From positions 1 through 35,510 of the forward strand of contig NZ_ANOH01000370.1 of NCBI RefSeq assembly GCF_000346505.1: a stretch of 35,510 bases of DNA, written 5' to 3'. This DNA comes from Aporhodopirellula sallentina SM41. Lineage in GTDB: Bacteria > Planctomycetota > Planctomycetia > Pirellulales > Pirellulaceae. Of this stretch, positions 1-35,510 are shown one piece after another. Below the pieces are notes generated by a model, which did not search any database, had not been told where the DNA came from, and was given only the letters and a program-made list of their open reading frames with translations. The translations under genes and the position numbers were made by a program. How positions within the stretch are numbered: position 1 is the first letter of the stretch; each line of letters opens with the position of its first letter.

Positions 1-1
1 A

Positions 2-745
2 GGCAGTTCACCGGTCCTCGCCAATGATCGAATCATCCTCCCGTGGGACCACGAAGGACAATCCAAACTTTACGCGATCGATAAAGCGACCGGCGCGACC
101 ATTTGGGAGGTCGATCGGGATGAACCAACGAACTGGGGAACTCCGTTGATCGTGGATTTTCGAGGTCGTACCGAAGTCATCACAACCGGTGAAAACTACG
201 CTCGCGGATACGACCTGGACAGCGGCGCGGAACTATGGCGATGCGCGGGCCAAACGGCACGCCCCGCCGCTTCACCCGTCTATCGAGACGGAGTGGTCTA
301 CATCGCCAGCGGATTCCGCGGTGCGTTTCTCGGTGCGTTTCGTGTCGGCGGACGCGGCGACATCCAAGGTACCACCAACGTTCTGTGGACGATCCAACGC
401 AACACGCCGGACATCGCATCTCCACTGCTATCCGAAGACCGACTGTATTTCTACAAAGGCAAATCAGGCGTACTGAGCTGCGTGGATGCCCAGACCGGCA
501 AACCTCACTACAACGCCCAACGAGTTAGCGGTCTCAACAACATTTACGCTTCACCTGTTGCTGCTGGCGGACACGTCTATCTCTGCGATCGTGATGGCAC
601 CGTGGTCGTTATCAAAGACGCCGAACAGTTCGAAGTCGTTGCAACTAACGAACTCGGCGAAACAATCGATGCGACGCCAGCCCCGGTCGACAACCAATTG
701 ATCATTCGCGGCGAAAAGCACCTCTTCAATTTCTCCGGCACCTAG
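2..745 (+). CDS. PQQ-like beta-propeller repeat protein, 3' part only
   Basis: The reading frame is open from the first complete codon at base 2 to a TAG at 743-745, so the gene starts before the window and 247 residues of its C-terminal part are visible. The sequence shows repeated blade-like units with the pattern of PQQ/quinoprotein propellers: LYAIDKATGATIW, YDLDSGAELWRC, LSCVDAQTGKPHY and VYLCDRDGTVVVI. The recurring (Y/V)-x-(I/L)D-x-x-T/S-G-x-x-x-W core typifies this fold. In planctomycetes such proteins are usually exported, but the N-terminus is not visible, so export is inference. No catalytic dehydrogenase residues can be identified; it may be a structural or binding propeller (PQQ_2 type) rather than an enzyme. 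It converges with the cytochrome gene at 938. Confidence 0.8.
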   Translation, partial: GSSPVLANDRIILPWDHEGQSKLYAIDKATGATIWEVDRDEPTNWGTPLIVDFRGRTEVITTGENYARGYDLDSGAELWRCAGQTARPAASPVYRDGVVYIASGFRGAFLGAFRVGGRGDIQGTTNVLWTIQRNTPDIASPLLSEDRLYFYKGKSGVLSCVDAQTGKPHYNAQRVSGLNNIYASPVAAGGHVYLCDRDGTVVVIKDAEQFEVVATNELGETIDATPAPVDNQLIIRGEKHLFNFSGT

Positions 746-840
746 AGCGTCGTTGCGAATGAAATCGCCAGACTTCGGTACTTGAACTCTGGCGAATCCA
801 GCTACGAGGATGTCTGTTGTGTGTCACCGTGACGGCATGA

Positions 841-887
841 AAAATCCCGCAGAAGCAATTGCTTCTGCGGGATCGATGGTTTGCGTT
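841..887. terminator. Perfect-palindrome bidirectional terminator
   Basis: A perfect 30-base palindrome occupies 844-873 (arm ATCCCGCAGAAGCAA). On the + side it is followed after a short spacer by a run of seven T near 880-887. On the - side the stem is followed directly by a T tract (A at 840-844 on +). It lies between two convergent genes and probably ends both, most convincingly the - strand cytochrome gene ending at 938. Confidence 0.8.
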
Positions 888-937
888 TTTTTGGTGAAGC
901 TTTTCACCAAACTGGCAATCTACAGACTAACGAGTCT

Positions 938-1330
938 TTAGATACCAGCGTCTGTGGCAGGCAGCTCGTGAGCTTTGATTTTCTCACCGAAAGTGCGACC
1001 GTCTTTGCTCTTCTCTGCGCCTGCCTTTTTGAAGCCTTCGAGAATCTTGGCTTTGGCTTCTTCAGGATTCTTCTTGATGTAGTCCTTCGGGAAGTCTTCG
1101 GCGTCGAGGAATTTGCCGACTGCTACGCCGTACTCGTTGCGGACTTCGTCTTTGTCTTCGCCTTTAACGTGGCAAATGTAGCAGTTTGCCTTTTTCACAG
1201 CCTTTTTGAAGTCATCGGGAGCTTCCGATTCCATTACGTGAGCCTTGAACTGCTTGCCGAATTCGCTAATCGCGAACGATGGAGTGGCAAAACAAACAAG
1301 GAGGCCGAACACGAGAGCCAAACGTTTCAT
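938..1330 (-). CDS. Small secreted monohaem cytochrome c-like protein
   Basis: The 130-residue product begins with a clear signal peptide (MKRLALVFGLLVCFATPSFA, cleavage after about residue 20), placing the mature protein of about 110 residues in the periplasm or outside. It holds one CxxCH haem c motif (CYICH, about residues 50-54) followed by a Lys/Glu/Asp-rich helical region. The likely role is a soluble electron carrier, possibly for the multihaem unit at 15.6-21.6 kb, though nothing here links them directly. The ATG at 1330 is supported by the signal peptide and an AGGAA about nine bases upstream. The gene has its own promoter (1403-1432) and terminator (841-887), so it is probably monocistronic. 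A distal Met ligand is not evident, so bis-His or other ligation is possible. Confidence 0.8.
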   Translation of the reverse strand: MKRLALVFGLLVCFATPSFAISEFGKQFKAHVMESEAPDDFKKAVKKANCYICHVKGEDKDEVRNEYGVAVGKFLDAEDFPKDYIKKNPEEAKAKILEGFKKAGAEKSKDGRTFGEKIKAHELPATDAGI

Positions 1331-1402
1331 CGAGTTGTTTCCTAATTGAGTCGGTGGGTTAAGAAGGTGGGCATCACGGTCAGTGGATCTTTAACCGCCA
1401 CT

Positions 1403-1432
1403 ATTAAAGTCACCCATAGGGGGCAAAGTCAA
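1403..1432 (-). promoter_or_regulatory. Sigma70-like promoter of the small cytochrome gene
   Basis: Read on the - strand there is TTGACT (1432-1427), an 18-base spacer and TTTAAT (1408-1403). Transcription would begin near 1396, giving a leader of about 65 bases before the ATG at 1330. The match to the -35 consensus is good and the spacing is acceptable; this is by eye only. Confidence 0.5.
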
Positions 1433-1492
1433 ACGACCGTGGCGATGGAACCGTAAAATTCCACGTCCGGATTTTATACGAAACCGTCCCGA

Positions 1493-4400
1493 CTAGGGGA
1501 GATCGGTCGTCGAGAAGTCCAATGTTCGCTGCATCGGCATTTTTGGCAAGCTTTTTTCTTGAAAACCCGCGAATAATGAGCCATCTTGGCGAAAATCTGC
1601 TGGCACCAATCTGCTCACCGACACCGAATCGGGCAACGGCTGAGACCAGCGAACCACCCAACGTGGAGTTCTTTCATCGGCCCAATCCGGTTGATTCACG
1701 ATTAAATCGTTCAATGTCGTTGTGGTTTTCTGACCGGCCTGATCGCGAACCACGAACAAGGGATCACTCAACGTTGTATCGGCTTCGTAGGCGTTGGACG
1801 CTCCCCTGAGCCGCAACCACGATTGCAACTCGTCTTCTCGCGAAATCCCGGTAATTTCGACGTGTGGCACGCCACGCCCGACGACAAAGACACTTTCCTC
1901 GGCCTGACGTTCGATCGCGACCGGATGGATTCCGCCGACGCCCAATCGCATCGACAGCAGCCCGCGTGGGACATAGGCCGTCAGCCGCTGCAGCGACAAC
2001 CGGATCGATCCCGATTTGGGCTGCGGCAATTGCATCGAACCACCGGTTTCAATCATCCGACGCGAAACCGCGAGCAATCCGTTTTCCCACAGCAATTGCA
2101 ACTCCGCGGCAACATCCATCCGCAACATGGATATCTGTCCGCGAACAATAACGTTGTACAGCTCGATCGAAATCAGCGGCAACGGATCTGTCAGCCCGGT
2201 GCGGGACGCGGCCCCCCGCACGCTCGTCGTGAGAGGTGATCGCGCCGGCCCCCGATTCGATCGCGTCCGGGTCGGTGACAATATTGAACGCGTGGATTTC
2301 GTCTCGCCGCGACGGGTTGTCGATCGTGATCGAACAGTCTGTCAAACGCACCTGACGGTTATCGTTCATGGCCAACATGGAACCGCCATCGGTCTCGCTC
2401 GCCGGAACGGTCCAGTACAGATGCAAATCCACTAAGTCGATTCGGTTCGATCCGATCGACAGCATGTCACTGCGTTGCATGTCGACGTCACGATTCGACG
2501 TGAACACGATCGCCGTGCCGCCCGGAACCGAGGAGGCAATGACGAGATCATCCTCCTCCACCACCACCGGACCGCTGGCCAACATCGGCGTATCAATATC
2601 GATCTGTTCGACACGATGCCTGCGGGCCAATTCCAACGCATCGGAGAGCGTCGTGGTCAGCACCACACCGTCATTCTGCGCATTCTCTCGAATCGCCATG
2701 CTTTGCATCGCGTCGGCCGAGACGATCCGAACCAAATGCGGAGGGTCGAGAATCGTTGTCCGTTCAGGCGGCTCTCCCGCGGTGAGCGATCGTTCCAAAT
2801 CCGAACGACTCATCGCGATCGTCGACGGATCGTTCGTGCCCACGTCCATGCCGCCAAACGAGGGCACACGTGGCGTCAACGGAACGTCGTCGATGTCATC
2901 GACAACCGCCTCTGATCCGATCGGCAATGGAAAGTTCTGCAAACTCGGTGGGTCGCTCGGCAAACGACTCATCCCGGTTCGCCGCGGTTCGTCGTTGCCC
3001 ATCGCGACGGCACTCGGCGGTGCCCCCGGCGATGACAGGTCCGGTGCCATCGTGCCCCCACGAGGATCGAGCCCGGGCAACACGTCAACAATCGCAGGAG
3101 ACTTACTGGACATCGAAGGGAGCACCGATGGTTGCATCGGCCCCGCAATCGGCAACCGAGGCCCCTCACTCGGATCGAGCAAATCCCGTTCTGATGAACT
3201 CATCGCAGCCGGGAGACTCGGACCGATCATCCTTCCCGAGTTCGCCGCGGTGTTTCCCGCAGCGTAATCCGTCCCGGGAATCAGGCTGCCGCCCCCGCCG
3301 CGAGAACCATCGTTTGCACCGGAACCTCCCGTTCCCTGCGACGAATAAAGTCGATCGGTTGGGTTGGATGAGAGCGTAAAACTCGGTGTCCCGTTGCCGG
3401 CGGAACCGGACGAAGCACGCCGGGTCGTTTCCCCAGGCGAAGCGAGCCCGTCCACCGAATTCAACACCGGAACCGACTCGAACGCACCATCGGGAACCGT
3501 CGACGCCACCTGCGAGCTGAACTCACTTCGTTCCTGCCACGAGAACATTTCTAGCCCGACCGCACTGATCGCCAAAACCGACGCGGCAACCACCCACGGC
3601 AAATGACGTAGCAACCGATGCAAAATCGCACGATCGTCCTCGACCGCAACGGCATCAACACCACGACTGCGGCGGAGGTTTTCTCGCAACGCCAACTCAC
3701 GCAGGTCAGCGATCAAGCTCTGTGAATTTTGATAACGTTGCTCGGGCTGCTTTGCGAGCATCTTCCGCACAATGGCGGCCAAGTCATCACTGGCATCCTC
3801 ACGATGCTCGCGAATATCGGGGATCGCTGCGTTGCCATGATTGAGCAACTTCTGCAACATCGTCCCGCCGGGGTACGGGGGCGATCCGGTCAACATGTAG
3901 AAGAACGTGCATCCGAGCGAATAAAGGTCGCTGCGGATATCGGCGAGCCTCGGATCGTGCGCCTGTTCGGGCGAGATATAATCGAACGTTCCGAGCGTCA
4001 CGCCGCTCGCGGTCATGTCCTCGCTCGTGTCGAAACTCTCCGACCGGGCCAAACCCATGTCGACGAGTTTGATCGAACTCTCCTCCGTCACCACAACGTT
4101 GGACGGTTTGATGTCACGGTGAACAATCCCACGACGTGACGCGTGACCGATCGCTTCGGCAACCTGGCACGTGTAGTAGACCGCATCATCGAGCGACAAC
4201 GGACCGCTGCCCGAAACGATGTCCCGGATGTTTCGGCCGTCGATGTATTCAAAGACGATGTAGTACCAAGGCCCGTCATTACCGACCTCGAAAACACGCG
4301 CGATCAGCGGGTGATCGAGCTTCGCGGCACTTTGGGCTTCATTGCGAAACCGCCGCTGCAAATCGGGATCGCCCGCGGCAAAGGGAACCACCTTCACCGC

Positions 4401-4838
4401 CACGGTCCGTCCCAACCGTTCGTCGAGGGCACGGAAAACGGCCCCCATCCCGCCACCGCCGATTTGTTCGAGCAGTTCGAAATGGTTCAGCCGCTGCCCC
4501 TGCAGATCGCGGGTCAGCGATGCCGGCGTGTGATGAGTCGGTCGAGGCAGCGAACCGCTACCCGAACCACCGGAGCGGGATTGCGATCCGGACCGTGAAC
4601 CGCTGTCCGAGCCGGCCTCACCGGAGCCTTCCGGCGTTGCCGATCCGTCTGCCGAGGCTCCCGAGAGCGATCCACGCGGGTCCTGGCGGATGACCGTCTC
4701 GGCCGCCTCGAGTTCCTGTTCGTTGACCGACAACGGTGCGGCCTTGTCCTCAGGCAGAACCTCCCCGGTCGATTCGGCGCGGTGCACCGTCGATGCTTCT
4801 GGTCGGATTGCAGAAGAGGGATCCATGCGGCCGTGCAT
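1493..4838 (-). CDS. Ser/Thr protein kinase with membrane helix and long C-terminal domain, apparent frameshift
   Basis: Residues 1-115 are a Ser/Gly-rich disordered leader. Residues 120-385 form a Hanks-type kinase: glycine loop GGGGMG (127-132), VAVK lysine about 149, HRDIKPSN with Asp about 242, DMG (260) in place of DFG, and a SPEQ motif near 289. A membrane helix follows at about 410-432. The C-terminal half starts Ser/Pro-rich and becomes a beta-rich, repeat-like region that may be a parallel beta-helix; it would lie outside the cytoplasm. The frame beginning at 4838 runs to a stop at 2049, but its last ~60 residues lose all coherence. The continuing beta-rich sequence is in another frame that stays open to the TAG at 1493. 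The switch falls at a run of six C (2212-2217). Removing one base gives a single product of about 1,114 residues. This may be a sequencing error, a recent mutation or programmed slippage. An in-frame ATG at 4826 is an alternative start; neither has a Shine-Dalgarno site. Confidence 0.8.
2212..2217 (-). other. Homopolymer frameshift site in the kinase gene
   Basis: Six consecutive C on + (six G on the coding strand) mark the place where coding sense passes from one frame to the next. Upstream the kinase frame reads coherently to ...AITSHDERA. Downstream the frame reading AASRTGLTDPLPLISIEL is coherent. Skipping one base joins them. Confidence 0.7.
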
Positions 4839-4928
4839 CGAGGAACTAAAGAGGAGAAAAGAAGCGATCCTTCACCACGTGCAGACTAGTCTCGTTGCCA
4901 CATTCTGGCAAGAAATCAGGGCGTCTGT

Positions 4929-5804
4929 TTATAGAACGCGTAACAGCGATGACTGTTCAGTGGATTTTTCGGATTGCCCGGCCATTTCGCTCAATTTTTG
5001 CAAAGCATCGCGGCCAACCTCGCCCAGATCGACTGTCCAATCGTTCACATACAAATCCACGTGCTGCATCAATACGGCGTCATCCATCGCCTGAGCGTAA
5101 CGCCGCATCGCCGGAAGAGCCGTCTCGGGAGATTCCAGTGACATCGCGAGCGAACGTGAAATCACCTTGCTGACTCGCCGCATGGTCGCCTCCTCGTGCC
5201 TCACCCGCATGACCAATCCTCCCAACGGGAGGGGGCAATCGGTGGACGACTCCCACAGCTCCCCCAGATCGGCGACTCGGTGCAGCCCGGCCTGTTCGTA
5301 CGTGAATCGCCCCTCATGAATGCAAACGCCGAAATCCGCAGTCCCCTCGCTCAGCCGGGGCATGATCTCGGAAAACACCACATGCTCGACCGGCGTCGTC
5401 CCGGGATAGAACAAATCGAACAGCAATTTCGCCGTCGTTAATTCCCCCGGACACAGCGTCAATTGACCGTCGCCCCCCGACGCACTCGGCCTTGGAACCT
5501 CGCCAGGTCGAGCCGCCAACAGCAGCGGCCCAACACCGAAGCCAAGCGCCGAACCGACAGGCAAAACGACCACCTCCTCGGTCATCGTCAACGCCGCGTG
5601 AAAGCTGGTCTTGGCAACGTCGAACTTTCCTTCGAGCAGACCATGATTGAGTTGATCGATGTCGAGCAGATCGATCTCGAATTCGAAACCACCGGTGTCG
5701 ACACGTCCCTCGAGCAACGCCGCAAACGCAAACGTATCATTGGGGCACGTCGAAATCGCCAAATGCAATTTCTCACCGCCGCCGACGCGTACACGGTCAC
5801 TCAT
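4929..5804 (-). CDS. mqnD: 1,4-dihydroxy-6-naphthoate synthase (MqnD family)
   Basis: The product of 291 residues belongs to the periplasmic-binding-protein-like MqnA/MqnD family. It opens with LHLAISTCPNDTFAFAALLEGRV; the CPNDTF block is characteristic of MqnD. Next come DIDQLNHGLLEGKFDVAKTSFHA and a central FSEIMPRLSEGTADFGVCIHEGRFTYE block. MqnD converts cyclic dehypoxanthinylfutalosine to 1,4-dihydroxy-6-naphthoate in the futalosine pathway to menaquinone, implying menaquinone-based respiration. The frame is open further upstream to 5891, but ATG at 5804 is preferred: it overlaps the dapB stop as TGATG and begins exactly where family similarity starts. Translation is probably coupled to dapB. 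No other mqn gene is in the window. Confidence 0.88.
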   Translation of the reverse strand: MSDRVRVGGGEKLHLAISTCPNDTFAFAALLEGRVDTGGFEFEIDLLDIDQLNHGLLEGKFDVAKTSFHAALTMTEEVVVLPVGSALGFGVGPLLLAARPGEVPRPSASGGDGQLTLCPGELTTAKLLFDLFYPGTTPVEHVVFSEIMPRLSEGTADFGVCIHEGRFTYEQAGLHRVADLGELWESSTDCPLPLGGLVMRVRHEEATMRRVSKVISRSLAMSLESPETALPAMRRYAQAMDDAVLMQHVDLYVNDWTVDLGEVGRDALQKLSEMAGQSEKSTEQSSLLRVL

Positions 5805-6667
5805 CACTGACCGTCTGCCATCCCGAGTACGTCGAACATGTTGTACATCCCGGCCGGTTTGGGGCCTCCCGCTTCGCCCTGCATCAACCATTTGGCCGCG
5901 GCCAGGGCTCCGGAGGCGTAACAGTCACGATTGCTCGCCGCAACGTTCAACTCAATCTTCTCGCCCAACATCCCGAACACGATCGTGTGTTCGCCGGGGT
6001 TGTCGCCGACGCGAATCGCGTGATATCCGATTTCGTTTCGCGTCCGCTGGCCGGTATGCCCTTCGCGTCCGTGGACATGCGCGACCGGCTGCTCCGTGTC
6101 CATCGCATCGGCGATCAACTCGCCGAACTTCAACGCCGTGCCGCTCGGCGCGTCCGCTTTGAAACGATGGTGGCGTTCGAGAATTTCGATGTCGACGCCG
6201 CCGGCGACGTCACGCAGTGCCGATGTGATCCGCTCTGCCATCTTCATCGACAGATTCACCGCCAACGACATGCTCGGCGCCCACACGATCGGGATCGTCC
6301 GAGCGGCTTCGGCGAGCGATTCCTTTTGCCCGTCACTCAGCCCCGTGGTCGCGATCACCAACGGTAAATTGTTGGCAACGCAGTGTTCCACACACGAATC
6401 AAGAGCCTCGGGCAGAGAGAAATCGATCACCACCTGAACGTCGTCAGGCCACTGAGCAGAGATCGGCACCTCGATCGGGCTCAGTCCCGCGACCACGCCG
6501 GCATCCTGACCGCTCTTGGGGTGTTCGGCATGGTCAATCGCACCGACCACGGTAAAGCCTGATGCGTCGTCGACAGAATCCGCGCCGCTAGCCAGAGCGA
6601 CGACGCGCTGTCCCATTCGTCCGGCGGCCCCGTGGACCGCGAGTTTGATTGTGTTGTTCATTCCCAA
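5804..6667 (-). CDS. dapB: 4-hydroxy-tetrahydrodipicolinate reductase
   Basis: The product has 287 residues, slightly longer than the usual ~270. It begins with the dinucleotide-binding glycine motif VHGAAGRMGQ (11-20). The active-site block ERHHRFKADAPSGTA (164-178) holds the His pair and Lys of DapB and the DAPSGTA loop that binds substrate. The C-terminal GEHTIVFGMLGEKIEL fits the family. DapB makes tetrahydrodipicolinate by NAD(P)H reduction in the diaminopimelate/lysine pathway, in the cytoplasm. The extra length lies in an insertion near residues 30-60 (ADSVDDASG, AEHPKSGQD). Start is ATG at 6667, with a second in-frame ATG at 6661. It overlaps mqnD at the 3' end and diverges from the HemX-like gene at 6786. 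Confidence 0.92.
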   Translation of the reverse strand: MGMNNTIKLAVHGAAGRMGQRVVALASGADSVDDASGFTVVGAIDHAEHPKSGQDAGVVAGLSPIEVPISAQWPDDVQVVIDFSLPEALDSCVEHCVANNLPLVIATTGLSDGQKESLAEAARTIPIVWAPSMSLAVNLSMKMAERITSALRDVAGGVDIEILERHHRFKADAPSGTALKFGELIADAMDTEQPVAHVHGREGHTGQRTRNEIGYHAIRVGDNPGEHTIVFGMLGEKIELNVAASNRDCYASGALAAAKWLMQGEAGGPKPAGMYNMFDVLGMADGQ

Positions 6668-6760
6668 AATCTACTCGCACACCGCCATCAAACAAACCGG
6701 CGGCAAAAGATTTCCAGCCCCGGCCGCCCCCTCTGCCGATCCCTACCGAGTACGAAAAAA

Positions 6761-6786
6761 TTCAAACTCAGTGTAAGATACGGCGA
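6761..6786 (+). promoter_or_regulatory. Possible -10 element with near-leaderless start
   Basis: TGTAAGAT (extended -10, hexamer 6774-6779) ends only six bases before the ATG at 6786. If used, transcription would start at or next to the start codon, giving a leaderless or near-leaderless mRNA, which agrees with the lack of a Shine-Dalgarno site. The -35 is weak. Confidence 0.25.
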
Positions 6787-7793
6787 TGCTCCCCATACTC
6801 CAGCAAATATCGGTAACCTGCTTCACCGCGAGTTATCTCGTCGTCCTCGCCATCGAACTGCTCCGGCTGATCGGCCGTCCGCTGCCCGGTCGCGGATTGG
6901 CGGGCCTCGTCATGATGCTCGTCGGCATTTTCACTCATTTCGTCTACCTGTCGCTGCGTGCAACGATGGTCGATTCCGGTGACGCCACCAGCGAAATTGG
7001 TCGGCTCGCCACCTGGACGGACTGGTCGCTGATGGTCGCCCTCGGCCTCGCCATTGCTTACTTCATTTTGTATCTGCGTCGGCCCGACACGGTCATCGGG
7101 TTCTTCTTCCTGCCCGCGATTTTGGCGATGATCGCTTTGGCGATGTCGGTTCGCCACCTTCCCGCGTTTGATCGCACCGAGGCGACCGAATTTTGGAGGA
7201 GCGTGCACGGGATCTCCATGATGGTCGGATCCGCGGCGGTCCTGTTCGGGTTCCTCGCCGGTGCCATGTACATGGTTCAGTCATGGAGGCTCAAGCAAAA
7301 ACGAGCCGGATCGGCTCTGCGTCTTCCCACACTCGAGACGCTGCAAAACCTCAACCGCCGCTGCCTCGTCGTCAGCACCGTGGCGGTCGGGATCGGTTTG
7401 GTCTCCGGTGTGGTGATGAACCTCAACAAACTCGGTGAAATCCCGTGGACGAACCGCGGCATCATGTTGTCGGCACTGCTGTTCATTTGGCTCGCGTCGG
7501 CCACCGCGGTCGAGTTTCTCTACGCCCCCGCCAGCCGCGGTCGCAAAGTCGCGTATCTCACCCTGGCGAGCTTTGGCTTCCTCGTTCTCGCCATGTCTGG
7601 GCTGCTGACCACGTCCCACGGAGGCGGCACCAAAGTTGAAAACGGAATCGACGCGAGCGATACGGTGCTGATGCAATGGACTCCCGCTGATCGGTTTGCC
7701 GAAACCGCGTCACCAGGGCAACGCTTGCTCTCATCGAACACGACCAACACATCGAACACATCGAACACATCGACACCGCGGGGGATCGCATGA
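6786..7793 (+). CDS. HemX/CcsA-like cytochrome c assembly-family membrane protein
   Basis: The 335-residue product is an integral membrane protein with about eight hydrophobic helices, for example residues 36-53, 75-95, 102-120, 141-163, 195-212, 222-243 and 252-268. Its pattern (FWRSVHGISMMVGSAAVLFGFLAG in helix 5, then PWTNRGIMLSALLFIWLAS) resembles the Cytochrom_C_asm family (CcsA, CcmC, HemX). The tryptophan-rich WWD haem-handling motif of true CcsA/CcmC is not visible, so HemX-like is the safer call. The next gene is hemA, overlapping by ATGA, which matches the hemX-hemA association known from Bacillus. A role in tuning haem synthesis or handling haem at the membrane is inferred from that. 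The last ~20 residues (NTTNTSNTSNTST) come from a 9-base microrepeat at about 7740-7770 and look dispensable. Confidence 0.75.
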   Translation: MLPILQQISVTCFTASYLVVLAIELLRLIGRPLPGRGLAGLVMMLVGIFTHFVYLSLRATMVDSGDATSEIGRLATWTDWSLMVALGLAIAYFILYLRRPDTVIGFFFLPAILAMIALAMSVRHLPAFDRTEATEFWRSVHGISMMVGSAAVLFGFLAGAMYMVQSWRLKQKRAGSALRLPTLETLQNLNRRCLVVSTVAVGIGLVSGVVMNLNKLGEIPWTNRGIMLSALLFIWLASATAVEFLYAPASRGRKVAYLTLASFGFLVLAMSGLLTTSHGGGTKVENGIDASDTVLMQWTPADRFAETASPGQRLLSSNTTNTSNTSNTSTPRGIA

Positions 7794-9115
7794 CCCTGCA
7801 AATGATCGGATGTTCGCACCATGACGCCGCCGTTGAAATTCGCGAACAACTCTCCTTCTCTACCGAGCACACCGAACAGGCTCTTTCGAGCTTTGGTGAA
7901 CGATTCGACGGTGCTGAGCTGGTCGTCTTGTCGACTTGCAACCGCGTCGAACTCTACGCCGCCGGCGGACCGTTCGGCAGTGGACTGATCGCCAGCGAAG
8001 CCGCCTCCGGTTCGTTCTCCTTCGACGAAGTCCGCAAAGCACTGATCGATTTTGTCGCCGAGTGCCTGGAAAAGCCAGCGGACTTTGTCGCCGAGCATAT
8101 GGCAGTCCGGCAGGGCCGCGAAGCGGTCGACCATCTGTTCCTCGTCGCCGCGAGTCTCGACAGCATGGTGGTGGGCGAAGCTCAGATTTTGTCGCAGGTC
8201 AAACAAGCTTACGACCTGTCGAACGTCGCCGGCGCGACCGGTCCGGTGACCCACGCCGCCTTCCAAGCCGCCAACCGCGCGGCCAAACGCGTCCAAACCG
8301 AAACAACAATCCATCGACGACGGCTCAGCGTCCCGAGTGTCGCCGTTGGTGAAGTCGTCCCGGAGGTCTTTGAAACACTCCGCGGCAAACGGGTCGTGCT
8401 CTGCGGTGCCGGTGAGATGGCCGAGGAAACACTCCGCTATCTCAAAAATGGGGGCAGTGACAATCTTTGCATCGTCAACCGTGGCCAAGAACGCGGTGCC
8501 GCGTTGGCGAGCAATTTTGGCGCACAATCCAAACCGCTCGACGACCTCTTCGAAGAAATCGTTGCGGCCGATTTGCTGATCGGTACCACTTCGGCCGAAG
8601 AACCACTCGTCGATGCGGATACCTTCGCACGTCTCAACGCCCAACGAGGCGGACGCATCATGTTGGTCCTCGATCTCGCCGTCCCACGCGATTTCGACCC
8701 CGTGATCGGTGACGAAACGGGCGTTTACCTTTATCAGATCGACGACCTCCAAGCCGCCTGCAATCGCAACCGCCGCGAACGCGAAAAACAATGGCCCAAA
8801 GCAAAACGAATTCTTGATGAAGAAGTCGATCGCTTCATCGCGTCGTTGCAACAACGTGCGACCGGCCCTGTCATTCGCAAACTCCGCGAACGGGCCGATC
8901 AAGTCAAGTCGGCGGAACTCCAACGCTTGCTTGACAAACTCAACGGCACCACGGACGCTGCAATGACGAAAGAAATTGAAAAGTCGTTCGATCGCCTGAC
9001 CAACAAACTACTCCATCCACCGATGGCCTCCATTCGCGATGATGCCGCGGCCGGTCATTCCCGAGGACTCCTCGAAGCCCTGCGGCATCTGTTCAACCTC
9101 GGCGACGAAACGTAA
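7790..9115 (+). CDS. hemA: Glutamyl-tRNA reductase
   Basis: The 441-residue product is full length for the family. It carries the nucleophile motif VLSTCNRVELYA (catalytic Cys50) and the signature HLFLVAASLDSMVVGEAQILSQVKQAY (about 123-149). An NADPH-binding domain follows, with VVLCGAGEMAEETLRYL, and then the C-terminal helical dimerisation domain. It reduces glutamyl-tRNA(Glu) to glutamate-1-semialdehyde, the first committed step of C5-pathway haem synthesis. The start ATG overlaps the stop of the HemX-like gene (ATGA at 7790-7793), so translation is probably coupled. Supply of haem suits the cytochrome-rich gene content of this window. Confidence 0.96.
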   Translation: MTLQMIGCSHHDAAVEIREQLSFSTEHTEQALSSFGERFDGAELVVLSTCNRVELYAAGGPFGSGLIASEAASGSFSFDEVRKALIDFVAECLEKPADFVAEHMAVRQGREAVDHLFLVAASLDSMVVGEAQILSQVKQAYDLSNVAGATGPVTHAAFQAANRAAKRVQTETTIHRRRLSVPSVAVGEVVPEVFETLRGKRVVLCGAGEMAEETLRYLKNGGSDNLCIVNRGQERGAALASNFGAQSKPLDDLFEEIVAADLLIGTTSAEEPLVDADTFARLNAQRGGRIMLVLDLAVPRDFDPVIGDETGVYLYQIDDLQAACNRNRREREKQWPKAKRILDEEVDRFIASLQQRATGPVIRKLRERADQVKSAELQRLLDKLNGTTDAAMTKEIEKSFDRLTNKLLHPPMASIRDDAAAGHSRGLLEALRHLFNLGDET

Positions 9116-9165
9116 CCCACCCTCACATCCCCTTCGCTCCCACCTTTTAAACTCCCCCAATTCCG

Positions 9166-9954
9166 ATGACTGCAACCTCGCTTCGATACCCAACCTGGTT
9201 GATTCTCCTTGCCTCCGCCGCATCGCTCGTCGCCCCCCCGGCCATCGCCCAAGCCGACGACACGAGCGCCGAGCAGCCTGCGAAAAGCGAATCGGCAAAC
9301 GACTCGCTCTCACCGTCCATACGATCGCTCAAAGGCGGCAAGGTCGAGCCACTTTTCGACGGAAAGTCCCTCGACGTTTGGCGCGGCCGCGATGACCTTT
9401 GGTCGGTCGAAGACGGATGCATCGTCGGGCGAACCACTGACGAAGCCCCAATCACCCAAAACACATTCCTGATCCTTAACGAAAAAGTCTCCGGTGATTT
9501 CGAACTAACCCTGCAGTTCAAAATCGAAGGCGGAAACTCAGGCATTCAGTACCACAGTCGCGTGCTCGACGAAAAAGAATTTGTTGTCTCTGGGTACCAA
9601 GCCGACATTGACTCGGCCAACCGATTCGCCGGCATTCTCTACGAAGAAAAAGGACGCGGAATCCTCGCCCGTCGTGGCCAAAGCGTCGTCATCGGCCCAT
9701 CAGGCAAAAAGCAAGTCGAAACATTCGCCGACGCCAACGCACTCGGCAAAGGGATCCACCCCGGCCAGTGGAACGATTACCGAATCGTCGTCCGCGGCAA
9801 CCAACTCGAACACTTCATCAACGAAGCCCTAATGATGAAAGTGACCGACAATCAGAGTGACAAAGCCAGCCAATCGGGTGTGATCGCACTGCAACTGCAC
9901 AAAGGCCCAGCGATGAAAGTCAGCTTCCAAAAGATCACCTTGCGACAGTGGTAA
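9166..9954 (+). CDS. Secreted DUF1080 (3-keto-disaccharide hydrolase domain) protein
   Basis: The 262-residue product has a signal peptide (about residues 1-30, ending AIAQA) and then one DUF1080 domain, a concanavalin-like jelly roll. The typical opening block is GGKVEPLFDGKSLDVWRG, followed by WSVEDGCIVGRT, FELTLQFKIEGGNSGIQYHSR and the closing LQLHKGPAMKVSFQKITLR. Planctomycetes carry many copies of this family. Some members cleave 3-keto-glycosides, but many are uncharacterised, so substrate is unknown. The protein is expected in the periplasm or at the cell surface. It lies 50 bases after hemA on the same strand; a functional tie to haem synthesis is not evident. Confidence 0.85.
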   Translation: MTATSLRYPTWLILLASAASLVAPPAIAQADDTSAEQPAKSESANDSLSPSIRSLKGGKVEPLFDGKSLDVWRGRDDLWSVEDGCIVGRTTDEAPITQNTFLILNEKVSGDFELTLQFKIEGGNSGIQYHSRVLDEKEFVVSGYQADIDSANRFAGILYEEKGRGILARRGQSVVIGPSGKKQVETFADANALGKGIHPGQWNDYRIVVRGNQLEHFINEALMMKVTDNQSDKASQSGVIALQLHKGPAMKVSFQKITLRQW

Positions 9955-9973
9955 TCGAGCCAACGCCAGTTCG

Positions 9974-10020
9974 GGATTCACCCGAATCCCAAACACCACC
10001 GTAACTGGATTCACCCGAAT
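9974..10020. repeat. 14-bp direct repeat between convergent genes
   Basis: GGATTCACCCGAAT occurs at 9974-9987 and again at 10007-10020. The first copy also lies in a small stem (TTCGGG/CCCGAA, 9970-9986). The gap separates convergent genes, so it may act in termination, but there is no T run. Confidence 0.5.
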
Positions 10021-10042
10021 TCAGCTCACTCCCCCACCGACG

Positions 10043-11473
10043 CTACTCCGCGTTCTCCAACGGCAAGGGCTCAATCGCATCGGCCGGCAAACGATCAAAC
10101 CATAACTCGTACTGCTGCGCCCTCTCAGCCCCCCAACTGCGTTTACTATACGGGATGCTTCCCACTCCCTTTTCTTCCCCCGCACGCGACACCCGGTCAT
10201 CCATCCAAAACACCGCCATCCGCCCCTGCGGCCTGCCATAACCCGAAGCGCCGTACCCGAACCTCTCTCCCGTGGTCTGCGTCCAGGTTTCCGCATCAGC
10301 TCCGACCGAACGCAACGCGTCTAACGATTCAGGAAAATGCCCATTCTCGACATGGTATTTGCGCAAACAAATCGCAGTCAGCGTCCATCTCTGTTCGTCT
10401 TCGAATCGGTCCCAAACCTGTTTCGCCTGAGACTCCGCAACCTCCCAATCTGAACGCATCGCCCAGTTCAACGTCGCAAACGGAACCGACACCCAACTAC
10501 GCGATCGATTCTCGATTCGACGAAGCCGCTCTTTTTGCTCGTGGTACTGCCAAACGTCACCTCGCGTTCGTTTGCCTACGTTTGGATCCCCTTGGATCCA
10601 GTCCAAGGCCGCCAATGCGTGCTGGCCCGACATCCCGAATGGCGCAGAATCCCGGACGTGTTCACCTTGATACAACACCCAAGCACCTTCGGCCTTCAGT
10701 GGGTCAGACACGACAAAGTTGGATACCACGAATGGATTGAAGACCGGCACCACGCGCGAATCACGTTGCCTCAGTGGACGGGCCAACTTTTCTAACTGTT
10801 CCGAGTTCCAGAACCGATATCGCAAAGTGGCTCGAATTCCGACCAATCGCTCTTCGATGAGCGTGTACTTGGCACGCTTTTGAAACTCGGTTGTCCGGCC
10901 AGCACGATCCGCCAAATCGACACACTTCTGCACCCACTCCATCGCGCGTTCAGAATCACCAGCGTGATAGGCCAGACGCAGTTCCTCGATCAACAGTGCT
11001 TGTAGCGAACTCAGTCCATAATCCCAACGCAGATACAGGTGCCCACCGTATGCATCGATAGGGATCCACAGTGGAACCTCGCTTGCCATCAATTCCTCAA
11101 ACCGCTCCAACAGCGGTTTTGCTTGTTCGCTCATCCGTATGGCAAACGGTTCGGCCGGCCACGGTTCTCCGGCAGGAACCCATTCATCGATCCCTTCGAC
11201 AGAGTCGCGCTGCATCTCGCCAAAGATATCGATCGCGTCAAACAACTCCTTCCATGCCTGCCGATCTTCCGCGGAGATCATCGACTCGTAGCGCAGCTTC
11301 CTTTCAGATGCCGTGACCGAAACTCCCTCACGCTCGAGTTGGACAAGGCGCGTTTCAAATCGCTCGCGTGCCCCATACTCGCGAGCAACACCCCACATCA
11401 ACACGGTCATTGCCAACAAGGGCGACGCCCACATCCCAAGCCGATATCGAGATTCAGAAACTCGAAAATTCAT
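10043..11473 (-). CDS. Membrane-anchored protein of unknown function in ABC operon
   Basis: The 476-residue product is not recognised. One N-terminal membrane helix (about residues 14-32, MWASPLLAMTVLMWGVA) should anchor an otherwise soluble domain outside the cytoplasm. The body is rich in Trp, Arg and Glu and largely helical. Near the C-terminus the stretch LRKYHVENGHFPESLDAL, followed by a short beta-rich part, resembles a module common in planctomycete envelope proteins. Start ATG at 11473 is chosen because it overlaps the permease stop as ATGA; the frame is open to 11488. Being last in a GntR-ABC transporter operon, it probably works with the transporter, perhaps as its extracytoplasmic partner. 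This is inference from position alone. Confidence 0.7.
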   Translation of the reverse strand: MNFRVSESRYRLGMWASPLLAMTVLMWGVAREYGARERFETRLVQLEREGVSVTASERKLRYESMISAEDRQAWKELFDAIDIFGEMQRDSVEGIDEWVPAGEPWPAEPFAIRMSEQAKPLLERFEELMASEVPLWIPIDAYGGHLYLRWDYGLSSLQALLIEELRLAYHAGDSERAMEWVQKCVDLADRAGRTTEFQKRAKYTLIEERLVGIRATLRYRFWNSEQLEKLARPLRQRDSRVVPVFNPFVVSNFVVSDPLKAEGAWVLYQGEHVRDSAPFGMSGQHALAALDWIQGDPNVGKRTRGDVWQYHEQKERLRRIENRSRSWVSVPFATLNWAMRSDWEVAESQAKQVWDRFEDEQRWTLTAICLRKYHVENGHFPESLDALRSVGADAETWTQTTGERFGYGASGYGRPQGRMAVFWMDDRVSRAGEEKGVGSIPYSKRSWGAERAQQYELWFDRLPADAIEPLPLENAE

Positions 11474-13992
11474 CGCACCACCTCCCACTGTGATAACAGA
11501 GAATCGGACAACGATGATTCGTCACCAACCTGCTCGCCGGAATACTCGTCAAACATCTCGAGGCCTTCGCGTTCCCATGGCTCGAACCAATTGGTAGCAG
11601 GATAGGACGGATAGCTCCAATTCCACGCATGCACTGCAGAACCGCCTTCCGACGCAAACATGTCACCGTAAGGTCCGGCCTTAAATTCTCCTCCCGGTTC
11701 GCCAACCAGTTGATCCAAATCGCGAAGCTCCGCCTCGATGCCTTTTCCCGCCTGACCAGCATCCAACAGTTTCAAACAGCGATCCGTCACCGCCCCCAAA
11801 CCTCGCACCATGATCGAACTTCGCCACCCGGAGGGAACGTCATCAAACCAAAATGCCATCGCACTGACGCCATGGATGCCTCCACGTCGGCCATGCGGTG
11901 CCGTTTGGTCGCGATACCAACTGATCAACATCGCTCGCCGCCGGGCACGCTGCCTGCCCTCAAAATCACCGACCTGCCGCAAGGCATTTTGAAAGCCCGC
12001 CCGCGATCGCAAACCGGATATCGCGTCATCCGACAGGAGGTCGACTAACCAAATCTCAACGACGTCCGCCACTTCCTGATCGTACCAACGGTAACTCAAT
12101 CGCAACCTCCTCGCCGTCAGGCTCAGATGATCGACAAACGCCACCAACTCTTCTTGTGTAGCATCGTCCTGCCACTGTTGCCATCGAAGCTTCGCCAACG
12201 AAGCGGCTTCCAATCCGTGCTGGACGATTACCACATCGGCGAGCAAAGGCACGCTCTCTCGATCGCCGATCGCCATCCAGGTATCGGGCGACATGTAGTC
12301 GCGTTGCTCAAAACGCTGCACCGCTATTTCGCCATCGATCTCGCCAGGCAAGTTCCCGAGTGCATCGCGTAGATCTAAATCGCCGTATCGCATCGACGTC
12401 GGCCGTGTCGTCACACTATCGCTCAACTGCCGAGCCTCCGGAAACAGCACGGCAAATCGGTCTTCCGTCATTGAGGGAAAACGCGACTTGGCGATCCAAA
12501 CAGGAACACTCGGCGCAACCATGAACACCGATGCCGCGACACCCACCATCGACCAATACTTCCATCCCCGTCGCCCGTCCATGAAGTCTTTCATCAACAG
12601 AAACGTCGAAACGAACGGCAGCGACGCCACCAATAACAACCACGACAATCGCACACCGTTGACGACTCCCGCATTGATCAGCAGTGCCAACGCCACCAAC
12701 GACAACACCGGTGCCAGAAAAGCCGACGCGGCCAACATCGGAACCACTTGGCTCGTCCACTGCGAAACGCCGTAGATCACCACGAACACGAGCAAAATCG
12801 ACAAAAACGACAACTCAAACATCGCCGCACGATGGTAGGTATCCGAATGGCTCGCCGTCCCCAAGAAGGACTGAATCGCCAAGATCACGAGCGCTACCCC
12901 GCACAGCAGACTGACGCCCAACCAGTGTCGCCCCAACCACACTCTTCCGGGCGAAACGCCACGATCCGCCAAGAACTTCAATCGTGTCGCCGAGCCATCA
13001 CCTGCAAAGACGGCAACACCCAACCACGAGACGGCGAGCAACGCTGTTCCGATCCCCGTACCCACCGCCGTCTCGGTCCACCCGGTGAGACGTTCCGTGC
13101 AGTTCGTCAGTACCAACCAACCGATCACGCCGAAAAACAGCGGCACACTCAATCCGATCGACATCCATGGTGATCCGTGAATGGATTGCCACACCATCGA
13201 CGTGTGCGAATCCCGAAACGGCATCACCGTCGGTGCAGAAACATCCGGCGGTCGCCATGCATCGGCCGACGACAATGCGTCTCGCGTGAGCAACTTCTCC
13301 GGTTCATCGGCTTGCAACTCACTCCGTCCGGCACGATAGGAAAGCCATCCGACGACCGGAATCGCGAGCGACGTCACCATCCCCATCACCCACGTCCTCC
13401 AGGCGACGCTCGCGTATTGCACCGGCGACGTATGCGGCAGCGCCATCCAGACCTCAGCGATCACAAACGGCAACAAAGCAAAAGGAATGATCAACACCAG
13501 CGCGGCAAACGCGTTCTTATTCCGCCATGCGGTGTAGAACCCACACAACAAAACGTAGATCGAATGCAAAAACCAAAACGCCGGATGAATCTGCCGCCAC
13601 TCGGAAAAACCGCCCCCGCCGCTGCTGTTCAAACCAGCAACCGCCCCTAGGAATCCGCAACCGATCCACATCAAGACCAAACCGGCAAAGGCAACTACCA
13701 ACTTCGTCACGACAATCGGTTGCCAAGGAATCGGAAGCGAAGCGAGCCAACGCAGCGATCGAGTTTCCTTTTCATGGCTGATCAAGATCGCTCCGGCGCC
13801 GGCCGCAAACAGTGCCGGCATGATCAACGGCACAATGTCCCCCACCGTCCGCAATGAGATATTGACTTGCCGGGACGTCGTCGTCCAAACGATCACCAGG
13901 AACGTCGACACCGCAAACAGTATCCCGATCAACGGCAAGATCTGTTTGGTTTCCTTCCACAACAAACCCTGCCAAACTCGCGTTTCGTTCAT
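11470..13992 (-). CDS. Double-length ABC-2 type permease with C-terminal soluble domain
   Basis: The 840-residue product is about two to three times the length of a usual ABC-2 permease. Residues 1-240 hold about six membrane helices with the family's cytoplasmic block SHEKETRSLRWLASLP. Residues ~290-530 hold a second helical set with a similar block (GSATRLKFLADRGVSPGRVW), suggesting an internal duplication so that one chain supplies both permease halves. Residues ~540-840 are soluble, helical and Trp/Arg-rich, of unknown role. It overlaps the ATPase gene upstream and the companion gene downstream, both by four bases. Substrate is unknown. The GntR/YtrA-type regulator at the head suggests export related to envelope stress or peptide antibiotics, by analogy with YtrA-controlled transporters. 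Confidence 0.82.
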   Translation of the reverse strand: MNETRVWQGLLWKETKQILPLIGILFAVSTFLVIVWTTTSRQVNISLRTVGDIVPLIMPALFAAGAGAILISHEKETRSLRWLASLPIPWQPIVVTKLVVAFAGLVLMWIGCGFLGAVAGLNSSGGGGFSEWRQIHPAFWFLHSIYVLLCGFYTAWRNKNAFAALVLIIPFALLPFVIAEVWMALPHTSPVQYASVAWRTWVMGMVTSLAIPVVGWLSYRAGRSELQADEPEKLLTRDALSSADAWRPPDVSAPTVMPFRDSHTSMVWQSIHGSPWMSIGLSVPLFFGVIGWLVLTNCTERLTGWTETAVGTGIGTALLAVSWLGVAVFAGDGSATRLKFLADRGVSPGRVWLGRHWLGVSLLCGVALVILAIQSFLGTASHSDTYHRAAMFELSFLSILLVFVVIYGVSQWTSQVVPMLAASAFLAPVLSLVALALLINAGVVNGVRLSWLLLVASLPFVSTFLLMKDFMDGRRGWKYWSMVGVAASVFMVAPSVPVWIAKSRFPSMTEDRFAVLFPEARQLSDSVTTRPTSMRYGDLDLRDALGNLPGEIDGEIAVQRFEQRDYMSPDTWMAIGDRESVPLLADVVIVQHGLEAASLAKLRWQQWQDDATQEELVAFVDHLSLTARRLRLSYRWYDQEVADVVEIWLVDLLSDDAISGLRSRAGFQNALRQVGDFEGRQRARRRAMLISWYRDQTAPHGRRGGIHGVSAMAFWFDDVPSGWRSSIMVRGLGAVTDRCLKLLDAGQAGKGIEAELRDLDQLVGEPGGEFKAGPYGDMFASEGGSAVHAWNWSYPSYPATNWFEPWEREGLEMFDEYSGEQVGDESSLSDSLLSQWEVVR

Positions 13993-15011
13993 GACGATTC
14001 TCCTGTCGCGATCACCTCGGGACCGCTCTTCGAATCATCGGGTGAATGATCCCCCGAACCGTCAGACGGCCCGTCCGAACGTCCTGATCCCGGTGGCGGA
14101 TCAGCCGGACCAGAGAAACCTTTGCGCGTATGAGCGATGAAGATTTCCTCCAACGTCATCGCTCGCTCACGAACCCCGACAACGCCTTCGGCCGATTCAA
14201 TGAATGGAATCATCGACGAATCAAAATGGCGGACCAGCACGCGGCGCTGTCGTCCTTGGTTTTCTTCGAGCAGCGTTTGCGCGGGCTCAGGCAACGTCGG
14301 TACCTCGACCAAGGAGTCATCCATCGACACGGTCAACTCCGTCATCGATCCTTTGAGGTCATTGAGCGGTTCGCATGTTTGCAACTTCCCGTTGTGTAAG
14401 ATGCCGATCGTGTCGGCGACCCGCTCGACCTCGTTGATTTGGTGACTCGATAGAAAAACCGTTCGCCCCGAAGCCGCTCGTCCGATCATGCTTTCGAGAA
14501 ACTCGCGTCGCACCATCGGATCCAATCCCGAGGTCGGTTCGTCCAAAATCAACAACTCCGGATCATGGGCGAGCGACAAAGACAACGCGATCTTGGCTCG
14601 CTGTCCTTTGCTGAGCACGCGGATCTTTCGGTCTTCGGGAATCTCGTACCGGGCGATCTGTTCTCGATAGCAATCGTAGAATCCCTCCGGATAAAACGAC
14701 GCCGTGAACCATCCGATCTGGCCCACCGTCATCCAGTCATACATCACCGGATTGTCCGACACGTAGCCGACTCGCCGACGAACCTCCATCGGCTGTTTCA
14801 ACGGATCGAAACCGCACACGTTTGCCGAGCCCCCGGTCGGCTTTTGAAAACCGGTCAGGATGCGAATAAGCGTTGTTTTGCCCGCGCCGTTCTCGCCCAA
14901 CAGTGCGAACACCGTCCCGGGTTGAATCTTCAGATCCACCCCCATCAATGCGTCACAACCACGAAATCGCATCGTCAATTGGTCGGTCGAGATGACTGGG
15001 TTCATGATCAC
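13989..15011 (-). CDS. ABC transporter ATP-binding protein
   Basis: The 340-residue product has all motifs of an active ABC ATPase: Walker A GENGAGKTT (about 38-46), ABC signature LSKGQRAKIALSLSLA, Walker B LLILDEPTSGLD and the switch His in VFLSSHQ. It fits the drug/multidrug-type ATPases paired with ABC-2 permeases. The last ~40 residues are a Gly/Ser/Pro/Asp-rich tail with no likely fold. It energises the permease encoded next, which it overlaps by ATGA (13989-13992). Start is ATG at 15011; a second in-frame ATG lies at 15005. A gap of about 70 bases separates it from the regulator gene upstream. Confidence 0.92.
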   Translation of the reverse strand: MIMNPVISTDQLTMRFRGCDALMGVDLKIQPGTVFALLGENGAGKTTLIRILTGFQKPTGGSANVCGFDPLKQPMEVRRRVGYVSDNPVMYDWMTVGQIGWFTASFYPEGFYDCYREQIARYEIPEDRKIRVLSKGQRAKIALSLSLAHDPELLILDEPTSGLDPMVRREFLESMIGRAASGRTVFLSSHQINEVERVADTIGILHNGKLQTCEPLNDLKGSMTELTVSMDDSLVEVPTLPEPAQTLLEENQGRQRRVLVRHFDSSMIPFIESAEGVVGVRERAMTLEEIFIAHTRKGFSGPADPPPGSGRSDGPSDGSGDHSPDDSKSGPEVIATGESS

Positions 15012-15082
15012 GATCCTGTTCTAAAAAGAGAGTGGGGACACGTTCGAAAGACGCCGCGCGGCGGATAAGACAAGGCGATGGA

Positions 15083-15490
15083 TCACTGCAATTCCGCGAT
15101 CGCTTCGATGGTTCCTTCGAGGCTCCGCAATTGCTTGTCGACGAGTTTGCGAACCTCTTCGGGTGAGAGGCCCGCTTGCAGAGCCTCCGTCAAGACAGCC
15201 GACAAACGTTCGGCCAAGATCGATTGCCGCTGTTTGCGACATCGCTCAACAGCGCCTTTGCAAACGACGACGCCACGTCCGCGGAGCGTTTCGATCACGC
15301 CCTCGGATTGCAGTTCTTGGAACGCGCGAGCGACCGTGTTCGGGTTGACCGCGAGCTGTTGACTCAATTGCCGAACGCTCGGCAGCAACTGCCCGGGCCG
15401 CAGGGTCCGCTCGGCCACCGCAAACTTCACCTGGCGAACGATCTGGGAATAGATCGGAACTCCGTTGGAAGGGTCCACTGTAAAAAACAT
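15083..15490 (-). CDS. GntR-family regulator, YtrA subfamily
   Basis: The product (135 residues from ATG 15490) has a GntR winged-helix domain at about 1-75: PIYSQIVRQVKFAVAERTL, then LLPSVRQLSQQLAVNPNTVARAFQELQSEGVIETLRGRGVVV. The short (~55-residue) helical C-terminal part lacks a FadR/HutC-type ligand domain, which is the mark of the YtrA subfamily. Such regulators head ABC transporter operons and usually repress them. The gene order here (regulator, ATPase, permease) is the classical arrangement. The frame is open to a GTG at 15511, but ATG 15490 is preferred because similarity starts at FFTVDPSNGVPIYSQ and GGGAG lies about eleven bases upstream. A candidate operator lies just upstream. 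Confidence 0.88.
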   Translation of the reverse strand: MFFTVDPSNGVPIYSQIVRQVKFAVAERTLRPGQLLPSVRQLSQQLAVNPNTVARAFQELQSEGVIETLRGRGVVVCKGAVERCRKQRQSILAERLSAVLTEALQAGLSPEEVRKLVDKQLRSLEGTIEAIAELQ

Positions 15491-15513
15491 GTTCGCACCG
15501 ACTCCCAACACTG

Positions 15514-15538
15514 GTTAACTGGTGTACTAGAGACACCA
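15514..15538. promoter_or_regulatory. Candidate operator for the YtrA-type regulator
   Basis: TGGTGT (15520-15525), a 7-base spacer and ACACCA (15533-15538) form an inverted repeat 30 bases before the regulator's ATG. YtrA-type operators have GTGTA...TACAC half-sites, and this one contains GGTGT...ACACC. A GTTAAC palindrome (15514-15519) abuts it. On the - strand TATGGT overlaps the distal arm and could be a -10, which would make the site a repressor target. Confidence 0.5.
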
Positions 15539-15602
15539 TACAGCCGTCAGATCAGCGGGTCAACGATTTTTCTTAGGATTTTGCCCCGGCATGAAAGAGC
15601 CG

Positions 15603-15635
15603 CAAAAAAGAGAGACGCGTCGTCAGACGAACGCG
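15603..15635 (-). terminator. Terminator of the redox operon
   Basis: Directly after the TAG of the P-loop ATPase gene, the - strand forms CGCG-(T)-TCGT, loop CTG, ACGA-CGCG, followed by TCTCTC and six T (15609-15604). This is a usable intrinsic terminator and marks the 3' end of the four-gene unit. Confidence 0.6.
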
Positions 15636-15636
15636 A

Positions 15637-16335
15637 CTACTGTTCGGTCACCCGTTCGACGACCTCATACAGATCGTCCCAGAGGTCACGAAGGTTGCTC
15701 ACGTCCGACAGATCGATACCGCCGAGATACCGCCGCACTTCCGTACTGACGTTTCGCTCGTGCTCGGGTGCCTTCGCGGGGGGATCGTGTGCTAAGAGTT
15801 CGCTCACGAGTTCTTCGATCAATTCCGCCGACAAACTCGTTTGATACAACGTCTCAAACCCGGCGACGCTCGCGTGGCTGGTCATCAGACAAAACCTGCC
15901 TCGACGTTTGATCTGAATTGACAGCCACATCCGATAGACCGCTGGCAACTGCTCGCCTCCGTCAATAACCAACACCCCGCCTGGTTCAGTCTGTCTCGCG
16001 AGCCGACGAACCGTCGCGATATTGGCGACCGTTTCACGCAGATGCCATCGCGAACCACCTTCAGGCAGCGTCAACTGAACCCACTGACCGCCGGGCATCT
16101 CGTCGGCGAGCGTTGCGGCGAGTTCCCGCAGCAACGTTGACTTGCCCGTCCCATGATCGCCAACGATCATCCCGCAGCGATGCTGCCGAAGTGAGTCCAC
16201 GAGCGAGCGAACAAACTCCTCGTTTGATTCATCGCGAATCCCAGGTTTCGATCGAAACGTGAGCGATCCCGGCCGAACGTATCGGCTAGCGAACGGGTTC
16301 GAATGGGGAGACGGCGGTGGATTGTTGGCTGACAT
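15637..16335 (-). CDS. Small P-loop ATPase of the redox operon
   Basis: From ATG 16335 the product has 232 residues. Walker A is VGDHGTGKST (about 58-67, Lys65). Walker B is GVLVIDGGEQL (about 120-130, Asp125), followed by a sensor-like CLMTSH. The layout is that of small AAA/ExeA-like ATPases (AAA_22 type) without a further recognisable domain; the last ~45 residues are charged and helical. No membrane segment or signal is seen, so it is cytoplasmic. The gene starts about 50 bases inside the end of the decahaem cytochrome gene in another frame (ATG 16344 is an alternative), showing tight coupling. Its role may be assembly, haem or protein delivery, or regulation of the redox complex; the sequence does not decide. 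Confidence 0.78.
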   Translation of the reverse strand: MSANNPPPSPHSNPFASRYVRPGSLTFRSKPGIRDESNEEFVRSLVDSLRQHRCGMIVGDHGTGKSTLLRELAATLADEMPGGQWVQLTLPEGGSRWHLRETVANIATVRRLARQTEPGGVLVIDGGEQLPAVYRMWLSIQIKRRGRFCLMTSHASVAGFETLYQTSLSAELIEELVSELLAHDPPAKAPEHERNVSTEVRRYLGGIDLSDVSNLRDLWDDLYEVVERVTEQ

Positions 16336-18736
16336 CACCGACATGATACCGGTGACAGGTCGTGCAGTGATCCCCTGCGGCGCTAGCCGTATGACAATGG
16401 GCACACGCGGCTTTGCGAAGCGGCAGGAAGTCCGAATGACCGTGTCGCGTCGTTTCATCCGCGTCGGTATCTCCAAACGCCAGATGTGGCGACACATCGG
16501 ACGACGCATCCGGCCGGGCCGACACGTGATTGAGCAACCCAATCGTGTCATACAACGCATCACCGGTGAGCGGCGACGGCTGGGTCGCTGCCGCGAAGGA
16601 AGGAGAACTTGCTTCCGATTCCGAACCGGGCCGCATCGAGTGACAATGTTCGCAGTTTTGCAGCGCCGTGATATCCAGGTGCGGACGGTGTGAGAACTTC
16701 GTCAAACGGTTGCGGAGCGAACTCTCGTGCGACTCTCTCCATGGCAAACTGGTGTGGCAGGAAACACACGCCGCGACAGCAGGTTGCTGCATCACCAGTT
16801 CACGGATCACCGGGTCACTCTTCGATGCCACTTCCACGAGGCTACGCAGCACCGCGTCGGAGTGCCCGGAACCTCGGTAGCGGATCGACAACGTCAAATC
16901 GTCGCGATACCAACCGCCGAGCGACTGGGCCCGCGCCGCGTCGAATCGCTTGCCGAGTTCGTCTTCCCAATTCGCCAAGCCCCGATCGGTCGCGCCGCCA
17001 CCGGGCAGTAACAAATTCGACTGGGTGTCCCCATTCGATGACGAACCGCCTAGCAACAAAGGATCGTCGTTCGCTCCGCCGGACAGCAACAAATCGTCGC
17101 CGCCCTCCGCCGACCAATCCACCAACAAATCGCCATCGCCTGAATCCGGTGTCGCCGCGAGCGAATCCGACGCTGCAGACTGCCTCGCCGAGAAACGATC
17201 GCTCGCCGAAACGTTCGATCGTCCGAACCATTCCGAGGCCGCGTCACGCATCACCTGCGTCGGGAACGAACCCGCGAAGGCTTTGGAGGTTTCCAAATCA
17301 GCTCCCGCTCTTTGGGCGGCATCCAGCAAGAACGCCTGCCCATCGATCGACAACGCGATCGCGAATTCTCGCACGGCTTTGCCCAATCGAACCGCGAGTT
17401 CCTGATTGCTCCTGGACTGCCAATCGACCAACGCCAAATTCGACAACGGTGCAAAATCAACCGACGGGTCTTGGTCATGAAGCAACAACAGCATCCACGC
17501 CGATAGTTTTCCATCAGGCGGGCCGATCGCGTCCTCGGGCCACGATTCGATCTGCTCAGCGACCTCTCGCGGCAGAATCGGTAACTCGATCAATGCAGGA
17601 CCGCTCGCGATCTGTACCCCGAGCGACTCTTCGTGGCAGGCGGCACAGGTCGCCTCAAACGGCAACGTTCCGACGATCGAATCATTCAACAAAGCGTCAC
17701 GGGTATCGCTCTGAGACGCCGGATCGATCATGTGACAGGATCGGCAATCGAACTGCGACGCGAGCGTCTGATTCGGCCCTTCGGCTTCGGCCGTTTTGGG
17801 AAAATGCATGTTCGCGTGACGCGAGTGATCGAACGCGATCGCATGTTCGCTCGACGTCGGCCAATTGGTAAATTCCGGATGCGAATCAGCAAACGATCCG
17901 AACCGATTGGAGTGACACGTTTGGCAACGTGAATCCGCAATCGCTTTCAAATCAGCGTCCGCCCCGTGGTGCTCGCGGTGACAAACGCTGCACGCGACGT
18001 CGTCTTGCGAAACCGCCGGCGGGGGCCACCACTTCGAAACGCCCGAACCCGACACCGTACGAACGGACGACGAGTCCGTCGCTGCGGCGAGCATAATCTC
18101 ACGTCGTTGTTCGCCAATCGCGAGACGGGTTTCCGCGCTCACGTTGTGTGCCGACGTTGCCAGGTCCACCGGGATTCGGTCGTGGTGACACGCGACACAC
18201 CGATCGGTCATCGTCAGGGATTCTTCGGTTCCGACATGACCGGCCTCTTTCATCGCCATCCAGGTTTCTGCGGACACGTTGCCGTGACAAACCGTGCAGC
18301 CACCGGCCGTCAAATCACCCGTGAGGATTTGAGCATGTGACGTCGAAAGATTTCCCGGACGCACAAATTCTGGGGCCAACGAAGTGCCGAATACTCCCAC
18401 GAGAGCAAACGCGAACAGCAACAGCACACCGGCCGTCCATCGTCGTCTGCGTCCCGCCCATGTCGGAATCGGCCGACACGGTGAAAAATCGTTTGCCCCC
18501 TTTTTCCCGGCGGTCTTTTTCTTGCCCGAACCGGATCCCGAATCGTCATGGCATCGCCCGGCGAACGGACACTCGCCGGCAATGGTCGGTCCTTCGGCGC
18601 AAGGCGTGGCGGTCTGCGTGTCGCCCGCGGAATGGTTACCGTGCTGGCCGCGTCCACACAAAAACGGTCGGCCCGGACGCTGAATCCGGGGTGGATCAGG
18701 CAGATCGACTTCGTCGCGTCGGGGAGATCGACTCAT
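16286..18736 (-). CDS. Membrane-anchored decahaem cytochrome c
   Basis: The 816-residue product has ten CxxCH motifs: Cys at about 147, 180, 249, 271, 331, 364, 657, 695, 778 and 791. Six fall in an N-terminal cluster (147-368) and four in a C-terminal cluster (657-795). Between them is a ~290-residue haem-free region with Asp/Gly/Leu-rich repeats near 532-580 (GDLLVD, DDLLLSGGA, NDDPLLLGG). Extra His residues near the motifs could be distal ligands. One membrane helix lies at about 101-120, after an unusual ~100-residue leader with Cys at 27, 46, 56, 62 and 87. By topology the haem domains are periplasmic and the leader cytoplasmic. The ATG overlaps the upstream stop as ATGA, supporting this long form. 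It probably passes electrons to or from the cytochrome b and Fe-S proteins encoded upstream. Confidence 0.85.
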   Translation of the reverse strand: MSRSPRRDEVDLPDPPRIQRPGRPFLCGRGQHGNHSAGDTQTATPCAEGPTIAGECPFAGRCHDDSGSGSGKKKTAGKKGANDFSPCRPIPTWAGRRRRWTAGVLLLFAFALVGVFGTSLAPEFVRPGNLSTSHAQILTGDLTAGGCTVCHGNVSAETWMAMKEAGHVGTEESLTMTDRCVACHHDRIPVDLATSAHNVSAETRLAIGEQRREIMLAAATDSSSVRTVSGSGVSKWWPPPAVSQDDVACSVCHREHHGADADLKAIADSRCQTCHSNRFGSFADSHPEFTNWPTSSEHAIAFDHSRHANMHFPKTAEAEGPNQTLASQFDCRSCHMIDPASQSDTRDALLNDSIVGTLPFEATCAACHEESLGVQIASGPALIELPILPREVAEQIESWPEDAIGPPDGKLSAWMLLLLHDQDPSVDFAPLSNLALVDWQSRSNQELAVRLGKAVREFAIALSIDGQAFLLDAAQRAGADLETSKAFAGSFPTQVMRDAASEWFGRSNVSASDRFSARQSAASDSLAATPDSGDGDLLVDWSAEGGDDLLLSGGANDDPLLLGGSSSNGDTQSNLLLPGGGATDRGLANWEDELGKRFDAARAQSLGGWYRDDLTLSIRYRGSGHSDAVLRSLVEVASKSDPVIRELVMQQPAVAACVSCHTSLPWRESHESSLRNRLTKFSHRPHLDITALQNCEHCHSMRPGSESEASSPSFAAATQPSPLTGDALYDTIGLLNHVSARPDASSDVSPHLAFGDTDADETTRHGHSDFLPLRKAACAHCHTASAAGDHCTTCHRYHVGDVSQQSTAVSPFEPVR

Positions 18737-19668
18737 GATTCAACGAACCGCATCGCAAGAATTCCGTGAATGATCGCCATCACCAACAAGGCAACCGACG
18801 CGGCACTGTGCAGCATCACCCAAACCCGCAATCGCAACTGCAGGGCATACTGGTAATCCAAATCATCGCGTCGACGCACCAACGCGGCGATACGCCCGCA
18901 GACGCGGCAATCTTCTTCTTCGAGGTATCGGTTCAATTCGACGAGCCCCGCGAGCACCCGACGTCGTCGAACCGATGTCGGGTAGATCAGATACAACCAC
19001 GACGGCTTACTAGAGAGATAACGACTAAGATAACGACGATGAAATTCGCCGATCACCGAGATCGCGGCCGGATTGGTCAGCGACTGGACTTCATCCGAAA
19101 CGCTGCGCGAAATCTGCTCGCGGTACCACGGGATCTGATCCAAACGGACTTGTTCGCCTACGTTCGTTAAACGCCAAGGAATGCGGCGACTCGCGATCAG
19201 CCCGTACACACCTGACGCACTCACAAACCAAAACAAACCGCTGAGCGTTCCCTCCAAATACCCGGTCGCGATCAAACGCCCGTGCAAAATCGCGGGAACG
19301 TGCAACAAAAACACTCCGACCGCAAACAGCCCGGTGTAGATGTGAACCTGGGTCCAAACGCTCATCGTCCCGAGCGGCAAGACCGGAATACGACGCCGCA
19401 CACCGATCAACACTAAAAGGAACAGACAACTGATCAACATCCATCCCGTCATCACTCCGGAATGCAGGAGCGCTGCGTGCATCCCGGAAGCGAGCAACGC
19501 GGCCAAGGCCAGCGACACCACCACGACTCCGCACGCGACCACCCGCCGACGCCGAAACGAGTACGCTCGCCCCGCACCGGTCACTCGGTTCACGAGTCCA
19601 GACGCAGCCGCCTTGCATCGCTGAGTGGTCGAGATCGCCCCACCGTGCCTTCGTTCAACGACACTCAT
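18733..19668 (-). CDS. Cytochrome b-like membrane protein, probably dihaem
   Basis: The 311-residue product has about five membrane helices (roughly 43-65, 72-90, 104-128, 140-160, 283-306). Helix 3 carries His109 and His123; helix 5 carries His287 and His301. Both pairs are 14 residues apart, the spacing used by cytochromes b and b561 to hold two b haems across the membrane. A ~120-residue soluble part between helices 4 and 5 contains CRVC (254-257). No named family is certain; it is closest in style to the cytochrome b561/ferric reductase-like membrane subunits. It overlaps the Fe-S gene upstream and the decahaem gene downstream by four bases each. Role inferred: carries electrons across the membrane between the cytoplasmic Fe-S protein and the periplasmic decahaem protein, perhaps via menaquinol. 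Confidence 0.78.
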   Translation of the reverse strand: MSVVERRHGGAISTTQRCKAAASGLVNRVTGAGRAYSFRRRRVVACGVVVVSLALAALLASGMHAALLHSGVMTGWMLISCLFLLVLIGVRRRIPVLPLGTMSVWTQVHIYTGLFAVGVFLLHVPAILHGRLIATGYLEGTLSGLFWFVSASGVYGLIASRRIPWRLTNVGEQVRLDQIPWYREQISRSVSDEVQSLTNPAAISVIGEFHRRYLSRYLSSKPSWLYLIYPTSVRRRRVLAGLVELNRYLEEEDCRVCGRIAALVRRRDDLDYQYALQLRLRVWVMLHSAASVALLVMAIIHGILAMRFVES

Positions 19669-21572
19669 GTGCGCCTCCGTAGCCAGTCTTCCAACGGCGG
19701 TGATTCGCTCAAATCAATCCGCACCAACGCGTCATGAGGACACGCGGCGGCACATGCCGGTCCGCTCGGCAGTCCGCTGCACATGTCGCATTTGGTTGCC
19801 TTCGTGATCGGCTGTTTGCTTTTCATATCGAGGTAAGGCCGTCCCGATGGATCCGAGATCGCCACCATCTCAATGTTGTCGTACGGGCACCCTTTCGCGC
19901 AGACACCACAACCGATGCAGATGTTTTCGGAAATGTTGACCAACCCCGTCGACTCGTCGCGATGCAAGGCTCCCGTCGGACAACCGATCATGCAAACCGG
20001 ATCGGTGCAGTGCATGCACGCCTCAACGAACTGCAACCGTTCGTGATGGTTACCGATGCGGGCAAAACGCGGGTTGCCGTCATGGACGCTGGCACACGCT
20101 TTCACGCAATCGTCGCATCGCGTGCAGCGGTGCAGGTCGATGATCATCGCCTGGCGGCCGTTGTTGTATCGATTCTGAACGATGAACTCCAACAATCCGG
20201 TCGGTTCGAACGACGTTCCGGTCGAACTCGGTAGATCATCCCATGTCTTCGCCGTAGTCGATACACTCGCGGTCTCGGTCTCCTCCGTCGTCGACTGTGC
20301 ATCGTCACGACGAGATTCCTCACGTGCGACGCTGCGTCGTTCTCGTTTGGTCGGCCCCTGTGGCCGATGCAACATCGCCTCGGCGGCGTTCGGCGGCAGT
20401 TCGGACCGACGGATGTGCGGCAGGACTTCTCGAGCAAAACACTCGACCGGTATGTGCAGCGTATCGAGAAAACCGACCGCCCGCAGAGAATGCTGCAAAG
20501 GCATGGGTGCCCCGTTTCCACCGGTCACACTGAGCGTGATCTCCTCGAGCCCGAACACATGGCCTTTGCCGAGGTACGCCGTCGTTCGCTGTGCCGAACC
20601 ATAGTTCTGACAGACCCGACCGAACCCGCTGCGGACGACAATCAGGTCGGTCACGTGATGCCCTTCCTGAGCAACCACCGGTTCCGACTCGATCTGTTGG
20701 GCCGGCGAGAGTTTGCGTGTTTTGGAATAGTCCGCATTCCATTGCAGACGACCGAACGACCTCAACTGCGTGTGCTCGACCACGTTGCGAAGGTTGGACT
20801 CGGGAACGAACCTCAACAGCGGAATCTCTTTGAGATGGATCGCGAGCCAATGCTGCCGGTAATGCTCCTCCATCCGCTCGGCGAACGCCGTGTCCCGCTG
20901 CAGCATCTTGAGCCCCTGCAACCGAATTTCGAGCAACGTTGCGTTCTCACCAGCAACGACCGTTGCACCGTGAGGACCGCGGAGCATCGTGGCGACTTCG
21001 CCGAACAACTCTCCCGCGACGAGTCTCGCCGTTTGACCGGCACGAACCAGACCACCGAAATCCTGCAGGTACAACGTCGGCTGAGCGTCAGCATCGCCGG
21101 CGATCGGCGACGTGTTCTCGTTTCCCGACGCCCGGTGTTCAGTCCCCGGACGATCATGCAATTCGACGTCGGGTGTGACGTTTTCCGGACGCCGAGCCTC
21201 ACGCACGCCGCTCGGCCGCAAGAATTGCCACAACGCGTCCGACCAACTGCGTTTCTCCACCTCGCGGCGACCGAGCACGTCCGGAGGCAGGGGGCGCGTG
21301 ATTAACTCGGCGTTCCCCTCGAGCACCAAAAATGCGCTGTTGGCGTAATCCCCCTCACGCACGATCACCTGACCGGGCGCGAACCGATGCAACCGACAGT
21401 CGTTCTTCAAAACGCCATCGAGTGGAATTGATTTCGGAAACTGACTCGCGTCCAACGCGGCAAACGGCATCCGCGTGAGCAACCAATCGACGTCCGCATC
21501 GGTCATGTGCGGGTCCATTGGCTCATCCCAACGTCGGGGACGAGGCACGGCGATGCTATCAGCAGACGACAT
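19665..21572 (-). CDS. Cyclic-nucleotide-binding-like domains fused to four-cluster ferredoxin
   Basis: From ATG 21572 the product has 635 residues. Residues ~45-220 form one cNMP-binding (CRP-like) beta-barrel, interrupted by a ~75-residue insertion; its cassette reads GELFGEVATMLRGPHGATVVA. Residues ~275-385 form a second, more diverged barrel (GHVFGLEEITLS, then HSLRAVGFLDTLHIPVECF). After a charged linker (400-455), residues 475-620 form a DmsB/NrfC-type ferredoxin. Four Cys groups are visible (483-493, 519-531, 552-562, 595-611), sixteen Cys in all, enough for four [4Fe-4S] clusters. There is no signal peptide or Tat motif, so it is cytoplasmic. The first cassette lacks the usual Arg before Ala-Thr, so nucleotide binding is uncertain. 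A TTG at 21620 would add 16 residues but is less likely. It is the first gene of the redox operon. Confidence 0.87.
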   Translation of the reverse strand: MSSADSIAVPRPRRWDEPMDPHMTDADVDWLLTRMPFAALDASQFPKSIPLDGVLKNDCRLHRFAPGQVIVREGDYANSAFLVLEGNAELITRPLPPDVLGRREVEKRSWSDALWQFLRPSGVREARRPENVTPDVELHDRPGTEHRASGNENTSPIAGDADAQPTLYLQDFGGLVRAGQTARLVAGELFGEVATMLRGPHGATVVAGENATLLEIRLQGLKMLQRDTAFAERMEEHYRQHWLAIHLKEIPLLRFVPESNLRNVVEHTQLRSFGRLQWNADYSKTRKLSPAQQIESEPVVAQEGHHVTDLIVVRSGFGRVCQNYGSAQRTTAYLGKGHVFGLEEITLSVTGGNGAPMPLQHSLRAVGFLDTLHIPVECFAREVLPHIRRSELPPNAAEAMLHRPQGPTKRERRSVAREESRRDDAQSTTEETETASVSTTAKTWDDLPSSTGTSFEPTGLLEFIVQNRYNNGRQAMIIDLHRCTRCDDCVKACASVHDGNPRFARIGNHHERLQFVEACMHCTDPVCMIGCPTGALHRDESTGLVNISENICIGCGVCAKGCPYDNIEMVAISDPSGRPYLDMKSKQPITKATKCDMCSGLPSGPACAAACPHDALVRIDLSESPPLEDWLRRRT

Positions 21573-21606
21573 GAAGTGAGAGAACCGAATGAAGCGAGAG
21601 AACCGA
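21572..21606. repeat. 17-bp tandem repeat abutting the Fe-S gene start
   Basis: TGAAGTGAGAGAACCGA (21572-21588) and TGAAGCGAGAGAACCGA (21590-21606) are repeated with one mismatch at an 18-base period. The repeat ends in the ATG of the Fe-S gene. It keeps frame and would encode FIRFS/FSHF-type repeats if translation began further upstream. Confidence 0.6.
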
Positions 21607-21625
21607 GGCGGTTTGGGCAAAGTTC

Positions 21626-21651
21626 AAAACGCCCATCATGGGCGCGTTTTT
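21626..21651. terminator. Terminator-like hairpin after the pilus cluster
   Basis: CGCCCA (21630-21635), loop TCA, TGGGCG (21639-21644), flanked by AAAA on the left and CGTTTTT on the right. It lies about 110 bases beyond the stop of the PilP-like gene and before the Fe-S gene. It could end transcription of the pilus cluster and insulate the redox operon. Confidence 0.55.
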
Positions 21652-21762
21652 CAGATTCACCCCGGTGAGTACCCCGTAGATCGCCGCCACGTCAAGTCGG
21701 TTCGAAAAGTCGTGTTTTCGCAACGTTTCCGATCGTCCGAAACGCTTAACACCTGTGCGCCG

Positions 21763-22233
21763 TTAGCGGTTTTGGAACATGCTAGCGTCCCAAACCAAAT
21801 TACCGTTTCTCAGCCGTACCCGTGGCGGAGTAATCGCCAGCACCTCGACCTCGCCGACCTTGTCCCCGACGACGACAAAACGACTCTGATCATCGATCTT
21901 GAGAATCGCCTGCTGTTCCTTCAGCTTGGCAAAACCCACCACGCTGATGTTGCTCGCGGTGATTTTTTTGTTCTGAGGAGCCGCGCCTTTTCGCACGATT
22001 TGAAACGGATCTTGGCGATCAGGAAACGGAACCACAAACCCTTCCCCGGACGTCCGCGTCACGTCCAACTCCGGGGGCTGATCCATCGATGCAAACGCAG
22101 ACGACTTCTGCATCGACATCTGTTCAATGCGGGAGATCGTCTCGGGCTCGATCCCGCACCCTCCGGCGAACATCAATCCCATCAAAACGCCTAATTGGCA
22201 AACAACTCCGCTTCGGCGGTGAAACACATGCAT
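21763..22233 (-). CDS. PilP-like pilus assembly protein
   Basis: The product (156 residues from ATG 22233) begins with a lipoprotein-like signal ending GLMFAGGC, so it may be lipid-anchored through that Cys. The C-terminal half (NISVVGFAKLKEQQAILKID, FVVVGDKVGEVEVLAITPPRVRLRNG) matches the small beta-domain of PilP/GspC proteins. These connect the inner-membrane PilMNO platform to the secretin. The frame is open to a GTG at 22245 overlapping the secretin stop (GTGA); ATG 22233, nine bases after that stop, fits the signal peptide better. Position after the secretin reverses the common pilP-pilQ order. The gene is last in the cluster, followed by a hairpin at 21626. Confidence 0.72.
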   Translation of the reverse strand: MHVFHRRSGVVCQLGVLMGLMFAGGCGIEPETISRIEQMSMQKSSAFASMDQPPELDVTRTSGEGFVVPFPDRQDPFQIVRKGAAPQNKKITASNISVVGFAKLKEQQAILKIDDQSRFVVVGDKVGEVEVLAITPPRVRLRNGNLVWDASMFQNR

Positions 22234-22241
22234 CGAAGGTC

Positions 22242-24500
22242 TCACTGGTTCATAGGAATGGGGGCAGGGATGTTTTCATAGGGAGCCACCTCGACCGGCG
22301 AATGACCCGACAACACCGATTGGTTGTTGTGTGTCCCCAACATTTCCGAATACCCGTCACCGATCGACGCACCATCAACGTAAGACGATCCGTTCGTCGC
22401 GGCCGGATAGTAAGGTTGGTTCTCGTCGATCGAATAGGAGAACGGAGTGATCCCGACACCACCGAGCATCTGCAGCTCCGTGCTACCGCCATTGATCCGT
22501 GCCCGTGGATGGTGGTTCGGACAATTCAAATCGTTGCAGTATGGCGTTTGCGGACAAAGGCTCGCGTAAGGAATCTGGTCGAGTTGGCACATCGCGATCC
22601 GTGCCGCCTGTCGTTCGCGTGCCAATCCAGGATGACACGGGCTAACGATTTCCGGCTTCAAGAACACGATCAATTCGCTTTCAACGATCGAAGTCTTATG
22701 GCTCTGGAACAGTTTGCCGACGTACTTCATCTCTTGCAGGTAAGGAATCCCGTAGACGTTTTCGACAATCTTCTTCTGCCGCAGCCCCCCCATCACGAAC
22801 GTCTGCCCGTTGGCGACCCGTACGGTCGTTTCGGCTTCGCGTTCATCAATGATCGGAAGGAAGTTAACCGTTCCCGTTTGAGTGCTGTGTTTCGGTTTGA
22901 CAACCATCTCGATGATGCCGTCGTTGCTGATCCGTGGACGAACGACGAGCGTGATCCCGGCCTCTTTGAACTCAACGGTTGGGATTTGTTGCGTGATCAC
23001 CGAAGTCCCTTCGTCACTCGTGGACTGCTCCGGTGTTTCCGCTGTCCGGTACGGGATCTGTGTCACAATTTTGATCGTGGCATCCCGACGGTCTCCCACC
23101 GTGATCGAAGGGTTGGCGAGCAGTTTTGCTTCCGCTGTGCTGTCGAGGGCCTCCACGATCAACGATGCGTTGAAGTCTTTTGCGATCGATCCCATCGTTA
23201 ACGTAGACGCACCTGCTTCGGCGATCGCTCCGGTAGGCACGAGACTGGCGAACTCGAGTGTTTTCGAGGCGGCTTGTCCGCCCAATGTTCCGCGTCCCCA
23301 CTGGATCCCGAGGCTTTCGAGTTCTTCCAGGTTCACGTCATAGATCAATGCCGAGATTCGCACCTGCGCCCGCGGCACGTCGAGTTGTTGGAACGCTTCG
23401 GCGGCGAGCGTCAGTTGCTCCGGCGTGCCGCGTACCATGATGCGGTTCTCTTCTTCGTAGACCGCAACGATCGGTGCGTCGGAGTTGGTTGCCGCGGCCG
23501 TCGATGAGGCATCGGGGGTCGACGCGACCACGCCGCTGCCGAGTGCCTCGCTGAGCGAGACGCCCATCTCTGCCGCCTCGGTGTACTGAGGGGTAAAGTA
23601 CGCGATGCGAGTTCGCGCCCAACCCACGCTTCCCGGCACGCTCGCACCGAGGGACGACGTCGCCGTCCCCGACTGGGCCGCGGAAGATCCGGTTCCCGTC
23701 GAGAGTTCGCCGAACATTCTCTCAACGCTGGCGATGCGTTCGGGTGAGTCGATCACCAACACCCGTCCGTTGCCAAACGCTTGGATTTTCCCTCGATCAC
23801 TGAGCAACATTTTTGCCGCTTCGATCATCGAACTCTGCTGCTGGGAGTTTGCGACCGGCAACGCGATCGTGCGTGAACGGAACTCGGGACTGCTCGTTCC
23901 GACTTCATCAATCGGAAGCACCACCAAACTGCTGCCCGCCGAGGTGTAACCGTATCCCGACGACGTCAGGACCGCCGCGAGCACGTCACGCAGTGGCGCG
24001 TCATTGAACACGCCCGAGACTTCGCCGGTGACTTTCTCTCCGGCAACGATGTTGATTTGCCACAACTCCGAAAGCGAGAACACGACTTCCTGCAGCGGCA
24101 TCTTCCGAAACGTGATGCTGCCGCGGCGGTTGAGCGCCTCTTCAATGGTCGCTTGAGCCGGAGTCTGACAACTATCCGATGAGGACGATGATGGTGCGGT
24201 CTCGTTCGAAACGTTTGCCGCATGAATACGGTTGGCGTCCGCCGAACCCGACGCGTTTAATGAAAACGAATGCGTCGCGTTAGGATTCGTGGGTGCGGAA
24301 TCGCTCTGCGCCGGAGCAGGAAGTGTTTGGGCGGACGCTTCCTGCGATGACACACCGAGTGGAGAAACCGTTGGAGATCCGCCGGGCTCAGCGGACTGGG
24401 TTGTCGGTAGTGGGGCGAGTACAAACGCGGCAATCAGGCAACCGCAGAATCGCAGTTTCCAATGCCAGTTCGTTTGTACCGCCATGCCTTCCGTGGCCAT
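22242..24500 (-). CDS. Secretin (PilQ/GspD/MshL-like) outer-membrane channel
   Basis: The 752-residue product has a signal peptide (to about residue 37) and a Ser/Thr/Ala-rich linker to ~115. Secretin N-domains follow: STN-like ITFRKMPLQEVVFSLSELW (129-195), further N-modules to about 400, then the secretin pore domain (~405-625). That domain includes LANPSITVGDRRDATIKIVTQIPY, VEFKEAGITLVVRPRIS and VANGQTFVMGGLRQKKIVENVYGIPYL. It ends SELIVFLKPEIV, as in type II/IV secretins. A ~130-residue extension follows, with a Cys-rich segment (MCQLDQIPYASLCPQTPYC, then NCPNHH) that is not standard. It forms the outer-membrane ring of a pilus or secretion system with the PilMN- and PilO-like proteins encoded upstream. 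Start ATG 24500; ATG 24485 is also possible. Confidence 0.9.
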   Translation of the reverse strand: MATEGMAVQTNWHWKLRFCGCLIAAFVLAPLPTTQSAEPGGSPTVSPLGVSSQEASAQTLPAPAQSDSAPTNPNATHSFSLNASGSADANRIHAANVSNETAPSSSSSDSCQTPAQATIEEALNRRGSITFRKMPLQEVVFSLSELWQINIVAGEKVTGEVSGVFNDAPLRDVLAAVLTSSGYGYTSAGSSLVVLPIDEVGTSSPEFRSRTIALPVANSQQQSSMIEAAKMLLSDRGKIQAFGNGRVLVIDSPERIASVERMFGELSTGTGSSAAQSGTATSSLGASVPGSVGWARTRIAYFTPQYTEAAEMGVSLSEALGSGVVASTPDASSTAAATNSDAPIVAVYEEENRIMVRGTPEQLTLAAEAFQQLDVPRAQVRISALIYDVNLEELESLGIQWGRGTLGGQAASKTLEFASLVPTGAIAEAGASTLTMGSIAKDFNASLIVEALDSTAEAKLLANPSITVGDRRDATIKIVTQIPYRTAETPEQSTSDEGTSVITQQIPTVEFKEAGITLVVRPRISNDGIIEMVVKPKHSTQTGTVNFLPIIDEREAETTVRVANGQTFVMGGLRQKKIVENVYGIPYLQEMKYVGKLFQSHKTSIVESELIVFLKPEIVSPCHPGLARERQAARIAMCQLDQIPYASLCPQTPYCNDLNCPNHHPRARINGGSTELQMLGGVGITPFSYSIDENQPYYPAATNGSSYVDGASIGDGYSEMLGTHNNQSVLSGHSPVEVAPYENIPAPIPMNQ

Positions 24501-24533
24501 AAGCGTTCAGTTCATCATAAGGACAAGTTCTGG

Positions 24534-24553
24534 GACGGACGGGGCAGTCCGTC
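24534..24553. other. Stem-loop between PilO-like and secretin genes
   Basis: GACGGAC (24534-24540), loop GGGGCA, GTCCGTC (24547-24553) sits in the only gap (24501-24563) of the pilus cluster. There is no T run. It might affect processing or relative expression of the secretin mRNA. Confidence 0.45.
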
Positions 24554-24563
24554 ACCGTCATAT

Positions 24564-25196
24564 TCAGTCGATCATCGCAAACGCGTCTTCCATCCCCGCA
24601 GGGGCATGCATGAGACCAAAGAGCGTCATGTTCATCTCTAAGCTGAGTACCGAATCACCTCCAGCGACCGGTTCTAAAGTCAACGTGTTGATGTTCAACA
24701 ACCAGTGATGATCATCAACAACACGAACGATTTCCAATACGGCCTCGAGCGGTCCGACGACCGACAAGGACACTTCATGTGAGTGGAGATTGAATTCCGA
24801 TTCAGTTCCGAAGTCGGGCGATCGACGGCTGCGTGGGTCATCATCTTCCGTGCCCCACGATCGCTTCTGCTCGTCTTCGATTTCCAACGCACGCAAACTG
24901 CCGCCACAGTCGCGGATCATCGTGATCAGTTCGTCTCGCACCACCGGAATGCGTGATTGGGTCACACATTGCTTTACGAGTTGCAGTTTTTGTTCTTGCA
25001 ACTTCGATTCGATTCGGTGCAGACGCACGTCACGCGATTGCGATTGCTCGAAATCTTTCTCGAGCTCCGAGAGGGCACGATGGTCCTCGCGAAGCCTAAG
25101 ACCTTCATCGACTAGTGGATACCCGATCACGATCAAGGCGACAAAACTACCACACGCAACAATCGCTCTGATTACCCGATCGTTCTGTTTATTCAT
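24564..25196 (-). CDS. PilO-like inner-membrane protein
   Basis: From ATG 25196 the product has 210 residues. A short cytoplasmic N-terminus leads to one membrane helix (about 9-28, IRAIVACGSFVALIVIGYPL), then a coiled coil (~33-75). A periplasmic ferredoxin-like domain follows, with HEVSLSVVGPLEAVLEIVRVV and LLNINTLTLEP. This is the PilO/GspM layout. PilO pairs with the PilN part of the upstream fusion to form the periplasmic alignment platform. The ATG follows one base after the TAA of the fusion gene, so the two are translationally linked; the open frame to 25265 is ignored because it would overlap that gene. Confidence 0.78.
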   Translation of the reverse strand: MNKQNDRVIRAIVACGSFVALIVIGYPLVDEGLRLREDHRALSELEKDFEQSQSRDVRLHRIESKLQEQKLQLVKQCVTQSRIPVVRDELITMIRDCGGSLRALEIEDEQKRSWGTEDDDPRSRRSPDFGTESEFNLHSHEVSLSVVGPLEAVLEIVRVVDDHHWLLNINTLTLEPVAGGDSVLSLEMNMTLFGLMHAPAGMEDAFAMID

Positions 25197-25197
25197 C

Positions 25198-26868
25198 TTA
25201 CAACTCCTGCACCGGTTCGGCGTCCGCACTATCGACACCAATCGTTTCACCGGTGTCGGCGGCAACCCACGACAGTCGCATTTCGAACTGCGATTCGTTC
25301 GCTACCACACCGCTCGTCGTAGCCAGCAACGCGACCTGATCGATCCCCGGAATCCGGCGAAGGTATCCGACGATTTCATAGATCTCCGCCTCGTTGGCGG
25401 TGCGACCGGTCAACATGATGTTGTGTTCCACGTCAAAACGCACCGCCGTGAGAGCGGCCTGCGGAGGCAGACACTGCGTGATTTGACGGGTCAAATCCAC
25501 AATCGGTGGCGACACGGTTTTCTTCTGAATTTGACCGAGGTGTTGGACCCACGAACGGTCCAACTGCAACGACGCCATCCGAACCCGCGTGGCTCGCATT
25601 TGGTCTTCAACAAATTGACGTTGTTGGTGTTTCTGTTCGGCTTCCCGGCGCAGCGACCCGACCCACAAAGATGTCGTCAGCAGCAAAACCGCCGCAACCG
25701 CGAGAGGCCACAAAGCCAACACCGCGCGGATCACTTTGGATTGAGCGCGGTCACGACGGATCGTTTGCAAAAGGTCCGGCGGGCTCTGCATCACCGTTGG
25801 TTGGATCAATGGCAACACCGAGGCAAACGCCGCAACCCCGTCGGATTCAATCTCCTCGGGAACGTTCAGGTTCACGCAGGACGTGGGCAGATGAAACGGT
25901 TTGGCATCGAGATTGGTTTTCTGGCCGAAGTGAGCAAGCACCTCGTCGACTTTATCCGGCGGGCCGCCCACGTAGAGATCACTCAATTCGCTCTGCGTCA
26001 TCCCTCGGTGACGTTGGCAAAACCGACGCAACCTCGCGAGGTGCTGATCGACCGCGATCGCGAACGTCTGCGCATCGTGTGCCGCCGCAGGTCGGTAATC
26101 CAACAACAATCGACCTTGGTGGGTGATGCCAACTTCCCACGATTGACCGAACGAGTCCGCAATCAAAATGGGTTTCTCGTCATCAATCCCGAGCATCCCA
26201 ACCATCCGCGCCATGCTGACCAGCGAAGGCTCGATCCAAGCCACATCGAGATGACAACTTACGAAGGCTTCATAAAGAGCATTCAGCCGCGTGAAATTAC
26301 CGACCGCCGTCAACGCGTGATCGATACCGGGGCTCAACGTTTCGCGAATTTGACCGATGAGTTTTCCACCGGGACCGAGCTGCAGGTAACGTGGGATCCG
26401 TCCGGCGAGTGCCCCGAGTTCTCCTTCCACGTCATCGACGGTCCCCGTAGAAATACGGGTCACACAGAAGTCTCCGGTCAGCGAAACCGCAACGCTCTCG
26501 CCTCCAATTTTGTGCCGTGTCGCGAGTGTATCGATCGCGTCTCGCAAACGTTGCCAACCGTCACCGTGTATCCAATCGAATGCGGTACGGGTTGGTTGCG
26601 AACCAGATGACGTTCGACGCTGGTCATCGTCTGCGATCCGCTCCTCGGCGACATCGCCTTCGTATTCCCCTGGGACTTCACCAACGGACGAATCCAACGA
26701 CTTCGTCAAACGGATGTAGTCCACGTCGACATCGACCGGTCCCCCTTCGCGACGCGTCGCCACCACCAAAATGACCCGATCGCACTCGATCCGAAATGCA
26801 AAACGACGAGAGACACCGGGATCCGGTTCTGTATCGCGTTGTCGGAAAGCTGAGAAAGACGAGAGCAT
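25198..26868 (-). CDS. PilM-PilN fusion (GspL-like) pilus platform protein
   Basis: From ATG 26868 the product has 556 residues. Residues ~20-365 are an actin-like ASKHA domain of PilM type, with segments GESVAVSLTGDFCVTRI, LDVAWIEPSLVSMARMVG and KPILIADSFGQSWEVGIT. An acidic insertion lies near 60-90. A membrane helix lies at about 381-403. The remainder (405-545) is a short coiled coil and a PilN-like ferredoxin fold (TAVRFDVEHNIMLTGRTANEAEIYEIVGYLRRI). Normal pilus systems encode PilM and PilN separately. Type II GspL joins similar parts, so this could be a GspL-like protein. A GTG at 26925 could add 19 residues, less likely. First gene of the cluster. Confidence 0.8.
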   Translation of the reverse strand: MLSSFSAFRQRDTEPDPGVSRRFAFRIECDRVILVVATRREGGPVDVDVDYIRLTKSLDSSVGEVPGEYEGDVAEERIADDDQRRTSSGSQPTRTAFDWIHGDGWQRLRDAIDTLATRHKIGGESVAVSLTGDFCVTRISTGTVDDVEGELGALAGRIPRYLQLGPGGKLIGQIRETLSPGIDHALTAVGNFTRLNALYEAFVSCHLDVAWIEPSLVSMARMVGMLGIDDEKPILIADSFGQSWEVGITHQGRLLLDYRPAAAHDAQTFAIAVDQHLARLRRFCQRHRGMTQSELSDLYVGGPPDKVDEVLAHFGQKTNLDAKPFHLPTSCVNLNVPEEIESDGVAAFASVLPLIQPTVMQSPPDLLQTIRRDRAQSKVIRAVLALWPLAVAAVLLLTTSLWVGSLRREAEQKHQQRQFVEDQMRATRVRMASLQLDRSWVQHLGQIQKKTVSPPIVDLTRQITQCLPPQAALTAVRFDVEHNIMLTGRTANEAEIYEIVGYLRRIPGIDQVALLATTSGVVANESQFEMRLSWVAADTGETIGVDSADAEPVQEL

Positions 26869-27171
26869 CGGCGCGTGTTCGAAAAGGCGTAGCGAGTGTC
26901 TCGCCCGGACCGTATCCCGTTGCACTGAAGCGTAATTCGGATGCGTTGGATTCGGTTCCGTTGCGGTAAATCCGTATCACGTGCACTGGCATTTTGCCGC
27001 TGCAAAGGCAGCTTGCAGGTGCACTGAAATCGGCCGCTCGGCGAGAGCAATGGGTATGAAATCCCCTCGAACGATTTGTCGTCGTCCGATTCGCCCGCAT
27101 CAAAACGGGGCAGGGAACGTGATACACTGACGCTTACCTATCTCCTCCACTTCCCTGCGGATTCCTTCATT
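26869..27171. other. Divergent intergenic region, pilus cluster / secreted protein
   Basis: This 303-base gap separates divergent genes and must carry promoters for both. It contains two copies of GTGCACTG (26981-26988 and 27019-27026) flanking a small stem (GCTGC/GCAGC, 26999-27012). TACACT near 27122-27127 could be a -10 for the + strand gene, with no good -35. No gene is supported here. Confidence 0.4.
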
Positions 27172-28722
27172 ATGTTTCGACATCCTTTGCGTCTCGTGCG
27201 ACTCCTCTCGCCAGACGCTCGGTTTTGCCGACAAATCGGAATGGTCGCTTTGTTTGGCTTTTCGAGTTTGTACGCTTCAGCCGCCATGGCACAGAACGGT
27301 TCATTCTTAGAAAGTCTGTTCCGATCGATCGCAGAAAAGCAGATGCAGGAGGCACGCAATCGAGCGGGCCAGGCCCCGACGCCCGATCCCGAACCTCGCG
27401 ATCGCCCCAACAGCACCCCCGGTGGATTCCCGGCAGGACCACTCGGCCCCGCCGCCGGTCCCACTCGAAAAACACCGCCATCCTCAAACACAACTCCATC
27501 CCGGGAACCGACACGTCCGTCACACCCCGGCGACGGTCGCCGCGATCGTTCGCCGGCGGACGCCCCTCGAAACGAACGTGATGCCGATCCTCGTTACCGC
27601 CGGAGGCCTCCTACCCACGATGACCGTCACCGGCGTGACTTGCATGAGTTCGACGTTGCGTTGAATCAGTTTCAAGATGAGCTGAGCCAGCTCATGCGAA
27701 CCGTTCAATCCGAAGCTCGATCGAATCGTGAGTACCGCGCTCAGCTGCCGTCGGTCTATCAACTCCGAGCTCAAGTCGATGCTCTGAGAGCGCAAACTCA
27801 AACGTCCTCATCGTTGTCGCGTTTGATCCCCGCCTATCAAGAAATCGACCAACGTTACCGAGAGGTGTCCTTCCGTTTGCGTTCGGTACCCGACCGCAGC
27901 CGAGCGATGCGTTCCCAAATCGCACAGTGCGATTCGACATGCCGGTCCTTGGCGAAGATATGCGACATCACCCCACAATTTGATCGTCATGGCTTGCACG
28001 ACCAAATGATCATCGCCGCGACATACATTCAAGCTTTGATTGATGACCTTCCCGACGCGCGGATGCCGAGTGATCGCTCGCGGGAACTGATTCACGAGGC
28101 ACGTTTGCTCCGCCAGGCCATCATGGAGGAAGCCGATCATTTGCCGTCGATGTCGTACGACGAAATCGTCGCGAACTTCACCAACTTCGTCGCCCGTTGG
28201 CGGCCTTTCGCGGAATCGGTGGCTGAACATCGCGATACGGTGCTCGAGCGACGTTTGGCCCGCGTAACGCAGTGCGGTGACGAAACCTACGCGTTGCTGT
28301 GGATGGCACCTCCGCCGAGCAACCTTCCTGCGCCGGGGATTCCACAAATCGACCGCGAGAAATGGATGTCCGAGGCCGCCGCATTGGAAGGAACCGCAGA
28401 ATACTTCTACGCCGACCTCAAACGTTTGCGACGTTATCTCCGACCGGACGACTACGCGAGGTCGATCGTCGATCATTCGCACGATGTTTACGAGGCCGCC
28501 CGAACGATTCTCTCGCTCCTTGAAGCAAACCAACCCTACGAACGCATGCAACGTCCCGCCGCCGATTTGGCGTCGGCGTGGAAAGCTCTCTCGTCCGAAC
28601 TCGAGCATATTGACCACCATGGGTTGTCCGGCCAACGTGCCTACGCATTGCAACAACAGCAACAACAAATGCTGCCGATGGTTGCCTCATTGACCGCAGG
28701 ACTCTTGCAGGAGCTGCCATGA
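27172..28722 (+). CDS. Secreted helical protein of unknown function
   Basis: From ATG 27172 the product has 516 residues. It has a long-n-region signal peptide ending near ASAAMAQNG (about 40), then a Pro/Arg-rich disordered stretch (~60-165) with many short PS, RPxH and RD segments. A mostly helical domain follows (~170-505) with regularly spaced Arg, Leu and Glu and two close Cys (QCDSTCRSLAKIC). A Gln tract (six of seven residues) is near the end. No known domain is recognised. The stop overlaps the zinc-ribbon gene as ATGA, so the two are coupled. The helical part might form coiled-coil assemblies in the periplasm. The frame is open upstream to 27076, but that would bury the signal peptide. 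Confidence 0.75.
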   Translation: MFRHPLRLVRLLSPDARFCRQIGMVALFGFSSLYASAAMAQNGSFLESLFRSIAEKQMQEARNRAGQAPTPDPEPRDRPNSTPGGFPAGPLGPAAGPTRKTPPSSNTTPSREPTRPSHPGDGRRDRSPADAPRNERDADPRYRRRPPTHDDRHRRDLHEFDVALNQFQDELSQLMRTVQSEARSNREYRAQLPSVYQLRAQVDALRAQTQTSSSLSRLIPAYQEIDQRYREVSFRLRSVPDRSRAMRSQIAQCDSTCRSLAKICDITPQFDRHGLHDQMIIAATYIQALIDDLPDARMPSDRSRELIHEARLLRQAIMEEADHLPSMSYDEIVANFTNFVARWRPFAESVAEHRDTVLERRLARVTQCGDETYALLWMAPPPSNLPAPGIPQIDREKWMSEAAALEGTAEYFYADLKRLRRYLRPDDYARSIVDHSHDVYEAARTILSLLEANQPYERMQRPAADLASAWKALSSELEHIDHHGLSGQRAYALQQQQQQMLPMVASLTAGLLQELP

Positions 28723-29429
28723 GCGTCCGTGTATTGAAGTGTCCCAAATGCGCGGCCGCGGTGAATGTCCCCGCGGCGATGCATTCGGTCCGTTGCCCGA
28801 CATGCGGCAACGTCTTCGCCGCATCGGCGTCGGCGCAGGCGGCCGCTCCCGCAGACAATCGCGAGGACGCCGCCCTCCGGGGCGCCGCTGGCCCGCAAGA
28901 CGATGACGCGGACAGCATACCGAACGACCAAACGATGACCATCATCGCTGTCGGTGCGGGACTGGCGTTGGTCGCGATTCTCTGCATCGTTGGCATCTGG
29001 TCGTTGACGCGGAGCAGCGAAGATTCCGCCGGAGAAGTCGCCGCCGAGCCACCGCAGCCGGTCTTCGCAGAGGCCACACCGGAAGAACTCGCCGCGCTCA
29101 CTATCGTCAACATCCCTGAACAACAACGACGCGATATCTATAACGACGTTCGCGGCAGTGCTCGGACGACCACCGAAAAAGCGTTGGTTTTGCCGGGCAG
29201 CAACGTGCGTGACAAGCTCGAGAACATGCTCGACAAAACTCACGAGAACACACTCCGGCAACTCGCCGCCCTGCATGACTTGTCTGTCGATCAGGTTCGC
29301 GATATCGTCGCCGAAGGGGACACCAAAAACTGGGACACCCGTGCACGAAGCCGCGCCTACCGCGACGGAGAACGGATCTACTCCGACGAAGAAACTCAGG
29401 GATACCAACAGAAAAGCCCGCTGCGTTGA
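28719..29429 (+). CDS. Zinc-ribbon single-pass membrane protein
   Basis: The 236-residue product begins with an MJ0042-type zinc ribbon: CPKC at 8-11 and CPTC at about 28-31. An Ala/Asp-rich linker follows, then one membrane helix (about 75-96, IIAVGAGLALVAILCIVGIWSL). The C-terminal ~140 residues should be extracytoplasmic, acidic then helical (NIPEQQRRDIYNDVRGSARTT, LEDM-type heptads), ending in a charged tail. This layout (cytoplasmic zinc ribbon, helix, external domain) is common in planctomycetes and myxobacteria; the function is unknown. ATG overlaps the upstream stop; the stop overlaps the TTG of the radical SAM gene. It may anchor or sense for the secreted helical protein encoded just before. 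Confidence 0.78.
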   Translation: MSVRVLKCPKCAAAVNVPAAMHSVRCPTCGNVFAASASAQAAAPADNREDAALRGAAGPQDDDADSIPNDQTMTIIAVGAGLALVAILCIVGIWSLTRSSEDSAGEVAAEPPQPVFAEATPEELAALTIVNIPEQQRRDIYNDVRGSARTTTEKALVLPGSNVRDKLENMLDKTHENTLRQLAALHDLSVDQVRDIVAEGDTKNWDTRARSRAYRDGERIYSDEETQGYQQKSPLR

Positions 29430-30529
29430 ACGACCCGACCATCATCTCCCCGTTCGATTTCGAAGCGATCGAACGGTTCCGACAACAACATCGACTCGAC
29501 CCGCAACACATCCGCGTGCTGCGAAATCGGTTGATGAAGCATTTTCGCTCGGACGAAGAAGCAGCCGCTGATTTTCCTCTGCCTCAATCGCTGCGGTTTC
29601 ACGTCCTCGATCGCTACCGCCGATTCGATTCCGATGTCGACGGCGCGACCAAGATGCTCTTTCGAACCGATGCGGGCATGCTGATTGAGGCCGTCATCCT
29701 GCGAATCGCAACCGGTCGGACGACGTTATGTGTCTCCAGCCAAGTCGGCTGCGCGGCGGCATGCGATTTCTGCGCAACTGGCAAAATGGGGATCGCGAAA
29801 AATCTGCATTCTTTTGAAATTCTCGATCAAGTTTTGCAAGCCGGACAAATTCTCGCGGCCGAACAAACCAGCCTCGACAACATTGTCTTCATGGGAATGG
29901 GCGAACCATTCCACAACGAATCCAACCTCACCGACGCCATCGATCTGCTGACCGCGACCGATCACTTCAACCGTTCGCCTTCCCGGATTCTCGTTTCCAC
30001 CGTTGGCGTGTGCGACGGCATGATACGCTTGGCCGAACGGTTCCCCAAAATCAATCTCGCACTCAGCCTTCATAGCGCCGATCAATCAACCCGCGAAACC
30101 ATCATCCCGCTGGCCAAACGCTATCCGCTCGATCAATTGCGGGAAACGATCGCACGGTGCAACGCCATGCAAGGCCATGAAGTGATGATCGAGTATCTGA
30201 TGCTCGACGGCGTCAACGATACCGAGGTGGATCGCGAACGACTTTCGCGGTGGCTCGATGGACTCGACGTTCATCTGAACCTGATCCCGTACAACCCCAT
30301 CGAAGACGCCCCGCACCTTCGAGGAACCGCACCGGACGAGATCACCGATTTTGCATCCGCGATGAAGTCCCGCGGAATCAAAACAACCGTCCGCTATTCA
30401 CTCGGCCGCGACATCGATGCCGCCTGCGGTCAGTTGGTTCGCAAGGAAAATCGCACCTTTGCGATTCAATCGCACTCGGCCGCCGCGTCAATCTCAACCG
30501 GTTCGCAAACCGGTGACTTCAAGAACTGA
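29426..30529 (+). CDS. rlmN: RlmN-family radical SAM rRNA/tRNA methyltransferase
   Basis: The 367-residue product carries the radical SAM motif CxxxCxxC (Cys109, 113, 116) inside LCVSSQVGCAAACDFCATGKMG. Also present are GMGEP (157-161), SLHS (214-217) and the C-terminal ACGQL. Cys102 and Cys334 match the two catalytic Cys of RlmN (118 and 355 in E. coli). RlmN methylates C2 of A2503 in 23S rRNA and A37 in some tRNAs. GMGEP rather than the GMGEA-type sequence of Cfr favours RlmN. The N-terminal ~65 residues do not clearly match the usual RlmN accessory domain, so it may be a divergent paralogue. Start is TTG at 29426 overlapping the upstream stop; ATG 29534 would be shorter. Confidence 0.85.
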   Translation: MNDPTIISPFDFEAIERFRQQHRLDPQHIRVLRNRLMKHFRSDEEAAADFPLPQSLRFHVLDRYRRFDSDVDGATKMLFRTDAGMLIEAVILRIATGRTTLCVSSQVGCAAACDFCATGKMGIAKNLHSFEILDQVLQAGQILAAEQTSLDNIVFMGMGEPFHNESNLTDAIDLLTATDHFNRSPSRILVSTVGVCDGMIRLAERFPKINLALSLHSADQSTRETIIPLAKRYPLDQLRETIARCNAMQGHEVMIEYLMLDGVNDTEVDRERLSRWLDGLDVHLNLIPYNPIEDAPHLRGTAPDEITDFASAMKSRGIKTTVRYSLGRDIDAACGQLVRKENRTFAIQSHSAAASISTGSQTGDFKN

Positions 30530-30973
30530 AACTTTGCCGTGATCGACCTCTCTGATCAACCTCTGCGATCGACACTCTGATCGACACTCTGATCACGCTT
30601 GCCAGCATGGGTTGCGAACCTCCCCGCGGAGGAACCCGGTGGCGTCCGATACGCTTCCCCAAGCGAAATCGCCCGCAACGCACGTTTGCTCCCCTCGGCT
30701 GGGAGTTCACTTGAGCGAGGTTTGAATTTTTGCGGCAATCTTTGCGTCGTGAGCGTCCCAAATTCACCCGGAAAAGGAACGACCGTCACGGTTTGACAAA
30801 GCGCCCTATCTTACCCAGTCAAGCTCCAACGTTTGGCGTGGTAAACCTTGCGGGGCAGGTTATGCCTGATCAAGCGATCGAACGCGAACGTCCGATGCTA
30901 CCCCTTGTGCCGGTCACTCCGGCTGGCACGCGGCTTCCGTTTTCTTCGGTCGGCTCGGTGGGTGCGGGGATAC
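30530..30973. other. 444-base intergenic region with short tandem repeat
   Basis: A 12-base unit GATCGACACTCT is repeated twice and a half (30567-30596), with looser GATC-containing copies just before (30541-30560). The rest should hold the promoter of the protease gene at 30974. Frames of 65-82 codons on both strands have no recognisable content or start context, so I do not call a gene. Confidence 0.5.
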
Positions 30974-32497
30974 ATGCGTTTTAATTATCAGAATATCGAT
31001 ACCAGTCTCCCCGTTTCGGCGACACGGTCTGTGGGTGCATCACACCGTCGCGGTCTGACTCAGATTCGCCGATGGGTGGGTGGCCTCGCCCTGATTACGA
31101 TCACGGCGATGGGCACAGCCAACTGCGACTTCGCTTCCGCCGAAGACCTGCAATCGGTCACCGCAACGAGCTACCGAAACTCGGCCAGCGAAGATCGATC
31201 CGCCCACGCCAGCCGTCGTTCCAACCGGGAAACGCCCACGGTCACGGCCATCCGTCGTGCGGCACCCTCGGTGGTGAACCTGCACGGTCAAAAGACGATC
31301 CGTCAAACCGCCGCTTCGATGGCCGGTGCATCCGGCGACGTCGCCCGACAGGTTAACGGAATGGGAACCGGCGTCGTCATCGATCAACGTGGCTACGTCG
31401 TGACCAACTACCACGTTGTCGAAGACGTCTACGAAATCAACGTCACGTTGCACGACGGTTCGACCACCACGGCGGAGCTCGTCGCGTCGGACCCGAGCAA
31501 CGATTTGGCACTCGTGAAACTGCGAGGCGCAGGTCCTTACGCGACCATTCCGCGCGGACACAGCAACGATTTAATGGTGGGTGAACCCGTGATCGCGATC
31601 GGTAACGCGTTCGGGTACGTGCACACCAGCACCACGGGCATCATCAGCGCACTGCATCGCGACATCCCGGTCAACGAAACCCAAAGTTACCGTGACTTGA
31701 TTCAAACCAGTGCCGGCATCAACCCAGGAAACTCGGGTGGCCCCTTATTGAATATCGACGGCGAGATCATCGGTGTGAACGTCGCCGTCCGTGTCGGTGC
31801 TCAGCAAATCGCGTTTGCCATTCCGATCGACCAGGTACTCGACACGGTGACCGAAATGGTCAACCGACACAACGACCGCCGGTTCGTGATTGGACTGCAA
31901 GGCAAATCGTACCGCGAAGGTGGTCTGCAGGTGGTCGATCTGATTGATGGTGGCTCGGCCCAACGTGGCGGCCTGAAACCGGGTGACCGGATCATTAAGG
32001 TCGACCAAGATCGGATCAACACACCTCTGCAATATGCCCTGTCGGTACTCGACGCAACGCCCGGAGATGAACTGCGGGTGGAGTTCCAACGCGGCAACGA
32101 AACATACGAAACGTTTGTCTCGACCGTGCCTTCGACGAAAAACACATCGGACCCGACCGCCGCACTCGCGTGGCAGGTGATCGGGGTTGCCGTGCGACCC
32201 GCCGGTGATGCCTTCACCCGCCGGATGAACAGCCAAATGCAGACGAACTATCGTGGCGGACTCGTCGTCACCGATGTTCGCCCCGGATCGGCTGCCGACG
32301 AACAAAGCATTCGCGTCGGCGACGTGCTACTCGGCATTCACTCGTGGCAAACATCGAGCCTCGCCGATCTCGCAGAGATCCTCAATCATCCTGAGATCCG
32401 CCAAGGTCCGAACGCCAAGTTCTACATCGTCCGCCGCGACCAAACGCTCTACGGACACATGCAACTCGCCGTGCAATCCTCCTCCAAGCGGCGTTAA
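30974..32497 (+). CDS. Secreted HtrA/DegP-type serine protease with two PDZ domains
   Basis: From ATG 30974 the product has 507 residues. A long-n-region signal peptide or membrane anchor ends near residue 57 (IRRWVGGLALITITAMGTANC). The trypsin-like domain (~90-290) has the full triad: His147 in TNYHVVE, Asp177 in SNDLALVKL and Ser254 in INPGNSGGPLL. Two PDZ domains follow: ~305-385 (GGSAQRGGLKPGDRIIKVDQ) and ~400-490 (VTDVRPGSAADEQSIRVGDVLLGIHS). HtrA proteases degrade or refold damaged envelope proteins and may trigger stress signalling. The N-terminus is Arg-rich and longer than usual. GGGGA lies three bases before the ATG. The gene stands alone and is followed by repeat-rich DNA. Confidence 0.92.
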   Translation: MRFNYQNIDTSLPVSATRSVGASHRRGLTQIRRWVGGLALITITAMGTANCDFASAEDLQSVTATSYRNSASEDRSAHASRRSNRETPTVTAIRRAAPSVVNLHGQKTIRQTAASMAGASGDVARQVNGMGTGVVIDQRGYVVTNYHVVEDVYEINVTLHDGSTTTAELVASDPSNDLALVKLRGAGPYATIPRGHSNDLMVGEPVIAIGNAFGYVHTSTTGIISALHRDIPVNETQSYRDLIQTSAGINPGNSGGPLLNIDGEIIGVNVAVRVGAQQIAFAIPIDQVLDTVTEMVNRHNDRRFVIGLQGKSYREGGLQVVDLIDGGSAQRGGLKPGDRIIKVDQDRINTPLQYALSVLDATPGDELRVEFQRGNETYETFVSTVPSTKNTSDPTAALAWQVIGVAVRPAGDAFTRRMNSQMQTNYRGGLVVTDVRPGSAADEQSIRVGDVLLGIHSWQTSSLADLAEILNHPEIRQGPNAKFYIVRRDQTLYGHMQLAVQSSSKRR

Positions 32498-32591
32498 TCG
32501 AATCGTCATCTCGATCCGCCACCTGCACGCAACCACATCTTCTGTTGTTCGGTTGAAAAACGTGTGAGGCGAGATCGAAGTGCGTCCCCCA

Positions 32592-32703
32592 CACCGGCGG
32601 TGGACACGTCCTGGGACGAATGTTCTGACTCACCCGTACGCCCGCACGTACAGCCTGAGTGAGAACATTCGTCGACCCAGCCGGGACTGGTCCATCGCCG
32701 GTG
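32592..32703. repeat. Long imperfect inverted repeat (about 112 bases)
   Basis: The inner arms GACGAATGTTCTGACTCA (32615-32632) and 32656-32673 pair with one mismatch, closed by a small stem GTACG/CGTAC in the loop. The outer arms CACCGGCGGTGGAC (32592-32605) and its counterpart ending CATCGCCGGTG (to 32703) also pair, with a few mismatches and indels in between. No gene crosses it. It could be a structured RNA, a relic of a mobile element (MITE-like) or a recombination site. Confidence 0.75.
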
Positions 32704-32790
32704 TTTTGTCGCCATGCAGTAGAACGCACGCTTTGGGTCTTCACCGGAGTGCCAGCAAGGCAGCTAGCATCATCCCAGTGCCCGCGGTAA

Positions 32791-32842
32791 CTCATTCCCG
32801 CGACGCCTCATCTCGCGACGACTCATCTCGCGACGACTCATT
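32791..32842. repeat. 15-16 bp tandem repeat
   Basis: CTCAT recurs at 32791, 32807, 32822 and 32837, separated by CTCGCGACGA-type spacers, so the unit is CTCGCGACGACTCAT repeated about three times. The last two copies are identical. It lies in non-coding DNA between the protease and RRM genes. Confidence 0.7.
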
Positions 32843-32860
32843 CAAAGAGGCGAGTATCCA

Positions 32861-32905
32861 CGAAAAACGGGATGAGCCCGGTGAACTCATCCCGTTGTCG
32901 TTTTA
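32861..32905. terminator. Hairpin terminator in the protease/RRM gap
   Basis: AACGGGATGAG (32866-32876), a 9-base loop and CTCATCCCGTT (32886-32896) form a perfect 11-bp stem. It is followed by GTCGTTTTA on + and, on -, by T5 from AAAAA at 32863-32867. It can work in both directions between the convergent protease and RRM genes. Confidence 0.7.
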
Positions 32906-32980
32906 ATTGATTTGGAACGCGACGGGAACTCATCAGGTGTCCCTAATGGTTATCGCGTTCTCCCTTGGGTGACCTTCCAA

Positions 32981-33018
32981 GCACCGGTTTACCGTTGATG
33001 GCTCAACGGTTGTGGTGC
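32981..33018 (-). other. Stem-loop just after the RRM gene
   Basis: ACCGTTGA (32991-32998), loop TGGC, TCAACGGT (33003-33010), extended by GCACC/GGTGC (32981-32985 with 33014-33018). It begins about 16 bases past the stop of the RRM gene on the - strand. There is no T run, so it may stabilise the 3' end rather than terminate. Confidence 0.55.
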
Positions 33019-33033
33019 CCGGATCGGTGGATC

Positions 33034-33426
33034 CTAGTAACGGTCGCCGCCGCGTCCGCCACCGCCTCCGCCGTAACCGCCGCCGCCACCACCACCGTAG
33101 CCGCCGCGACCACCGCCGCCACCGCCACCGTAGCCGCCACGTCCACCTCCGCCGCCGCCACCGCCGCCACCACCGCGTGGGGCACGAGGACGAGCTTCGT
33201 TTACAGTCACATTACGACCGCTGATCGCTTGACCATCCAGATTTTCGATCGCGTCTTTTGCACCGTCAGCGTCTGACATTTCGACAAACGCGAAACCACG
33301 ACTGCGACCGGTTTCCCGATCCATGATGATGTTGACAGTCGACACTTCGCCGTACTGCTCAAACGCTCCCCGAAGATCGTCTTCGGTCGCCGAGAACGCC
33401 AAGTTCCCTACATAAATATTCGTCAC
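33034..33426 (-). CDS. Glycine-rich RRM RNA-binding protein
   Basis: From GTG 33426 the product has 130 residues. Residues 1-80 form one RNA recognition motif: RNP2 is IYVGNL, RNP1 is RGFAFVEM, with FEQYGEVSTVNIIMDRETGRS between them. From ~82 the chain is almost pure Gly with RGGYGGGG repeats and ends RGGDRY. This matches the small RRM proteins of cyanobacteria and planctomycetes, many cold-induced, which bind RNA and may act as chaperones; the tail resembles plant and animal glycine-rich RNA-binding proteins. GTG 33426 is chosen because MTNIYVGNLAF is where RRM similarity begins and AAGG lies about nine bases upstream; a TTG at 33453 would add nine residues. The tail may promote condensation. 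Confidence 0.9.
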   Translation of the reverse strand: MTNIYVGNLAFSATEDDLRGAFEQYGEVSTVNIIMDRETGRSRGFAFVEMSDADGAKDAIENLDGQAISGRNVTVNEARPRAPRGGGGGGGGGGGRGGYGGGGGGGRGGYGGGGGGGYGGGGGGRGGDRY

Positions 33427-33490
33427 AAAACTAACCTTACGAACCGTCACCAACGAGACAAAATGCCTCTCGCATTCCCGACGGAATCAC

Positions 33491-33505
33491 TGGAAAACGT
33501 TTCCA
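33491..33505. promoter_or_regulatory. Operator-like palindrome upstream of the RRM gene
   Basis: TGGAAA-ACG-TTTCCA is an inverted repeat with a 3-base centre, about 65 bases before the RRM start codon. Its form resembles LacI-family operators (AACGTTT core). No LacI-type gene is in the window. Confidence 0.35.
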
Positions 33506-33730
33506 AAACTCAATCACCGCCGAGAGTGTGGTGCTCAACTAGTTCGAAGCGTGAACCAAACCGATGCGCCAGTCAATGCCAAGAATGTTAAAAAGCCGCG
33601 GTTTGGAACGAATGGCATCTTGAACGGCCTCGACGCCGCGCCAACAATTCCCACCCGCAGGAGCTTTTCCTGTACCCTTGTGCATTGAACCGATTCCCAT
33701 CAGGGAACGTAGTCGGCAGCGGATGGGGTC

Positions 33731-33788
33731 GATATCGGCTCCAATCGACGTCGGCTCCGATCGACATCGGCTCCGATCGACGTCGGAT
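33731..33788. repeat. 16-bp tandem repeat, about 3.6 copies
   Basis: Units start at 33731, 33747, 33763 and 33779 (partial) with consensus GACRTCGGCTCCGATC. Copies two and three differ at one position. The period is not a multiple of three, which favours a non-coding role. Confidence 0.75.
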
Positions 33789-33943
33789 AGTGTCGCCATG
33801 GGTATGCCCCGCACTGCGGATGTTCCCACGAGCGTTACTTCCACTGGCGGCCCGTTTCTTCCAGCGACGGTTTCAGACGCCGACTCCGGACGTCTCCTCA
33901 TCGAGTAAACCTTTTCTCCCCTGCTCTCATCGAAAGAAAAACC

Positions 33944-34363
33944 ATGGATGAATTAGTCCAACTGATCACCGGACGCCTTGGCGTCGACTCGTCAATCGCC
34001 AACGCCGGACTCGGCAAACTGATGGCGTTGCTCAAAGACCAAGTCGGCGGCGATCTGTTCAGTCAAATCGCCGGTGCCGTCCCCGGTGCCGAAGAAGCCG
34101 CCTCGCAGGCCGCTGACGAGCCCGCTCCGGCCGCCGGCGGTGGACTTCTCGGGAAACTCTCCGGAATGGCCTCGGCCGCTCTCGGTGGCAACGCCGGCGG
34201 GGGCCTGGAAATGGCATCCGCTCTCGCGAGCACGGGCATCGATGCGGACAAACTAGGACCATTTGTCTCGACCGTCCTCGAATTTCTCAAAGAAAAACTT
34301 GGCGATGATGTCGTCGAACAAATCATGAGCAAACTGCCTATGCTGAAATCAGTGCTCGGCTAA
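33944..34363 (+). CDS. DUF2780-like small protein
   Basis: The 139-residue product begins MDELVQLITGRLGVDSSIANAGLGKLMALLKDQVGGDLFSQI. An Ala/Pro/Gly-rich linker (~48-95) follows, then a C-terminal helix pair (ADKLGPFVSTVLEFLKEKLGDD, VEQIMSKLPMLKSVLG). The layout resembles the DUF2780 (VcgC/VcgE) family of unknown function. There is no signal peptide. GAAAG lies about nine bases before the ATG. The terminator at 34402 suggests a one-gene transcript. Ala and Gly content is high, so chance similarity in the linker should be ignored. Confidence 0.75.
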   Translation: MDELVQLITGRLGVDSSIANAGLGKLMALLKDQVGGDLFSQIAGAVPGAEEAASQAADEPAPAAGGGLLGKLSGMASAALGGNAGGGLEMASALASTGIDADKLGPFVSTVLEFLKEKLGDDVVEQIMSKLPMLKSVLG

Positions 34364-34401
34364 TCTTCATCGAAGATTCAACGATCAGGAAACCGATTTT
34401 C

Positions 34402-34431
34402 GGGGCGACCTCATAGGTGGCCCCTTTTTTT
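34402..34431 (+). terminator. Intrinsic terminator of the DUF2780-like gene
   Basis: GGGGC-G-ACCT (34402-34411), loop CAT, AGGT-G-GCCCC (34415-34424) and then seven T (34425-34431). This is the clearest intrinsic terminator in the window, 39 bases after the stop codon. Confidence 0.9.
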
Positions 34432-34582
34432 GCGCCCACGTGGTCGTTTCCTGAAACGAAGAACTTATTCCAAAAACTCGTTGAACGAATTCGCCAACGG
34501 GCGTTAGCTCCGGTTGTGCAGTGCCAACCGCAGCGAGCGCCGATCGGCGGATGTGCTTTCGCAAAGTCTCAAAGCATTCGCT

Positions 34583-35510
34583 CTAATCATCGAGCTGTGT
34601 TGCCAAGGGAAAGACCAAACTGAACATCGCGGTTGCGAACATCAACATCGACGAAACGGTCAACGCCCCTGACAATTCGATCCGCCCGGCGACTTGGCCC
34701 CACACCAACGAGCCCAACGCCATCGAACCGGCCATCATCGTCAAATAGCACCCCATCCCGCGTGCTCGCAGACGCGGCGGCAAAGTGATTTGCGCGGTCG
34801 CGTTGAGCGTCGTCAGCGTCGCCATCCATCCGGCTCCCATCACCAACACCATCGGCAGCAACACCGACCAATGTGGCGAGCGGCTCATCACGAACAATCC
34901 CGACGCGAACACCGACATCGACGCCGCCACCAAACGATCCGATCCGAACCGATGTCGCAGTCTCGGCAGAACTGACGCGCCCAACACAGCCCCGGCGCCC
35001 ACCGCCGCAACCATGATCCCGAACCCGCGTGCGCCCCAACCGAGTTCCGTTTTGGCAAACAACGGCAACAACGACCAAAAGGCGCTGCCGGGTAAGACAA
35101 AGAATCCCACGCCGATCATCACGTGACGCATCACCCGGTGCAGCGCGACAAACCTCACTCCCTGTCGCATCGAAGCAATGAAAGATCGGCCTCGACTGCT
35201 CTCGGTGGTTTGCCGTTTCCACACGAACAACACTCCGACCACCGCGGCAAAGGTACACGCATTAATTGCGAACGTGCTCCAAATCCCCACCACCGCGATC
35301 AAGACACCACCAATCGCCGGGCCGAGCGTCCGAGCCAAATTGAAACTGATGCTGCCTAATCCCACCGCTCGCGAGATCTGACTCCGCGGAACCAATTCGG
35401 GAATCGCTGATTGCCACGTTGGCACATGCACTACCATGCCCAACCCCATCACAAAGGTCAGCCCGAGCAATCCCCACGCGGTGATCATTCCCGTCAACGT
35501 CAACGTTGCG
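34583..35510 (-). CDS. MFS transporter, C-terminal part (MFS_3/EntS-like)
   Basis: The frame is open from the right edge of the window to a stop at 34583, so the N-terminal part is missing; about 308 residues are visible. They contain roughly eight membrane helices and the half-way block WQSAIPELVPRSQISRAVGLGSISFNLARTLGPAIGGVLI. This is typical of the EntS/MFS_3 group (transmembrane secretion effectors, macrolide- and siderophore-type exporters). PRLRHRFGSDRLV marks the loop between helices in the second half. The substrate is unknown. It converges with the DUF2780-like gene. Confidence 0.85.
   Translation of the reverse strand, partial: ATLTLTGMITAWGLLGLTFVMGLGMVVHVPTWQSAIPELVPRSQISRAVGLGSISFNLARTLGPAIGGVLIAVVGIWSTFAINACTFAAVVGVLFVWKRQTTESSRGRSFIASMRQGVRFVALHRVMRHVMIGVGFFVLPGSAFWSLLPLFAKTELGWGARGFGIMVAAVGAGAVLGASVLPRLRHRFGSDRLVAASMSVFASGLFVMSRSPHWSVLLPMVLVMGAGWMATLTTLNATAQITLPPRLRARGMGCYLTMMAGSMALGSLVWGQVAGRIELSGALTVSSMLMFATAMFSLVFPLATQLDD

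Follow-up and report, generated by a model that had tools for sequence, protein, structure and literature searches.

In a 35,510-nt stretch of the genome of Aporhodopirellula sallentina SM41 (NZ_ANOH01000370.1; hereinafter, the window), three adjacent genes, denoted A, B and C, probably encode the inner-membrane module of an electron conduit of the PCC4 type. From sequence comparison, we propose that the outer parts of this conduit are dispersed over the genome, that the net direction of electron flow is more likely outward, and that the ATPase gene D, which follows C, is a neighbour. PCC4 is a porin-cytochrome cluster that, according to the accessible text of He et al., was predicted in 2017 from genomes of iron oxidisers (PMC5566968). 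The locus (positions 15,603 to 21,606) consists of four open reading frames on the minus strand that overlap by 4 bases (A/B), 4 bases (B/C) and up to 59 bases (C/D); the ORF coordinates, Pfam matches and motif counts bear out the initial annotation, which had described four overlapping minus-strand genes with the corresponding products. Chance ORFs are ruled out by the conservation of the cluster cysteines in A and of the CXXCH motifs in C, and among the 30 loci examined for fusions of A, B and C, no frame best matched two of the families. Judging by position, D probably shares a transcript with A-B-C. Directly past the stop codon of D there is a terminator-like stem-loop (15616..15635, minus strand; stem at 15635-15616) with a T-rich tail; the claim that the operon ends in a terminator thus stands as far as the stem and tail are concerned, but such sites are no more numerous across the region than in shuffled sequences (9 observed versus 7.9 +/- 3.0), so that it is the position of this one that marks it as a candidate.

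Gene A (19665..21572, minus strand; 635 aa) encodes tandem cNMP-binding domains followed by a four-cluster [4Fe-4S] ferredoxin domain, and its product is the putative cytoplasmic subunit for electron entry or exit. The ATG start is backed by relatives; a longer alternative begins with TTG at 21620. Against Pfam, the protein scores 65 bits with cNMP_binding, matches several Fer4 models above the cut-off and reaches 39.9 bits with PF13247 (cut-off 26.2). The ferredoxin domain, delimited by Pfam and alignment (residues ~478-620; 19713..20141, minus strand), contains 16 cluster cysteines, each kept in 95 or 96 of the 96 aligned rows, and its nearest solved structure by sequence is HycB3 of HDCR (7qv7_A). 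Neither a hydrophobic segment, at the hydropathy cut-off used, nor an export signal was detected, which together with the Pfam matches and the 16 cysteines agrees with the earlier description of A as a cNMP-binding-like/4x[4Fe-4S] fusion without an export signal. The likeness to DmsB and NrfC that had been suggested for A extends to the Fe-S fold but no further: A lacks an export signal, nothing NrfD-like is encoded beside it, and B shows the haem-ligand pattern that He et al. liken to ferric reductase/NOX and to bc1 cytochrome b. The predicted structure of A (mean pLDDT 62.4) carries none of the claims made here.

In cyclic nucleotide-binding domains of the cAMP type, the cassette motif includes a glutamate and an arginine. 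Within the first such domain of A, which has a long insertion (residues ~45-240; 20853..21440, minus strand; limits approximate), E192 and R198 are present in 96 of 96 rows, and position 201 is occupied by arginine in 82 rows, histidine in 13 and glutamine in one; the window has the cassette glutamate E192 and histidine (H201) in place of the cassette arginine. The second domain (residues ~243-390; 20403..20846, minus strand; approximate limits from the alignment) retains both E344 (96/96) and R364 (91/96) in the window, with the cassette placed by eye. In the underlying alignment of 96 rows, identical ends were collapsed, and seven loci with a split or distant A (frames of at most 540 aa) were left out. 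A tree of 78 A rows separates loci largely by the presence of an adjacent tetrahaem cytochrome gene, which is lacking in 34 of the 35 rows on the side of the window and found in 38 of the 43 on the other side, although some of the 'core' labels derive from short flanks (e.g. L096 and L124).

Gene B (18733..19668, minus strand; 311 aa) encodes a five-helix membrane protein, a putative di-haem cytochrome b. The helices in the structure model span residues 38-65, 70-93, 102-123, 137-170 and the end of 251-309, of which helix 4 escapes the hydropathy cut-off when that is used alone. Helices 3 and 5 each carry the motif WX3HX13H (W105/H109/H123 and W283/H287/H301), and helix 4 carries SGXXG. The two histidine pairs, H109/H123 and H287/H301, which the initial annotation had pointed out in a membrane protein, do not vary in any of the 21 aligned rows, nor do W105 and G153, and S152, G156 and W283 are conserved at 90% or more. 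No Pfam model matched B above the cut-off (DUF4405, with an E value of 0.016, was below it, and FRD was not matched), no PDB sequence matched below E 0.07, and a Foldseek search with the model yielded helical-bundle noise with no decisive fold (best E 0.79). The recognised membrane haem proteins among the Foldseek rows shown were STEAP1 and cytochrome b561 only.

Gene C (16286..18736, minus strand; 816 aa) encodes a membrane-anchored decahaem cytochrome c, as described previously on the strength of ten CXXCH motifs and one hydrophobic segment. The motifs (residues 147-795; 16352..18298, minus strand) fall into groups of six and four separated by a long linker, and all ten are found in 23 of the 25 C rows, the other two (L042 and L045) ending at contig ends. 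The sole hydrophobic segment, the membrane anchor (residues 102-120; 18377..18433, minus strand), is preceded by an arginine-rich stretch that, by the positive-inside rule, suggests an N-terminus inside and haems outside. Ahead of the anchor lies a cysteine-rich segment with one copy of a C..GP...C repeat (residues 27-88; 18473..18658, minus strand), which matched no Pfam family in three typed N-termini; the comparison of this segment includes duplicates and truncated C frames. Among these three N-termini, Pfam gave a single, weak match, which covers the anchor in the C protein of the window. By sequence, C matched a single octahaem protein in the PDB, at E 9.9.

A, B and C form one conserved block. 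Among the best 80 of 577 confirmed loci, A is followed by B in 78 and by C in 73, and a full-length A match occurs in exactly the 22 of 60 relatives' genomes that have a strong B match (E below 1e-27; 26 of 60 at E 0.001). Co-occurrence of the four families, the check that had been advised, thus came out in favour of A-B-C, but D proved independent. The four genomes with a weak B (G015, G033, G057 and G058) were left out, their loci (L047, L048, L050 and L052) being other gene sets. Loci L069 and L072 contain A and B without C, and L095 contains a flavoprotein gene, a tetrahaem gene and A with neither B nor C, all with flanks of ~9 kb.

Genes for other parts of the PCC4 system recur beside this block in relatives. 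Near A, in the best 80 of 577 loci, we found a tetrahaem cytochrome gene in at least 40 (within 2.5 kb) and, within 9 kb, a flavoprotein gene in at least 36, a pentahaem cytochrome gene in at least 14 and a gene for a barrel-like protein in at least 14, these being lower bounds because many loci end early. Across the 60 genomes, the counts for both/B only/partner only/neither are 22/0/1/37 for the tetrahaem cytochrome, 22/0/2/36 for the barrel (which has no Pfam match) and 22/0/2/36 for the pentahaem cytochrome when a partial match in G029 is counted (21/1/2/36 otherwise). The two cytochromes and the barrel track B closely (Fisher p 7e-13 to 2e-15; ~1e-9 with the window's genus collapsed to G000), with the qualification that these counts are not independent of ancestry. 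The cut-offs (~700 bits for the pentahaem cytochrome, ~390 for the barrel and ~180 for the tetrahaem cytochrome) were placed at score gaps after the tables had been viewed; looser limits give 45, 31 and 39 of 60 genomes, respectively. The exceptions are G027, with the pentahaem and barrel genes and no B, and G045, which has all three partners without B on a contig that ends there. Strong matches to A, B, the tetrahaem and pentahaem cytochromes and the barrel are all absent from G006 and G008, which belong to the same genus as the window.

The window itself contains none of the tetrahaem, pentahaem and barrel genes. Genome searches located strong matches on other contigs of the same genome, the pentahaem and barrel genes adjacent to each other on contig C129 and the tetrahaem gene on contig C12, so that the earlier view of a missing partner is not supported for these components, whichever the final donor or acceptor may be. 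Given that the pentahaem/barrel pair is near the end of C129 and that C12 is only 3.2 kb long, the linkage of the two contigs cannot be read and the surroundings of the tetrahaem gene are largely unseen. In the one-contig genome G002, distances of more than 1 Mb separate A-B-C, the tetrahaem gene and the pentahaem/barrel pair. The dispersal of the conduit genes is apparently new, and dispersed conduits can escape gene-neighbourhood searches.

Taken together, the three proteins most likely make up an electron conduit across the membrane, the cytoplasmic end of which would sense a ligand, as had been proposed. Electrons would be exchanged between a partner in the cytoplasm and the four [4Fe-4S] clusters of A, then move through the two b haems of B to the ten c haems of C, and from C via the tetrahaem cytochrome to the pentahaem cytochrome held in the outer-membrane barrel. 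The net flow would more likely be outward, from a cytoplasmic reductant to an acceptor at the outer surface, because the gene set of relatives adds an FAD/NAD/[2Fe-2S] flavoprotein and because a paralogue of the locus, present in this genome as well, combines NuoE/F modules with a NuoG-like protein joined to cNMP and Fer4 domains. The same conduit could run in reverse, with extracellular Fe(II) or Mn(II) oxidised at the pentahaem cytochrome and barrel, electrons reaching B and the quinone pool via C, and A passing electrons to or from a cytoplasmic partner. The accessible text of He et al. draws the flow in this inward direction, to quinone, reports PCC4 in marine Zetaproteobacteria iron oxidisers and drinking-water filter genomes, with Planctomycetes among the carriers, and compares the haem-ligand pattern of the membrane protein, the spacing of which is bc1-like and FRD-like, with ferric reductase/NOX and bc1 cytochrome b (PMC5566968). 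Against it, quinone reduction requires neither four [4Fe-4S] clusters nor the NAD-type flavoprotein of relatives nor the NuoE/F paralogue, and we regard inward flow as possible, though the less likely direction. Cultured carriers, moreover, are mostly aerobic heterotrophs.

Alternatively, A-B-C could deliver electrons to the periplasm only, for peroxidases or reductases located there, with the outer-membrane partners forming a separate system of similar distribution; this would accommodate the location of the genes on different contigs in the source species and the incomplete blocks of L095, L069 and L072. Such a split is improbable in view of the barrel and pentahaem genes within 9 kb of A in at least 14 of the best 80 of 577 loci and the joint absence of strong matches to every family in G006 and G008. 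Less probable still is a four-subunit complex that includes D, an assembly or control role for which had been suggested. Gene D (15637..16344, minus strand; 235 aa) does encode a P-loop ATPase, as annotated, with a Walker A motif (GDHGTGKS) and two models, AAA_16 and AAA_22, above the cut-off; it overlaps C and, of the 11 genomes of the window's genus with a strong B, 9 have it linked to the block, the window included. D is, however, present in 55 of the 60 genomes irrespective of A-B-C, including G006 and G008, which have no strong B (Fisher p 0.64 for association with B), and is unlinked outside part of the genus, keeping other gene company in 17 loci from such genomes. We therefore rejected D as a subunit and judge it to be a neighbour outside the redox system. 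Membership of D in the upstream secretin/PilN-like operon was rejected as well, none of the 17 D loci containing secretin or PilN homologues.

Returning to the outward conduit, electron entry may be gated by the two cNMP domains in tandem on A; the conservation of E192 and R201 across the rows and the cyclase genes near flavoprotein loci speak for gating, and H201 of the window speaks against it. The distribution of the flavoprotein family departs from that of B: five of the 22 strong-B genomes (G000, G003, G009, G023 and G025) have no match that reaches the ferredoxin end, and such matches occur in genomes without B (e.g. G026, G048, G050, G056 and G057). No full-length PCC4-type flavoprotein was detected in the source genome, where two matches cover only part of the model (positions 66-325 and 119-333 of its 427). 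Partial matches in G000, which we read as NqrF-like, were not accepted as the PCC4 flavoprotein. A divergent nucleotidyl cyclase gene lies near 16 of the 36 flavoprotein-bearing loci among the best 80 of 577, and also beside the flavoprotein gene in L039, L040 and L045 of the first sample; two of these proteins were called by Pfam and the rest by a profile built in this analysis. No cyclase gene was found beside the window's operon, and with matches in 56 of 60 genomes, mere presence is uninformative. A tentative and rather doubtful extension is a cNMP-gated conduit, in which the cNMP domains of A, often with a cyclase close by, would switch electrons into a cytochrome b of NOX-like kind, on to a decahaem wire and to the cytochrome-barrel assembly in the outer membrane, the cysteine-rich cytoplasmic domain of C serving as a metal site or docking element. 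The combination of cNMP domains in A with a cyclase neighbour is apparently a new feature; no description of a cNMP-linked conduit of this kind, and no experiment on PCC4, was found in the literature searched, outside of which lie most subscription papers and all preprints. If the extension is true, conduits of this type would be subject to switching by cNMP, a form of control that the literature searched was not found to describe.

Among known systems, the Hmc, Ohc and Tmc complexes of sulfate reducers resemble A-B-C in combining a cytoplasmic Fe-S subunit, a membrane cytochrome b and a periplasmic multihaem cytochrome c; these complexes are not known to have cNMP domains or porin partners. 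Contrary to the initial annotation, which had put the system forward as a candidate undescribed one, the A-B-C core matches Subgroup II of PCC4, in which the accessible description places an Fe-S gene upstream of a five-helix membrane protein and a decahaem cytochrome (PMC5566968): a PF13247 gene is directly upstream of B, the decahaem gene C adjoins, and B shares with the PCC4 inner-membrane protein the number of helices (five), a WX3HX13H motif in each of helices 3 and 5, and SGXXG in helix 4. The Subgroup II members also include the tetrahaem and pentahaem cytochromes, the porin and a redox gene that lies upstream of the gene for the tetrahaem cytochrome (PMC5566968); in the loci compared here, the blocks of relatives often adjoin such genes. 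In contrast, the window has the Fe-S, membrane-protein and decahaem genes only; in the source genome, the porin, tetrahaem and pentahaem genes are on other contigs, not in one cluster, and the search for the flavoprotein upstream of the tetrahaem gene returned the partial matches only, on a genome in which C12 spans just 3.2 kb. The main text of He et al. contains no instance of the word 'cyclic' (PMC5566968), whereas A carries cNMP domains, and the cysteine-rich N-terminal domain present on C, apparently a new feature relative to PCC4, receives no mention in the accessible part of the PCC4 description (PMC5566968). The presence of the putative inner half of PCC4 in bacteria related to cultured Rhodopirellula species, whose genomes also contain the likely outer parts at scattered sites, makes the proposal testable. 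B resembles NOX and ferric reductase (FRD) in having a pair of HX13H motifs, one on each of two helices, as predicted ligands of two b haems (PMC5566968, accessible text), but it lacks an FAD/NAD domain and any Pfam match to FRD, and its electrons would come from A. Finally, compared by description, the combination of multihaem cytochromes with an outer-membrane barrel recalls MtrCAB, PioAB and OmbB-OmaB-OmcB (PMC5566968, accessible text), whereas the inner-membrane end consists here of Fe-S protein and cytochrome b instead of the CymA, ImcH or CbcL of known conduits (PMC6295460, accessible text).

The four overlapping minus-strand genes from which the initial annotation assembled a redox operon are real, as confirmed by the reading frames, domain matches and motifs. 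Gene A (19665-21572) encodes a protein with matches to cNMP-binding domains and a four-cluster ferredoxin domain but no hydrophobic segment at the cut-off used; gene B (18733-19668), a putative cytochrome b, has four invariant histidines that form two HX13H pairs; gene C (16286-18736) encodes one hydrophobic segment followed by ten CXXCH motifs; and gene D (15637-16344) contains a Walker A motif and matches AAA_16/AAA_22. Consecutive genes overlap: A/B and B/C by 4 bases each, C/D by up to 59. The stem-loop with a T-rich tail previously taken for a terminator is present 3' of D, but such sites are comparably frequent in shuffled sequence. The same strand upstream of A (21763-26925) encodes a secretin (22242-24500) together with a PilN-like protein (25198-26925) whose match is below the Pfam cut-off, and small neighbours; in only two of the fetched A-B-C relatives, L026 and L027, do secretin/PilN-like neighbours adjoin the block. 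Downstream of D (11470-15511, minus strand) are frames that, judged by eye, resemble a GntR-type regulator, an ABC transporter ATPase and a permease; homologues of these transporter genes adjoin C in locus L029.

In a set of 60 genomes (that of the window and 59 relatives), a search with B yielded strong matches in 22 genomes, at 23 places, and weak matches only in 4 further genomes. In all 23 fetched neighbourhoods, A lies upstream and C downstream, with C interrupted by a contig end at 2 places, and an A-alignment search detected full-length A in exactly the same 22 genomes. A scan of named species genomes identified at least 577 confirmed relatives of A; among the best 80, B is the next gene in 78 and C is present in 73, so that the proposed co-occurrence holds for A-B-C as a block. 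The misses L117, L104, L110 and L119 sit at contig ends; the exceptions despite flanks of about 9 kb are L069 and L072 (A and B without C) and L095 from Bythopirellula (flavoprotein, tetrahaem cytochrome and A, without B or C). The ATPase D, originally counted as a member, was dropped from the system because it occurs in 55 of the 60 genomes, including two of the same genus that lack A and B (G006 and G008), shows no association with B across the set, and keeps other company where unlinked: the neighbours differ in 17 such fetched loci (L170-L186), and one frame family recurs beside D in 11 of these. In 9 of the 11 genomes of the same genus that carry strong B, D and C are linked. D is a widespread planctomycete P-loop ATPase with recurring neighbours elsewhere.

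Among the best 80 of the at least 577 relatives, at least 40 loci have a tetrahaem cytochrome with the block, at least 36 a FAD, NAD and [2Fe-2S] flavoprotein, and at least 14 also a pentahaem cytochrome together with a barrel-like protein; as many loci are cut short, these are minimum counts. Many of the relatives with such companions fall outside the Rhodopirellula group and, judged by their record titles, include Verrucomicrobiota, Alphaproteobacteria, SAR324 and Nitrospinae. The barrel-like protein has no Pfam match; a barrel is suggested by the character of its sequence, by its gene position and by the aromatic C-terminal residue that several members have.

The window's genome carries adjoining pentahaem and barrel genes on contig C129, with the tetrahaem gene elsewhere, on contig C12. 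Dispersal is also seen in G002, a genome in a single contig (block at ~6.62 Mb, pentahaem-barrel pair at ~2.57 Mb, tetrahaem gene at ~5.11 Mb), and so is not an assembly effect there. When the 60 genomes were searched with alignments of the four partners, three families went with B (both, B only, partner only, neither): tetrahaem, 22, 0, 1 and 37; barrel, 22, 0, 2 and 36; pentahaem, 22, 0, 2 and 36, or 21, 1, 2 and 36 if a partial match in G029 is left out. When a single genome stands for the genus, the association gives p = 1e-9 to 2e-10, values still inflated by shared ancestry. Occurrence of the flavoprotein does not follow that of B: among the 22 strong-B genomes, 5 have no match reaching its ferredoxin end, and such a match is present in several genomes that lack B. 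One genome without B or a strong tetrahaem match, G027, carries a pentahaem-barrel pair (L191, contig C23, 7466-11640). In a midpoint-rooted tree of A, in which contig ends affect some neighbour labels, the tetrahaem gene is absent beside A in 34 of 35 rows on the window's side and present in 38 of 43 on the other, a pattern that a break-up of the cluster in the window's group would produce.

The haems of C are probably outside, given the arginines that precede its anchor. Electrons would pass from a cytoplasmic partner through A and the b haems of B to C, and then via the tetrahaem cytochrome and a pentahaem cytochrome in the barrel to the outside. This outward direction is somewhat favoured, since NAD-type flavoproteins are among the proteins that accompany A in relatives and the same genome has a second B-like locus (L163, contig C189, 1.7-18.5 kb) in which a B homologue occurs with NuoE/F- and NuoG-like modules; He et al. 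2017 (PMC5566968) proposed the opposite direction. That locus also encodes decahaem and tetrahaem cytochromes; an 850-aa protein there combines NuoG-like Fer2/Fer4, cNMP-binding and Fer4 domains, and further 4-, 5- and 10-haem frames adjoin the locus. At a third locus (L164, contig C90, 6836-10301), a pyridine-nucleotide oxidoreductase with a BFD domain adjoins a 478-aa decahaem cytochrome; the 675-aa frame of the oxidoreductase also matches B. Frames of ~660-830 aa matching part of B, perhaps of the same kind as this oxidoreductase, occur in many planctomycete genomes.

In the first cNMP domain of A, E192 and R198 are kept in all 96 aligned rows, and R201 is arginine in 82 and histidine in 13, the window among the latter; in the second, E344 (96/96) and R364 (91/96) are both kept in the window. 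Of the 36 flavoprotein loci among the best 80 of at least 577 relatives, 16 have a divergent class III nucleotidyl cyclase gene no more than 9 kb from A, and the cyclases of L114 and L047 match Pfam Guanylate_cyc; no such gene was detected close to the operon in the window. Matches to the cyclase occur in 56 of the 60 genomes, including the window's (one on contig C189), so that adjacency, rather than mere presence, is informative. The conserved residues and adjacent cyclases make cyclic-nucleotide control of the predicted conduit plausible, more so in relatives than for the window's own protein; we found no description of this side of the conduit type in the literature searched.

Before its anchor, C has a cysteine-rich segment, cytoplasmic by the predicted topology, which could bind metal; three examples had no Pfam match. 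By simple pattern, the repeat C..GP...C occurs twice in 38, once in 37 (including the window) and not at all in 21 of 96 C sequences, duplicates and truncated frames included. Both C (mean 2.75 per protein vs 0.59 in shuffles, n=91) and the pentahaem protein (for example, L187:6524-8632; 4.24 vs 0.39, n=21) show an enrichment of D(x)LL repeats that A, B and the barrel protein do not. Four or more repeats are present in 24 of 91 C and 9 of 21 pentahaem proteins, compared to 0 of 310 other frames of at least 400 aa from the same loci. They are possibly a docking motif common to the two cytochromes.

The initial reading of an undescribed conduit with an ATPase is partly right: without D, A-B-C probably makes up the inner-membrane part of a conduit of a type predicted earlier, the porin-cytochrome cluster PCC4, which is dispersed in the window's lineage. 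He et al. 2017 (PMC5566968) list for PCC4 Subgroup II an Fe-S gene, an inner-membrane protein, 4-, 5- and 10-haem cytochromes, a porin and a redox gene, and name Planctomycetes among the carriers; the arrangement of block and partners in relatives is that of this subgroup. B shares the features given for the inner-membrane protein of PCC4, namely five helices, two WX3HX13H motifs and SGXXG.
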